From the NCBI GenBank assembly GCA_945607565.1, contig CALYZD010000012.1, forward strand, positions 1 to 41,271: DNA of 41,271 nt. Reading direction: 5' to 3'. This DNA comes from an uncultured Bacteroidales bacterium (GTDB taxonomy: Bacteria > Bacteroidota > Bacteroidia > Bacteroidales > Marinilabiliaceae). The position numbers were made by a program, and so were the translations under genes. The stretch's first letter is position 1. The number at the start of each line of letters is the position of its first letter. The notes below the pieces were generated by a model. The model ran no database searches. It worked only from the letters and a program-made list of their open reading frames with translations, and had not been told where the DNA came from. This document shows, one piece after another, positions 1 to 41,271 of this stretch.

Positions 1-938
1 TACTGGCTCTCGTGCAGGAACATGCCGTACCAGTTGGCCACCTGGTCCTTCCAGTACTGCTGCCACTTGCTGAGCGTGTATTTTTCGAGGAAGCGGTGCG
101 CGGCTATTATCAGCATCGGCGCGGCGGCCTCGAAGCCCACACGACCCTTGATGCCTATTATGGTGTCGCCCACGTGCATGTCGCGGCCGATGCCGTAGGG
201 AGCGGCTATCTGCTCAATCTTCTGGATGGCAGCCACCTTGTCGTCGAACTTCTCGCCGTTGACCGACACTATCTGGCCGGCCTTGAACTCTATCCGTATC
301 TGTTCCGACCCGCTCTTCTCGACCTGCTTCAGATAGGCCGATTCGGGCAGACCCTGAGCCGAGTCGAGAATCTCGCCGCCGCAAATCGACGTGCCCCAAA
401 GCCCGACGTTGTAGGAATATTTCAGTTTGGTGAAGTCGGCAAAATATCCGTTATTATTCAGATAATCAATCTCATACTGGCGCGACAGAGCCATGTCGCG
501 AGTCAGGGTGATGATTTCGATGTCGGGAGCCATCACGAGGAACGTCATGTCGAAGCGGACTTGGTCGTTGCCGGCGCCGGTCGAGCCGTGAGCGATGGCC
601 GACGCGCCGATTTCTTTGGCGTAGCGCGCTATGGCCATTCCTTGGAATATTCGCTCCGACGAAACCGAGATGGGATAGGTTCCGTTGCGCAGAATATTGC
701 CATAAATCATATATCGGATGCTCTTGTCGTAGTATTCTTTTGTCACGTCGAGCGTCACATAGCCCTTGGCGCCCAGCTTGTAGGCGTTCTCTTCGTTGGC
801 CTTGAGCTGTTCGGCGCTGAATCCGCCCGTGTTGGCGCAGGCCGCATACACGTCATAACCTTTTTCTTTTGCCAGATACATCACAGTGAACGACGTGTCG
901 AGGCCGCCACTGAATGCTACCACTACCTTCTTTGCCAT
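1..938 (-). CDS. argG: Argininosuccinate synthase, C-terminus cut by window edge
   Basis: ArgG joins citrulline and aspartate using ATP to make argininosuccinate, the next-to-last step of arginine synthesis in the cytoplasm. The visible 312 codons start MAKKVVVAFSGGLDTS, which contains the SGGLDTS P-loop of the N-type ATP pyrophosphatase fold. Further on are AIAHGSTGAGNDQVRF, a conserved substrate and ATP binding stretch, and LWGTSICGGEILDS. The reading frame is open to base 1, so roughly the last quarter is outside the window. The ATG at 938 lies 33 bases after the stop of the GNAT gene, so argR, GNAT and argG probably form one operon read leftwards. Regulation by the ArgR encoded just upstream is likely. 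The family assignment is secure; only completeness is unknown. Confidence 0.96.
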   Translation of the reverse strand, partial: MAKKVVVAFSGGLDTSFTVMYLAKEKGYDVYAACANTGGFSAEQLKANEENAYKLGAKGYVTLDVTKEYYDKSIRYMIYGNILRNGTYPISVSSERIFQGMAIARYAKEIGASAIAHGSTGAGNDQVRFDMTFLVMAPDIEIITLTRDMALSRQYEIDYLNNNGYFADFTKLKYSYNVGLWGTSICGGEILDSAQGLPESAYLKQVEKSGSEQIRIEFKAGQIVSVNGEKFDDKVAAIQKIEQIAAPYGIGRDMHVGDTIIGIKGRVGFEAAAPMLIIAAHRFLEKYTLSKWQQYWKDQVANWYGMFLHESQ

Positions 939-971
939 AGTCAGAATATTGTTAGTTTCTTTTTTTTAAAA

Positions 972-1601
972 TCAGTTTTTACTCTTGCCCATCAGCACAA
1001 AACGCTTGAACTTCATCCAGCGGTCGAGCACGCGGTCGCTCTTGTGCGACAGGACGCTGTCTTTCTCGTCTTTGGCCGGGTCGAAAAGCATTCCGGTGCA
1101 GATGCAGCGCGTAAAGTTATTTCTTGTCAGCACATCATAGTTCACGCAGCTCTGGCAACCTTTCCAAAATTCGGCGTCGTCGGTCAGTTCCGAGAAGGTG
1201 ACGGGCTTGTAGCCGAGCTCGGTGTTGATTTTCATGACGGCCAGGCCGGTGGTCAGACCGAAGAGCTTGGCGTTGGGGAATCGCTTGCGCGAGAGCTCGA
1301 ATGCCTTGTGCTTGATCTGCTTGGCCAGGCCGTGGCCGCGATACTCGGCCTTGACTATAAGGCCCGAGTTGGCCACGAACTTCTCGTGTCCCCACGACTC
1401 GATGTAGCAGAACCCGACAAATTCCGAGCCTCGCATGGCAATGATGGCCTTGCCCTCGAGCATTTTCTTCTTAACGTATTCGGGGTTACGTTTTGAGATG
1501 CCGGTGCCTCTCACTTTGGCCGCATCTTCAATTGTCTTTAGGATTTCGTCCACATAGGGCAGGTGCTTTTCCGAAGCCACCTCAATGCTAAATTCGCTCA
1601 T
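972..1601 (-). CDS. GNAT acyltransferase of the arginine operon (candidate glutamate N-acyltransferase)
   Basis: This 209-residue protein has a GNAT fold. The acyl-CoA pyrophosphate loop is seen as AEYRGHGLAKQI (R/QxxGxG/A pattern) near residue 110, preceded by a beta-strand AIIAMRGSEFVGFCYI. The C-terminal third has several cysteines (CQSC, CICTG) that are not part of the usual GNAT core. The gene sits between argR and argG. In Bacteroides the equivalent gene has been proposed to supply the first step of arginine synthesis by acylating glutamate, with succinyl-CoA as the likely donor because the pathway runs through N-succinylornithine. That role here is inference from position and family. 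An AGGA sequence about 10 bases before the ATG at 1601 supports this start. Confidence 0.85.
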   Translation of the reverse strand: MSEFSIEVASEKHLPYVDEILKTIEDAAKVRGTGISKRNPEYVKKKMLEGKAIIAMRGSEFVGFCYIESWGHEKFVANSGLIVKAEYRGHGLAKQIKHKAFELSRKRFPNAKLFGLTTGLAVMKINTELGYKPVTFSELTDDAEFWKGCQSCVNYDVLTRNNFTRCICTGMLFDPAKDEKDSVLSHKSDRVLDRWMKFKRFVLMGKSKN

Positions 1602-1630
1602 CTCAGCAAATTCCTTTTTTTGATTGATTA

Positions 1631-2113
1631 TTAGTTGTTCATTAATTTATCTTGAATCCCCGGAATCAGGGCCGATATCGTATCCAGAACCTTCTGCGCC
1701 GCCGCGCCATGACGCAGTATCAGCAGCACCGTGTCGTCGCCGGCCAGGGTTCCCATTATCTCGGCGTTCTGGCCGCTGTCGATTATCGAGGCCACCACGC
1801 TCGCGTAGCCCGGCCGCGTCTTGACCACGGCTATCTGCCCCGATATCTCCAGGCTCTTGACGCCCACCAGCGGCAGCTCCGACGTCTCGGGCACGTCCAC
1901 CGCAAGGCTGTCGGTGGGCACCACGTAGCGATAGCCGGCACTGCCGTCGGGCACCTTGGCTATCTTGAGCTCCTTCAGGTCGCGCGAGAGGGTGGCCTGC
2001 GTGACCGTGTAGTCGCGCTCGTTCAGCAGGCTCTGCAGTTCCTCCTGACTCGAAATCTTCTGCATGTTTATCAGACTTTTTATTACCTTCAGACGTTGAG
2101 CTTTGTTCTTCAT
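1631..2113 (-). CDS. argR: Arginine repressor
   Basis: ArgR is a hexameric transcription factor that binds arginine and represses arginine biosynthesis genes. From the ATG at 2113 the protein is 160 residues, close to the family norm of about 150-170. The N-terminal winged helix contains SSQEELQSLLNERDY and TQATLSRDLKEL, the ArgR DNA-recognition helix. The C-terminal oligomerisation and arginine-binding domain ends with the conserved EIMGTLAGDDTVLLI, where GDDT includes the paired aspartates that contact arginine. Longer starts are possible at ATG 2122 and TTG 2143, but the TTG lies within the -7 promoter box on the same strand, so it cannot be on that transcript. ARG-box-like sites just upstream suggest autoregulation. 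Confidence 0.94.
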   Translation of the reverse strand: MKNKAQRLKVIKSLINMQKISSQEELQSLLNERDYTVTQATLSRDLKELKIAKVPDGSAGYRYVVPTDSLAVDVPETSELPLVGVKSLEISGQIAVVKTRPGYASVVASIIDSGQNAEIMGTLAGDDTVLLILRHGAAAQKVLDTISALIPGIQDKLMNN

Positions 2114-2117
2114 AGAG

Positions 2118-2152
2118 TGCATATTTATTCGCTGGCGATGCAAAATTATACA
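2118..2152. promoter_or_regulatory. Two ARG-box-like ArgR operator sites
   Basis: Two 14-base near-palindromes fit the ARG box pattern TGAATwwwwATTCA. The site at 2118-2131 reads TGCATATTTATTCG (12 of 14 matches). The site at 2139-2152 reads TGCAAAATTATACA (11 of 14). Their centres are 21 bp apart, the same as paired 18-bp ARG boxes with a 3-bp gap in Escherichia coli. The second site covers the argR -7 box and the first lies between transcription start and ATG, so binding would block argR operon transcription. Matches were counted by eye; binding is inferred. Confidence 0.6.
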
Positions 2153-2170
2153 TTTTTATAACGCTTCCAA
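2141..2170 (-). promoter_or_regulatory. Bacteroidota-type promoter of the argR-GNAT-argG operon
   Basis: On the minus strand TTG (2170-2168) is followed after exactly 19 bases by TAATTTTG (2148-2141), matching the Bacteroidota -33 TTTG and -7 TAnnTTTG pattern. Transcription should start near 2134, leaving a short leader to the argR ATG at 2113. Confidence 0.7.
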
Positions 2171-2190
2171 TGTTTTTCGGAAAAAAGTTT

Positions 2191-2198
2191 TAGCTTTG
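2191..2198 (+). promoter_or_regulatory. Candidate -7 box of the carB promoter
   Basis: TAGCTTTG matches the TAnnTTTG -7 consensus on the plus strand. No clear TTTG is present 19-21 bases upstream (the region reads TGTTTTTC), so the -33 element is weak. It lies back to back with the argR promoter, whose -33 element is only about 20 bases away. Confidence 0.5.
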
Positions 2199-2395
2199 CA
2201 GTCCGAACAGAAGAAAACCGGTTTACAAAGTGTTTATCCGCCATTCATATTCGGAACAATCCTGCGTCTCACACTCACCATTGGGACAATGCCTGCGGCA
2301 TTCATTTCATCCGGTCGGTGCCGGTCTTCTGCCGCCCCCGATTTCTGCAACATTATTCAGAAACAATATTGCCAAACATTATACTACACAGAGAC
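2199..2395 (+). other. carB leader of about 190 bases, with a small hairpin
   Basis: If transcription starts just after the box at 2191-2198, carB has an unusually long leader. It contains a perfect 6-bp hairpin (AATGCC at 2288-2293, GGCATT at 2297-2302, 3-base loop), a direct repeat of CCGGTC at about 2311-2326, and two isolated ATTCA half-sites (2243-2247, 2300-2304). No full ARG box, riboswitch or terminator with a T-run was recognised. A second promoter inside the leader cannot be excluded. Confidence 0.35.
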
Positions 2396-5300
2396 ATGAA
2401 AGATAACATTGGAAAAGTTGTCATTTTAGGTTCCGGCGCGCTGAAGATAGGCGAGGCCGGCGAGTTCGACTACTCCGGCTCGCAAGCCCTGAAGGCTCTC
2501 AAGGAAGAGGGCGTCCGGACGGTTCTGGTGAATCCGAACATTGCGACCATTCAGACGTCGGAAAACATTGCCGACAGGATCTACTTCCTGCCCGTGACTC
2601 CATATTTCGTGGAGCAGGTCATCAAAAAAGAGAAACCCGACGGCATCCTGCTTTCCTTTGGCGGTCAGACCGCATTGAACTGCGGCATCGAGCTCTTCGA
2701 AAACGGCGTGCTCGAAAAGTATAATGTTCAGGTGCTCGGCACGCCCATCCAGTCGATCATCGACACCGAAGACCGCGAGATCTTCGCCCACAAGCTGGCC
2801 GAAATCAACGTCAAGACGCCCATCAGCATCGCCGTCACGTCGGTCGAGGACGCGCTGAAAGCATCCGAGCAGATAGGCTTCCCGATAATGGTGCGCGCCG
2901 CCTACACGCTCGGCGGCATGGGCTCCGGATTCTGCAACTCGCGCGAGGAGCTCATCGAAAGGGCCGAAAACGCATTCTCGTATTCCAACCAGATTCTGGT
3001 CGAAGAGTCGATAAAGGGCTGGAAGGAAGTGGAATACGAAGTGGTGCGCGACGCCTTCGACAACTGCATCACAGTGTGCAACATGGAGAACTTCGACCCG
3101 CTCGGCATCCACACGGGCGAGAGTATAGTGGTGGCACCCTCGCAGACGCTGTCGAACAGCGAATATCACAAACTGCGCGAACTGGCAATCAAGATAATAC
3201 GTCACGTCGGCATCGTGGGCGAATGCAACGTCCAGTACGCCCTCGACCCCAACTCCGAAGACTACCGCGTCATCGAGGTCAACGCCCGACTGTCGCGATC
3301 GTCGGCGCTGGCATCCAAGGCCACCGGCTATCCGCTGGCCTTCGTGGCCGCCAAGCTCGCCCTCGGCTACGGCCTGTGGGAGCTCAAGAACTCCGTGACC
3401 AAGACCACGCCGGCATTCTTCGAACCGGCGCTCGACTACATCGTCTGCAAGATACCGCGCTGGGACCTCGGCAAGTTCAACGGCGTCAGCAAGCAGATCG
3501 GCTCAAGCATGAAGAGCGTCGGCGAAATCATGGCCATCGGCCGCAACTTTGAAGAAGTCATCCAGAAAGGCCTGCGCATGGTGGGCCAGGGCATGCACGG
3601 ACTCGTGGCCAACCAGCCGCTCAAGGACCGCGACTACCGCAAAGAGCTCGTGTCGCCCACCGACAAGCGCGTCTTCGCCATCTCCGAGGCACTACAGCAG
3701 GGCGTCAGCGTGCAGGAAATACACGAGCTCACCAAAATCGACCTGTGGTTCCTCAACAAGCTCAAGAACATCACCGACCTGCAGGCCGAACTCTCGAAAT
3801 ACGACCGCATCGGCGACGTCCCCGACGAACTGCTGACCACCGCCAAGAAGAAAGGATTCAGCGACTTCCAGATAGCCCGCATCGTCTTCAAGAACGACAG
3901 CCGCAGCATGGAGGAGCAGCAGCTCGAAGTGCGCGAAAACCGCAAGCTCCGCAACATCACGCCGGTGGTGAAGCAGATCGACACCATGGCAGGCGAGTTC
4001 CCCGCGCAGATCAACTACCTCTATCTGACCTACAGCGGCACCGAAAACGACGTCAAGTATGTGGGCGACCGCCGCTCGGTGGTGGTGCTCGGCTCGGGCG
4101 CCTACCGCATCGGCTCGTCCGTCGAGTTCGACTGGTGCTCGGTCAACGCCATCAACACCATCAAGAAAGAAGGCCTGCGATCGGTCATGATCAACTATAA
4201 CCCCGAAACGGTCAGCACCGACTACGACGTCTGCGACCGCCTCTACTTCGACGAACTGACCGAAGAGCGCGTGCTCGACATCATCGACCTCGAAAACCCC
4301 AAAGGCGTCATAGTGTCAGTGGGCGGACAGATTCCCAACAATCTAGCAATGAAACTCTACCGGCGCAACGTCCCGATCCTCGGCACATCGCCAGTCGACA
4401 TCGACCGCGCCGAGAACCGGCAGAAATTCTCGACCATGTGCGACACGCTGGGCATCGACCAGCCGCGCTGGAGCGAGCTGACCACCATCGACGACATCTA
4501 CAAGTTCGTCGACGAGGTGGGATTCCCCGTACTGGTCCGCCCGTCGTATGTGCTGTCGGGCGCGGCGATGAACGTGGTGTCGAACAAGCAGGAACTCGAG
4601 CACTTCCTGAACCTCGCGACCGACGTGTCTAAAGAATATCCCGTCGTCGTGTCGGAATTCATCGAGCAGGCCAAAGAAATCGAAGTCGATGCCGTGGCCA
4701 AAGACGGCGAGGTGATTGCCTACGCCATATCGGAGCACGTGGAGTTCGCCGGCGTCCACTCGGGCGACGCCACCATCGTCTTCCCGCCGCAGAAGCTCTA
4801 CATCGAGACCATGCGAAGAATCAAGAAAATCGCACGCCAGATTGCCAAAGGCCTGAACATCAGCGGCCCGTTCAACATGCAGCTCCTGGCCAAAGACAAC
4901 GACATCAAGGTCATCGAGTGCAACCTGCGTGCATCGCGCAGCTTCCCGTTCGTTTCCAAAGTGCTGAAGGTGAACCTCATCGAGCTGTCCACACGCATCA
5001 TGCTCGGCCTGCCCGTGGAGCGCCCGGCCAAGAACCTGTTCGACCTCGACTATGTGGGAATCAAGGCGCCGCAGTTCTCGTTCGCACGCCTCCAGAAAGC
5101 CGACCCGGTGCTGGGCGTCGACATGTCGTCGACGGGCGAGGTGGGCTGCATCGGCGACAATTTCCACGACGCCGTGCTGCAATCGATGATTTCGGTCGGC
5201 TACCGCATCCCGAAAAAGAACATTCTGATTTCGTCGGGACCGGCACGCTCGAAGCTGGAGCTGCTCAACGCCGCACGCCTGCTGAAGTCCAAGGGCTACA

Positions 5301-5614
5301 ACATCTTCGCGACCGTGGGCACGCAGAAGTTCCTTGCCGAAAACGGCGTGGACGCCACCCTGCTCTACTGGCCCGACGAGGACAAGCAGCCCAATGTCAT
5401 CGACTACATTCGCGAGAAGAAGATCGACCTCGTCATCAACATACCGAAGAATCTGACTCACAACGAGTTGAAGAACGGATATCAGATCCGCCGCGACGCA
5501 ATCGACTTCAACATTCCGCTGATAACCAACGCACGGCTTGCAAGTGCCTTCATCACAGCATTTTGCAAGATGGACATCAGCCAGATCAGCATCAAAAGCT
5601 GGAACGAGTATTAA
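2396..5614 (+). CDS. carB: Carbamoyl-phosphate synthase large subunit
   Basis: CarB makes carbamoyl phosphate from bicarbonate, ammonia released by the CarA subunit, and two ATP, feeding arginine and pyrimidine synthesis. From ATG 2396 it has 1072 residues, essentially the family length. It has the expected tandem design: two homologous halves, each with a pre-ATP-grasp and an ATP-grasp domain. The N half shows GSGALKIGEAGEFDYSG, GGQTALNCG and the glycine loop YTLGGMGSGF. The C half shows GSGAYRIGSSVEFDWC, GGQIPNNLA and RPSYVLSGAAMNVV. The C-terminal allosteric domain follows (ILISSGPARSKLELLNAARLL). A longer frame opens at 2318, but the family N-terminus MKDNIGKVVILGSG begins at 2396. No carA lies on either side; divergence from argR suggests arginine control. 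Confidence 0.97.
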   Translation: MKDNIGKVVILGSGALKIGEAGEFDYSGSQALKALKEEGVRTVLVNPNIATIQTSENIADRIYFLPVTPYFVEQVIKKEKPDGILLSFGGQTALNCGIELFENGVLEKYNVQVLGTPIQSIIDTEDREIFAHKLAEINVKTPISIAVTSVEDALKASEQIGFPIMVRAAYTLGGMGSGFCNSREELIERAENAFSYSNQILVEESIKGWKEVEYEVVRDAFDNCITVCNMENFDPLGIHTGESIVVAPSQTLSNSEYHKLRELAIKIIRHVGIVGECNVQYALDPNSEDYRVIEVNARLSRSSALASKATGYPLAFVAAKLALGYGLWELKNSVTKTTPAFFEPALDYIVCKIPRWDLGKFNGVSKQIGSSMKSVGEIMAIGRNFEEVIQKGLRMVGQGMHGLVANQPLKDRDYRKELVSPTDKRVFAISEALQQGVSVQEIHELTKIDLWFLNKLKNITDLQAELSKYDRIGDVPDELLTTAKKKGFSDFQIARIVFKNDSRSMEEQQLEVRENRKLRNITPVVKQIDTMAGEFPAQINYLYLTYSGTENDVKYVGDRRSVVVLGSGAYRIGSSVEFDWCSVNAINTIKKEGLRSVMINYNPETVSTDYDVCDRLYFDELTEERVLDIIDLENPKGVIVSVGGQIPNNLAMKLYRRNVPILGTSPVDIDRAENRQKFSTMCDTLGIDQPRWSELTTIDDIYKFVDEVGFPVLVRPSYVLSGAAMNVVSNKQELEHFLNLATDVSKEYPVVVSEFIEQAKEIEVDAVAKDGEVIAYAISEHVEFAGVHSGDATIVFPPQKLYIETMRRIKKIARQIAKGLNISGPFNMQLLAKDNDIKVIECNLRASRSFPFVSKVLKVNLIELSTRIMLGLPVERPAKNLFDLDYVGIKAPQFSFARLQKADPVLGVDMSSTGEVGCIGDNFHDAVLQSMISVGYRIPKKNILISSGPARSKLELLNAARLLKSKGYNIFATVGTQKFLAENGVDATLLYWPDEDKQPNVIDYIREKKIDLVINIPKNLTHNELKNGYQIRRDAIDFNIPLITNARLASAFITAFCKMDISQISIKSWNEY

Positions 5615-5632
5615 GTCCGGATGCCGCACAAT

Positions 5633-5671
5633 AAAAAGGGGACGGATGGTTCGCACCATTCGTCCTTTTTT
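5633..5671. terminator. Bidirectional intrinsic terminator between carB and the HAD gene
   Basis: An 11-bp stem (GGACGGATGGT at 5640-5650 with ACCATTCGTCC at 5655-5665, one G-T pair) has a TCGC loop. It is flanked by an A-run at 5633-5637 and a T-run at 5666-5671, so it can end both carB on plus and the HAD gene on minus. Confidence 0.9.
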
Positions 5672-5697
5672 CGTCTGTCAGTCAATCTATTCCAGCC

Positions 5698-6336
5698 TCA
5701 GAGGTGGCCGGCGAAAATATCGAGGATGCACCGCTGAGGGCTGACCAGAATGGTGCTGATGCCAAGTGCGTCGGCAGCCTTCAGGTTCAGCTCCGAATCG
5801 TCGAGAAACAGGACCTTGTGCGCCGCCAGGCCGCACTCCGCCAGCACTCTCGTGTAGATTTCGGGGTCGGGCTTGCGCAGATGGAGCTCGTGCGAGTAGA
5901 ATGTGGCGTCGAACAGCTGCGACAGCGAATCGTAGCCGGCTGCCATGCCGTCGAAATGCCGCTTGTGCAGCTCGTTGGTGTTGCTCAGCAGGTAGACCGG
6001 CATCCGCGCCTTCAGCTTTTCGACCAGAGCTATTTTGCGCGCGTCCATTTCGCCAAGCATTGCGTTCCATGCATCAATCAGCTCGGCGTCAGTCACTTTA
6101 CGATCAGTCTGGCTGCGCACGTATGCTATGAAATCGGGCGTCGTGGCAAGGCCGCACTCGTAGCGGCCGAGCAGCCCTTCGCCGGCATGGCTCTGCGATA
6201 TTCTGTCGGGCAGACTGCGAAGCCCGAGGGCTTCGAATTTCGACAAGGTCGCCTTCAGATCTATGTCGATCAGTACGCCGCCGAGGTCGAAAATCACCGC
6301 GTCGAAGTCGTCCAGACGGTCAATTTTATCTGTCAT
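5698..6336 (-). CDS. YihX-like HAD-family phosphatase
   Basis: This 212-residue cytoplasmic protein carries the four HAD motifs: FDLGGVLIDID with nucleophile Asp17, LLSNTN (motif II), the lysine in HLRKPDPEIY (motif III), and LFLDDSELN (motif IV, two aspartates for magnesium). The spacing and the text around each motif resemble Escherichia coli YihX, a glucose-1-phosphate phosphatase, across the whole length, including the LSNTN-LH and GISTILV segments. Substrate specificity cannot be read from this. The gene stands alone on minus between the shared terminator and the tRNA promoter. A possible minus-strand -7 box, TACTTTTG, lies at 6424-6417 with no good -33 element. Confidence 0.87.
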   Translation of the reverse strand: MTDKIDRLDDFDAVIFDLGGVLIDIDLKATLSKFEALGLRSLPDRISQSHAGEGLLGRYECGLATTPDFIAYVRSQTDRKVTDAELIDAWNAMLGEMDARKIALVEKLKARMPVYLLSNTNELHKRHFDGMAAGYDSLSQLFDATFYSHELHLRKPDPEIYTRVLAECGLAAHKVLFLDDSELNLKAADALGISTILVSPQRCILDIFAGHL

Positions 6337-6339
6337 TTG

Positions 6340-6370
6340 TTTGCAGTTTTATTGTAATCATATATCTTTG
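6340..6370 (+). promoter_or_regulatory. Promoter of the tRNA gene
   Basis: TTTG (6340-6343), a 19-base spacer and TATCTTTG (6363-6370) form a textbook Bacteroidota promoter on plus. Transcription should start near 6377, giving a leader of about 70 bases before the mature tRNA. It overlaps the region just upstream of the divergent HAD gene. Confidence 0.8.
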
Positions 6371-6445
6371 CAACGCTTTTGGTAAGGAAAGAGTAGCCAA
6401 CGCAATCTTCACCGGACAAAAGTAGCAAGAATTCATCGAAATTCA

Positions 6446-6520
6446 GGGCCTATAGCTCAGTTGGTTAGTAGCACCTGACTCATAATCAGGGGGTCCCTGG
6501 TTCAAGCCCAGGTGGGCCCA
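6446..6520 (+). tRNA. tRNA with CAT anticodon (Ile2 or Met)
   Basis: A full cloverleaf can be folded. The acceptor GGGCCTA (6446-6452) pairs with TGGGCCC (6513-6519), discriminator A6520. The anticodon stem CCTGA/TCAGG surrounds loop CTCATAA with anticodon CAT at 6481-6483. The T arm is CCTGG-TTCAAGC-CCAGG. CCA is not encoded. The 5' part resembles tRNA-Ile (GGGCCTATAGCTCAGTTGGTTAG), which favours tRNA-Ile2, where C34 is lysidinylated to read AUA, over elongator Met. The D arm reads GGTTAGTAGC instead of the usual GGTTAGAGC. This extra T leaves a C-T mismatch at the closing pair of the D stem. Confidence 0.93.
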
Positions 6521-6526
6521 CATCAC

Positions 6527-6559
6527 AAAAGAGACTGCTCGCTGAGCGGTCTTTTTTTT
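6527..6559 (+). terminator. Intrinsic terminator of the tRNA transcript
   Basis: AGACTGCTC and GAGCGGTCT form a 9-bp stem with one G-T pair and a GCT loop, followed by eight T at 6552-6559. It lies just after the tRNA 3' end. Confidence 0.9.
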
Positions 6560-6593
6560 GCGCGCTGCCGTGCGCCCGCAGGCGTCCGGATGC

Positions 6594-6635
6594 AAAATGC
6601 GGTAGGGAGGCATCGTGGCCGCCCTACCGCATTTT
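6594..6635 (-). terminator. Terminator after the greA-HIT operon
   Basis: A perfect 14-bp inverted repeat (AAAATGCGGTAGGG at 6594-6607, CCCTACCGCATTTT at 6622-6635) with a 14-base loop lies 23 bases past the HIT stop codon. Read on minus it ends in TTTT. It faces the tRNA terminator, so the two convergent units are insulated. Confidence 0.75.
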
Positions 6636-6658
6636 GAGTGCGTCTGCACCGCTTTATG

Positions 6659-7051
6659 TCAGAAATTAGACCTTATCTGCTCAGCAATGGCTTCAAACTC
6701 TTCTTTCGAAAATTCTTTTCTCGGATTTCTGAAATTCATGTCCGCCTCGCTGTTGAGCGGCACCAAGTGAATGTGCGCATGGGGCACATCAAGCCCTAAC
6801 ACTGCAACGCCAATCCTGTTGCAGGCAATCGTTTTCTTTAGCGCCACAGCCACTTTCTGTGCAAATTTCATGAGTTCTCCCAAGTCATCGGGCTGCAAAT
6901 CGAATATATAGTCGGTTTCCTGCTTGGGAATCACCAGTGTGTGGCCCTTGGCCAGCGGGTTGATATCCAAAAAGGCATAAAACCGTTCATTCTCAGCCAC
7001 TTTATACGACGGAATCTCGCCGTTCACGATTTTTGTGAAGATACTTGCCAT
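6659..7051 (-). CDS. HIT-family nucleotide hydrolase (HINT branch)
   Basis: HIT proteins hydrolyse or transfer nucleotides linked through phosphoramide or phosphoanhydride bonds, through a histidine triad. This protein has 130 residues. The triad is clear as HAHIHLV (His91, His93, His95). The N-terminal SIFTKIVNGEIPSYKV and FLDINPLAKGHTLVIPK are typical of the HINT (HinT-like) branch. The gene follows greA by 21 bases on the same strand and shares its promoter, and a strong palindrome follows its stop. The physiological substrate is unknown. Confidence 0.93.
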   Translation of the reverse strand: MASIFTKIVNGEIPSYKVAENERFYAFLDINPLAKGHTLVIPKQETDYIFDLQPDDLGELMKFAQKVAVALKKTIACNRIGVAVLGLDVPHAHIHLVPLNSEADMNFRNPRKEFSKEEFEAIAEQIRSNF

Positions 7052-7072
7052 TATTGCCGAATTTATTGATTG

Positions 7073-7543
7073 TCAGATTCCTATTTCAATTATTTCGAAT
7101 GTCATGATGCCGGACGGCACTTTGATGTCGACCTTGTCGCCGACCTTTTTCCCAAGCAATCCCTGCGCTATTGGCGTCGACACCGACAATTTGCCACTTT
7201 TGAGGTCGGCTTCGGTTTCGGGCACAATGTTATAAGTCATCTTGGCTTTGGTCTTTGCGTTCATGATTGTCACTTTGTTCAAAATCTGAACCTGCGAAAT
7301 GTCAATTTTCGAAGCATCCAAAACTCGACTATTTGCAAGAATGTCTTTGAGTTTGGCAATCCTCATTTCGAGAAGCCCCTGAGCCTCGCGAGCCGCGTCG
7401 TATTCGGCGTTCTCCGAAAGGTCGCCCTTGTCGCGCGCTTCTGCAATCTGGCGCGATATTTTCGGACGTTCCACGCTTTCGAGCTGCGTCAGTTCTTCCT
7501 GCATCTTTTTGAGGCCTGCTTCGGTTACATAATTAATAGCCAT
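7073..7543 (-). CDS. greA: Transcription elongation factor GreA
   Basis: GreA inserts a coiled coil into the secondary channel of RNA polymerase and stimulates cleavage of backtracked RNA. The 156-residue protein matches the usual length of about 158. The N-terminal coiled coil carries GDLSENAEYDAARE at its tip with Asp41 and Glu44, the acidic residues needed for cleavage. The C-terminal FKBP-like domain ends with TPIAQGLLGKKVGDKVDI and VPSGIMTFEII. An unusually strong Shine-Dalgarno, AAGGAGGA (7558-7551), lies 7 bases before the ATG, which is rare in Bacteroidota. The leader contains an attenuator-like hairpin, described separately. It is the first gene of a greA-HIT operon. Confidence 0.97.
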   Translation of the reverse strand: MAINYVTEAGLKKMQEELTQLESVERPKISRQIAEARDKGDLSENAEYDAAREAQGLLEMRIAKLKDILANSRVLDASKIDISQVQILNKVTIMNAKTKAKMTYNIVPETEADLKSGKLSVSTPIAQGLLGKKVGDKVDIKVPSGIMTFEIIEIGI

Positions 7544-7572
7544 GTCAAATTCCTCCTTGTTTTTCTAGTATA

Positions 7573-7609
7573 TACAAAAAAATAAGAATCCTGAAATAGC
7601 CTTTCAGGA
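7573..7609 (-). terminator. Terminator-like hairpin in the greA leader
   Basis: On minus, TCCTGAAA (7609-7602) and TTTCAGGA (7596-7589) form a perfect 8-bp stem with a 5-base loop, followed by TTCTTATTTTTTTG. If transcription starts near 7618 from the box at 7632-7625, the hairpin begins about 10 bases into the transcript and could end it as an RNA of about 45 bases. It could equally be the terminator of the upstream small gene; both uses are possible. Confidence 0.65.
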
Positions 7610-7624
7610 CCCTTGATGATGGGG

Positions 7625-7632
7625 CAAAGATA
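7625..7632 (-). promoter_or_regulatory. Candidate -7 box of the greA promoter
   Basis: TATCTTTG on minus (7632-7625) matches TAnnTTTG exactly. The -33 region is only T-rich (TTTTTTAG), with no TTTG. Transcription would begin near 7618, about 75 bases before the greA ATG. Confidence 0.55.
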
Positions 7633-7681
7633 AAGAATTATTTAATCTAAAAAATGTTTTAGTATGTTTTATTTTTCTCCG

Positions 7682-8074
7682 TCAATAGTCGCGGCGGTTC
7701 AGAATCTCGGAGGCGATGACGGCCGCGCGGATGTCGAATTGACACTGACAGTCAGCGTCTTCGACTTCAAACAAGACTTCATTTGCCTGCTGCCGGGCGG
7801 GGGCAGACGCCTTTGTGCAGGCCACGGTCTGCGCCGCTGCCGCGCCTGTGGCCGACGACTGCATAAGCACGGACTGCTTAGTATCGGCTGCGGCCGGAGC
7901 CGCAACCACGGGCTCGGGCGCTGCGGCCGGCTCGTGCCGATGAGGCTCCACGTCTTCAGGCCGGGCGTCATCTGGCTGCATTCCACGCTTGGCGGCGGTG
8001 GACTTCTCCGCCGCTTCGCGATATGTGCGGTAAACGAAGGTGAGTATGATTACCAGGAGAACTGTGAATTTCAT
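7682..8074 (-). CDS. Small membrane-anchored protein of unknown function
   Basis: This 130-residue protein is not assigned to a named family. Residues 3-15 (FTVLLVIILTFVY) form a short hydrophobic anchor. A long Ala/Pro/Glu-rich, probably disordered linker follows (residues about 35-105, e.g. EPAAAPEPVVAAPAAAD). It ends with a compact C-terminal segment FDIRAAVIASEILNRRDY, preceded by a CQC motif. I have the impression that similar tails, with a basic-aromatic end, occur on other short Bacteroidota proteins of unknown function, but this was not searched. The anchor-linker-tail layout suggests a tethered interaction motif. The gene has its own promoter (8092-8121), diverges from parE, and may read into greA. 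Confidence 0.7.
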   Translation of the reverse strand: MKFTVLLVIILTFVYRTYREAAEKSTAAKRGMQPDDARPEDVEPHRHEPAAAPEPVVAAPAAADTKQSVLMQSSATGAAAAQTVACTKASAPARQQANEVLFEVEDADCQCQFDIRAAVIASEILNRRDY

Positions 8075-8091
8075 TCTGTCATGTTTTTGGG

Positions 8092-8121
8092 CAAAGATAA
8101 ATTTTTAGCCCGAGTTTGCAA
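8092..8121 (-). promoter_or_regulatory. Promoter of the small anchored-protein gene
   Basis: On minus TTG (8121-8119), a 19-base spacer and TATCTTTG (8099-8092) match the Bacteroidota promoter pattern. The start ATG is at 8074, about 10 bases after the expected transcription start. Confidence 0.75.
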
Positions 8122-8205
8122 CCACAGCCTCACATTGTTATTTAACAGTATAAACCGCGCGGCATTCCGCTGATTATTTTTGGCCTTTCGGGGGGACAAT
8201 TTGAT

Positions 8206-8213
8206 TATCTTTG
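8206..8213 (+). promoter_or_regulatory. Candidate -7 box of the parE-parC operon
   Basis: TATCTTTG matches the TAnnTTTG consensus on plus, 48 bases before the parE ATG. A TTTG at 8179-8182 is 23 bases upstream, longer than the usual 19-21 spacer. Confidence 0.55.
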
Positions 8214-8261
8214 CAAGCGCTTAAAAAGACGACTCCTATCCACAAACAAGCATAACTATCT

Positions 8262-10133
8262 ATGACTGAAGAAATAAGAAGAGACGACTACACCGAAGAC
8301 AACATAAAGACCCTCGACTGGTACGAGCACATCCGGCGACGTCCGGGAATGTATATCGGCAAACTTGGCGACGGCGCTTTTGCCGACGATGGCATCTACG
8401 TGCTGCTCAAAGAGGTCATGGACAACTCGATTGACGAGTTCATGATGGGCAACGGAAAAATCATCGAAGTGGGCATCAGCGAAGGCGTTGTCAGCGTGCG
8501 CGACTACGGCCGTGGCATTCCGCTGGGCAAGGTTGTGGACGTGGCATCGAAGATGAACACCGGCGGCAAGTACGACAGCGACGCCTTCAAGAAATCAATA
8601 GGCCTCAACGGCGTCGGCATCAAAGCCGTCAACGCGCTCTCGACGTCATTCGTCATCAAGTCGTACCGCGACGGCAAGTGCAAGTTCGTCGAGTTCAGCA
8701 AGGGCCTGGTTCAGAAGGAGTACGACATCACCGACACCACCGAGAAGAACGGGACCTACATCGAGTTCTGCCCCGACGGCAGCATTTTCGAAGGCTACCA
8801 ATATCGCAGCGAGTATGTCGAGCACATGCTCAAGAACTACACCTATCTCAACTCGGGGCTGAGCATCAGGTTCAACGGCGAGGTGTTTTCGAGCGAAAAC
8901 GGGCTGATTGACCTGCTGGACGAGAACATGACCGAGCCGGGCCTCTACCCCATCATCCACCTGAAAGACGACGACCTCGAGATAGCCATGACTCACGGCG
9001 ACCAGTACGGCGAGGAGTACTACACGTTCGTCAACGGGCAGCACACCACGCAGGGCGGCACCCACCTGGCGGCGTTCAAAGAGGGCGTGGCCAAGACGAT
9101 TCGCGAATATTTCAACAAGAATTTCGACGTCAGCGACATACGTTCGGGAATGATTGCGGCCGTCAGCATCAAGATTCAGGAGCCGGTCTTCGAGTCGCAG
9201 ACCAAGACCAAGCTCGGCTCCAAAGACATGGTCGAGGGCGGCACCAGCATCCGAAACTACGTCACCGACTTCCTGAAGGAGCATCTCGACAACTTCCTGC
9301 ACAAGAACCTTGAGACGGCCGAGCTGATGAACCGCAAGATTCTGGCGTCGGAACGCGAGCGCAAAGAGATTTCGGGCATCCAGAAACTGGCGCGCGAAAG
9401 GGCCAAAAAGGCCAACCTCCACAACCGCAAGCTGCGCGACTGCCGCTATCACCTCTGCGACGCCAAGACCAAAGACGAGGCCAAGAACGAGATGATCGAC
9501 AGTTCGGCAATCTTCATCACCGAGGGCGATTCGGCGTCGGGCTCCATCACCAAGTCGCGCAACGTCAACACGCAGGCGGTCTTCAGCCTGCGAGGCAAAC
9601 CGCTGAACTGCTACGGCCTGACGCGAAAGGTGGTCTACGAGAACGAGGAGTTCAATCTGCTCCAGGCCGCCCTCGACATCGAAAACGGACTCGAAACGCT
9701 GAGATACAACCATGTGATCATCGCAACCGATGCCGATGTGGACGGAATGCACATCAGGCTGCTGCTCATCTCGTTCTTCCTGCAGTTCTTCCCCGAACTC
9801 GTCAAAAGCGGTCACGTCCAGATACTTCAGACGCCGCTGTTCCGAGTTCGCAACAAGAAAAAAACGCTTTATTGCTATTCGGACGAGGAGCGCGAAAAGG
9901 CCATCAAGGCGCTCGGACCCAAGCCCGAAATCACACGATTCAAAGGTCTGGGAGAGATCTCACCCGACGAGTTCAGGCACTTCATCGGCAAGGACATCCG
10001 CCTCGAACCCGTCAACCTCAGGCGCGACGACGCCGTTAAAGAACTGCTCGACTTCTACATGGGCAAAAACACGCAATCGCGCCAGAACTTCATCATCAAC
10101 AACCTCGTCGTGGAGGAGGACTTGGTTAAATAA
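8262..10133 (+). CDS. parE: DNA topoisomerase IV subunit B (ParE/GyrB family)
   Basis: The ATPase subunit of a type IIA topoisomerase drives strand passage, mainly for decatenation of replicated chromosomes in the ParE branch. The 623 residues hold a GHKL ATPase domain with EVMDNSIDE (Glu51, Asn55), DYGRGIP and [15 protein letters not shown] transducer domain and a TOPRIM domain follow, with EGDSASGS (Glu421) and [10 protein letters not shown] (Asp490, Asp492) for magnesium, then [12 protein letters not shown]. It has no extra GyrB insertion and is paired with a ParC-type A subunit 31 bases downstream. Together with the phylum context, this favours topoisomerase IV over gyrase. A tree would be needed for certainty. 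Confidence 0.92.
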
Positions 10134-10164
10134 CAAACCTTAACCCAAAGAATATCAGAATACT

Positions 10165-12804
10165 ATGAGCGACGAAATAGAAAACGAACAGGGAGAATAC
10201 GAAGAAATTGACGGCACCGCCCCCAACAGCGGCGAAAACAGCGAAACGCCGTCGTGGGAGAGCGAAGGCGCCAAGGTGAGCGCACTGCAGGGACTCTACA
10301 AGACGTGGTTCATCGACTACGCCTCGTATGTGATACTCGAACGCGCCGTGCCGCACCTCAACGACGGGCTCAAGCCGGTGCAGCGACGCATCCTGCACAC
10401 AATGAGCCTATTGGAAGACGGCCGATACAACAAGGTGGCCAACATTGTGGGCGCCACCATGTCATACCACCCGCACGGCGACGCCTCCATCGGCGACGCG
10501 CTGGTGCAGCTTGGCCAGAAAAACCTGCTGATCGACACGCAAGGAAACTGGGGCAACATCCTGACCGGCGACAGCGCCGCCGCGCCCCGTTACATCGAAG
10601 CCCGACTGACGCCCTTTGCGCTCGACGTGGTCTTCAACCCCAAGACGACGGTCTGGAAACTCAGCTACGACGGCCGCAACAACGAGCCGGTGACGCTGCC
10701 CGTCAAGTTCCCGCTCCTGCTGGCACATGGCGTCGAGGGCATTGCCGTCGGCCTGGCATCCAAGATTTTGCCGCACAACTTCAACGAACTCATCGACGCC
10801 TCGATAGCATACCTGAAAAACGAGCCCTTCACGCTTTACCCTGATTTTCAGACGGGCGGATACGTCGACGTGTCGCGCTACAACGACGGCCTGCGCGGCG
10901 GAGTGGTCAAGATACGCTCCAAGATAACCAAGCTCGACGCCAAGACGCTCGTCATCAGCGACATACCCTATGGCAAGACCACCTCGTCGCTCATCGACAG
11001 CATTCTGAAAGCCAACGAAAAAGGCAAAATCAAAATCAGGAAGGTGGACGACAACACGGCGGCCAATGTCGAGATACTGGTCCACCTGCCGGCCGGCGCA
11101 TCGCCCGACAAGACAATCGACGCGCTCTACGCCTTCACCGACTGCGAACTGCCGATTTCGCCCAACTCGTGCGTCATCTCCAACAACAAGCCGCACTTCA
11201 TGGGCGTCAGCGAGATTCTGAAAAACAACACCGACACGACCGTCGAACTGCTGCACCGCGAGCTCGAAATCCGCTACGGCGAGCTCAGCGAACGCTGGCA
11301 CATGTCGTCTCTCGAAAAGATTTTCATCGAAGAGCGCATCTACAAAGACCGCGAATTCGAAGAGTCGACATCGACCGACGAGGCCTGCGCCCACATCGAC
11401 AGCCGCCTGGAGCCGTTCTACCCGCAATTCATGCGCGAGGTCACCAAAGACGACATCCTGAAGCTGCTCGAGATAAAAATGGCCCGCATCCTGAAGTTCA
11501 ACTCGTCGGTGGCCAACGAAAAAATCAAGGCCATCGAAGAAGAAATGGAGCAGATAAGATACGACATGGATCATATTGTCGACTACGCCATCGCATACTT
11601 CAAACGCATCAAAAAACAATACGGAAAGAATCATCCGCGCCTGACAGAAATCAGATCTTTCGAAAATATCGAGGCGGCAAAAGTGGTGGTGCAGAACGAA
11701 AAGCTCTACATCAACCGCGAGGACGGCTTCATCGGCTACGGCCTGAAAAAGGACGAATATCTGTGCGATTGCTCTGATATTGACGACGTTATAATCTTCT
11801 ATAACGATGGCCGCTACATCATCAAGAAGGTCGAGGAGAAAATGTTTGTCGGCAAAGACATCATGCACGTGGCCATCTTCAAGAAGAACGACACCCGGAC
11901 CATCTACAACGCCGCCTACACCGACGGAAAAACCGGCATCTCGTATGTCAAACGATTCGCCGTCAGCGGCATCACGCGCGACAAGGAATACAACCTGACG
12001 CAAGAGACGCCAAACTCCAAAATTCTGTATTTCAGCGCAAACCCGAACGGCGAAGCCGAAGTTCTGAAGGTGATGCTCAAGCCCAAACCGAGGCTGCGGA
12101 CCGTGGTGTTCGACTTCGACTTTTCGACACTCGCCATCAAAGGGCGCGCCTCGATGGGCAACATTCTGGCCAAGACCGAAATCCACAAGGTGGTGCTCAA
12201 GCGCAAGGGCGGCAGCACGCTCGGCGGCCGCAAAATATGGTTCGAGCCCGAAACGCTCCGCCTCAACACCGACGAACGCGGCAAATACCTGGGAGAATTT
12301 CAGGGCAAAGACCAGATATTGGTCATCTACAAAAATGGCGACTGCACAACCACCGGCTTCGACCTCGAAATGCACTACGAGGACAACTATCTGATTATAG
12401 AGAAGTTCGACCCGCACAAAATATGGACGGCGGTCTATTGGGACGGCGAGCAATCGTTCTACTACATCAAGCGCTTCAAGGTCGAGGGCGGCAGCAAGCC
12501 TGTCTCAATCATCGGCGAGAACTCGAAGTCTAAACTGACCATGATTTCGGACGAAGACCACCCGCGCTTCCAAATCAATTTCGGCGGCGACGACAAATGG
12601 CGCACGGCCGAGGAAATCGACGCTTTCGAGTTTATCGGCGAAAAGAGCATCCGCGCCAAAGGCAAGCGCCTGACGGCCTACGGCGTTTCGAAAATCGTCG
12701 AACTCGAGCCTCTGATCCCGACCGTCCGCACCGCGCAGGGCGAAGACGGCGAAACGTCGGAAAGCGAGGCCGAGCCGGAAAACGAGACACCAAGCCTGTT
12801 TTAG
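10165..12804 (+). CDS. parC: DNA topoisomerase IV subunit A (ParC/GyrA family)
   Basis: The A subunit cuts and religates DNA through a tyrosyl-phosphate bond. The 879 residues begin with an acidic tail of about 35 residues. The winged-helix and tower domains follow, with YASYVILERAVPHLNDGLKPVQRRIL and the catalytic tyrosine in AAPRYIEARL (Tyr143). The segment SYHPHGDASIGDALV corresponds to the quinolone-interaction region. A coiled-coil segment (IKAIEEEMEQIRYDMDHIV) and a beta-pinwheel-like C-terminal region follow. The canonical GyrA box QRRGGKG is absent; the nearest text is KRKGGSTLGGRK. This supports a ParC-type role. It ends in an acidic tail and lies 24 bases before the DUF2027 gene, so the three probably form one operon. 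Confidence 0.92.
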   Translation: MSDEIENEQGEYEEIDGTAPNSGENSETPSWESEGAKVSALQGLYKTWFIDYASYVILERAVPHLNDGLKPVQRRILHTMSLLEDGRYNKVANIVGATMSYHPHGDASIGDALVQLGQKNLLIDTQGNWGNILTGDSAAAPRYIEARLTPFALDVVFNPKTTVWKLSYDGRNNEPVTLPVKFPLLLAHGVEGIAVGLASKILPHNFNELIDASIAYLKNEPFTLYPDFQTGGYVDVSRYNDGLRGGVVKIRSKITKLDAKTLVISDIPYGKTTSSLIDSILKANEKGKIKIRKVDDNTAANVEILVHLPAGASPDKTIDALYAFTDCELPISPNSCVISNNKPHFMGVSEILKNNTDTTVELLHRELEIRYGELSERWHMSSLEKIFIEERIYKDREFEESTSTDEACAHIDSRLEPFYPQFMREVTKDDILKLLEIKMARILKFNSSVANEKIKAIEEEMEQIRYDMDHIVDYAIAYFKRIKKQYGKNHPRLTEIRSFENIEAAKVVVQNEKLYINREDGFIGYGLKKDEYLCDCSDIDDVIIFYNDGRYIIKKVEEKMFVGKDIMHVAIFKKNDTRTIYNAAYTDGKTGISYVKRFAVSGITRDKEYNLTQETPNSKILYFSANPNGEAEVLKVMLKPKPRLRTVVFDFDFSTLAIKGRASMGNILAKTEIHKVVLKRKGGSTLGGRKIWFEPETLRLNTDERGKYLGEFQGKDQILVIYKNGDCTTTGFDLEMHYEDNYLIIEKFDPHKIWTAVYWDGEQSFYYIKRFKVEGGSKPVSIIGENSKSKLTMISDEDHPRFQINFGGDDKWRTAEEIDAFEFIGEKSIRAKGKRLTAYGVSKIVELEPLIPTVRTAQGEDGETSESEAEPENETPSLF

Positions 12805-12828
12805 AAATGACGATTAATCTACAAGAAT

Positions 12829-13893
12829 ATGACTAATGTTAAGATAGGAGACCAGGTACGCTTCCTGAATGCCGTGGGCGGCGGATTTGTGTCGAGGATA
12901 GATTCGAAAACAATCTACGTCGAGGACGAAGACGGATTTGAAATTCCGGTCGGCGAGAACGAAATCGTCATCATCGATCAGAAAAAAGACAGCGCCCATG
13001 GCAAGCCAGAAGCCGCTGATTTTCAGAAGGTGGAAATCTCCAAGCCACGTCCGGCGGTGATGGGCGAAGTCGAGGAGATAGTTGCCGACGACAGCGTCCC
13101 GGTGGCGCACGACGCGCCCGAATCGGACTCACCTCGGTTCAACCTGGCCTTTCTGCGGAGCGACAACGGCAACAACGCCTACGTGAACCTCTACGCCATA
13201 AACGACTGTAACTATTTTGTTTTCTTCACTTTATCCGAAGCAATCGAAGGTACTACAAATGTCAATATGCTCCACTACGGCACGATTGAGCCCAACACAA
13301 AACTGCTTTTGGGCCGATACAACCCGCAACGCATTGACAACCAGACATGGCAAACGCAGCTGATTTTGTACAAACGCGGCAGGCAGTTCGGGCTCTATCC
13401 GCCGGTCAGCTCGTCGGTCAAAATCAAGTCGAACCGCTTCTACCGCGACAACGGCTTTGTGGATAATGACTTTTTCGACGAAAAAGCCGTCATTATACCC
13501 ATAATCAAGAATGAATTTGAGCAGAAAATCGAAGAACTTGGCAACGCAGAATTGCTGAAGGCATCTAAACAGAAGGAAAGCCGACCCAAAGTTTCGCGCC
13601 CCAAAAAGGCCGGCGAGACTGTCGAGGTCGACCTGCACATCAACGAGCTGATTGACAACACGGCCGAACTGAAAAACAGTGAGATTTTGAAAATCCAGCT
13701 GGACGCTTTCGAGGCGGCAATGGCGGAATTTTCCGGATGCCGGGGGCAGCGCGTGGTTTTCATCCATGGCGTCGGCAACGGGACGCTGAAAACGGAGCTG
13801 CGCAAACGTCTTGACCGAAACTACAAAAAGGTGACGTACCAAGACGCATCGTTCAAAGAATACGGTTTTGGCGCCACGATGGTGATTTTCTAA
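12829..13893 (+). CDS. DUF2027 protein with C-terminal Smr domain
   Basis: This 354-residue protein starts with a small beta-rich segment (KIGDQVRFLNAVGGGFVSRI). A central region that I associate with DUF2027 follows (about residues 100-225), then a C-terminal Smr domain of about 85 residues. The Smr signature is seen in VEVDLHINEL (the LDLH motif) and VVFIHGVGNGTLK (HGxGxG). Smr domains bind branched nucleic acid or act as nucleases, and relatives act in MutS2-type repair or ribosome-collision rescue. The function of the DUF2027 combination is not known. Its position 24 bases after parC, with no terminator between, suggests co-expression with topoisomerase IV. Its stop codon directly abuts the stop of the opposing glycosyltransferase gene. 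Confidence 0.85.
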   Translation: MTNVKIGDQVRFLNAVGGGFVSRIDSKTIYVEDEDGFEIPVGENEIVIIDQKKDSAHGKPEAADFQKVEISKPRPAVMGEVEEIVADDSVPVAHDAPESDSPRFNLAFLRSDNGNNAYVNLYAINDCNYFVFFTLSEAIEGTTNVNMLHYGTIEPNTKLLLGRYNPQRIDNQTWQTQLILYKRGRQFGLYPPVSSSVKIKSNRFYRDNGFVDNDFFDEKAVIIPIIKNEFEQKIEELGNAELLKASKQKESRPKVSRPKKAGETVEVDLHINELIDNTAELKNSEILKIQLDAFEAAMAEFSGCRGQRVVFIHGVGNGTLKTELRKRLDRNYKKVTYQDASFKEYGFGATMVIF

Positions 13894-13915
13894 TCACCAT
13901 CGGCCTTTGTTTTTG
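13877..13915 (+). terminator. Terminator hairpin spanning two abutting stop codons
   Basis: A perfect 11-bp stem (CGATGGTGATT at 13877-13887, AATCACCATCG at 13892-13902) has a 4-base loop and is followed by T-rich GCCTTTGTTTTT on plus. The stem encodes the last codons of both convergent genes, and both stop codons lie in its loop and 3' arm. There is no T-run on the minus side, so it probably ends the parE-parC unit only. Confidence 0.7.
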
Positions 13916-14970
13916 AACAGACTGCTAAAAACTATCAGTAAAATATAAATCGGATAGACAATAAAAAGTGTCGCAACCGTCAGCGAATCGACCCTGATTT
14001 TCCAGAATTTCCGCCCCGACCAAAGCACAGCGCTGTCGGTCATGAACTTTGCAGCGATTGCGGCCGCCGCCGTGCACCACGAGCCGGCTTCGCAGGCTGC
14101 CAGAATCAACGCGACCGGCCATGCCATGTTCGAAACAAAAATGACAATTGGGAAAACTATCATTTGCCAGTCGGTGTAACCCGAAGCCTTTCTGAACCAG
14201 CGCGTTCGCTGCCTGACAAATCCCTTCAAAGTCGTCGGGCAGCGAGTGGTCACCAAGGCTTGGGCCGATTTTGCATAGACTATTTTTCCACCGTTCTGTT
14301 TCAGGAACGACAGAAGGAAAACGTCATCGCCTGAAACGAACGCATCGTTAAGGTTTGCAGACATATACGCCTCGCGCCTGACGGCAAGGCTGGCGCCGTT
14401 GCAAAGAAAGGGCATTCCGGCCAGCGCACTGCCTGCCGTGCAAACCTGAAGTGCAAGAAAATCCAACTCGAACAAATGCGTCAGAAAACTGCCGTCACCG
14501 AGCATCGCAACCGGTGCAATCACCATGTCAGCATGGCTCGATTCGCATTTGGCGCATAGCGTAGAAGCCCATGAATCAGCCATTTGACAATCGGCGTCAG
14601 TGAAAGCCATCACCTTTGCTTCGTGCAGTGAACGGACCGCTGTTCGGAGCGCATTTTTTTTGCCACCGGGCCGGGTGTTGCGCAGAACCACAAAACGCGA
14701 ATCGCGACCGACGAGCGACATCAGACTATTATATGTCGAATCCGCCGAATGATCGTCGACAAGGGCAATGGCGGCCGCCTTTTGCCGGCGCAGGCAGGCA
14801 AGGAGCGCCGGCACGTTGCCCGCCTCATTGTGCAGCGCTACGGCAATGCTGCCATCAGACGACTCGGTAATGCCTTCGTCGGGTGCTTTATGCCATGCAA
14901 TCAGCCAAACAAAAATCAGAATTGCATATGCAAAAACGGCAGTCAGTATGGCTGTTTCTATCAAAATCAT
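13894..14970 (-). CDS. Membrane-bound family 2 glycosyltransferase
   Basis: This is an inverting GT-A glycosyltransferase of family 2 (358 residues from ATG 14970; a TTG at 14973 adds one residue). It has an N-terminal membrane helix (about residues 4-26), then the catalytic domain with VDDHSADSTY (nucleotide binding), FTDADCQM (DxD-like metal site), SGDDVFLL and RQRTRWFRK, the Q/RxxRW product-site motif. Two or three C-terminal membrane helices follow. This layout resembles processive or polyprenyl-linked GT2 enzymes of envelope polysaccharide synthesis, but donor and acceptor are unknown. No other glycan genes are adjacent. A terminator of the upstream gene ends 13 bases before its start, and no clear promoter of its own was found. 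Confidence 0.85.
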   Translation of the reverse strand: MILIETAILTAVFAYAILIFVWLIAWHKAPDEGITESSDGSIAVALHNEAGNVPALLACLRRQKAAAIALVDDHSADSTYNSLMSLVGRDSRFVVLRNTRPGGKKNALRTAVRSLHEAKVMAFTDADCQMADSWASTLCAKCESSHADMVIAPVAMLGDGSFLTHLFELDFLALQVCTAGSALAGMPFLCNGASLAVRREAYMSANLNDAFVSGDDVFLLSFLKQNGGKIVYAKSAQALVTTRCPTTLKGFVRQRTRWFRKASGYTDWQMIVFPIVIFVSNMAWPVALILAACEAGSWCTAAAAIAAKFMTDSAVLWSGRKFWKIRVDSLTVATLFIVYPIYILLIVFSSLFKNKGRW

Positions 14971-14982
14971 CAATCCAGCAAT

Positions 14983-15010
14983 AAAAAAGGCCGATGCGCG
15001 CGCACCAGCC
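14983..15010 (-). terminator. Terminator after the HU-SPOR gene
   Basis: On minus, GGCTGGTGC (15010-15002) and GCATCGGCC (14997-14989) form a 9-bp stem with two G-T pairs and a GCGC loop, followed by TTTTTT. It ends the HU-SPOR transcript just before the glycosyltransferase start, unless read-through occurs. Confidence 0.7.
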
Positions 15011-15032
15011 TCGATGTATTAAAAACTGATAT

Positions 15033-15974
15033 TTATTCAGCGTTGACTATCCAACTTTCGATTCGATAGGTGTCGACAATTTTTTCTTGAACGGCCTCGG
15101 CATCTTCGAGCGTCGGCAATGTCTCTATCGACACCACAAACCAGCTGTCTCTCTGATACATATACGCATTTTCGAATCCGCGTCCCTGCAAATCTTTGAC
15201 GCGCTGGCTGGCGCCGGACTCGTTTTTGTAACTGCCGACAATAATGTTGTATCCTCGCTTGACCTTGTTCAGAACCGGCTTTGGCTCCTCGACCACAACG
15301 GTGTCTTCGGCCACGGGCTGGGCAGGCTCTTCGGCCGCCTCTTCAACCACCTCTTCTGTCTGATTTTCATGGAAATAGCGATACACGACATTTTCTTTCC
15401 AGAAAACGAACAGACTCAGATAAACCGTTGCAAGCAACAAAATAAATATGAGAATCGACACCAAAATTCGTGTCGTCATGTTATTATTACTACTTGAAAC
15501 CGACACAATCGGAGTAACCGGCGGTGTGGCGGTTGTGGTGTCAGAGCCGGACGTCTCGGACTTTTTCTCCTGTGGCTGAGCTGCTTTCGGCTGCTGCTCG
15601 GCTGGCGTCTCGTCAATCTTATGGCTGGAAACCAACTCGATGCCTTCGTCGCCGGCCGACGCTGAGTCGTTCTGTGCGAATGTTATCACGCCGTCCGCTT
15701 TCGAAAACGTGCCGATTTCGGGCATGGTATATTTTTCGCCCCTATCCAGAATCTCATTGACAGAGGCAATGAACTGGCGCATCTTCTCTTTTGCCGCATC
15801 CTCGCCAACCGATTCATTTTTAGCAATATAATCAGTCAGCAATCCGTCATCATAATTCAGATATTGATTGAACAGAATTTTGACGCCATTGTCGTTCGAC
15901 ACCAACAATGCGCCCAGACCTGGGAGGTTGACACGGTTGTTGGTTTTGATGAGTTCAAGGATATATTTATTCAT
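15033..15974 (-). CDS. Membrane protein with CCDC81-type HU domain and SPOR domain
   Basis: This 313-residue protein has an N-terminal HU-like region (residues about 1-105; NRVNLPGLGALLV and YTMPEIGTFSKADG fit the CCDC81-type HU domain of Bacteroidota). A low-complexity linker rich in Gln, Pro and Thr leads to one membrane helix (residues about 169-191). Then comes an acidic Glu/Val/Pro linker and a C-terminal SPOR domain (residues about 240-313; YNIIVGSYKNESGASQRVKDL, WFVVSIETLPTLEDAEAV). SPOR domains bind glycan strands stripped of stem peptides, usually at the division septum. The layout places a possible DNA- or protein-binding domain in the cytoplasm and a peptidoglycan sensor in the periplasm. 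A near-match -7 box (TATCTTTA) lies at 16014-16007 on minus. Confidence 0.85.
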   Translation of the reverse strand: MNKYILELIKTNNRVNLPGLGALLVSNDNGVKILFNQYLNYDDGLLTDYIAKNESVGEDAAKEKMRQFIASVNEILDRGEKYTMPEIGTFSKADGVITFAQNDSASAGDEGIELVSSHKIDETPAEQQPKAAQPQEKKSETSGSDTTTATPPVTPIVSVSSSNNNMTTRILVSILIFILLLATVYLSLFVFWKENVVYRYFHENQTEEVVEEAAEEPAQPVAEDTVVVEEPKPVLNKVKRGYNIIVGSYKNESGASQRVKDLQGRGFENAYMYQRDSWFVVSIETLPTLEDAEAVQEKIVDTYRIESWIVNAE

Positions 15975-16064
15975 AAAATATACATTTCAGATTGTCCAAA
16001 ACGCCATAAAGATAATCATAAATGATAAACTATGGGTATTTGCGGTTAGAAAACCGAATCATGT

Positions 16065-16991
16065 TTAAATTTTAACCGTTTTTGTGACATGTATCAGTGC
16101 CAGCACCGAGCCGACAATTGCCGGAAGTGCGGTGTTGACAAGCCACACGACGAGCACTGCCAAAGCAATGGCCGGCAACGACGCGCATGGCGCAAAAACG
16201 AGCGCCGCTGCTCCACCTTTTATTCCGAGGTCGGCGATGAAGAACGAAGGAATGAAAGTTATCAGAAAATAATAGACCGGCAAGCGCGTCAGCAACGCAA
16301 GCACGTCGGCGCCATCGTCGAGAAAGCAAAGGCAGCAAAGCATCTGAAGCGAAAAAACGGAATATCGCACTGTGGTTACGGCGAAAGCCTTCGAAAATCT
16401 GCGTATATCATTACAAATCAGCTGTTTGATTAGCAGAATTTCCCCTCTGACCATCCGCGATTTGAGAACAGCCACCCACCCGGCCACGACCACCGCAAAC
16501 AGGCAGACAACGAGGACGGCCGAATTCGCGCTCGAAACAAACATTATCGGACTGAGAACCATTGAAATAACAAATCCTGTCGCAATCACAGCCGACATCA
16601 TGGCACTCGCCAGCAATGATAATGTAACTTTCTGAGCATTAGTGGCTTTGCCGTACAAAGTCCTGGCAAAATGCTCGCCCGCCCGCGCAGGCGTGAACGA
16701 CCCAAAAGCCGAGGCGGCAAACGTTGCCTTGAGGCAGTCGAAAAAACTTGCGTCTGTCACCGACTTTAGCAAAACTTGCCAGCGGAGAGCCTCAAGCAAA
16801 AAATTCAGAAGCATCAAAAGTATGTTCAGAAGCAAGAAAAGTGCGCCGCTCCTCCCCGAAATCCTGGACGCCACAGAAAGCAAAGAATTTGAATCACTGA
16901 GCTTTACAGCAATCGCCACCAGACAGAACAAAGCCATCAAAACAACGACGACGCGATAGACGACTTTCGATTTAGACCCAATTATTTGCAC
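16065..16991 (-). CDS. UPF0104 / lysylphosphatidylglycerol synthase-type membrane protein
   Basis: The protein has about 308 residues if it starts at GTG 16991, and about seven or eight membrane helices. It resembles the UPF0104 (AglD/MprF N-terminal-like) family: EALRWQVLLKS, AFGSFTPARAGEHFARTLY with the conserved TPARAGE motif, and SFFIADLGIKGGAAALVF. Members are flippase-like or lipid-modifying membrane proteins; the exact role here is unknown. The frame is open 81 codons further, to 17234, but that part is hydrophilic, contains the rsmA promoter region and overlaps the divergent rsmA gene, so it is probably not translated. ATG 16937 is a shorter alternative start that would cut into the first helix. 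Confidence 0.75.
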   Translation of the reverse strand: MQIIGSKSKVVYRVVVVLMALFCLVAIAVKLSDSNSLLSVASRISGRSGALFLLLNILLMLLNFLLEALRWQVLLKSVTDASFFDCLKATFAASAFGSFTPARAGEHFARTLYGKATNAQKVTLSLLASAMMSAVIATGFVISMVLSPIMFVSSANSAVLVVCLFAVVVAGWVAVLKSRMVRGEILLIKQLICNDIRRFSKAFAVTTVRYSVFSLQMLCCLCFLDDGADVLALLTRLPVYYFLITFIPSFFIADLGIKGGAAALVFAPCASLPAIALAVLVVWLVNTALPAIVGSVLALIHVTKTVKI

Positions 16992-17021
16992 ACAAGTAGT
17001 GTTTACGAGTTTGGCTTTGCT

Positions 17022-17029
17022 TACTTTTG
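17022..17029 (+). promoter_or_regulatory. Candidate -7 box of rsmA
   Basis: TACTTTTG fits TAnnTTTG on plus, 61 bases before the rsmA ATG. No TTTG is seen at the expected -33 position. A small hairpin (AGCGA at 17041-17045, TCGCT at 17051-17055) lies in the predicted leader. Confidence 0.4.
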
Positions 17030-17090
17030 CGCCGCAAATAAGCGAAACAATCGCTGACTTGCAACTCTTAACGCACAAAACGAGGTTAAA

Positions 17091-17882
17091 ATGGTTCAAA
17101 CGGTCAAAGCCAAAAAGTATCTTGGGCAACACTTCCTGAACGATCTTTCGATTGCAAAAAAAATCGTCGATGCACTGAGCGACGACAACAAAAACGTGTT
17201 GGAAGTCGGGCCGGGAATGGGCGTGCTGACTCAATTCATAATTCCACGAAACGGCTTGAATTTCAAAGCAGTAGAAATAGATGCCGAATCGGTCGAATAC
17301 CTGATCAAAAACATTCCGGCGCTGCGTGACGACAAAATAATTTCTGCCGATTTTCTGAAAATGGACCTCGACTCGCTATTCGACGGAAATTTTGCCGTCA
17401 TAGGCAATTTTCCCTACAACATTTCGAGCCAGATTTTCTTCAAGATTCTCGAGCACAAAGACCGCGTGCCCGAGGTGGTTGGAATGCTACAACGCGAAGT
17501 GGCACAGCGCCTTGCATCACCTCCAGGAAAGAAAGACTATGGCATTTTGAGCGTTTTGCTGCAGGCTTACTACGACATCGAATACCTCTTCACGGTCGAC
17601 GAAACGGCCTTCACGCCGCCGCCCAAAGTCAAGAGCGGTGTCATTAGGCTAAAACGAAACCGCGTGACACACCTCGACTGCAACGAAGCGCTCTTCAAAA
17701 CCGTCATCAAAACAACGTTTAACCAGCGGCGCAAAACGATTTGGAACAGCATCCGCGCCCTGTCGTTCGACCACGAAGCGGTTCGCGAGCACCCGTTTAT
17801 GAAAATGCGTCCGGAGCAACTGAGCGTGAGCCAGTTTGTGGAACTGACCAACATTGTCGCGCAGAATGGCAACAAGCAATAA
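17091..17882 (+). CDS. rsmA: 16S rRNA dimethyladenosine transferase
   Basis: RsmA (KsgA) dimethylates two adjacent adenines near the 3' end of 16S rRNA during late assembly of the small ribosomal subunit, using S-adenosylmethionine. The protein has 263 residues, the usual size. It shows the family N-terminus KYLGQHFL, SAM motif I EVGPGMGVLT, the acidic motif VEIDAESVEYL, and catalytic motif IV NFPYNISS (Asn106 to Tyr109). The C-terminal domain includes TTFNQRRKTIWN. It is a single gene between its own promoter region and a terminator. It diverges from the UPF0104 gene and converges on the methyltransferase gene. Confidence 0.97.
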   Translation: MVQTVKAKKYLGQHFLNDLSIAKKIVDALSDDNKNVLEVGPGMGVLTQFIIPRNGLNFKAVEIDAESVEYLIKNIPALRDDKIISADFLKMDLDSLFDGNFAVIGNFPYNISSQIFFKILEHKDRVPEVVGMLQREVAQRLASPPGKKDYGILSVLLQAYYDIEYLFTVDETAFTPPPKVKSGVIRLKRNRVTHLDCNEALFKTVIKTTFNQRRKTIWNSIRALSFDHEAVREHPFMKMRPEQLSVSQFVELTNIVAQNGNKQ

Positions 17883-17888
17883 TATCCT

Positions 17889-17918
17889 GAAAACCAAGCG
17901 TATTATCGCTTGGTTTTC
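17889..17918. terminator. Terminator hairpin shared by rsmA and the opposing methyltransferase gene
   Basis: A perfect 12-bp stem (GAAAACCAAGCG at 17889-17900, CGCTTGGTTTTC at 17907-17918) has loop TATTAT. The stop codon of the minus-strand methyltransferase gene lies in the loop and its last four codons lie in the stem. The A-rich and T-rich stem ends (AAAA, TTTT) make it plausible in both directions. Confidence 0.8.
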
Positions 17919-18643
17919 ACAAGCACTACACTTCCGTACATATCCGGAATCGCCACAAACGATTCGGGTACAGTGGCAGCAAAATCATTCACGGCACGAC
18001 GGACGTCGTCCCAGTTATGATTATAATCATGGATAAGCATCACGCCGCCGGGCGACAATCGAGCATAGAAAGCTGCGAGCATATCGCTTAGCAAATCATA
18101 GTATATTATGTCAAACGACACGAAAGAATATGTGGTATCAACTCCATTTTCGCTGACATTTTGCTTTACGTCACCGGCATAGGCAATTACATTAGAATTT
18201 CCCTCTATACTTCGGATGACTTCCTCTTTAGTAAGGTTTTTCGTTTCCAAAACCTCTTCTCTGACTTGACCGTCGCAGTTTTCGCGGACGCCATGCAACG
18301 GCTTCTTGTCGAACTTGTCGAACAACAGCAACTTACGCTGCGGCGACAAATGGTGCATCACACTTGCAAGCTCATAACCGTCGACACCAACGCAAGCCAT
18401 ATCACCAACCACATCATTATCATCTATTTGCCTCATCAGAAACCAAACAGCATAAAATCGGTTCCTGTCCTTGAATCGGGCCTCAATCTTCTCGACGGCT
18501 GGCAAGATGTGCTTTTTCCGACGGTCTTCCTGCCACGCGTATGGCTTGAACAACTTATACGTCCATTTGCTCCAGAAAACGCTTAGCAATAGCAGCACGA
18601 CTATGTTGATGAATACGATATTCATCATAAAAATTATACTCAT
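17903..18643 (-). CDS. TylF/MycF-like SAM methyltransferase with N-terminal membrane anchor
   Basis: This 246-residue protein begins with a hydrophobic helix (residues about 8-24, VFINIVVLLLLSVFW), then a basic stretch. A Rossmann-type methyltransferase domain follows: VVGDMACVGVDGYELASVM for SAM binding, KLLLFDKFD, and SFDIIYYDLLSDMLAAFYARL then SPGGVMLIHDYNHNW. The last segments match the TylF/MycF (macrocin O-methyltransferase-like) pattern of Asp residues around an LxPGGhhhhDDY motif. Substrate is unknown; a sugar or polyketide hydroxyl is typical for the family. A membrane anchor is not typical of TylF itself. The gene starts 4 bases after the stop of the two-cassette ABC gene, so they are co-transcribed. 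Confidence 0.7.
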   Translation of the reverse strand: MSIIFMMNIVFINIVVLLLLSVFWSKWTYKLFKPYAWQEDRRKKHILPAVEKIEARFKDRNRFYAVWFLMRQIDDNDVVGDMACVGVDGYELASVMHHLSPQRKLLLFDKFDKKPLHGVRENCDGQVREEVLETKNLTKEEVIRSIEGNSNVIAYAGDVKQNVSENGVDTTYSFVSFDIIYYDLLSDMLAAFYARLSPGGVMLIHDYNHNWDDVRRAVNDFAATVPESFVAIPDMYGSVVLVKTKR

Positions 18644-18647
18644 AGCA

Positions 18648-20099
18648 TCAATTATTGTTTTTTATCAAGACTTTTTCGAGTGTCACGCAAGATGGTATTT
18701 CATTTTTATAATGAGTGACATAAATCAATGTTCTACCATTCTGCGAACAATATTTTTCTATTATTTGCTTTGCCAATCGTTTTTTGCCGACGTCCAAACC
18801 GTGCAGTGGCTCGTCAAGAATCAGCAGATCAGGATTCTTCACAAAGACACGGATCAACAGAATAAGCCGCTGCTCCCCATACGAAATCTTGAGAAATGAT
18901 CTGCTCGACAAGTTCTCTGCGTCAAACAATCTCATCCACACCAACGCGTCTTTGCGCTGATTTTCATTCGGTTGCCGATAGAGACCAATGGTATCGAAAT
19001 ATCCGGAAGCCACGACATTTAGACATGGGATGTCCTGACAATAGTACGTATGAATGTCGGGCGACAAATAGCCGATGTGCTTCTTGATTTCCCAAATGCT
19101 TTCGCCGGTGCCTCGTTTTCGACCGAAAAGCGTTATATCGTTTGCGTAGCTCTGCGGATTGTCGCCACAAATCAAGCTCAGCAATGTCGACTTGCCGCAC
19201 CCGTTTTCGCCCAGCAGTGCCCAGTGCTCGCCTCGCCTCACAGTCCAATCGACATCTTTCAAAATATGGCGCGTCGGGTATCTGACATTCACGTGATTCA
19301 TCTCCACAACAACGTCCGAATCGGACACGAAAGAATCTTGCCCTTCATCCTGAAAATCAGGCAACTCAACGCCATCTAGCACACAGAATAATTTTTTATG
19401 CAGATCTTCTGCCGCCATAAAATCCGATGCCGGCATGACCTCACCGCAAGTCAGGTTTGCCACCGGAAGGACTTCGTCGACCCAATTCGGTATGTCGCGA
19501 GGATTCGACAGCAGCAGAACTATATTCAAACCGTTTGATTTAGAAAGGCTTCCAAGAGTATCGCTCAGCATCTCGCGCGACGCAGCATCAAGACCGATGA
19601 AAACATTGTCGAGAATGAGCATCTTGGGGTTTTGAGATAGACTTTGCGCTATCAGGAACTTGCGCAGTTCGCCGCTCGACAGTGAAATCAACCGTTTATC
19701 AAGCAATTCCTCGATGTTGAACATTGGAACACAGCGGATCAACTCAGCCGCCGACCGACCTTTCAATATGTCGCGGACCAGCGGCGACTCATCAACCTCC
19801 GTTGCGTTCCACCTTTGCTGATAATAAGTCGTCCGCCCGTCAATCATGGAATATATATCCCTGAACGACATCAGTTTGATTGCCGAGCTTGACGCCTTTG
19901 CGCCGTTTTCTTCGCATCTGACCTCACCTTGCCTAAGCGCTATATTGCCTGTCAGCATGTCGGCCAACAGGCTTTTCCCGCTTCCATTGGCGCCAATTAT
20001 CGCCATGTTCCGTCCAAATCCTACACGCAGGTTTATCGGATGAGCTAACCTATAATTATCGAATCGAGCGTCTGCATCGACTACCGTTACTCCGAACAT
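18648..20099 (-). CDS. ModF-like protein with two ABC ATPase domains
   Basis: This 483-residue soluble protein has two fused ABC ATPase domains and no membrane helices. The first has Walker A GANGSGKS (36-43), signature LSSGE (140-144) and Walker B LILDN, where the catalytic Glu is Asn165. The switch His is replaced as well (Ser198 in LLLSNPRD). The second has Walker A GENGCGKST (297-305), signature SYGEQ, Walker B LLILDEP with Glu430 and switch His463 in VTHYKNEIP. Tandem ATPases of this kind are called ModF or photorepair proteins. They have no known transporter partner and no settled function. Only the second site looks hydrolytic. The gene is transcribed with the methyltransferase. Confidence 0.8.
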   Translation of the reverse strand: MFGVTVVDADARFDNYRLAHPINLRVGFGRNMAIIGANGSGKSLLADMLTGNIALRQGEVRCEENGAKASSSAIKLMSFRDIYSMIDGRTTYYQQRWNATEVDESPLVRDILKGRSAAELIRCVPMFNIEELLDKRLISLSSGELRKFLIAQSLSQNPKMLILDNVFIGLDAASREMLSDTLGSLSKSNGLNIVLLLSNPRDIPNWVDEVLPVANLTCGEVMPASDFMAAEDLHKKLFCVLDGVELPDFQDEGQDSFVSDSDVVVEMNHVNVRYPTRHILKDVDWTVRRGEHWALLGENGCGKSTLLSLICGDNPQSYANDITLFGRKRGTGESIWEIKKHIGYLSPDIHTYYCQDIPCLNVVASGYFDTIGLYRQPNENQRKDALVWMRLFDAENLSSRSFLKISYGEQRLILLIRVFVKNPDLLILDEPLHGLDVGKKRLAKQIIEKYCSQNGRTLIYVTHYKNEIPSCVTLEKVLIKNNN

Positions 20100-20110
20100 T
20101 TTGCTGAATC

Positions 20111-20148
20111 ATAATAAAAAAATCATAGCCGACCTTGGCCGGCTATGA
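20111..20148 (-). terminator. Terminator at the end of the long minus-strand cluster
   Basis: On minus, TCATAGCCG (20148-20140) and CGGCTATGA (20131-20123) form a 9-bp stem with an 8-base loop, followed by TTTTTTTATTAT. It lies 31 bases after the small secreted-protein gene and closes the 22-gene unit that enters from the right edge. Confidence 0.85.
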
Positions 20149-20179
20149 GATAAAAAATCGAATAATAATCATCTATTGA

Positions 20180-20614
20180 TCAGGGCATTTCGCTTTCCGA
20201 ATATTGCTTGACCAACGAGAGGACGGCCCTCGCACAACCTTTGCTTCCATTGGGGCAGAAGAAATGCAATTTATAGGCTCCCGTTTTAGAGCAGACGAAC
20301 TGGAATGCCTTGTAAGTCTTTCCCGATGCGGAATTGGTACCAAGCATTTTTTCGCCATCAAACAACTGAACCACAATCTGTTCGCCATTCCCTTCGCCAT
20401 TAGCAAGGTTCAACTGATAGTGCGTGCGGCTGTTCAATACAACAGAAAACTTCACACCTTCTGCGCCGGCGACATTAATATCGAAGTCCTTTATGTACTG
20501 AAAAGTACCCATGTCTTTGAGTGCTTGCTTCATCAGATCGTCTCCGCACTGTGCCGAAGCCGCGAAGAAACCACAAAGGAATGCTGCTACTACAAATATT
20601 TTTTTCATCGTCAT
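20180..20614 (-). CDS. Small secreted protein of unknown function
   Basis: This protein has 144 residues from ATG 20614; a second ATG at 20608 gives MKKIFVVAAFLCG. Residues 3-21 form a signal peptide (FVVAAFLCGFFAASAQ) with a likely signal peptidase I cut after ASA. The mature part of about 120 residues looks beta-rich (VKFSVVLNSRTHYQLNL, EQIVVQLFDGEKMLG, YKAFQFVCSKTGAYKLHFFC). It has four cysteines, which could form disulfides in the periplasm. I do not recognise the family. The pattern of a ligand-free beta sandwich with GEQI and TGAYKL resembles no enzyme I can name. It lies 20 bases after the lipoprotein gene and is the last gene of the cluster, so it may serve the ABC transporter encoded two genes upstream. 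Confidence 0.75.
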   Translation of the reverse strand: MTMKKIFVVAAFLCGFFAASAQCGDDLMKQALKDMGTFQYIKDFDINVAGAEGVKFSVVLNSRTHYQLNLANGEGNGEQIVVQLFDGEKMLGTNSASGKTYKAFQFVCSKTGAYKLHFFCPNGSKGCARAVLSLVKQYSESEMP

Positions 20615-20634
20615 TTTTTCTAAAATTTCTCTCC

Positions 20635-21552
20635 TTAACCTACAATAAACTGGCGTGCAGCCTTGATTTTCTCAATTATGGCAGTTACCTGCTCAGGCGT
20701 AATCTCCACATGGCTGATTTCGTTCTGCTCTATCACAAGCATGCCGTCAACCTCCTTGGTGGTGGGTTCTCCAAATTCGGTCGTGATTTTCACGCCGTCG
20801 TAGCAATCCTTAATCTTCTGAATCTCAGCAACCAGAGCGGCAAAATTATTATCAGCACGACTGAAGTTGTTCAGGATTATCAAAAGAATATTCACGATGT
20901 CCTTCTGCTCGCCCAGGCGATATATAAGATCCTGGTCGTTAGTCTGTTCGATAACAACGCAAGTGATGTATATGCCTTCGAGCCAAGCGCCGGCAACAAT
21001 GGCCGTGCTCACATTGCTGCGGTTTTGCTCGCGCAGATACAGATCCATCTTGTTGAAGCTCGACACCGACAGTTGTTTCAGAGAGTCAAGGTTTGTGCTG
21101 TTGGTCGCCAGACGTTTCAGAGTCGTGAAATCCAAAAACTGACCTACATTCACGCCTTCGGCTAACTCCTTGACTGCGAGCAGATAAGACACCACAACAG
21201 TATTCTTGTTGAATGTATTAATGTAGCCCAGATCTGCGCTATAAACGCCAAGGTTCAAAGCTCTTTTGAAACTCGTATTATAGTTCTTGATGTTGTCCGG
21301 CGAGTTCAAAATCTGCTGCGAGAAACCTGCACCTGATTTCTTGATCTGATTTGCCATTTCGACAGGAGAAGATATGTTCTGTATCATATCCTGAACCACA
21401 TTTTCAGAAAGCTGAAGTGGCGCATTTTTCAAACTATCCGGAATTTCGAAATCGCTGTCAGAAGTCTCGCTGCTTGAGCAGCCGGAGCAACCTGTCATAA
21501 AACTTAAGCAGCAAATGCTTGCCACTCCCCAAAATAATCTTTTGATAATCAT
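20635..21552 (-). CDS. Lipoprotein of unknown function
   Basis: This 305-residue protein has a signal peptide and lipobox (FMTGC, lipidated Cys about residue 22) followed by CSSSETSDSD, an acidic and serine-rich tether that often marks export to the outer membrane or surface in this phylum. The mature part is mostly helical: ENVVQDMIQNISSPVEMANQI, FKRALNLGVYSADLGYI, YLLAVKELAEGVNVGQFL, and ITPEQVTAIIEKIKAARQFI at the end. I do not recognise a named family. The gene begins 20 bases after the ABC transporter gene and is followed 20 bases later by the secreted-protein gene, so the three look like one functional set. A role as an envelope partner of the transporter is inference. Confidence 0.75.
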   Translation of the reverse strand: MIIKRLFWGVASICCLSFMTGCSGCSSSETSDSDFEIPDSLKNAPLQLSENVVQDMIQNISSPVEMANQIKKSGAGFSQQILNSPDNIKNYNTSFKRALNLGVYSADLGYINTFNKNTVVVSYLLAVKELAEGVNVGQFLDFTTLKRLATNSTNLDSLKQLSVSSFNKMDLYLREQNRSNVSTAIVAGAWLEGIYITCVVIEQTNDQDLIYRLGEQKDIVNILLIILNNFSRADNNFAALVAEIQKIKDCYDGVKITTEFGEPTTKEVDGMLVIEQNEISHVEITPEQVTAIIEKIKAARQFIVG

Positions 21553-21572
21553 GGTATTTATTGTTATAGTTA

Positions 21573-24500
21573 TTATTTTTTCTTAAAAGATGGCAGTTTT
21601 TTCACCAACTTTATTTCTCCCAAATATTCAAAAATTTTGCGAACTAAGTCGTAGTACAGAACGAAATACATGAAAATGGTCAAGACCCATATCGAGGCGA
21701 CATTGAACCATAACGTGTCCCAATAAAAGCCTGCAAAATATTTCTTTGGCGCAAAGAAATGCGTTCTGAACGAGAATGCGCTCGTCGGCTCGGGCAGTTG
21801 ATATATCGGGTCAATGATTTGTATCAACTTGTTCCCGTCACGCAGAATCTTGTTTTTATCAAATGTCTTATGAACGATTTCCGACACGCGCTCGTTATAA
21901 TATTCGTCCTTGAACCTGTTGAATTTCTTCTCGTTGGTGGCCAGCAGGTGCGAAATTGTCCGCTCTCGCTGACCGTTGGCCTGATAGAATTCATCTTTAT
22001 AGACCTCCTCCAATCTGCGCAGATAACTCTTGGCTGCTTCGTAAACGTCGTAATCGAATGCATCCTGCTTCAGCGAATTAAGCATACCGAACTCTATCGT
22101 CGGATTCCGGCGCATTTCGTTGCCCAACTCGTTTTTGAGCAATGCCAAGTCCGACACATAAGTCGCATCTATCGACTTCGCCTTGTACTTGTCGATGCAG
22201 TGATCCAAGACATTATTCAGTTCCGGCAGATAATAAACCTGCTTGAAATCGGCCCGACTTTCTTTCATCTCCATGTCGAACATGCCCTTCTTGAACTTGT
22301 TGTGCCGATACTGGTAAACGATCAGACCTTCGTAGGCATAGCGCGTCGGGATGAACTCGGCCACAAACGGGACTTTGTCGATCGAAGTGAAATCTTTGTT
22401 CAGTTTGTCGAATGTGAACATTGCTCCGCCAAGAACCATCTGCGGGATCATCAGCAACGGAATCATAATGTAAATCGTCACAATCGAATTGAACGTCGAT
22501 GATATGATCAGGCCCAGTATGTTGGCCGAAACCGATACCGAGAACAGCGTGAACCAGAATTCGGGCGTCATGCCTTTGAAGCCGATCACGAAATTGCCGA
22601 CCACAATGAATAGCAGCATCTGAATGGCCGACAAGCCCATCAGAATGAGCACTTTGGACATCAGATAAGCCGAGCGACTTAAGTTCAGAAAGGCTTCGCG
22701 CTTTAGGATTTTTGCGTCTTTGAAGATTTCTTCCGCACTCACAATCAGGCCGAAAAACAAAGCCACGATGATTGCCATGAAGACATAAATCGGCACATTT
22801 TCGTTTTCGCGGAAAACGTACACGTCAGAATCCGGGTCCACAATGTAGCGGATCAGGTAAGCCAACACGAAACCCAACAACGGCGCTTCGAGAATGTTGA
22901 GCAGAATGTACTGTGTATTACTGATTTTTGCCCAGAAATCGCGTGTGGTGTAAATCCTGAACTGCTTGAACCAACTCGGAATATTCAGTGAGCGTGGAGG
23001 CGGCGTCTGGACCGTTTCCACTTTTGGTATCGTGATTTTTTCCTTGTAGAACTCGTTCCACTCTTCGGGCTTTACCTTGCGTTGGTTGGTGTAATTACCG
23101 TACTCGTCTATCACATTGGCGTCCAAGATGTTGAATATAAGTTCCGGATTCAGATTACCGCAAGTCGGGCACTCGCCGACCTCAGAGTTAACTTGAGAAT
23201 CAAGCGTTTTGAAATATATCAACGACTCGCTGGGGTTGCCGTAGTAGACCGGATAGCCGCCCGTGTCGAGTATGAACATCTTGTCAAACATTTTGTAGAT
23301 GTCCGACGAAGGCTGGTGGATGACCACAAAAATGAGCTTACCCTTCAGTGTCAGCTCTCGGAGCAGATTCATGACGTTTTCGGAGTCGCGCGACGACAGA
23401 CCCGATGTAGGCTCGTCGACAAACAAAACACCCGGCTCTCTGATCAGCTCCAAGGCAATGTTGAGTCGCTTGCGCTGGCCACCGCTGATCATCTTGTTCA
23501 GTGGCGAACCGACCGTCAGATCTTTGCGCTCGTAGAGGCCTAAACTTTTGAGCGTGGCACAGACCATTTCGTCAATCTGCTTCTCGTTCTTGTCGCGAAA
23601 ACATAACTTTGCGTTATAGTAAAGGTTCTGATACACTGTCAACTCCTCAATAAGCAAATCGTCCTGCGGTATCAGACCGATGACACCTTCGAGAGCTTCT
23701 TTGTTGGTGTGGAGATTGATTCCGTTGATCAGAACCTCGCCTTCGGTCGGCGACTCGTTTCCGCACAATACGTTAAGCAACGTCGTCTTGCCGGCACCGC
23801 TGGCTCCCATGATGCCGATGAGCTTGCCCTGCTGCTCGGCCAAATTGATGTTCCGGAGGCCCAATGTGCCGTTCTTAAACTTATAGCTGACGTTTTTGAC
23901 CTCAAATGAAATGGGCGAAACGTCGCCGTCTTTCATGAAGTTGGCGACAACGTCGGTGTAGTATATCGGTTTTCCCTGGGGCAACTTGATGAAACTGCCC
24001 TTAGGGAAAATGTAAATTCGCTCTGGGCTCAACAACAGACCGTTGAGATACAAATCCTGAGAACCCAAATAGCGCAGAAAGTACAGATTGGCGCTTTTGA
24101 CTCTCAAGATATGGATTGCGTTGTCCAATTTAGGCACTTGGATGTGCAACGCCTGGGAAAATTTGGATTCCTTGTCGTTAACTACAAGAATGTCAGGGTA
24201 ATCAACATTTGCCGAGTCGGTGTTGACGTTGAAAGCCTCGATTGCTTCAACTTCGGCCTTATCGAGCTTGAACACCTCTGCCACCGTATTTATGATGGCC
24301 ATTCGCTGGTCAGTGAATTTCTGGTCGGCACTCACCAGTTCGTACAGGCGGACCAGAACCACAACCTTTTGCTCTCTGTTGAGCTGCTTGTTGATTTTTT
24401 TGCAGATTCCTAAAATCTTTACAGAGTCCCTCATCGATGTCAACTGAACTTTTCCATCGTCTGAAGTTTTGTCCGCTTCGGCATGGTGCAAGAACAGATC

Positions 24501-24644
24501 GAAATATGCCTCGACCGCTTCGGTGTCGAGCTGCATTTTCAGAAACGTCCTTACAAATTCTGTCTCATTCGACTCTACGCCACCATCTTGCTTGGCTATC
24601 AGGCCAAACAATTGCATTAGGGCTTTCAGGATCTCCTCACTCAT
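21573..24644 (-). CDS. ABCG-type half transporter with N-terminal TerB-like and FHA-like regions
   Basis: A 1023-residue inner-membrane protein. Residues 1-140 form a helical TerB-like region (LIAKQDGGVESNETEF, YELVSADQKFTDQRM). Residues about 155-240 are beta-rich and FHA-like (DLYLNGLLLSPERIYIF). An ABC ATPase domain (about 245-490) has MGASGAGKTT, ISGGQRKRLN, FVDEPTSGLSSRD and VIHQPSSDIY, the ABCG/White style with ATPase before membrane domain. A CPTC motif lies near 490. About six membrane helices lie between 580 and the C-terminus, with a charged segment of about 215 residues between helices 5 and 6. A similar order is known for ABCG exporters. The substrate is unknown. It follows the SiaC-like gene after a hairpin of 15 bp. 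Confidence 0.85.
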   Translation of the reverse strand: MSEEILKALMQLFGLIAKQDGGVESNETEFVRTFLKMQLDTEAVEAYFDLFLHHAEADKTSDDGKVQLTSMRDSVKILGICKKINKQLNREQKVVVLVRLYELVSADQKFTDQRMAIINTVAEVFKLDKAEVEAIEAFNVNTDSANVDYPDILVVNDKESKFSQALHIQVPKLDNAIHILRVKSANLYFLRYLGSQDLYLNGLLLSPERIYIFPKGSFIKLPQGKPIYYTDVVANFMKDGDVSPISFEVKNVSYKFKNGTLGLRNINLAEQQGKLIGIMGASGAGKTTLLNVLCGNESPTEGEVLINGINLHTNKEALEGVIGLIPQDDLLIEELTVYQNLYYNAKLCFRDKNEKQIDEMVCATLKSLGLYERKDLTVGSPLNKMISGGQRKRLNIALELIREPGVLFVDEPTSGLSSRDSENVMNLLRELTLKGKLIFVVIHQPSSDIYKMFDKMFILDTGGYPVYYGNPSESLIYFKTLDSQVNSEVGECPTCGNLNPELIFNILDANVIDEYGNYTNQRKVKPEEWNEFYKEKITIPKVETVQTPPPRSLNIPSWFKQFRIYTTRDFWAKISNTQYILLNILEAPLLGFVLAYLIRYIVDPDSDVYVFRENENVPIYVFMAIIVALFFGLIVSAEEIFKDAKILKREAFLNLSRSAYLMSKVLILMGLSAIQMLLFIVVGNFVIGFKGMTPEFWFTLFSVSVSANILGLIISSTFNSIVTIYIMIPLLMIPQMVLGGAMFTFDKLNKDFTSIDKVPFVAEFIPTRYAYEGLIVYQYRHNKFKKGMFDMEMKESRADFKQVYYLPELNNVLDHCIDKYKAKSIDATYVSDLALLKNELGNEMRRNPTIEFGMLNSLKQDAFDYDVYEAAKSYLRRLEEVYKDEFYQANGQRERTISHLLATNEKKFNRFKDEYYNERVSEIVHKTFDKNKILRDGNKLIQIIDPIYQLPEPTSAFSFRTHFFAPKKYFAGFYWDTLWFNVASIWVLTIFMYFVLYYDLVRKIFEYLGEIKLVKKLPSFKKK

Positions 24645-24656
24645 ATTTAAAGAATT

Positions 24657-24692
24657 ATATTCCTAAGAAACGCTGATGTTTCTTAGGAATAT
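24657..24692 (-). repeat. 15-bp perfect inverted repeat between siaC-like and ABC transporter genes
   Basis: ATATTCCTAAGAAAC (24657-24671) and GTTTCTTAGGAATAT (24678-24692) with a 6-base loop fill most of the 57-base gap. On minus the following text is AATTCTTTAAATATG, a weak T-tract running into the ABC start. It could be a leaky terminator that lowers transporter expression, or an mRNA stability element. Confidence 0.7.
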
Positions 24693-24701
24693 TGATGTGT
24701 T

Positions 24702-25076
24702 TTAATATATAACGTAGTCAAACGGTATGCTGACAATATCGGCATACTCCTCACCGGCTTCGAGCATGTCGTCCTCGTCTTCGCGGTAGTTCCACTTCAC
24801 GGAAACATTGTTCCCGTTGTCCATAATCTCCTCGAATTTCAACAGAACGTCGAGCAGAACTTTCGACGAAGCCGTGTTGAAATATTCCAGCTTGAATGTC
24901 ACAACTGTTTCGGGATTAGGAGCTTGCGCGTACTCGTCAATCCACTTCAATATCGGCTCGTAGAACATGCTGACATCTTCCGGAAGCGAGCGTCCGGCAA
25001 TTTCGAAAATACCCTTTTCCTTGTCGAGCGTCACCGATGGCGTGTCTTCCGTACCTTTGATATTTATAACTTCCAT
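24702..25076 (-). CDS. SiaC-like protein (DUF1987), target of the Ser/Thr switch
   Basis: SiaC-type proteins are phosphorylated on a threonine by SiaB and dephosphorylated by SiaA. In Pseudomonas aeruginosa the free form activates the diguanylate cyclase SiaD. From ATG 25076 this protein has 124 residues. The conserved segment reads LEYFNTASSKVLLD, and its threonine is residue 68, the same number as the reported phosphosite Thr68 of P. aeruginosa SiaC; this also supports the chosen start over TTG 25085. The rest fits the family: TPSVTLDKEKGIFEIAGRS at the N-terminus, then VKWNYREDEDDMLEAGEEYA. No siaD-like gene follows, so the partner must differ. The gene lies 21 bases after the SiaB-like gene. 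Confidence 0.85.
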   Translation of the reverse strand: MEVINIKGTEDTPSVTLDKEKGIFEIAGRSLPEDVSMFYEPILKWIDEYAQAPNPETVVTFKLEYFNTASSKVLLDVLLKFEEIMDNGNNVSVKWNYREDEDDMLEAGEEYADIVSIPFDYVIY

Positions 25077-25097
25077 TTTTTGCAATTTAAAATTCGA

Positions 25098-25670
25098 TTA
25101 ATTTCTTGATATAGTTGTGATAATGATGAAGAAACTCAATTCTGGAGTGAGGTCTTTGAACTGATAGTCGATCTTGTTGCCAGATTTTTTGGCAATGTCG
25201 ATGAAGCCAAGACCGGCGCCACCCTTTTCCGATATCTTGCCTTCTTTGATCTGCTGCTTGTACAAAGCCGAAAGTCCTTCTTTATCAAGGCTGTTGATGT
25301 GCTGAAGAGTTTTTTCGAGAAATTCTTTTTTCTCTTTTTTAATCACGTTGCCGGTAATCACGTTGTACGACTCTTCGCCATGGCTGACAAGCACGATTCC
25401 ACGACGGCCCTCGCCTTCGTCATCACTCATAGGATCAGCATGTTTGCTGATGTTCTGCAAACATTCAACCATTACGTTGAAAACTTTTCGCTGCACCTGG
25501 TTCGACTCTTCGTTCTTCACCATGTTCTTCTCGGTGAGTGCAGTGAATGTTCTGGTAATTTCCTGAGTCACAACACCTTCGTAAACCAGATTGATTTCAT
25601 TGGCCTGCATCGTGTGATACAATTGATATGCGAACTCAAGAAAATCTTTATTACCGCTAATCTTATTCAT
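25098..25670 (-). CDS. SiaB-like kinase (DUF6272, GHKL fold)
   Basis: SiaB phosphorylates SiaC. The 190-residue protein shows a GHKL-like ATP site: an N-box in VFNVMVECLQNISKHAD (Glu69, Asn73, His77) and a G-box in SEKGGAGLGFIDIAKKSG (residues 148-164), as in anti-sigma kinases and the DUF6272 family. It has no membrane segment. It sits between the phosphatase gene (47 bases upstream) and the SiaC-like gene (21 bases downstream), the same A-B-C order as siaABC. A weak -7-like box (TAGATTTG, 25720-25713 on minus) overlaps the end of the phosphatase gene, with no matching -33. Confidence 0.82.
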   Translation of the reverse strand: MNKISGNKDFLEFAYQLYHTMQANEINLVYEGVVTQEITRTFTALTEKNMVKNEESNQVQRKVFNVMVECLQNISKHADPMSDDEGEGRRGIVLVSHGEESYNVITGNVIKKEKKEFLEKTLQHINSLDKEGLSALYKQQIKEGKISEKGGAGLGFIDIAKKSGNKIDYQFKDLTPELSFFIIITTISRN

Positions 25671-25717
25671 AATCTTCCAATTTTTACAGTGTGTAAATAT
25701 ACTTAATTAGTACAAAT

Positions 25718-28345
25718 CTATAATTCTATGCCAATCAATAATACGTCATCGACCTGTTTTTCATCGCCTACCCAATCGTAGAAATCCTTCACAACTTCCT
25801 GAGATATTGCACTCATGCTCTCCGAAGAAGTTCTTTCGAGCAGCTCTCTGAATTTTTTCGTCTGATATTTTTTCTTCACGCCCGGGCCGCCTCCCAACTG
25901 GTCGGGCAGACCGTCAGAGAATACGAAAAATCTGTCGCCCTGTTCATATTTTATGATATTATTTTCGAAATTATTTTCCGGTTTTTTGGCCAGCGGAATA
26001 CCGCCAATGCCTTTCCTTGTCCCCTTATACTCAGTAAATTCGGAGCCTCGCATATAATAGAGCGGACGGTGGGCGCCGGCAAACTGAATTTCCTGCTTGT
26101 CGCGGTCTATGCGGCAGAGGCCCAAATCCATACCGTCGCGGCCGTTGGCGCCGTCCTGGTCCTGCCGCAGCGTGGTCCGGACGGCCGAATGCAATCGGTC
26201 GAGCACTTCGGAGGCCGGCAGGTCGCGGCCGGCGTCGGTGATGTTGTTGAGCAGGAAATATCCGATAAACGACAGCAAAGCGCCAGGCACGCCGTGCCCG
26301 GTACAGTCGACGGCAGCGATGTAGCAAATGTTATCGAAGTGGAACATCCAGGGGAAGTCGCCACTGACCACGTCCTTGGGCCGATAGAACATGAACGACC
26401 TCGGGAAATACTGCTGCAAGACATTGGTATCAGGCAAGATGGCTGTCTGGATTCGTTTCGCGTAGTTGATACTATCCTGAATCTTCTTGTTCTTGTCCTT
26501 AATGTCCTGCTCGATGCGCTTGAACTCCGTAACGTCGTGAACGGCAAACAGTATCGACTCCAGCTCGTCGCTTTCGGCAAGTTCGGGAATGGCCTTCACC
26601 TCCACAATTCGCAATTCGCCATCCACCTCGACTTCGATTTCGGAAATCATGTGCTGACGAGTGCGCTTTATCTCCTTCAGCGTCGAACCAACATACTCGG
26701 TGAAATTCTTGTCGATGTCGACCTCGGTTATCTTCATTTTCATCAGCTCGGACGTTGGCATGTGCATGAAGCGCGAGGCGGCCGGATTGACATAAACCAT
26801 CTTTCCAATCGTGTTGGTTCGGATAATCATATCCGGCGAGTTTTCGGACAGCGACTGCATACGGCTCTTCATACGTTCCTCACGTTCTGCGCGTTTGCGT
26901 TCCGTAATATCGCGGGTATTGAAAATGAGTCCTCGGATGGCAGGGTCGTGCAAGAGGTTTTTGCCTTGCGTTTCGAGGAATATTTTTTCGCCGTTTTTCT
27001 TCAGATAGGTGTACTGCTCCATCGCCTCGCCGCCGGGCGTGGCAAGCAGATAGTCGAACATGGCGCAGATGTTGCGATAACCCTTGGGCGTCATCATTTC
27101 GATGTCCATGCCGTGAACCTCGTCGCCGGGGTCGTAGCCAAGGATTCGCCTTATCGACGGGCTTTCGAACAGCAGGTCTTTGTTTTCGTTGTAAATTGAT
27201 ATGAATTCGGAGGCATTTGTCAACAGCACCTCCAGCTTCTTCTGCCCATTCTCGACCTCCTGAATCTTGGTGGCCAGCAGTTTGTTGCTCTTCTCCAATT
27301 CCGCCTGAGCATCAAGCATTTCCTGAGCATTCTGATGCAACTGCTCCTCGTTTTTGCGGAGCGTGGCCGTCATCTGCTGCGACTCCCAAAGCAATCTTTC
27401 GGTTTTTGCACTGATATTCAGGTTATAAATTGTGCCGCCTATGATCGAGCACAACTCTTCGGCCAACGACAAATAATATTGCGGGAGCTTCGTTCTCAGA
27501 AAACTCAACTCAAGCACACCCTGAGTCTCGTTTTCCTGAAGCAGAGGAATTATCAAGAGCGATTGCGGCCGTTGATCACCCAAAAGGCCGGATGTGATGG
27601 TGAAATAATCGTCCGGGATTTCGGTCCGGTAGATCAACTGACGCTCGTAGGCGGCGGCGCCAATCAGTCCTTTGCCCATCGGAATAGAATTTTTCTCGTA
27701 GCGACGACGCCCGTAGGCGTACTGCGTCACAAGGTCCAGCGACTGGCCGTGCAGCAGATAAAACGCTCCTTGCACGGCGCCATAGTAGCTCACTACGCCT
27801 TCGAGCACGTTCTCCGACAAATCTTCTATCTTGTTATGAAGACGCATTATGTCGGAGATTTTTTCTTTGCCTTTCGAAACCCAACTGAACTGTTCTTCGC
27901 GTTCGCGCGTCACTTTCAGGCTTTTGCCAAGATTCATCAGGGTTTTCTGCAACTCGGAATTTTCGTTTATTGTCAGGTCCAGGTCTTGACCCGACCCAAT
28001 CTTTCCGGCCAGCAGAATGCTCTTGTCAATCTGATTCGAAAGATTTGCAATCTGCTTGTTCAGTTTCGAAAGATTCAGACGCTTGAAATTGACGATGCAC
28101 AAATAGGACAGCGGCACAATCAGGGTCATGGCATTGAACAGCCACACAAAAAAGTAGCGATGGATGAAACAGATGTTCCGGAACGATACGCTAAAGCCTA
28201 ATAAATCCATTATCGCCACCCAGCCCAACAGCATGACAAACACCACTGATATGACTACCGCATACCACTGCATCTCGCTGAAACCCCTGGGAGACAGATA
28301 CCTGACGATATCAACAATATTCGTATTGCCTTCTTTCTTAGACAT
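25718..28345 (-). CDS. SiaA-like membrane phosphatase: GAF, two PAS, PP2C (SpoIIE) domain
   Basis: An 875-residue sensor phosphatase. Two membrane helices (about 27-47 and 64-86) are followed by a HAMP-like helical stretch, a GAF domain (about 165-310, with IPDDYFTITSGLLG) and a coiled coil (about 310-370). Two PAS domains (about 375-490 and 500-625, each ending in DITERKRAE or DVTEFKRIE) and a C-terminal PP2C/SpoIIE domain (about 645-875) complete it. The phosphatase metal motifs are present: VVSGDFPW, AAVDCTGHGVPGALLS, FVFSDGLPDQ and DDVLLIGIEL. It should remove phosphate from the SiaC-like protein encoded two genes downstream, or from a STAS protein. Classical SiaA has a periplasmic sensor and HAMP rather than GAF and PAS domains, so the input here is probably cytoplasmic. 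It starts 14 bases after the GAF gene. Confidence 0.88.
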   Translation of the reverse strand: MSKKEGNTNIVDIVRYLSPRGFSEMQWYAVVISVVFVMLLGWVAIMDLLGFSVSFRNICFIHRYFFVWLFNAMTLIVPLSYLCIVNFKRLNLSKLNKQIANLSNQIDKSILLAGKIGSGQDLDLTINENSELQKTLMNLGKSLKVTREREEQFSWVSKGKEKISDIMRLHNKIEDLSENVLEGVVSYYGAVQGAFYLLHGQSLDLVTQYAYGRRRYEKNSIPMGKGLIGAAAYERQLIYRTEIPDDYFTITSGLLGDQRPQSLLIIPLLQENETQGVLELSFLRTKLPQYYLSLAEELCSIIGGTIYNLNISAKTERLLWESQQMTATLRKNEEQLHQNAQEMLDAQAELEKSNKLLATKIQEVENGQKKLEVLLTNASEFISIYNENKDLLFESPSIRRILGYDPGDEVHGMDIEMMTPKGYRNICAMFDYLLATPGGEAMEQYTYLKKNGEKIFLETQGKNLLHDPAIRGLIFNTRDITERKRAEREERMKSRMQSLSENSPDMIIRTNTIGKMVYVNPAASRFMHMPTSELMKMKITEVDIDKNFTEYVGSTLKEIKRTRQHMISEIEVEVDGELRIVEVKAIPELAESDELESILFAVHDVTEFKRIEQDIKDKNKKIQDSINYAKRIQTAILPDTNVLQQYFPRSFMFYRPKDVVSGDFPWMFHFDNICYIAAVDCTGHGVPGALLSFIGYFLLNNITDAGRDLPASEVLDRLHSAVRTTLRQDQDGANGRDGMDLGLCRIDRDKQEIQFAGAHRPLYYMRGSEFTEYKGTRKGIGGIPLAKKPENNFENNIIKYEQGDRFFVFSDGLPDQLGGGPGVKKKYQTKKFRELLERTSSESMSAISQEVVKDFYDWVGDEKQVDDVLLIGIEL

Positions 28346-28359
28346 TTCTCATTTTTCGT

Positions 28360-29253
28360 TTATAATACTATCGAAAGCCCCGTGCACACATCATTCCATA
28401 TGTCAACAAGGCCCAATTTGCCGAAACTTGAAATTTCAATAACGCCAATCACTTCGCTGTTCTTTTTTAGCGGCAAGAACGATAGCGAAACTTTGTTTGT
28501 CGAGCCCAGACCGGACAAAACGGTCAGATAGCTGTCTGGCACATCGTCCACAACCACCACTTTCCCAGACGAATAGGCCTGCCAGAGAAATCCGGCTCCA
28601 GCCTCGACTTCCCTGACGACCGGCTCGTCGCTGAGTGCAAATGTGCCTGCCAACAGACATTTCCCGGTCGCTTCATCATTCAAATATACTATTCCACCGC
28701 AAATTTCGTAACATTCGGCCAGAGCCTTCATCAAAAACTGTCCGGGCAGCGAGCCGGGCTCGGCCGCAGCCCTGTTGCGCGCAACGGCGTTCACAAACAC
28801 CTGACTCTTGAGGCCGAATGTCTGCTGATGGCGGGCTATCGTCTTCATTTCCATCAGCTCCGACTTCAGCGAACGCAGTTCGGCCTCTCTTTTGCGCAGG
28901 AGCAGATGCTTTTCGTGAACCTCGCTCTTGCTGTTCTCGACAAGCCGGCGCGCCACTATCAGTACATACAGCAGAATAAGAGCAAAGAATGCCACAAACA
29001 CCAGATTTACAGAAACATATATAGTTTCGCGCAAACTATAGGCCGCAATCTGCCAGACGGCAAACAGCACCACGCCGACCGTCATGATGACCAGAAGCCA
29101 TGACACCTGGTTCTTGGAGTATCGCTCCGATACGTTTTTGACGATTGTCTGCACCGACACCGCCAGCCAATCTTTCGACCGTGCACCGAATGCTGACATT
29201 GATACCAATGCCTGTCTGACAACCGTATATATTTTAACAAAATATTCTTTCAT
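28360..29253 (-). CDS. Membrane protein with GAF domain and no output domain
   Basis: This 297-residue protein starts at ATG 29253, which overlaps the stop of the CheB-like gene as ATGA, so translation is coupled. A longer frame to 29454 lies inside the CheB-like gene and has no protein-like features at its start. Two adjacent membrane helices (WLLVIMTVGVVLFAVWQIAAY and VSVNLVFVAFFALILLYVLIVAR) are followed by a coiled coil (HLLLRKREAELRSLKSELMEM). A C-terminal GAF domain follows, with VPDSYLTVLSGLG and VIGVIEISSFGKLG. It has no kinase, cyclase or receptor signalling domain. The GAF domain resembles those of the phosphatase and of the sensor at 31445-33322. It may be a sensory partner of these or of the CheB/CheR pair. 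Confidence 0.78.
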   Translation of the reverse strand: MKEYFVKIYTVVRQALVSMSAFGARSKDWLAVSVQTIVKNVSERYSKNQVSWLLVIMTVGVVLFAVWQIAAYSLRETIYVSVNLVFVAFFALILLYVLIVARRLVENSKSEVHEKHLLLRKREAELRSLKSELMEMKTIARHQQTFGLKSQVFVNAVARNRAAAEPGSLPGQFLMKALAECYEICGGIVYLNDEATGKCLLAGTFALSDEPVVREVEAGAGFLWQAYSSGKVVVVDDVPDSYLTVLSGLGSTNKVSLSFLPLKKNSEVIGVIEISSFGKLGLVDIWNDVCTGLSIVL

Positions 29254-29825
29254 ACCAATTTGTTCAAAAAATCGATTATGCCGTCGGGCGACAGAATCAA
29301 GTCCGGGGTCATCAGCCGCAATGCCGACTTCGGCATGGTATCGACCTCGGCCGTGAGCGGATCCTGCACTATTGTGAAGCCTTTTTTGTCGGCAATATCC
29401 TTCAGACCCTTTGCTCCGTCTTTGTTGGCACCCGTCAGGATTATCCCTATACATCTGTCACGAAAAGCCACCGACGCCGACGACAGGGTGTAGTCGATCG
29501 ACGGCCGGCTCTGATTGTTGAGTTCCTCGATGGAAAGCGAAATCGTTCCGTCAAATTCCACAAACATGTGGTAGTTCGACGGCGCCAGATACACGTTGCC
29601 GGCCTCGATCTTCTGTTTGTCGGCCGGCTCGATGATTGGCAGCTTCGATTTCATCCGCAGACTCTCGACCAAGCCGCTTCGGACGTGCTTGAGGCGATGC
29701 ATGCAGATTATTATCGGTATCGAAAATTGCTTGTCCAAATTCGACAACACCTTCAGTACCAATGCAAAACTACCGGCAGAACCGCCAATTACAACTGCTT
29801 TATATTTGTCGAAATCCTTGCTCAT
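29250..29825 (-). CDS. CheB-type methylesterase without receiver domain
   Basis: CheB enzymes remove methyl groups from glutamates of chemoreceptors. This 191-residue protein is the catalytic domain alone. The nucleophile loop is VVIGGSAGSF (Ser16), the histidine is in CMHRLKHV (His43) and the aspartate in ILTGANKDGAKG (Asp136), so the triad is intact. The N-terminal receiver found in normal CheB is missing, so CheA cannot control it by phosphorylation. It stands 1 base after the degenerate CheR gene and overlaps the GAF gene by 4 bases. Together with the CheR pair it forms a second modification set in the same transcript. The substrate may be the chemoreceptor or one of the GAF/PAS proteins. 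Confidence 0.87.
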   Translation of the reverse strand: MSKDFDKYKAVVIGGSAGSFALVLKVLSNLDKQFSIPIIICMHRLKHVRSGLVESLRMKSKLPIIEPADKQKIEAGNVYLAPSNYHMFVEFDGTISLSIEELNNQSRPSIDYTLSSASVAFRDRCIGIILTGANKDGAKGLKDIADKKGFTIVQDPLTAEVDTMPKSALRLMTPDLILSPDGIIDFLNKLV

Positions 29826-29826
29826 A

Positions 29827-30627
29827 CTAATTTTTCATGTACACTTGCTCGTCGGCGTTCAACAAAGCATACAACGTTTTGGCCGATGCCGGCAGGCTAT
29901 CCTTGATTCCTATCGAAAGCAATCCGTTGGCATTCAGCCTTGTATGCAGAAACGCAAACACATCGTCCTGCAACTCTTTGCCGAAAAGCAGCGAATTGTT
30001 CCTGAAAAATATCAAATCGTATTTCGTTTCCGAAACATCGTTCAAAAACCATTTCTTCTCGAACGTCACATTGCGCATCAGGTCGGCGTTTATCTTGCAG
30101 TCGAAATCAGATTTCGCAAAATAATCGTCGAAACTCCCGGTCATCTGCGTCCGCTCAAAGTTCGACCGGTTGATTTCGTCCATCTTGGGCGTCACGATGC
30201 CCGAGGCAATCGCATCGAGCCCGGCCTGCGACGAGTGCTGCACGTTGATTGCAGCCTTGTCCAACAGCCCCAACTGGCTCAGGATAATCAGCAGGCCATA
30301 CAGTTCCTCGCCACTCGAAATATCAGGGAACCAAACGTTTATCTTATCCGAATATCGCTGAGGAATAATCTTTTTCATCAGACGCCAATAGGCCGGGTCG
30401 CGAAACAGTTCTGCAACCGGAACTGACATGTTGTAGCAAAATCTGTCGACGAACTGCGGATCGTCCAGCAGCTCCACAAACTGCTGCTTCTTCTTGACCA
30501 GCAGCTTGTCGAGGACGAACGACAACCGTCTGCGAAAAAAAGACAGCCCATATCGCGAGAAAACCACGCCGGTTTTTTCGTCGACCACTGGGAGCAACTC
30601 TTTTATGTCAGAATATCCTAAATACAT
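29827..30627 (-). CDS. Degenerate CheR-like protein, probably not a methyltransferase
   Basis: This 266-residue protein (ATG 30627; a GTG at 30630 is an alternative) is collinear with the CheR encoded next to it. Both share an N-terminal helical part, an ELFRDP segment, INVWFPDISSGEELYGLLI in place of SAM motif I, and IFFRNNSLLF in place of FFRNVMIYF. The motif I glycine and cysteine of GCSSGQE are replaced (DISSGEE). The acidic SAM-ribose residue of GTDIN is lost (NVQHSSQ). It therefore probably cannot bind SAM normally. Overlap with the stop of the CheR gene (TGATG) shows tight coupling. A regulatory or dimer partner of that CheR, or a peptide-binding pseudoenzyme, is possible but not shown. 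Confidence 0.75.
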   Translation of the reverse strand: MYLGYSDIKELLPVVDEKTGVVFSRYGLSFFRRRLSFVLDKLLVKKKQQFVELLDDPQFVDRFCYNMSVPVAELFRDPAYWRLMKKIIPQRYSDKINVWFPDISSGEELYGLLIILSQLGLLDKAAINVQHSSQAGLDAIASGIVTPKMDEINRSNFERTQMTGSFDDYFAKSDFDCKINADLMRNVTFEKKWFLNDVSETKYDLIFFRNNSLLFGKELQDDVFAFLHTRLNANGLLSIGIKDSLPASAKTLYALLNADEQVYMKN

Positions 30628-31433
30628 CACAGTTTGGTATAATACATCCCGTCCTTAACATATCTGCCCTTGAAGGTCAGCGGCAACATCTCGCGCTTGC
30701 CAAGCACCAGCGAACCGCCCTGGTACATCCGCTCGGTCAGCGTGTTTATGACTTTTATCTGTAGATTTTCCTTGAAATATATCATCACATTTCGAAAGAA
30801 AACGACATCTACTTTGTAGGCAAAAGGCAGTCTGTTTGTCACCAGATCATATTGATAAAACTTCGGTTCTTTCTTCAGAAAGTCTTTTACCGAAATCGTG
30901 TCGTTGGCCTCGTCGATGTCGAAATAATCTTCGAAGCGCGACTTGCTGCCTATCCGGTGCATCACTTCGTCAAAGTTGTTGCGATAGCTTGAGTTGAAAC
31001 TCTTGGCGTAGACCCCGGCACGCGCCTTCTGCAACATGTTGACATTGATGTCGGTACCGATTATCCTGCACTTGTCGAGCACTCCGAGCTGGTGCATGAG
31101 AATCATGTTTGTGTACACCTCCTGCCCCGACGAACAGCCGGCATGCCAGAATGTCAGCTTGTTTTTTTTTTGCAACTGCGGATAGAGCCTGTCATACAAA
31201 AACGACCACACGTCAGGGTCTCGAAACAGCTCCGTGGTGTTGACCGTGATGTCGTCAACCAGCTTGTTGATAAACGATGGATCCTCGCCGACCTTTCCAA
31301 GCATCTGCTCGAGCGTCATACGATAGTCGTCCTGCATTTTCTGAATACGCCGATAAATCGAGTTGTCAGAATAATCACAGAAGTTGTATGGCGTCCGTTC
31401 GCTTAGTTTTTCCAGAAAGGTCTTGATTTCCAT
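30627..31433 (-). CDS. cheR: CheR-type protein-glutamate methyltransferase (second copy)
   Basis: CheR methylates receptor glutamates using SAM. The 268 residues include an N-terminal helical domain, TVNTTELFRDPDVW, SAM motif I in FWHAGCSSGQEVYTN, the acidic ribose contact in IIGTDINVNML, and VDVVFFRNVMIYF. These are the conserved family signatures, so it should be active. It is clearly different from the CheR at 35937-36800 and belongs with the degenerate copy and the receiver-less CheB downstream. It begins 11 bases after the GAF/PAS sensor gene. The start ATG 31433 follows a purine-rich stretch on minus. Confidence 0.9.
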   Translation of the reverse strand: MEIKTFLEKLSERTPYNFCDYSDNSIYRRIQKMQDDYRMTLEQMLGKVGEDPSFINKLVDDITVNTTELFRDPDVWSFLYDRLYPQLQKKNKLTFWHAGCSSGQEVYTNMILMHQLGVLDKCRIIGTDINVNMLQKARAGVYAKSFNSSYRNNFDEVMHRIGSKSRFEDYFDIDEANDTISVKDFLKKEPKFYQYDLVTNRLPFAYKVDVVFFRNVMIYFKENLQIKVINTLTERMYQGGSLVLGKREMLPLTFKGRYVKDGMYYTKL

Positions 31434-31444
31434 AAAGGAGCAGG

Positions 31445-33322
31445 TTAGAACAATTCAACTTCGACATTTTGAATGAAGGCCGTAAACGAATGGTCGTCAC
31501 CCACTTCGGCATCCGAGAGCAAGAACAGAACCGGGACTTCCTCGCCATATTTGTTCTTGATCGGCACCTCGCGGCGCTCGCCGATGATTTTCTTTTCGTC
31601 GGGCGTCACAAAGGCTTTGATGAAGGCGTTGTCCTTCTTGGACGTGTCCGAAAACAGCATCTCCACGTTTTTACCAAGGACTTCGGCGCGTTCGTAGCCC
31701 CAGAGTTTTTCGGCGGCGGCGTTGAAAAATTCGAGCACACCGTCCTTGTTTGTGGTGATGATGGCGTCCAGCGCGCCTTCGAGCGTCTTCTCGTTGCGCA
31801 CCTTCACGGCCTCTATTTCCTTGAACTGCTCTTTCATTTCGTTGCGCGCATCCTCGAGCATTATGCCAAGTTCCTCCTTGCTGCGCTTCATTTCCTGCTC
31901 AAGTTTGACCTGATCGGCAATGTCCGTTTCGAGGCTCAGGATTTTCAGAATCTCGCCCTCGTTATCAATCACGGGCGTGTAGGTTGACTGCAGCCAAACC
32001 TCATCGCCCGATTTGGTTCGGCGACGGACGCGTCCGTTGAATGTCCGGCGCTCGCCGATTGTGCGGAGAATCTCGTCCAGCTCCTCGGTGTCGTCCTTGA
32101 AGAAGAATATCTTAAGATTCTGACCTTCAACCTCTTCGGGCTTATAGCCGAATGTCTTCAGGAAGTTGTGGTTGACGTTTATGATTGTTCCGTCGGTTTC
32201 GAATTCGCAGCTCATGGCGGCATGGTTGATGGCCTCGATGATACCCTTGGTCTCGATTTCGCGACGCTCGTTCTCCTCTTGCGTAGCCTGCATCTCTTCG
32301 AGGTTCTGCCTCAGTTCCTCCTCCTGCTGAGCCATCTTTTCGGCCTGAATCTGAGTCTCTCTCAGCAGTTCGGACGTCTGGATGTTGGTCCGGACGGTCG
32401 AGATGGTCTGGGCGATACTTTCGGCCGTCTTCTCCACAAAGTTGATCTCGTACTCCATAAACGGCTTGAACGACGCCATTTCGATGACGCCGAAAATCTC
32501 GTCGTTGGCCTTGAGAGGCACCAGCAGCAGCGACCGCGGGTTCGACTCGCCGAGGCCGGACGTGACCGTGATGTAATTGTCCGGAATGTCGGTGATATAA
32601 ATCGTTTCCTTTTCGAGACCGCAACGGCCAATCAGGCCCTCGCCCCACTTTATGGTTTTGTCGGCAAATTTCTTGCGATTGAAGGCCACGAAACCTGTCA
32701 GTTCGAAATATTTCTGTCCGTCGGACGATGTGTTGAGAATGAAAAATCCGGCCTGATTAATCTTCATATAATCAACCAGATACCTGATGATATTGTACGA
32801 CAGCACCTCCATGTTGTCGTTGTTGCGGCGCAAGATTTCGGCAAACTGTGCGACGCCGTTGGTCACCCACGTGCGCTGGTCTTCCTCTACCCTTCGCTGC
32901 TCCTCGATGTGCTTGTTGCGTATCATGTTCTCGCGCAGGCGGTTGAGTGAATGGCCGAGGTGGTCGTCTTCGCTTTTGATGTCGAGCTCATTTTCGAAAT
33001 GGCCTTCGCCGAGTTCGTCGACGAATTCGAGGACGATTTTCGAGCGTTTCTCCTCTTCGATCAGCGAATGGTTCTGGCGACGGATGATTTTCGACAGTTG
33101 CCGAGCCAGAAAATATCCGGCAAGCGCAAGGATGACCGGGAGTATGAAAATGATCCACAAGCCGGGGAATATGTTAACGAAATCGGATATTGTCCTATCC
33201 GTTTCGTGAAAGGCCTCAGAGTTCATACCGAGAAGGATTATGATCAGCGTCAGGAAGACGCCGAGAAGAAAACCCCTCATCGCATAGGTTGTGACGATCC
33301 TTTTGACTTTTACTTTTTTCAT
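31445..33322 (-). CDS. Membrane GAF/PAS sensor with no output domain
   Basis: This 625-residue protein has two membrane helices (about 12-33 and 50-71) with a short loop, then a HAMP-like segment (LARQLSKIIRRQ and following helices) and a GAF domain (about 145-305, with IPDNYITVTSGLG and VIEMASFKPF). A glutamine- and glutamate-rich coiled coil (about 305-360) leads to PAS domain 1 (about 362-485), a second coiled coil, and PAS domain 2 (about 515-625) at the very C-terminus. No histidine kinase, GGDEF, phosphatase or chemoreceptor signalling domain is present. It lies between the CheB gene (38 bases upstream) and the second CheR gene (11 bases downstream). It may be a scaffold, or glutamates in its coiled coils could be the target of the second CheR/CheB set. 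That idea is inference. Confidence 0.82.
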   Translation of the reverse strand: MKKVKVKRIVTTYAMRGFLLGVFLTLIIILLGMNSEAFHETDRTISDFVNIFPGLWIIFILPVILALAGYFLARQLSKIIRRQNHSLIEEEKRSKIVLEFVDELGEGHFENELDIKSEDDHLGHSLNRLRENMIRNKHIEEQRRVEEDQRTWVTNGVAQFAEILRRNNDNMEVLSYNIIRYLVDYMKINQAGFFILNTSSDGQKYFELTGFVAFNRKKFADKTIKWGEGLIGRCGLEKETIYITDIPDNYITVTSGLGESNPRSLLLVPLKANDEIFGVIEMASFKPFMEYEINFVEKTAESIAQTISTVRTNIQTSELLRETQIQAEKMAQQEEELRQNLEEMQATQEENERREIETKGIIEAINHAAMSCEFETDGTIINVNHNFLKTFGYKPEEVEGQNLKIFFFKDDTEELDEILRTIGERRTFNGRVRRRTKSGDEVWLQSTYTPVIDNEGEILKILSLETDIADQVKLEQEMKRSKEELGIMLEDARNEMKEQFKEIEAVKVRNEKTLEGALDAIITTNKDGVLEFFNAAAEKLWGYERAEVLGKNVEMLFSDTSKKDNAFIKAFVTPDEKKIIGERREVPIKNKYGEEVPVLFLLSDAEVGDDHSFTAFIQNVEVELF

Positions 33323-33360
33323 TGATTCTTAAAGATAAGATGGTTTCTACAATCAACTTT

Positions 33361-34485
33361 TCATTTGTGGCGCTGCAGGAATTGCGGCATGGCGTTCAGC
33401 GGCATGACCTCGTCGACGGCGCCGGCCTTGATTGCCTCCTTGGGCATTCCGAAAACCACACACGAGGCTTCGTCCTGCGCGATTGTCAGCGCGCCGGCAT
33501 CGTGCATCTCCTGCATGCCTTTGGCACCGTCGTTGCCCATGCCTGTCAGAATGACGCCTATCGCGTTGTTGCCGGCATAGCGCGCCGCCGAGCGGAAAAG
33601 CACGTCGACCGAGGGCCTATGGCGGTTGACCAGCGGTCCTTCCTTAACTTCGACAAAATATTCCTTGCCGACCCGCTTGAGCAGCATGTGCTTGTTTCCG
33701 GGCGCTATCAGGACGCGGCCTTTGTACAATTTGTCGCCGTTTTCGGCTTCCTTCACCTCCAGTTCGGATATCTGGTTGAGGCTGTTAGAGAACGAACGAG
33801 TGAAGCCTTCGGGCATGTGTTGCACTATCGCTATTCCGGGCATATTGTTCGGCAGCTGACGCAGCAGGCTGCGGATGGCCTCGGTGCCGCCCGTCGACGA
33901 ACCGAGCACTATCACCTTGTCGGTGTTGACGATTATGTCGTTGCCGCCGCCTTTTTCGAGCATCACGTCGGCTGAATATTTGGGGCGGACTTGAATTGTA
34001 GCGTTTGTGACCGGCTGCGACGCGGCCGCCGGCTCTGGCGCCTGACTCTGCTCAAACAGTTCGGGCTTCTTGCGCGAGAGCTTGGCGTGCGCTGCGGCTT
34101 TGACGACGTCGCAAAGCATAATGTGCTCTTCCTGGAAGAACAGATCGGGATTCATCGTCGGTTTTCCTATTATTTCGCTCGCGCCGTACTCCAAAGCCTT
34201 GAGTGCGGTCTGAGTTCCGGCAGTCGTCAACGATGATATCACCACAACCGGAATAGGATGCTGAGTCATTATTTTTCGCAAGAAAGTAAGACCGTCCATT
34301 CGCGGCATTTCTATATCCAACGTGATGACATCCGGCACTTCTTTCATTATCTTTTTCACCGCAATAATCGGATCGGCCGCAGTGCCCATCACTTCGATTT
34401 CGGGGTCGGATTCCAAAATCGAAGACAATGACTGACGAACCACTGCCGAGTCATCAACGATAAGAACTCTTATTTTCTTACACAT
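33361..34485 (-). CDS. cheB: Chemotaxis response regulator methylesterase CheB
   Basis: Full-length CheB, 374 residues. The N-terminal receiver (1-125) has [11 protein letters not shown] (Asp11, Asp12), phosphoacceptor Asp57 in [11 protein letters not shown], and IGKPT. A linker of about 65 residues rich in Ala, Pro and Gln leads to the methylesterase domain (about 190-374) with nucleophile Ser197 in GSSTGGTEA, His223 in QHMPEGF and Asp319 in GMGNDGAKG. Phosphorylation by CheA should relieve inhibition and promote demethylation or deamidation of the receptor. It sits 38 bases after cheD in the core chemosensory unit. Confidence 0.96.
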
Positions 34486-34523
34486 TGCAATTTCTCCTTA
34501 ATAAACTGATTAAAACGAGAATT

Positions 34524-34997
34524 TCAGAATTCCCGTTTCTCCAAAAACTTATGCCTTACTTCACCTGTGTCTGTGAAGAAAAGTATCTTCCGTCCTCTTT
34601 TCCCTCCGGTGCTCGACCCGACTACCGGAATCTTCTTCTCCTCCAGCATTATTTTTGCTATCGTTATGTTCCTTTCGCCTATCATGGTCGAAGAGCGGAC
34701 GCCGCCGATGTCCAGCAGCTCGCCGCCGCCAAACACTTTGGCTTGCAGGTCTTCCAAACGGCTTCCCATGCTCAGCATCTTTTCGACCAATTTGTCGATG
34801 GCAATGTTACCATATTTGGGCGATGCCAAATCGTTGCCGCTCCACGAGGGCAACATGTAATGGTTGATTCCACCGATATGCAGGCGCTTGTCCCACAAAC
34901 AAACTGCTACACACGACCCCAGCACCGTCTTGACGACGTAGGGATCTTTACTGGCAAAGAACGACGAAGGATATAAAAAATGTTGTAAATATTCCAT
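34524..34997 (-). CDS. cheD: Chemoreceptor glutamine deamidase CheD
   Basis: CheD deamidates selected receptor glutamines to glutamates and, where CheC is present, acts in a second adaptation loop. This 157-residue protein has the catalytic cysteine in TVLGSCVAVCLWD (Cys29) and the histidine in GGINHYMLP (His46). It continues with AKVFGGGELL and GERNITIAKIML, all typical of the family. No cheC lies in the window. The gene is 12 bases after the kinase-like gene and 38 bases before cheB, inside the core cluster. Confidence 0.95.
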   Translation of the reverse strand: MEYLQHFLYPSSFFASKDPYVVKTVLGSCVAVCLWDKRLHIGGINHYMLPSWSGNDLASPKYGNIAIDKLVEKMLSMGSRLEDLQAKVFGGGELLDIGGVRSSTMIGERNITIAKIMLEEKKIPVVGSSTGGKRGRKILFFTDTGEVRHKFLEKREF

Positions 34998-35009
34998 TCG
35001 TCTATGTCT

Positions 35010-35909
35010 TTAAAATATCTCGTCTCCCTCGTCAAAAAACATGTCGTCTCCCTCTCCCGTGAAGCTGTCCACCACATTTTGAGATTCCGGAACCGAAATT
35101 GTGAATGTCGTGCCCTCGCCCTTCTGACTCTGAATCTGAATGTCGCCGTTCAGCACGTCGAGCAATGCCTTGGTTATCGACAGGCCCAGGCCGTGACCCT
35201 GGTTGATCGAGTTGATGCCGGTGTCGAGTCGCTTGAAGCGGTCGAAGATGATCTTCTGGTTCTTCTCCGAAATGCCGGTGCCGAAGTCCTGAATCGAGAT
35301 GTGAAGCACGTCGTCGTCGACCCATAGCTTCATGATTACCTTGCTGTCTTTATAGCTGTATTTCACTGCATTGTTGAGCAGATTGCACAGAACCTGCTTC
35401 AGCTTTTCGGAGTCAGTCTTGTAATAATAGTTCTTGCCGAAGCCGAACTCGATGTCGTAGTCGAGCACGATTTCGATACCCATCTTGCGGGCCACCACCG
35501 AGAATGAGTCGATGACCGACTGCACCAGGCTCCTGACGTTCACCTTGGAGATGTTGGGGGCGATTTCGCCGGCTTCGATCTTGGCCGCCGTGAAGATGTT
35601 ACGCAACTGGAAATCGAGGTTGAAGGCTTCGTTGTGTATCAATGCGACCATCGACACGACCTTCTTCCAATCCTGCTTCTCGACCGAAAGAATCGACTTG
35701 GACAAGCCGATTATCGATGTGAAGGGGTTGACGATTTCGTTGGTGATATTTGATATGAAGTGGCTTTTCAAAGCTTCGGAATCTTTCAGCCTCTTGCTCA
35801 CTGCCTGATAATCGGCAGACATAGCATACAGTTTATCTTCAATAGACTTGCGTTCTTCCAGCCTCTGCTTCAGTTCCTTTAGCAACTGTTTGTCCGATAG
35901 GTTGTTCAT
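35010..35909 (-). CDS. Histidine-kinase-like protein with Asn in place of the H-box histidine
   Basis: A 299-residue cytoplasmic protein. It has an N-terminal coiled coil (about 1-48), a DHp-like helical hairpin (about 49-115), and a GHKL ATPase domain (about 150-275) with NLLNNAVKYS (N-box), DFGTGIS (G1) and GHGLGLSITKAL (G2). It ends in an acidic tail. The H-box reads SNITNEIVNPFTSIIG, where normal kinases have S-H-E-hydrophobic-R-T-P. The phosphoacceptor is Asn57 (codon AAC at 35741-35739), and Arg-Thr is Val-Asn. It should therefore bind ATP but not phosphorylate itself in the usual way. His50 lies seven residues earlier and could be discussed as a substitute. It sits between cheD and cheR and may act as an adaptor or allosteric partner. 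Confidence 0.85.
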   Translation of the reverse strand: MNNLSDKQLLKELKQRLEERKSIEDKLYAMSADYQAVSKRLKDSEALKSHFISNITNEIVNPFTSIIGLSKSILSVEKQDWKKVVSMVALIHNEAFNLDFQLRNIFTAAKIEAGEIAPNISKVNVRSLVQSVIDSFSVVARKMGIEIVLDYDIEFGFGKNYYYKTDSEKLKQVLCNLLNNAVKYSYKDSKVIMKLWVDDDVLHISIQDFGTGISEKNQKIIFDRFKRLDTGINSINQGHGLGLSITKALLDVLNGDIQIQSQKGEGTTFTISVPESQNVVDSFTGEGDDMFFDEGDEIF

Positions 35910-35936
35910 AGTTTTCGTTCTCTTTATGTTCGTTCT

Positions 35937-36800
35937 CTACTTTTTTCTGAATATAGTCGGCTTTATGTTTTCCAAGGGCACGTTCATGTTCGACACCGAT
36001 TCTGAATGGCCAATGAAGAAATATCCATCAGGCGCCAGATGATGGCATAGTTTGTTGATTACCTTTTCTTGCGTTTCGCGGTCAAAATATATCAATACGT
36101 TTCGACAAAAAATCACATCAAATGTTTCGTTGATATCATAAACCGGATCCATCAGGTTCTGATATTTCAACTTTATGTTCTTCTGCAGCAAGGGGCTCAC
36201 CCTCACCGTTGGATTTGTACGGTCTTTGCTGCGCAAAAGATACTTTCGCTTGAGGCTCAACGGCACAATATCGACCGATTTTTCGGGATAAACCCCTTTC
36301 GAAGCCTTCTCGATGACGTTGGCCGATATGTCCGAACCCAGCAGACTGAATTTCATCTGCGGATGCTCTTCGATGAACTCGTTCACAACCATCGATATGG
36401 TATAGAGTTCTTCGCCACTCGAGCATGCTGAACTCCAGATTTTTACGTCGAATCTGTTCTTCTGCAGAAGTTCGGGCAGCACCACTTGCGTCAGAAAATC
36501 GAAATGCACCGATTCGCGAAAGAAGTCGGTCTTGTTCGTCGTGATGACGCTCAGGAAATCATACAGCTCGTTTTTCTGGCCTTCGGGACTGAAAAAGTAT
36601 TTTCTGTACTCCGAATACGACTTCATGTTCAGCTCGCGGATGCGCTTCAGCAATCTGCCCTGCAACATAACCCTCTTGATGTCGGGCATTTTTATTCCGT
36701 ATTCGGAATAAATGTAATCGCTGAATGCCTTGAAATCCGAACTTGACAATTCGGCTTTGAAGCAATCCATGTCGCTGTGCATGTTTTCGTCGAGGTTCAT
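35937..36800 (-). CDS. cheR: CheR-type chemoreceptor methyltransferase (first copy)
   Basis: This 287-residue CheR has the N-terminal helical domain (SDFKAFSDYIYSEYGIKM, LLKRIRELN), the substrate-site motif TTNKTDFFRE, and SAM motif I in IWSSACSSGEELYT. The ribose contact is in LLGSDISANVI and the conserved FDVIFCRNVLIYFD, with GYFFIGHSES, follows. All catalytic signatures are intact. The start TGACATG places its ATG 1 base after the stop of the first cheW. With cheB and cheD it gives the core array a full adaptation set. The receptor tail NYEKF encoded at 40621 could be its docking site. Confidence 0.95.
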   Translation of the reverse strand: MNLDENMHSDMDCFKAELSSSDFKAFSDYIYSEYGIKMPDIKRVMLQGRLLKRIRELNMKSYSEYRKYFFSPEGQKNELYDFLSVITTNKTDFFRESVHFDFLTQVVLPELLQKNRFDVKIWSSACSSGEELYTISMVVNEFIEEHPQMKFSLLGSDISANVIEKASKGVYPEKSVDIVPLSLKRKYLLRSKDRTNPTVRVSPLLQKNIKLKYQNLMDPVYDINETFDVIFCRNVLIYFDRETQEKVINKLCHHLAPDGYFFIGHSESVSNMNVPLENIKPTIFRKK

Positions 36801-36801
36801 G

Positions 36802-37263
36802 TCAGTTTGCCGTTAACGAAATAATATCCGTGTCCGAAAATATCCTGTCCGCGTTGATTATCAGAGCCAGCGTGTCGTCGTCGCCCTTGACGGCGCAGTT
36901 GACGTAGTCCGGCTTGTACTTTCCTTCGATGGGCTGCTTGCGGTCGTCGTCGATTTCCATCACCTCCGACACGTGGTCGACGGCCAAAGCCACATCGAAC
37001 GACTCGCCTGCCGAGTTGATTTTCAGCACAATGACACACGACTGGTCATTGAGTTCTATCGGCTTCATGCCGAACTTGACGCCGGTGTCGATGAGCGGTA
37101 TCACGTTGCCGCGATGCTCGACCAGTCCGAGCAGATATGGAAGATTGCTGGGGTTCGACTTGGGCTGGACGTATTCCATGATCTCAACCACGCTGTCGAC
37201 GTGCACGCCATACGTGTTGCCGGCAACCTTGAATGTCAAATATGAATTGATTATCTCTTCCAT
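36802..37263 (-). CDS. cheW: CheW coupling protein
   Basis: CheW links chemoreceptor tips to CheA in the array. This 153-residue protein is one CheW domain: YLTFKVAGNTYGVHVDSVVEIM, PYLLGLVEHRGNVIPLIDT with the conserved RGxxxPhhD signature including Arg51, and VALAVDHVSEVM. The arginine that contacts CheA P5 is kept. It is the more canonical of two adjacent CheW genes and is spaced 5 bases from the second. Confidence 0.93.
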   Translation of the reverse strand: MEEIINSYLTFKVAGNTYGVHVDSVVEIMEYVQPKSNPSNLPYLLGLVEHRGNVIPLIDTGVKFGMKPIELNDQSCVIVLKINSAGESFDVALAVDHVSEVMEIDDDRKQPIEGKYKPDYVNCAVKGDDDTLALIINADRIFSDTDIISLTAN

Positions 37264-37268
37264 GATTC

Positions 37269-37718
37269 CTATTTCTCCAATATATTCGACATCTCTTGCA
37301 TATCAATCAGATACACAAATTTATCATCATATTTCAGCGAGCCTTTCATGGTCTTGGTCAGGCTGTTGTCTATGTTCAGAACCACATTCTTGTCCAGTGT
37401 CTCGACGTTGGCGTCGAACACATCATAGACTTCGTCCACAAAAAAGCCAAGCAGCGAAGTGTTCTCGTCGTCAACCGAAACCACGATTATCGACGCCTCG
37501 GGCTGCGGCTCGTCGGTCTCGACGCCAATCAGTTTTCTGAAATCAATGACCGGTATCATATTGCCATGGTTGTTGACGATGCCCATGTAATACGGCTTTG
37601 CAAGCGGGACGTTGGTGATGGTTGTGCGTTCCAGAATATGACGGATCACCATCGTGCTCAGACCAAAATACTCGCCTGCCGACTTGAATGAGGTTATTGA
37701 CTCTATTTTTTCGCTCAT
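37269..37718 (-). CDS. cheW: Divergent CheW-domain protein
   Basis: This 149-residue protein is the second CheW domain of the cluster: SFKSAGEYFGLSTMVIRHIL, PYYMGIVNNHGNMIPVIDF, LGFFVDEVYDVF. The pattern aligns with the first CheW, but the conserved arginine of the RGxxxP motif is His51. In Escherichia coli CheW the equivalent arginine (Arg62) is needed for CheA and receptor binding, so this copy may bind a different partner or form CheW-only rings. It lies between cheA (27 bases) and the first cheW (5 bases). Confidence 0.88.
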   Translation of the reverse strand: MSEKIESITSFKSAGEYFGLSTMVIRHILERTTITNVPLAKPYYMGIVNNHGNMIPVIDFRKLIGVETDEPQPEASIIVVSVDDENTSLLGFFVDEVYDVFDANVETLDKNVVLNIDNSLTKTMKGSLKYDDKFVYLIDMQEMSNILEK

Positions 37719-37745
37719 GGCTTCGTTTTTGACTTTAATGAATTG

Positions 37746-39815
37746 TTACTCAGATTCCTTCTTTTTCAGACGGCGCTGATTGTAATAGTTTATGAGCCTG
37801 TTGGTGTCGATCACCAGCGACAGGCTGCCGTCGCCCATTACGGATGCGCCCGAAATCATGTCGATCCGGCGCATATAGCGGCCAAGCGGCTTCACAACTA
37901 TCTGATATTCACCCACAATCTCGTCCACAACCAAGCCTACGCGACGGTCGCCGAACTTGACTAACAATATCTTGCGCTTGGCGTCGTCCTGCTTTTGCGA
38001 ATAGAACAATTCGGCCACGTCGATATACGATATCTGCTCGCCCTGATACAGAAACGACTTGCTCAGTCCGCTTTGGCTGAACTCGACTTCGACAAAGGTC
38101 AGAATCCGTTCGATGTTCGACAAGGGGACGACATATTGCTCGCCCTTGACTTTGGTCAGCAATCCATCGATAATCGACAGTGTCAAAGGCAACTCAAGAG
38201 TCAGCGTGGTGCCCTGATCTTTTTCGGAATCCACAATGACGTCGCCGCGTATTTCCGCTATTTTGCTCTTCACGACGTCCATGCCGACGCCTCGGCCAGA
38301 GACGTCGCTGACTTTTTCGGCCGTGGAGAAGCCGCTTGCGAAAATCAGGTTCAGTATTTCCGACTTCGACAGCGTGACGCCCGGGTCGACAAGGCCGCGC
38401 TCGATGCCTTTTTTCAGCAGCTTGTCGGGGTCCATGCCTTTGCCGTCGTCCGAAATCTTGATGATGACCGACGAGCCGGAGTAGAACGCCTTGAGCAGGA
38501 TGGTCCCTTTGGGGTTCTTGCCTTTCTTGATTCTTTCTTCGGGCAGTTCGATTCCGTGGTCGGCCGAGTTTCTGATGATGTGCAGCATCGGGTCCATCAG
38601 GTGCTCGATGATGTTCTTGTCCAGCTCGATGTCGCCACCTTCGACCACAAATTCCAGCTCTTTGTTGAGCGTCTTGCTCAGATCGCGCACAAGTCTTTGG
38701 AAACGGACCAGTTCGCCCTGGAGCGGAATCAGGCTCATCTCGAACGAGTTTTCGCGCAACTGACGCGTCAGTTTCTCCATCTGCTCGGCCATGGCAATCA
38801 GGTTGGGATCGCCGTTTTTCTCGGCAAGGAGGCTGAACTGCGCCTGCATCGTCACAAGCTCGCTGACGGCGTTCACCAATTCGTCGATCTTGGACGAAGC
38901 CACACGCATGGTCGATATTTTGGCATCGGCTGCGGCCTTGCCCTTCTCCTCCTTGGGTTTCGGGGCGGTTTTTTTGACAACCTTGAACTGCTCAAAATCA
39001 GCGGCTTTCAGATACTGCTCGTCGGCTGCGGCCTTTGCGAGCAACGCCACGAGCGGCTCGGGCGACTCGGCTATGTAGTTGCCCGGAACAAGTTCGGCAA
39101 TGTCGACCTTGCACTCGTCTTCCACAAAAATGAACACATCCTTGATGTCGTTCACGTCCTGCTCGGTCGAGAGCAGCACCTGCCAGCGTATGCCGAGTGT
39201 CAGCGGCTTGAAGTCGGCATAAGGAGGAATGTCCTTGATGAAGGCCATTGTTTTCCAATCGCCCATTGCCGTCAGGTCGTCGAGGATGAACAGCGGGTTG
39301 GTGCCGTTATCGAGCAGTGTGGGCAACGGTTCGATTGTGATCAGATAATTCTTCTTGCTCTGCGCGGCTGGCGCGGGCGCTGCCGGGGCCGGAGCCGCTG
39401 GCGCCGCCGCCTTGGAAGCCGCTGGCGCCGAAACGTCGGGTGTGAAATAGCGCTGGATTTTAGCTATGTACTCCTTTTGACGATTGATGCCCTCCTCATC
39501 GGTCAGGTCGCCCAAGTCCAAGAGTTGACGTATGTAGTCCAACGACTCGAAAGTCAGCGAGATAATTTCTTTGTCAACGGCCAGCTTCTTGTTTCTGACC
39601 ATATCGAAGATTGTCTCCAGATTGTGCGTGAACGCACTCAGATCGTTGAAGCCGAACATGGCGCCACCACCTTTGATGGTGTGCATCGATCGGAATATGC
39701 GCTCAACGAGCTCCTCGTTTTCCGGCTCTTTTTCGAGTTGAAACAGAGCCTCTTCGAGATCGGCCACATTGTCGAGCGCCTCTTCAACAAACTTCTGTTT
39801 GAATTTGTCTAACAT
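37746..39815 (-). CDS. cheA: Chemotaxis histidine kinase CheA
   Basis: A 689-residue CheA with all main domains. P1 (HPt, about 1-125) holds the phosphoacceptor His45 in SMHTIKGGGAMFGF. An Ala/Pro linker with repeated APAAP is followed by a P2-like region (about 155-255), which should dock CheY and CheB. The P3 dimerisation helices (about 300-365) contain DELVNAVSELVTMQAQF. The P4 ATPase has LHIIRNSADHGIE (N-box), DDGKGMD (G1) and SGRGVGMDVV (G2). The P5 CheW-like domain ends with VVPLSNIERIL and LVVDEIVGEYQIVVKPLG. It should phosphorylate the CheY encoded 81 bases upstream and the CheB further down. No promoter was recognised in that 81-base gap. Confidence 0.97.
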   Translation of the reverse strand: MLDKFKQKFVEEALDNVADLEEALFQLEKEPENEELVERIFRSMHTIKGGGAMFGFNDLSAFTHNLETIFDMVRNKKLAVDKEIISLTFESLDYIRQLLDLGDLTDEEGINRQKEYIAKIQRYFTPDVSAPAASKAAAPAAPAPAAPAPAAQSKKNYLITIEPLPTLLDNGTNPLFILDDLTAMGDWKTMAFIKDIPPYADFKPLTLGIRWQVLLSTEQDVNDIKDVFIFVEDECKVDIAELVPGNYIAESPEPLVALLAKAAADEQYLKAADFEQFKVVKKTAPKPKEEKGKAAADAKISTMRVASSKIDELVNAVSELVTMQAQFSLLAEKNGDPNLIAMAEQMEKLTRQLRENSFEMSLIPLQGELVRFQRLVRDLSKTLNKELEFVVEGGDIELDKNIIEHLMDPMLHIIRNSADHGIELPEERIKKGKNPKGTILLKAFYSGSSVIIKISDDGKGMDPDKLLKKGIERGLVDPGVTLSKSEILNLIFASGFSTAEKVSDVSGRGVGMDVVKSKIAEIRGDVIVDSEKDQGTTLTLELPLTLSIIDGLLTKVKGEQYVVPLSNIERILTFVEVEFSQSGLSKSFLYQGEQISYIDVAELFYSQKQDDAKRKILLVKFGDRRVGLVVDEIVGEYQIVVKPLGRYMRRIDMISGASVMGDGSLSLVIDTNRLINYYNQRRLKKKESE

Positions 39816-39896
39816 ACGTTCTTTTGTCTTTTCTAACTAATTGACTGCACTTTGCGCGAGGCAAGCGTAACTATCTGCTGTGCTTTGAAAATGCTC

Positions 39897-40262
39897 CTAC
39901 CTGATGACGCGCGAAATGGCGCTCAGCAGTTTGGCCGGAACGAACGGCTTGATGATCCAGCCCGTTGCGCCGGCTTCCTTGGCTTCCATTTTCTTTTCGG
40001 TCTGCGATTCGGTGGTCAGGAACAGAATCGGAATGTGCTTGTAGGCATCCATTTCCCTGACTTTTCTTATCAGTCCCAAACCGTCAAGATTCGGCATGTG
40101 GAGGTCGGTTATCACGATGTCGATGTTGCGACCATCCAAATACTTGAGGGCATCTTCGCCATCGACACCCACCAAGACTTCGTAACCCTCGTTCTGAAGA
40201 GTGAAATTTACGACCTCACGAATACTTTCAGAGTCATCTACTATTAAAACTGTCTTTGCCAT
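39897..40262 (-). CDS. cheY: CheY-type single-domain response regulator
   Basis: A 121-residue receiver domain with no output domain. The acidic pocket is Asp9-Asp10 (LIVDDSESIREVV), the phosphoacceptor Asp53 (ITDLHMPNLDG), Thr83 or Thr84 in FLTTESQ and Lys105 in WIIKPFVP, all as in CheY. It probably carries the signal from CheA to an unknown target. No flagellar switch gene lies in the window, so the target could be a gliding or secretion machine or another regulator. It is spaced 36 bases from the STAS gene. Confidence 0.94.
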   Translation of the reverse strand: MAKTVLIVDDSESIREVVNFTLQNEGYEVLVGVDGEDALKYLDGRNIDIVITDLHMPNLDGLGLIRKVREMDAYKHIPILFLTTESQTEKKMEAKEAGATGWIIKPFVPAKLLSAISRVIR

Positions 40263-40298
40263 AATTCCTATGTTAATTGAAATGTTTTCTTTTTGTGT

Positions 40299-40610
40299 CT
40301 ATTTAAGTTGGGATTCCAAACCCGATTTCTCTATCAGCTGCACCAGGTCGGGCTTCAGCGTCGCCGTCACGGCAAACGGCAGGCCGCTGGCCTTCCACGT
40401 TTTGCGGAGCGATGCTATGAGCTGGATGAACGTGATGTCGACGTTTTCGGGGTTATCAATCACGACTTCCAACGCCTTGTCGATTGCAAGTTTCGAGGCA
40501 AGATCTTCGTTGATTTTCTCAATATTGTTGATTATCAACTGCCCCGAAAAGCGGATTTGCGTTGCACCGTCTTTGCCGGCCGATGTGCTGATTTCGAATG
40601 GCATTCCCAT
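40299..40610 (-). CDS. STAS-domain protein of the chemosensory cluster
   Basis: A 103-residue single STAS domain: QIRFSGQLIINNIEKINEDL then ALEVVIDNPENVDITFIQLIASLRK. The loop before the second long helix reads DITFIQL, with Thr60 where anti-sigma-antagonist-like STAS proteins have a Ser or Thr that can be phosphorylated. Such small STAS proteins are often found in chemosensory operons, where their job is mostly unknown. The presence of a PP2C phosphatase and a SiaB-type kinase in the same transcript makes Thr60 an alternative target for that switch. It lies 10 bases after the chemoreceptor gene. Confidence 0.88.
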   Translation of the reverse strand: MGMPFEISTSAGKDGATQIRFSGQLIINNIEKINEDLASKLAIDKALEVVIDNPENVDITFIQLIASLRKTWKASGLPFAVTATLKPDLVQLIEKSGLESQLK

Positions 40611-40620
40611 GATTTATCGT

Positions 40621-41271
40621 TTAGAATTTTTCGTAGTTTTCCAAATCGTACTCCGACGTTGTCCCAAGATTTATGGTCGTGCCCTTCTTGGTCGCCTGGT
40701 GCGATGCCGACTTGTTCTCGGCAGCCTTGGGAGCGGCGGCGGCTTTGGGCTCGTCCTGCGGCTGCGGCTGGCTTTCGGGCTGATCGTCGTCAGGCTGCTC
40801 GGCCGGCCGGGCGCTGCGGTCGGCGGTGTCCGACTCGTCGATCTTGAAGAATTCGACAGCCGACTTCAGGTTGGCGGCCAGCGAGCTCAGCTGAACCGAA
40901 CCGTTGGTCAGTTCGTCGCTCGACGAGGCGTTCTCCTGCGTGATGACGTTCAGGTTCTGCATAGCCATATTGATCTGCTCGGCGCCGGTCTTCTGCTCGA
41001 TGCTGGCTGCCGATATTTCCTTGATCAGGACGGTGGTCTTTTCGATGTCGGGGACGAGGGCTTTGGCCTTTTCGCCGGCCATCTGCGACACCTTCATGCC
41101 CTTGTTGACGAGGCCCACAATCTCGTTGGCGGCCTGCTTGCTTCGCTCGGCCAGCTTGCGGACTTCGGCAGCCACCACCGAGAAGCCGCGGCCATGCTCG
41201 CCGGCACGGACGGCCTCGACGGCTGCGTTGAGCGCGAGGATGTTGGTCTGGAAGGCGATGTCGCTGATGAT
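40621..41271 (-). CDS. Methyl-accepting chemotaxis protein, N-terminal part outside window
   Basis: Only the last 217 codons are visible; the frame is open to the right edge. They begin in the highly conserved signalling hairpin ([19 protein letters not shown], then [20 protein letters not shown]), which contacts CheA and CheW. The second helix of the methylation bundle follows ([28 protein letters not shown]). After it comes a flexible linker of about 60 residues rich in Asp, Gln, Pro and Ala, and a C-terminal NYEKF. This end fits the loose consensus for CheR/CheB docking pentapeptides (aromatic at positions 2 and 5; NWETF in Escherichia coli Tar/Tsr). Sensor domain, membrane segments and promoter are not visible. 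Confidence 0.95.

Follow-up and report, generated by a model that had tools for sequence, protein, structure and literature searches.

In Pseudomonas aeruginosa, unphosphorylated SiaC binds and activates the diguanylate cyclase SiaD, and phosphorylation of SiaC at Thr68 blocks this activity (PMC8457831; PMC7278518). The fold of SiaC is STAS-like, and DUF1987 proteins have been proposed to modulate their neighbours generally (PMC8457831). A locus of an uncultured Bacteroidales bacterium (Marinilabiliaceae; assembly GCA_945607565.1, contig CALYZD010000012.1) raises the question of what such a switch controls when the gene that follows siaC encodes an ABC transporter. The window analysed here spans positions 1-41,271 of this contig. 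The favoured answer, to which a probability of roughly 0.7 is assigned, is that a SiaABC partner switch has been re-targeted from a diguanylate cyclase to a TerB-FHA-ABCG transporter.

The Sia module and its locus

The module of the window is a SiaABC-type switch and not a SiaABCD system. Its three proteins match the Pfam families PF09345 (SiaC, E 3.9e-41), DUF6272 (SiaB-like, E 1.1e-42) and SpoIIE (SiaA-like, E 1.5e-19). The SiaB-like protein also scores 168 bits against the NCBIfam SiaB-family kinase model NF038262 (cut-off 85), and both it and SiaC match the P. aeruginosa structures 6KKO, 6KKP and 7E6G with E values of about 1e-14 (1.4e-14 for SiaB-like to 6KKO_A). The Glu of its ECLQN motif aligns with that of EMTQN in P. 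aeruginosa SiaB, and the label 'GHKL' given earlier to this kinase would be compatible with DUF6272/SiaB. The SiaA-like phosphatase has two N-terminal membrane segments predicted from sequence, a sensor part of GAF and PAS repeats, and a C-terminal SpoIIE/PP2C domain (motifs VVSGDF, VDCTGHG, SDG and DDV) that matches the PP2C domain of P. aeruginosa SiaA (6K4E, E 1.2e-34) with its motifs kept. The NCBIfam Pseudomonas equivalog models score SiaC at 87.8 of 150, SiaB at 87.3 of 225 and SiaA at 169.6 of 700 bits; thus, the three proteins, all under the cut-offs, are family members and not equivalogs.

The start codon of siaC is taken as ATG, the listed TTG at 25085 being less likely. Numbered from this ATG, the residue aligned to the P. 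aeruginosa phosphosite is Thr68 in YFNTASS. Among 90 SiaC proteins of related loci, Asn67 is invariant (90/90) and position 68 is Thr in 82, Ser in 7 and Ala in 1 (Thr/Ser in 89/90). Thus, the original prediction of a phosphatase, a kinase and a DUF1987 protein in siaA-siaB-siaC order, with a phosphosite at residue 68 as in P. aeruginosa, is confirmed, and the next gene encodes, as proposed, no GGDEF protein but an ABC transporter that carries additional domains at its N-terminus (Table 1). The one SiaC with Ala68 adjoins a second-type transporter whose gene is interrupted by a DDE transposase gene. This is one case only, but it points the way that a phosphosite acting on the transporter would predict.

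The genes form a minus-strand series that encodes a GAF-domain protein, SiaA-like, SiaB-like, SiaC, the transporter, a lipoprotein and a 144-aa secreted protein, with successive intergenic gaps of 14, 47, 24, 57, 20 and 20 bp. The hairpin within the siaC-ABC gap is a possible attenuator or mRNA-stability element. Two features of the locus were missed earlier: the series extends past the transporter to the lipoprotein and the 144-aa protein, and it sits inside a chemosensory cluster. The chemosensory set includes a lone CheB methylesterase, two CheR, a GAF-PAS protein, a CheB with a receiver domain, CheD, a histidine kinase, a further CheR, two CheW-like proteins and CheA. The listed start of the GAF-domain gene overlaps the cheB-like gene, so the real start is probably internal to the listed ORF. 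The lipoprotein is predicted to be helical with a small C-terminal sheet; a PDB structure search returned no fold match and, hence, no function from fold.

Table 1. Coordinates of the features of the window
Feature	Position	Strand	Basis
Chemosensory genes	29250..39815	-	Pfam; CheW-like and third CheR read from sequence
GAF-domain membrane protein	28360..29454	-	Pfam
SiaA-type phosphatase, 875 aa	25718..28345	-	Pfam, NCBIfam, PDB match 6K4E
SiaB-family (DUF6272) Ser/Thr kinase, 190 aa	25098..25670	-	Pfam, NCBIfam, PDB match 6KKO_A
SiaC (DUF1987) STAS-like regulatory phosphoprotein, 123 aa from ATG	24702..25073	-	Pfam, PDB matches
Perfect 15-bp hairpin without T-tract, siaC-ABC gap	24657..24692	-	MFE -19.5, z -8.2
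TerB-like + FHA-like + ABCG-type half-transporter (NBD then TMD), 1023 aa	21573..24644	-	Pfam, AF2, Foldseek
Lipoprotein, 305 aa, kept alongside transporter	20635..21552	-	Locus comparison, fold prediction
144-aa protein, signal-peptide-like N-terminus, final gene of conserved run	20180..20614	-	ORF reading and locus comparison
Terminator-like hairpin with T-tract, 3' of final gene	20123..20148	-	Hairpin scan

Neighbourhoods of SiaC and the transporter

The siaC-ABC neighbourhood, for which a survey had been suggested and whose lack of conservation had been set beforehand as counting against a transporter output, is conserved. The TerB-FHA region of the transporter is matched in 60/60 family genomes and SiaC is present in 59/60, with siaC immediately upstream of the transporter gene and in the same direction in 55/60. 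The five exceptions appear to be three genomes in which the two genes are on separate contigs or lie at the end of one, one partial genome that lacks SiaC, and one in which no partner copy of SiaC was found. In 37 family genomes, a second, paralogous siaB-siaC pair and a second transporter gene are convergent, and a third pair is divergent in 4. The full run SiaA-SiaB-SiaC-ABC-lipoprotein-p144 is common to loci of Marinilabiliaceae, Salinivirgaceae and Cytophagales (such as Flexithrix, Fulvivirga, Nafulsella, Cesiribacter and Marivirga). Other layouts include siaB-siaC convergent with ABC, siaC-siaB divergent from ABC-siaA, and SiaC-lipoprotein-ABC.

These layouts bear on the reading that SiaABC and the transporter are co-regulated in one response, with the partner of SiaC being another protein (e.g., a chemosensory or GAF protein) or one encoded elsewhere. 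The location of the module inside a chemosensory cluster, the CheB/CheR/GAF genes kept in many relatives and the genomes with SiaB-SiaC beside CheR-CheB genes without a transporter are consistent with such an arrangement. However, the convergent and divergent SiaB-SiaC/ABC pairs keep the ABC gene without chemosensory genes, and what all the layouts share is the transporter, which leaves co-regulation without contact between SiaC and the transporter a rather improbable account.

The pairing is not exclusive. Thirteen members of this transporter family, in loci with sufficient flanks, stand without a SiaC gene in the surrounding 4-10 kb or so, and some SiaB-SiaC pairs are not next to an ABC gene; thus, each can have other partners. 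Of the SiaC-only genomes with loci examined, several have SiaB-SiaC-SiaB-SiaC tandems together with chemosensory genes and, therefore, SiaC has other outputs too. The source genome itself holds four SiaC copies, of which, apart from the copy of the window, two are neighbours and adjoin an unrelated ABC protein of 671 aa, while the remaining one is on a different contig from the nearest second ABC.

Transporter domains, co-occurrence and diguanylate cyclases

The transporter is a single NBD-TMD chain (ABC_tran, E 3.5e-31; ABC2_membrane, E 9e-21) with a TerB match (E 8.6e-9), and no MCE domain was found by Pfam. An AlphaFold2 model of residues 1-250, based on 74 sequences (pLDDT 91.5), has seven helices followed by a beta domain. 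FHA domains rank top in the Foldseek search with this model (best E only 5e-3, probability 1.0), which also returns the TerB-like protein 2H5N of P. gingivalis. The structural FHA residues Asn201 and Gly202 (NG) and Gly216 are kept. By contrast, no Arg, Ser-x-x-His (SxxH) or first Asn of the phosphobinding motif is conserved across the 74 transporter sequences. Since these canonical phosphothreonine-binding residues are absent, the domain resembles FHA in its fold but is probably no phosphothreonine reader; thus, it would not itself explain the coupling to SiaC.

The same residues weigh on the proposal that the FHA-like domain captures pThr68-SiaC, such that kinase activity would recruit SiaC. 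A confidently predicted FHA-like fold alongside a Ser/Thr phosphoprotein invites this reading, for which FHA I of the FHA-ABC transporter Rv1747, read by a pThr protein, is a precedent (PMC5549992). Capture of this kind is nevertheless distinctly unlikely, as the fold is supported but the binding residues are absent, the phosphosite of SiaC starts a helix, and phosphorylation of P. aeruginosa SiaC abolishes partner binding (PMC8457831).

A hint of where SiaC may dock comes from the comparison of SiaC-linked with unlinked transporters at equal NBD identity. Conservation is 0.56 vs 0.47 for TerB and 0.42 vs 0.35 for the FHA-like domain and about equal for the membrane and ecto regions, in pairs that are not independent. 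This faintly suggests docking on residues 1-240 (the TerB/FHA-like region).

Co-occurrence was examined in the class Bacteroidia, because a phylum-wide sample, with SiaC in just 3/61 genomes, was uninformative. Of 296 Bacteroidia genomes, 156 have SiaC and 154 the TerB-transporter, with 145 having both, 11 SiaC only, 9 the transporter only and 131 neither (odds ratio 192, Fisher P 2e-58, uncorrected for phylogeny). Tree distances correlate at r 0.87 for SiaC-SiaB and at r 0.73 for SiaC-ABC, the latter being moderate and including shared ancestry. Shared ancestry inside one family could alone preserve neighbours, and the conserved neighbourhood would then be frozen synteny of a functionally uncoupled SiaC and transporter. 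This explanation is highly unlikely, however, as the two genes are present or absent together at the genome level and the pair recurs across orders and in several gene arrangements and, therefore, is not one frozen operon.

The GGDEF partner elsewhere, set beforehand as counting against a transporter output, was found neither in the source assembly nor in any of the 60 family genomes. The domain search of the source assembly (about 93% complete) detected its positive controls and neither GGDEF nor EAL; GGDEF was found in 0/60 family genomes (47 of 60 at least 90% complete; positive controls likewise detected) and in 5/296 Bacteroidia genomes, two of which are among the 156 with SiaC. A hidden c-di-GMP output was rejected on these counts, and a missed diguanylate cyclase or other nucleotide cyclase acting as the true SiaC partner, as in P. 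aeruginosa, retains next to no likelihood even with the source assembly being incomplete.

Proposed mechanism and known systems

A functional link between the SiaABC switch and the transporter is well supported. Of the original claim that SiaC controls transport instead of c-di-GMP synthesis, this linkage stands (adjacency, co-occurrence and the absence of GGDEF), whereas direct binding of SiaC, its site and sign, the substrate, the change in transport and the chemosensory input are what we infer. In the proposed re-targeted switch, the phosphorylation state of Thr68 in SiaC would be governed by two enzymes, the kinase SiaB and the membrane-bound GAF/PAS/PP2C phosphatase SiaA. The unphosphorylated, STAS-like SiaC most likely binds the TerB-FHA-ABCG transporter, either at the N-terminal TerB/FHA-like region or at the nucleotide-binding domain, and may alter its assembly or ATPase activity, while phosphorylation by SiaB would free SiaC from the transporter. 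By analogy to SiaD and MlaB, binding would be activating. The lipoprotein and the small secreted protein of the gene run may act together with the transporter, and the upstream chemosensory genes may, speculatively, feed the phosphatase. A more tentative proposal, rather doubtful as a whole, is that SiaC, a phospho-switchable STAS-like protein served by its own kinase and phosphatase, would gate the transporter directly and that the phosphatase would take its input from the surrounding chemosensory cluster, forming a chemosensory-to-export pathway without a second messenger.

As far as the open-access literature shows, the only studied SiaC controls a diguanylate cyclase, and a link of SiaC to a transporter was not found in that literature, in which one paper names DUF1987. 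The SiaC family is common in bacteria without a diguanylate cyclase, and the transporter provides a concrete and widely conserved alternative output. The consistent pairing of the Sia switch with an ABC transporter in Bacteroidota that lack a GGDEF enzyme suggests on/off control of transport by the switch. It also makes a role for TerB/FHA-like domains on transporters testable.

The P. aeruginosa SiaABCD system shares with the locus the homologous phosphatase, kinase and SiaC, the gene order, the Thr68 phosphosite and a membrane-bound phosphatase sensor. It differs in that here SiaD/GGDEF is absent and an ABC transporter follows, the SiaA sensor is of GAF and PAS repeats and not HAMP, and all three proteins are under the Pseudomonas equivalog cut-offs.

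In the MlaFEDB lipid transporter, the STAS protein MlaB contacts the ABC ATPase MlaF through an interface that includes Thr52, and T52E weakens binding; phospho-control of MlaB is proposed, with the phosphorylation of Thr52 stated to be open and no kinase or phosphatase named (PMC7367683). The SiaC of the locus may be likened to MlaB: both are small, have a STAS-type fold and carry Thr where the phosphosite is, and SiaC, too, would modulate an ABC transporter. By contrast, SiaC has genes for its own kinase and phosphatase next to it, and the separate NBD, TMD and MCE protein of MlaFEDB are replaced by a half-transporter of ABCG type, fused into one chain that also bears TerB/FHA-like domains. 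The SiaABC-transporter pairing thus supplies the kinase and phosphatase missing from the MlaB question, namely whether phosphorylation of a bound STAS-like protein controls ABC transporters, and makes such control testable.

The Rv1747-PknF/Rv2623 system of Mycobacterium tuberculosis similarly has an N-terminal FHA fold before an ABC transporter (ABCG-type NBD-TMD here) near Ser/Thr phosphorylation. Here, however, the FHA-like domain is without phosphobinding residues and preceded by a TerB domain, and the kinase, phosphatase and phosphoprotein are of the SiaABC type. The logic of a kinase, a STAS-like substrate and a PP2C phosphatase is common to the SpoIIAB/SpoIIAA/SpoIIE and Rsb partner switches, in which the output is a sigma factor and not, as is proposed for this locus, a transporter.

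Features of the transporter and its junction with siaC

The NBD and the membrane domain of the TerB-like, FHA-like, ABCG-type half-transporter are linked by a stretch with a C-x-x-CGN motif (C492, C495, G496 and N497), which is invariant in the aligned transporters (16/16) and may bind a metal or form a disulfide. The gap that separates siaC from the transporter gene holds a perfect hairpin that could set the yield of one transcript to more SiaC than transporter; the corresponding gap folds below -8 kcal/mol in 24 of 61 relatives. At one related locus (L091), the transporter gene is interrupted by a DDE_5 transposase gene, and the adjoining SiaC is the sole case among 90 SiaC with Ala instead of Thr/Ser at position 68.

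Coordinates of the features discussed
Feature	Location	Details
C-x-x-CGN motif	window 21573-24644	residues about 490-500
Hairpin	window 24657-24692	15 bp, no T-tract; RNA z-score -8.2
Split transporter	L091:3912-8974	
SiaC tandem	L066:4715-7488	
SiaB-SiaC/sugar transferase	L261:6002-8471	

Other genomic settings of SiaC

The window's own genome carries two further siaC genes in tandem (L066), convergent with a gene whose 671-aa product contains an ABC ATPase domain. At L261 and L262, which come from two genomes of a single family and share one arrangement, a SiaB-SiaC pair with no transporter nearby adjoins a bacterial sugar transferase gene (Bac_transf domain detected in L261). SiaB-SiaC-SiaB-SiaC tandems, with no adjoining TerB-transporter, lie next to CheR and CheB genes in L249, L250, L252 and L254 (L250 and L254 also include SiaA); these loci are another, putative SiaC output in Bacteroidia.
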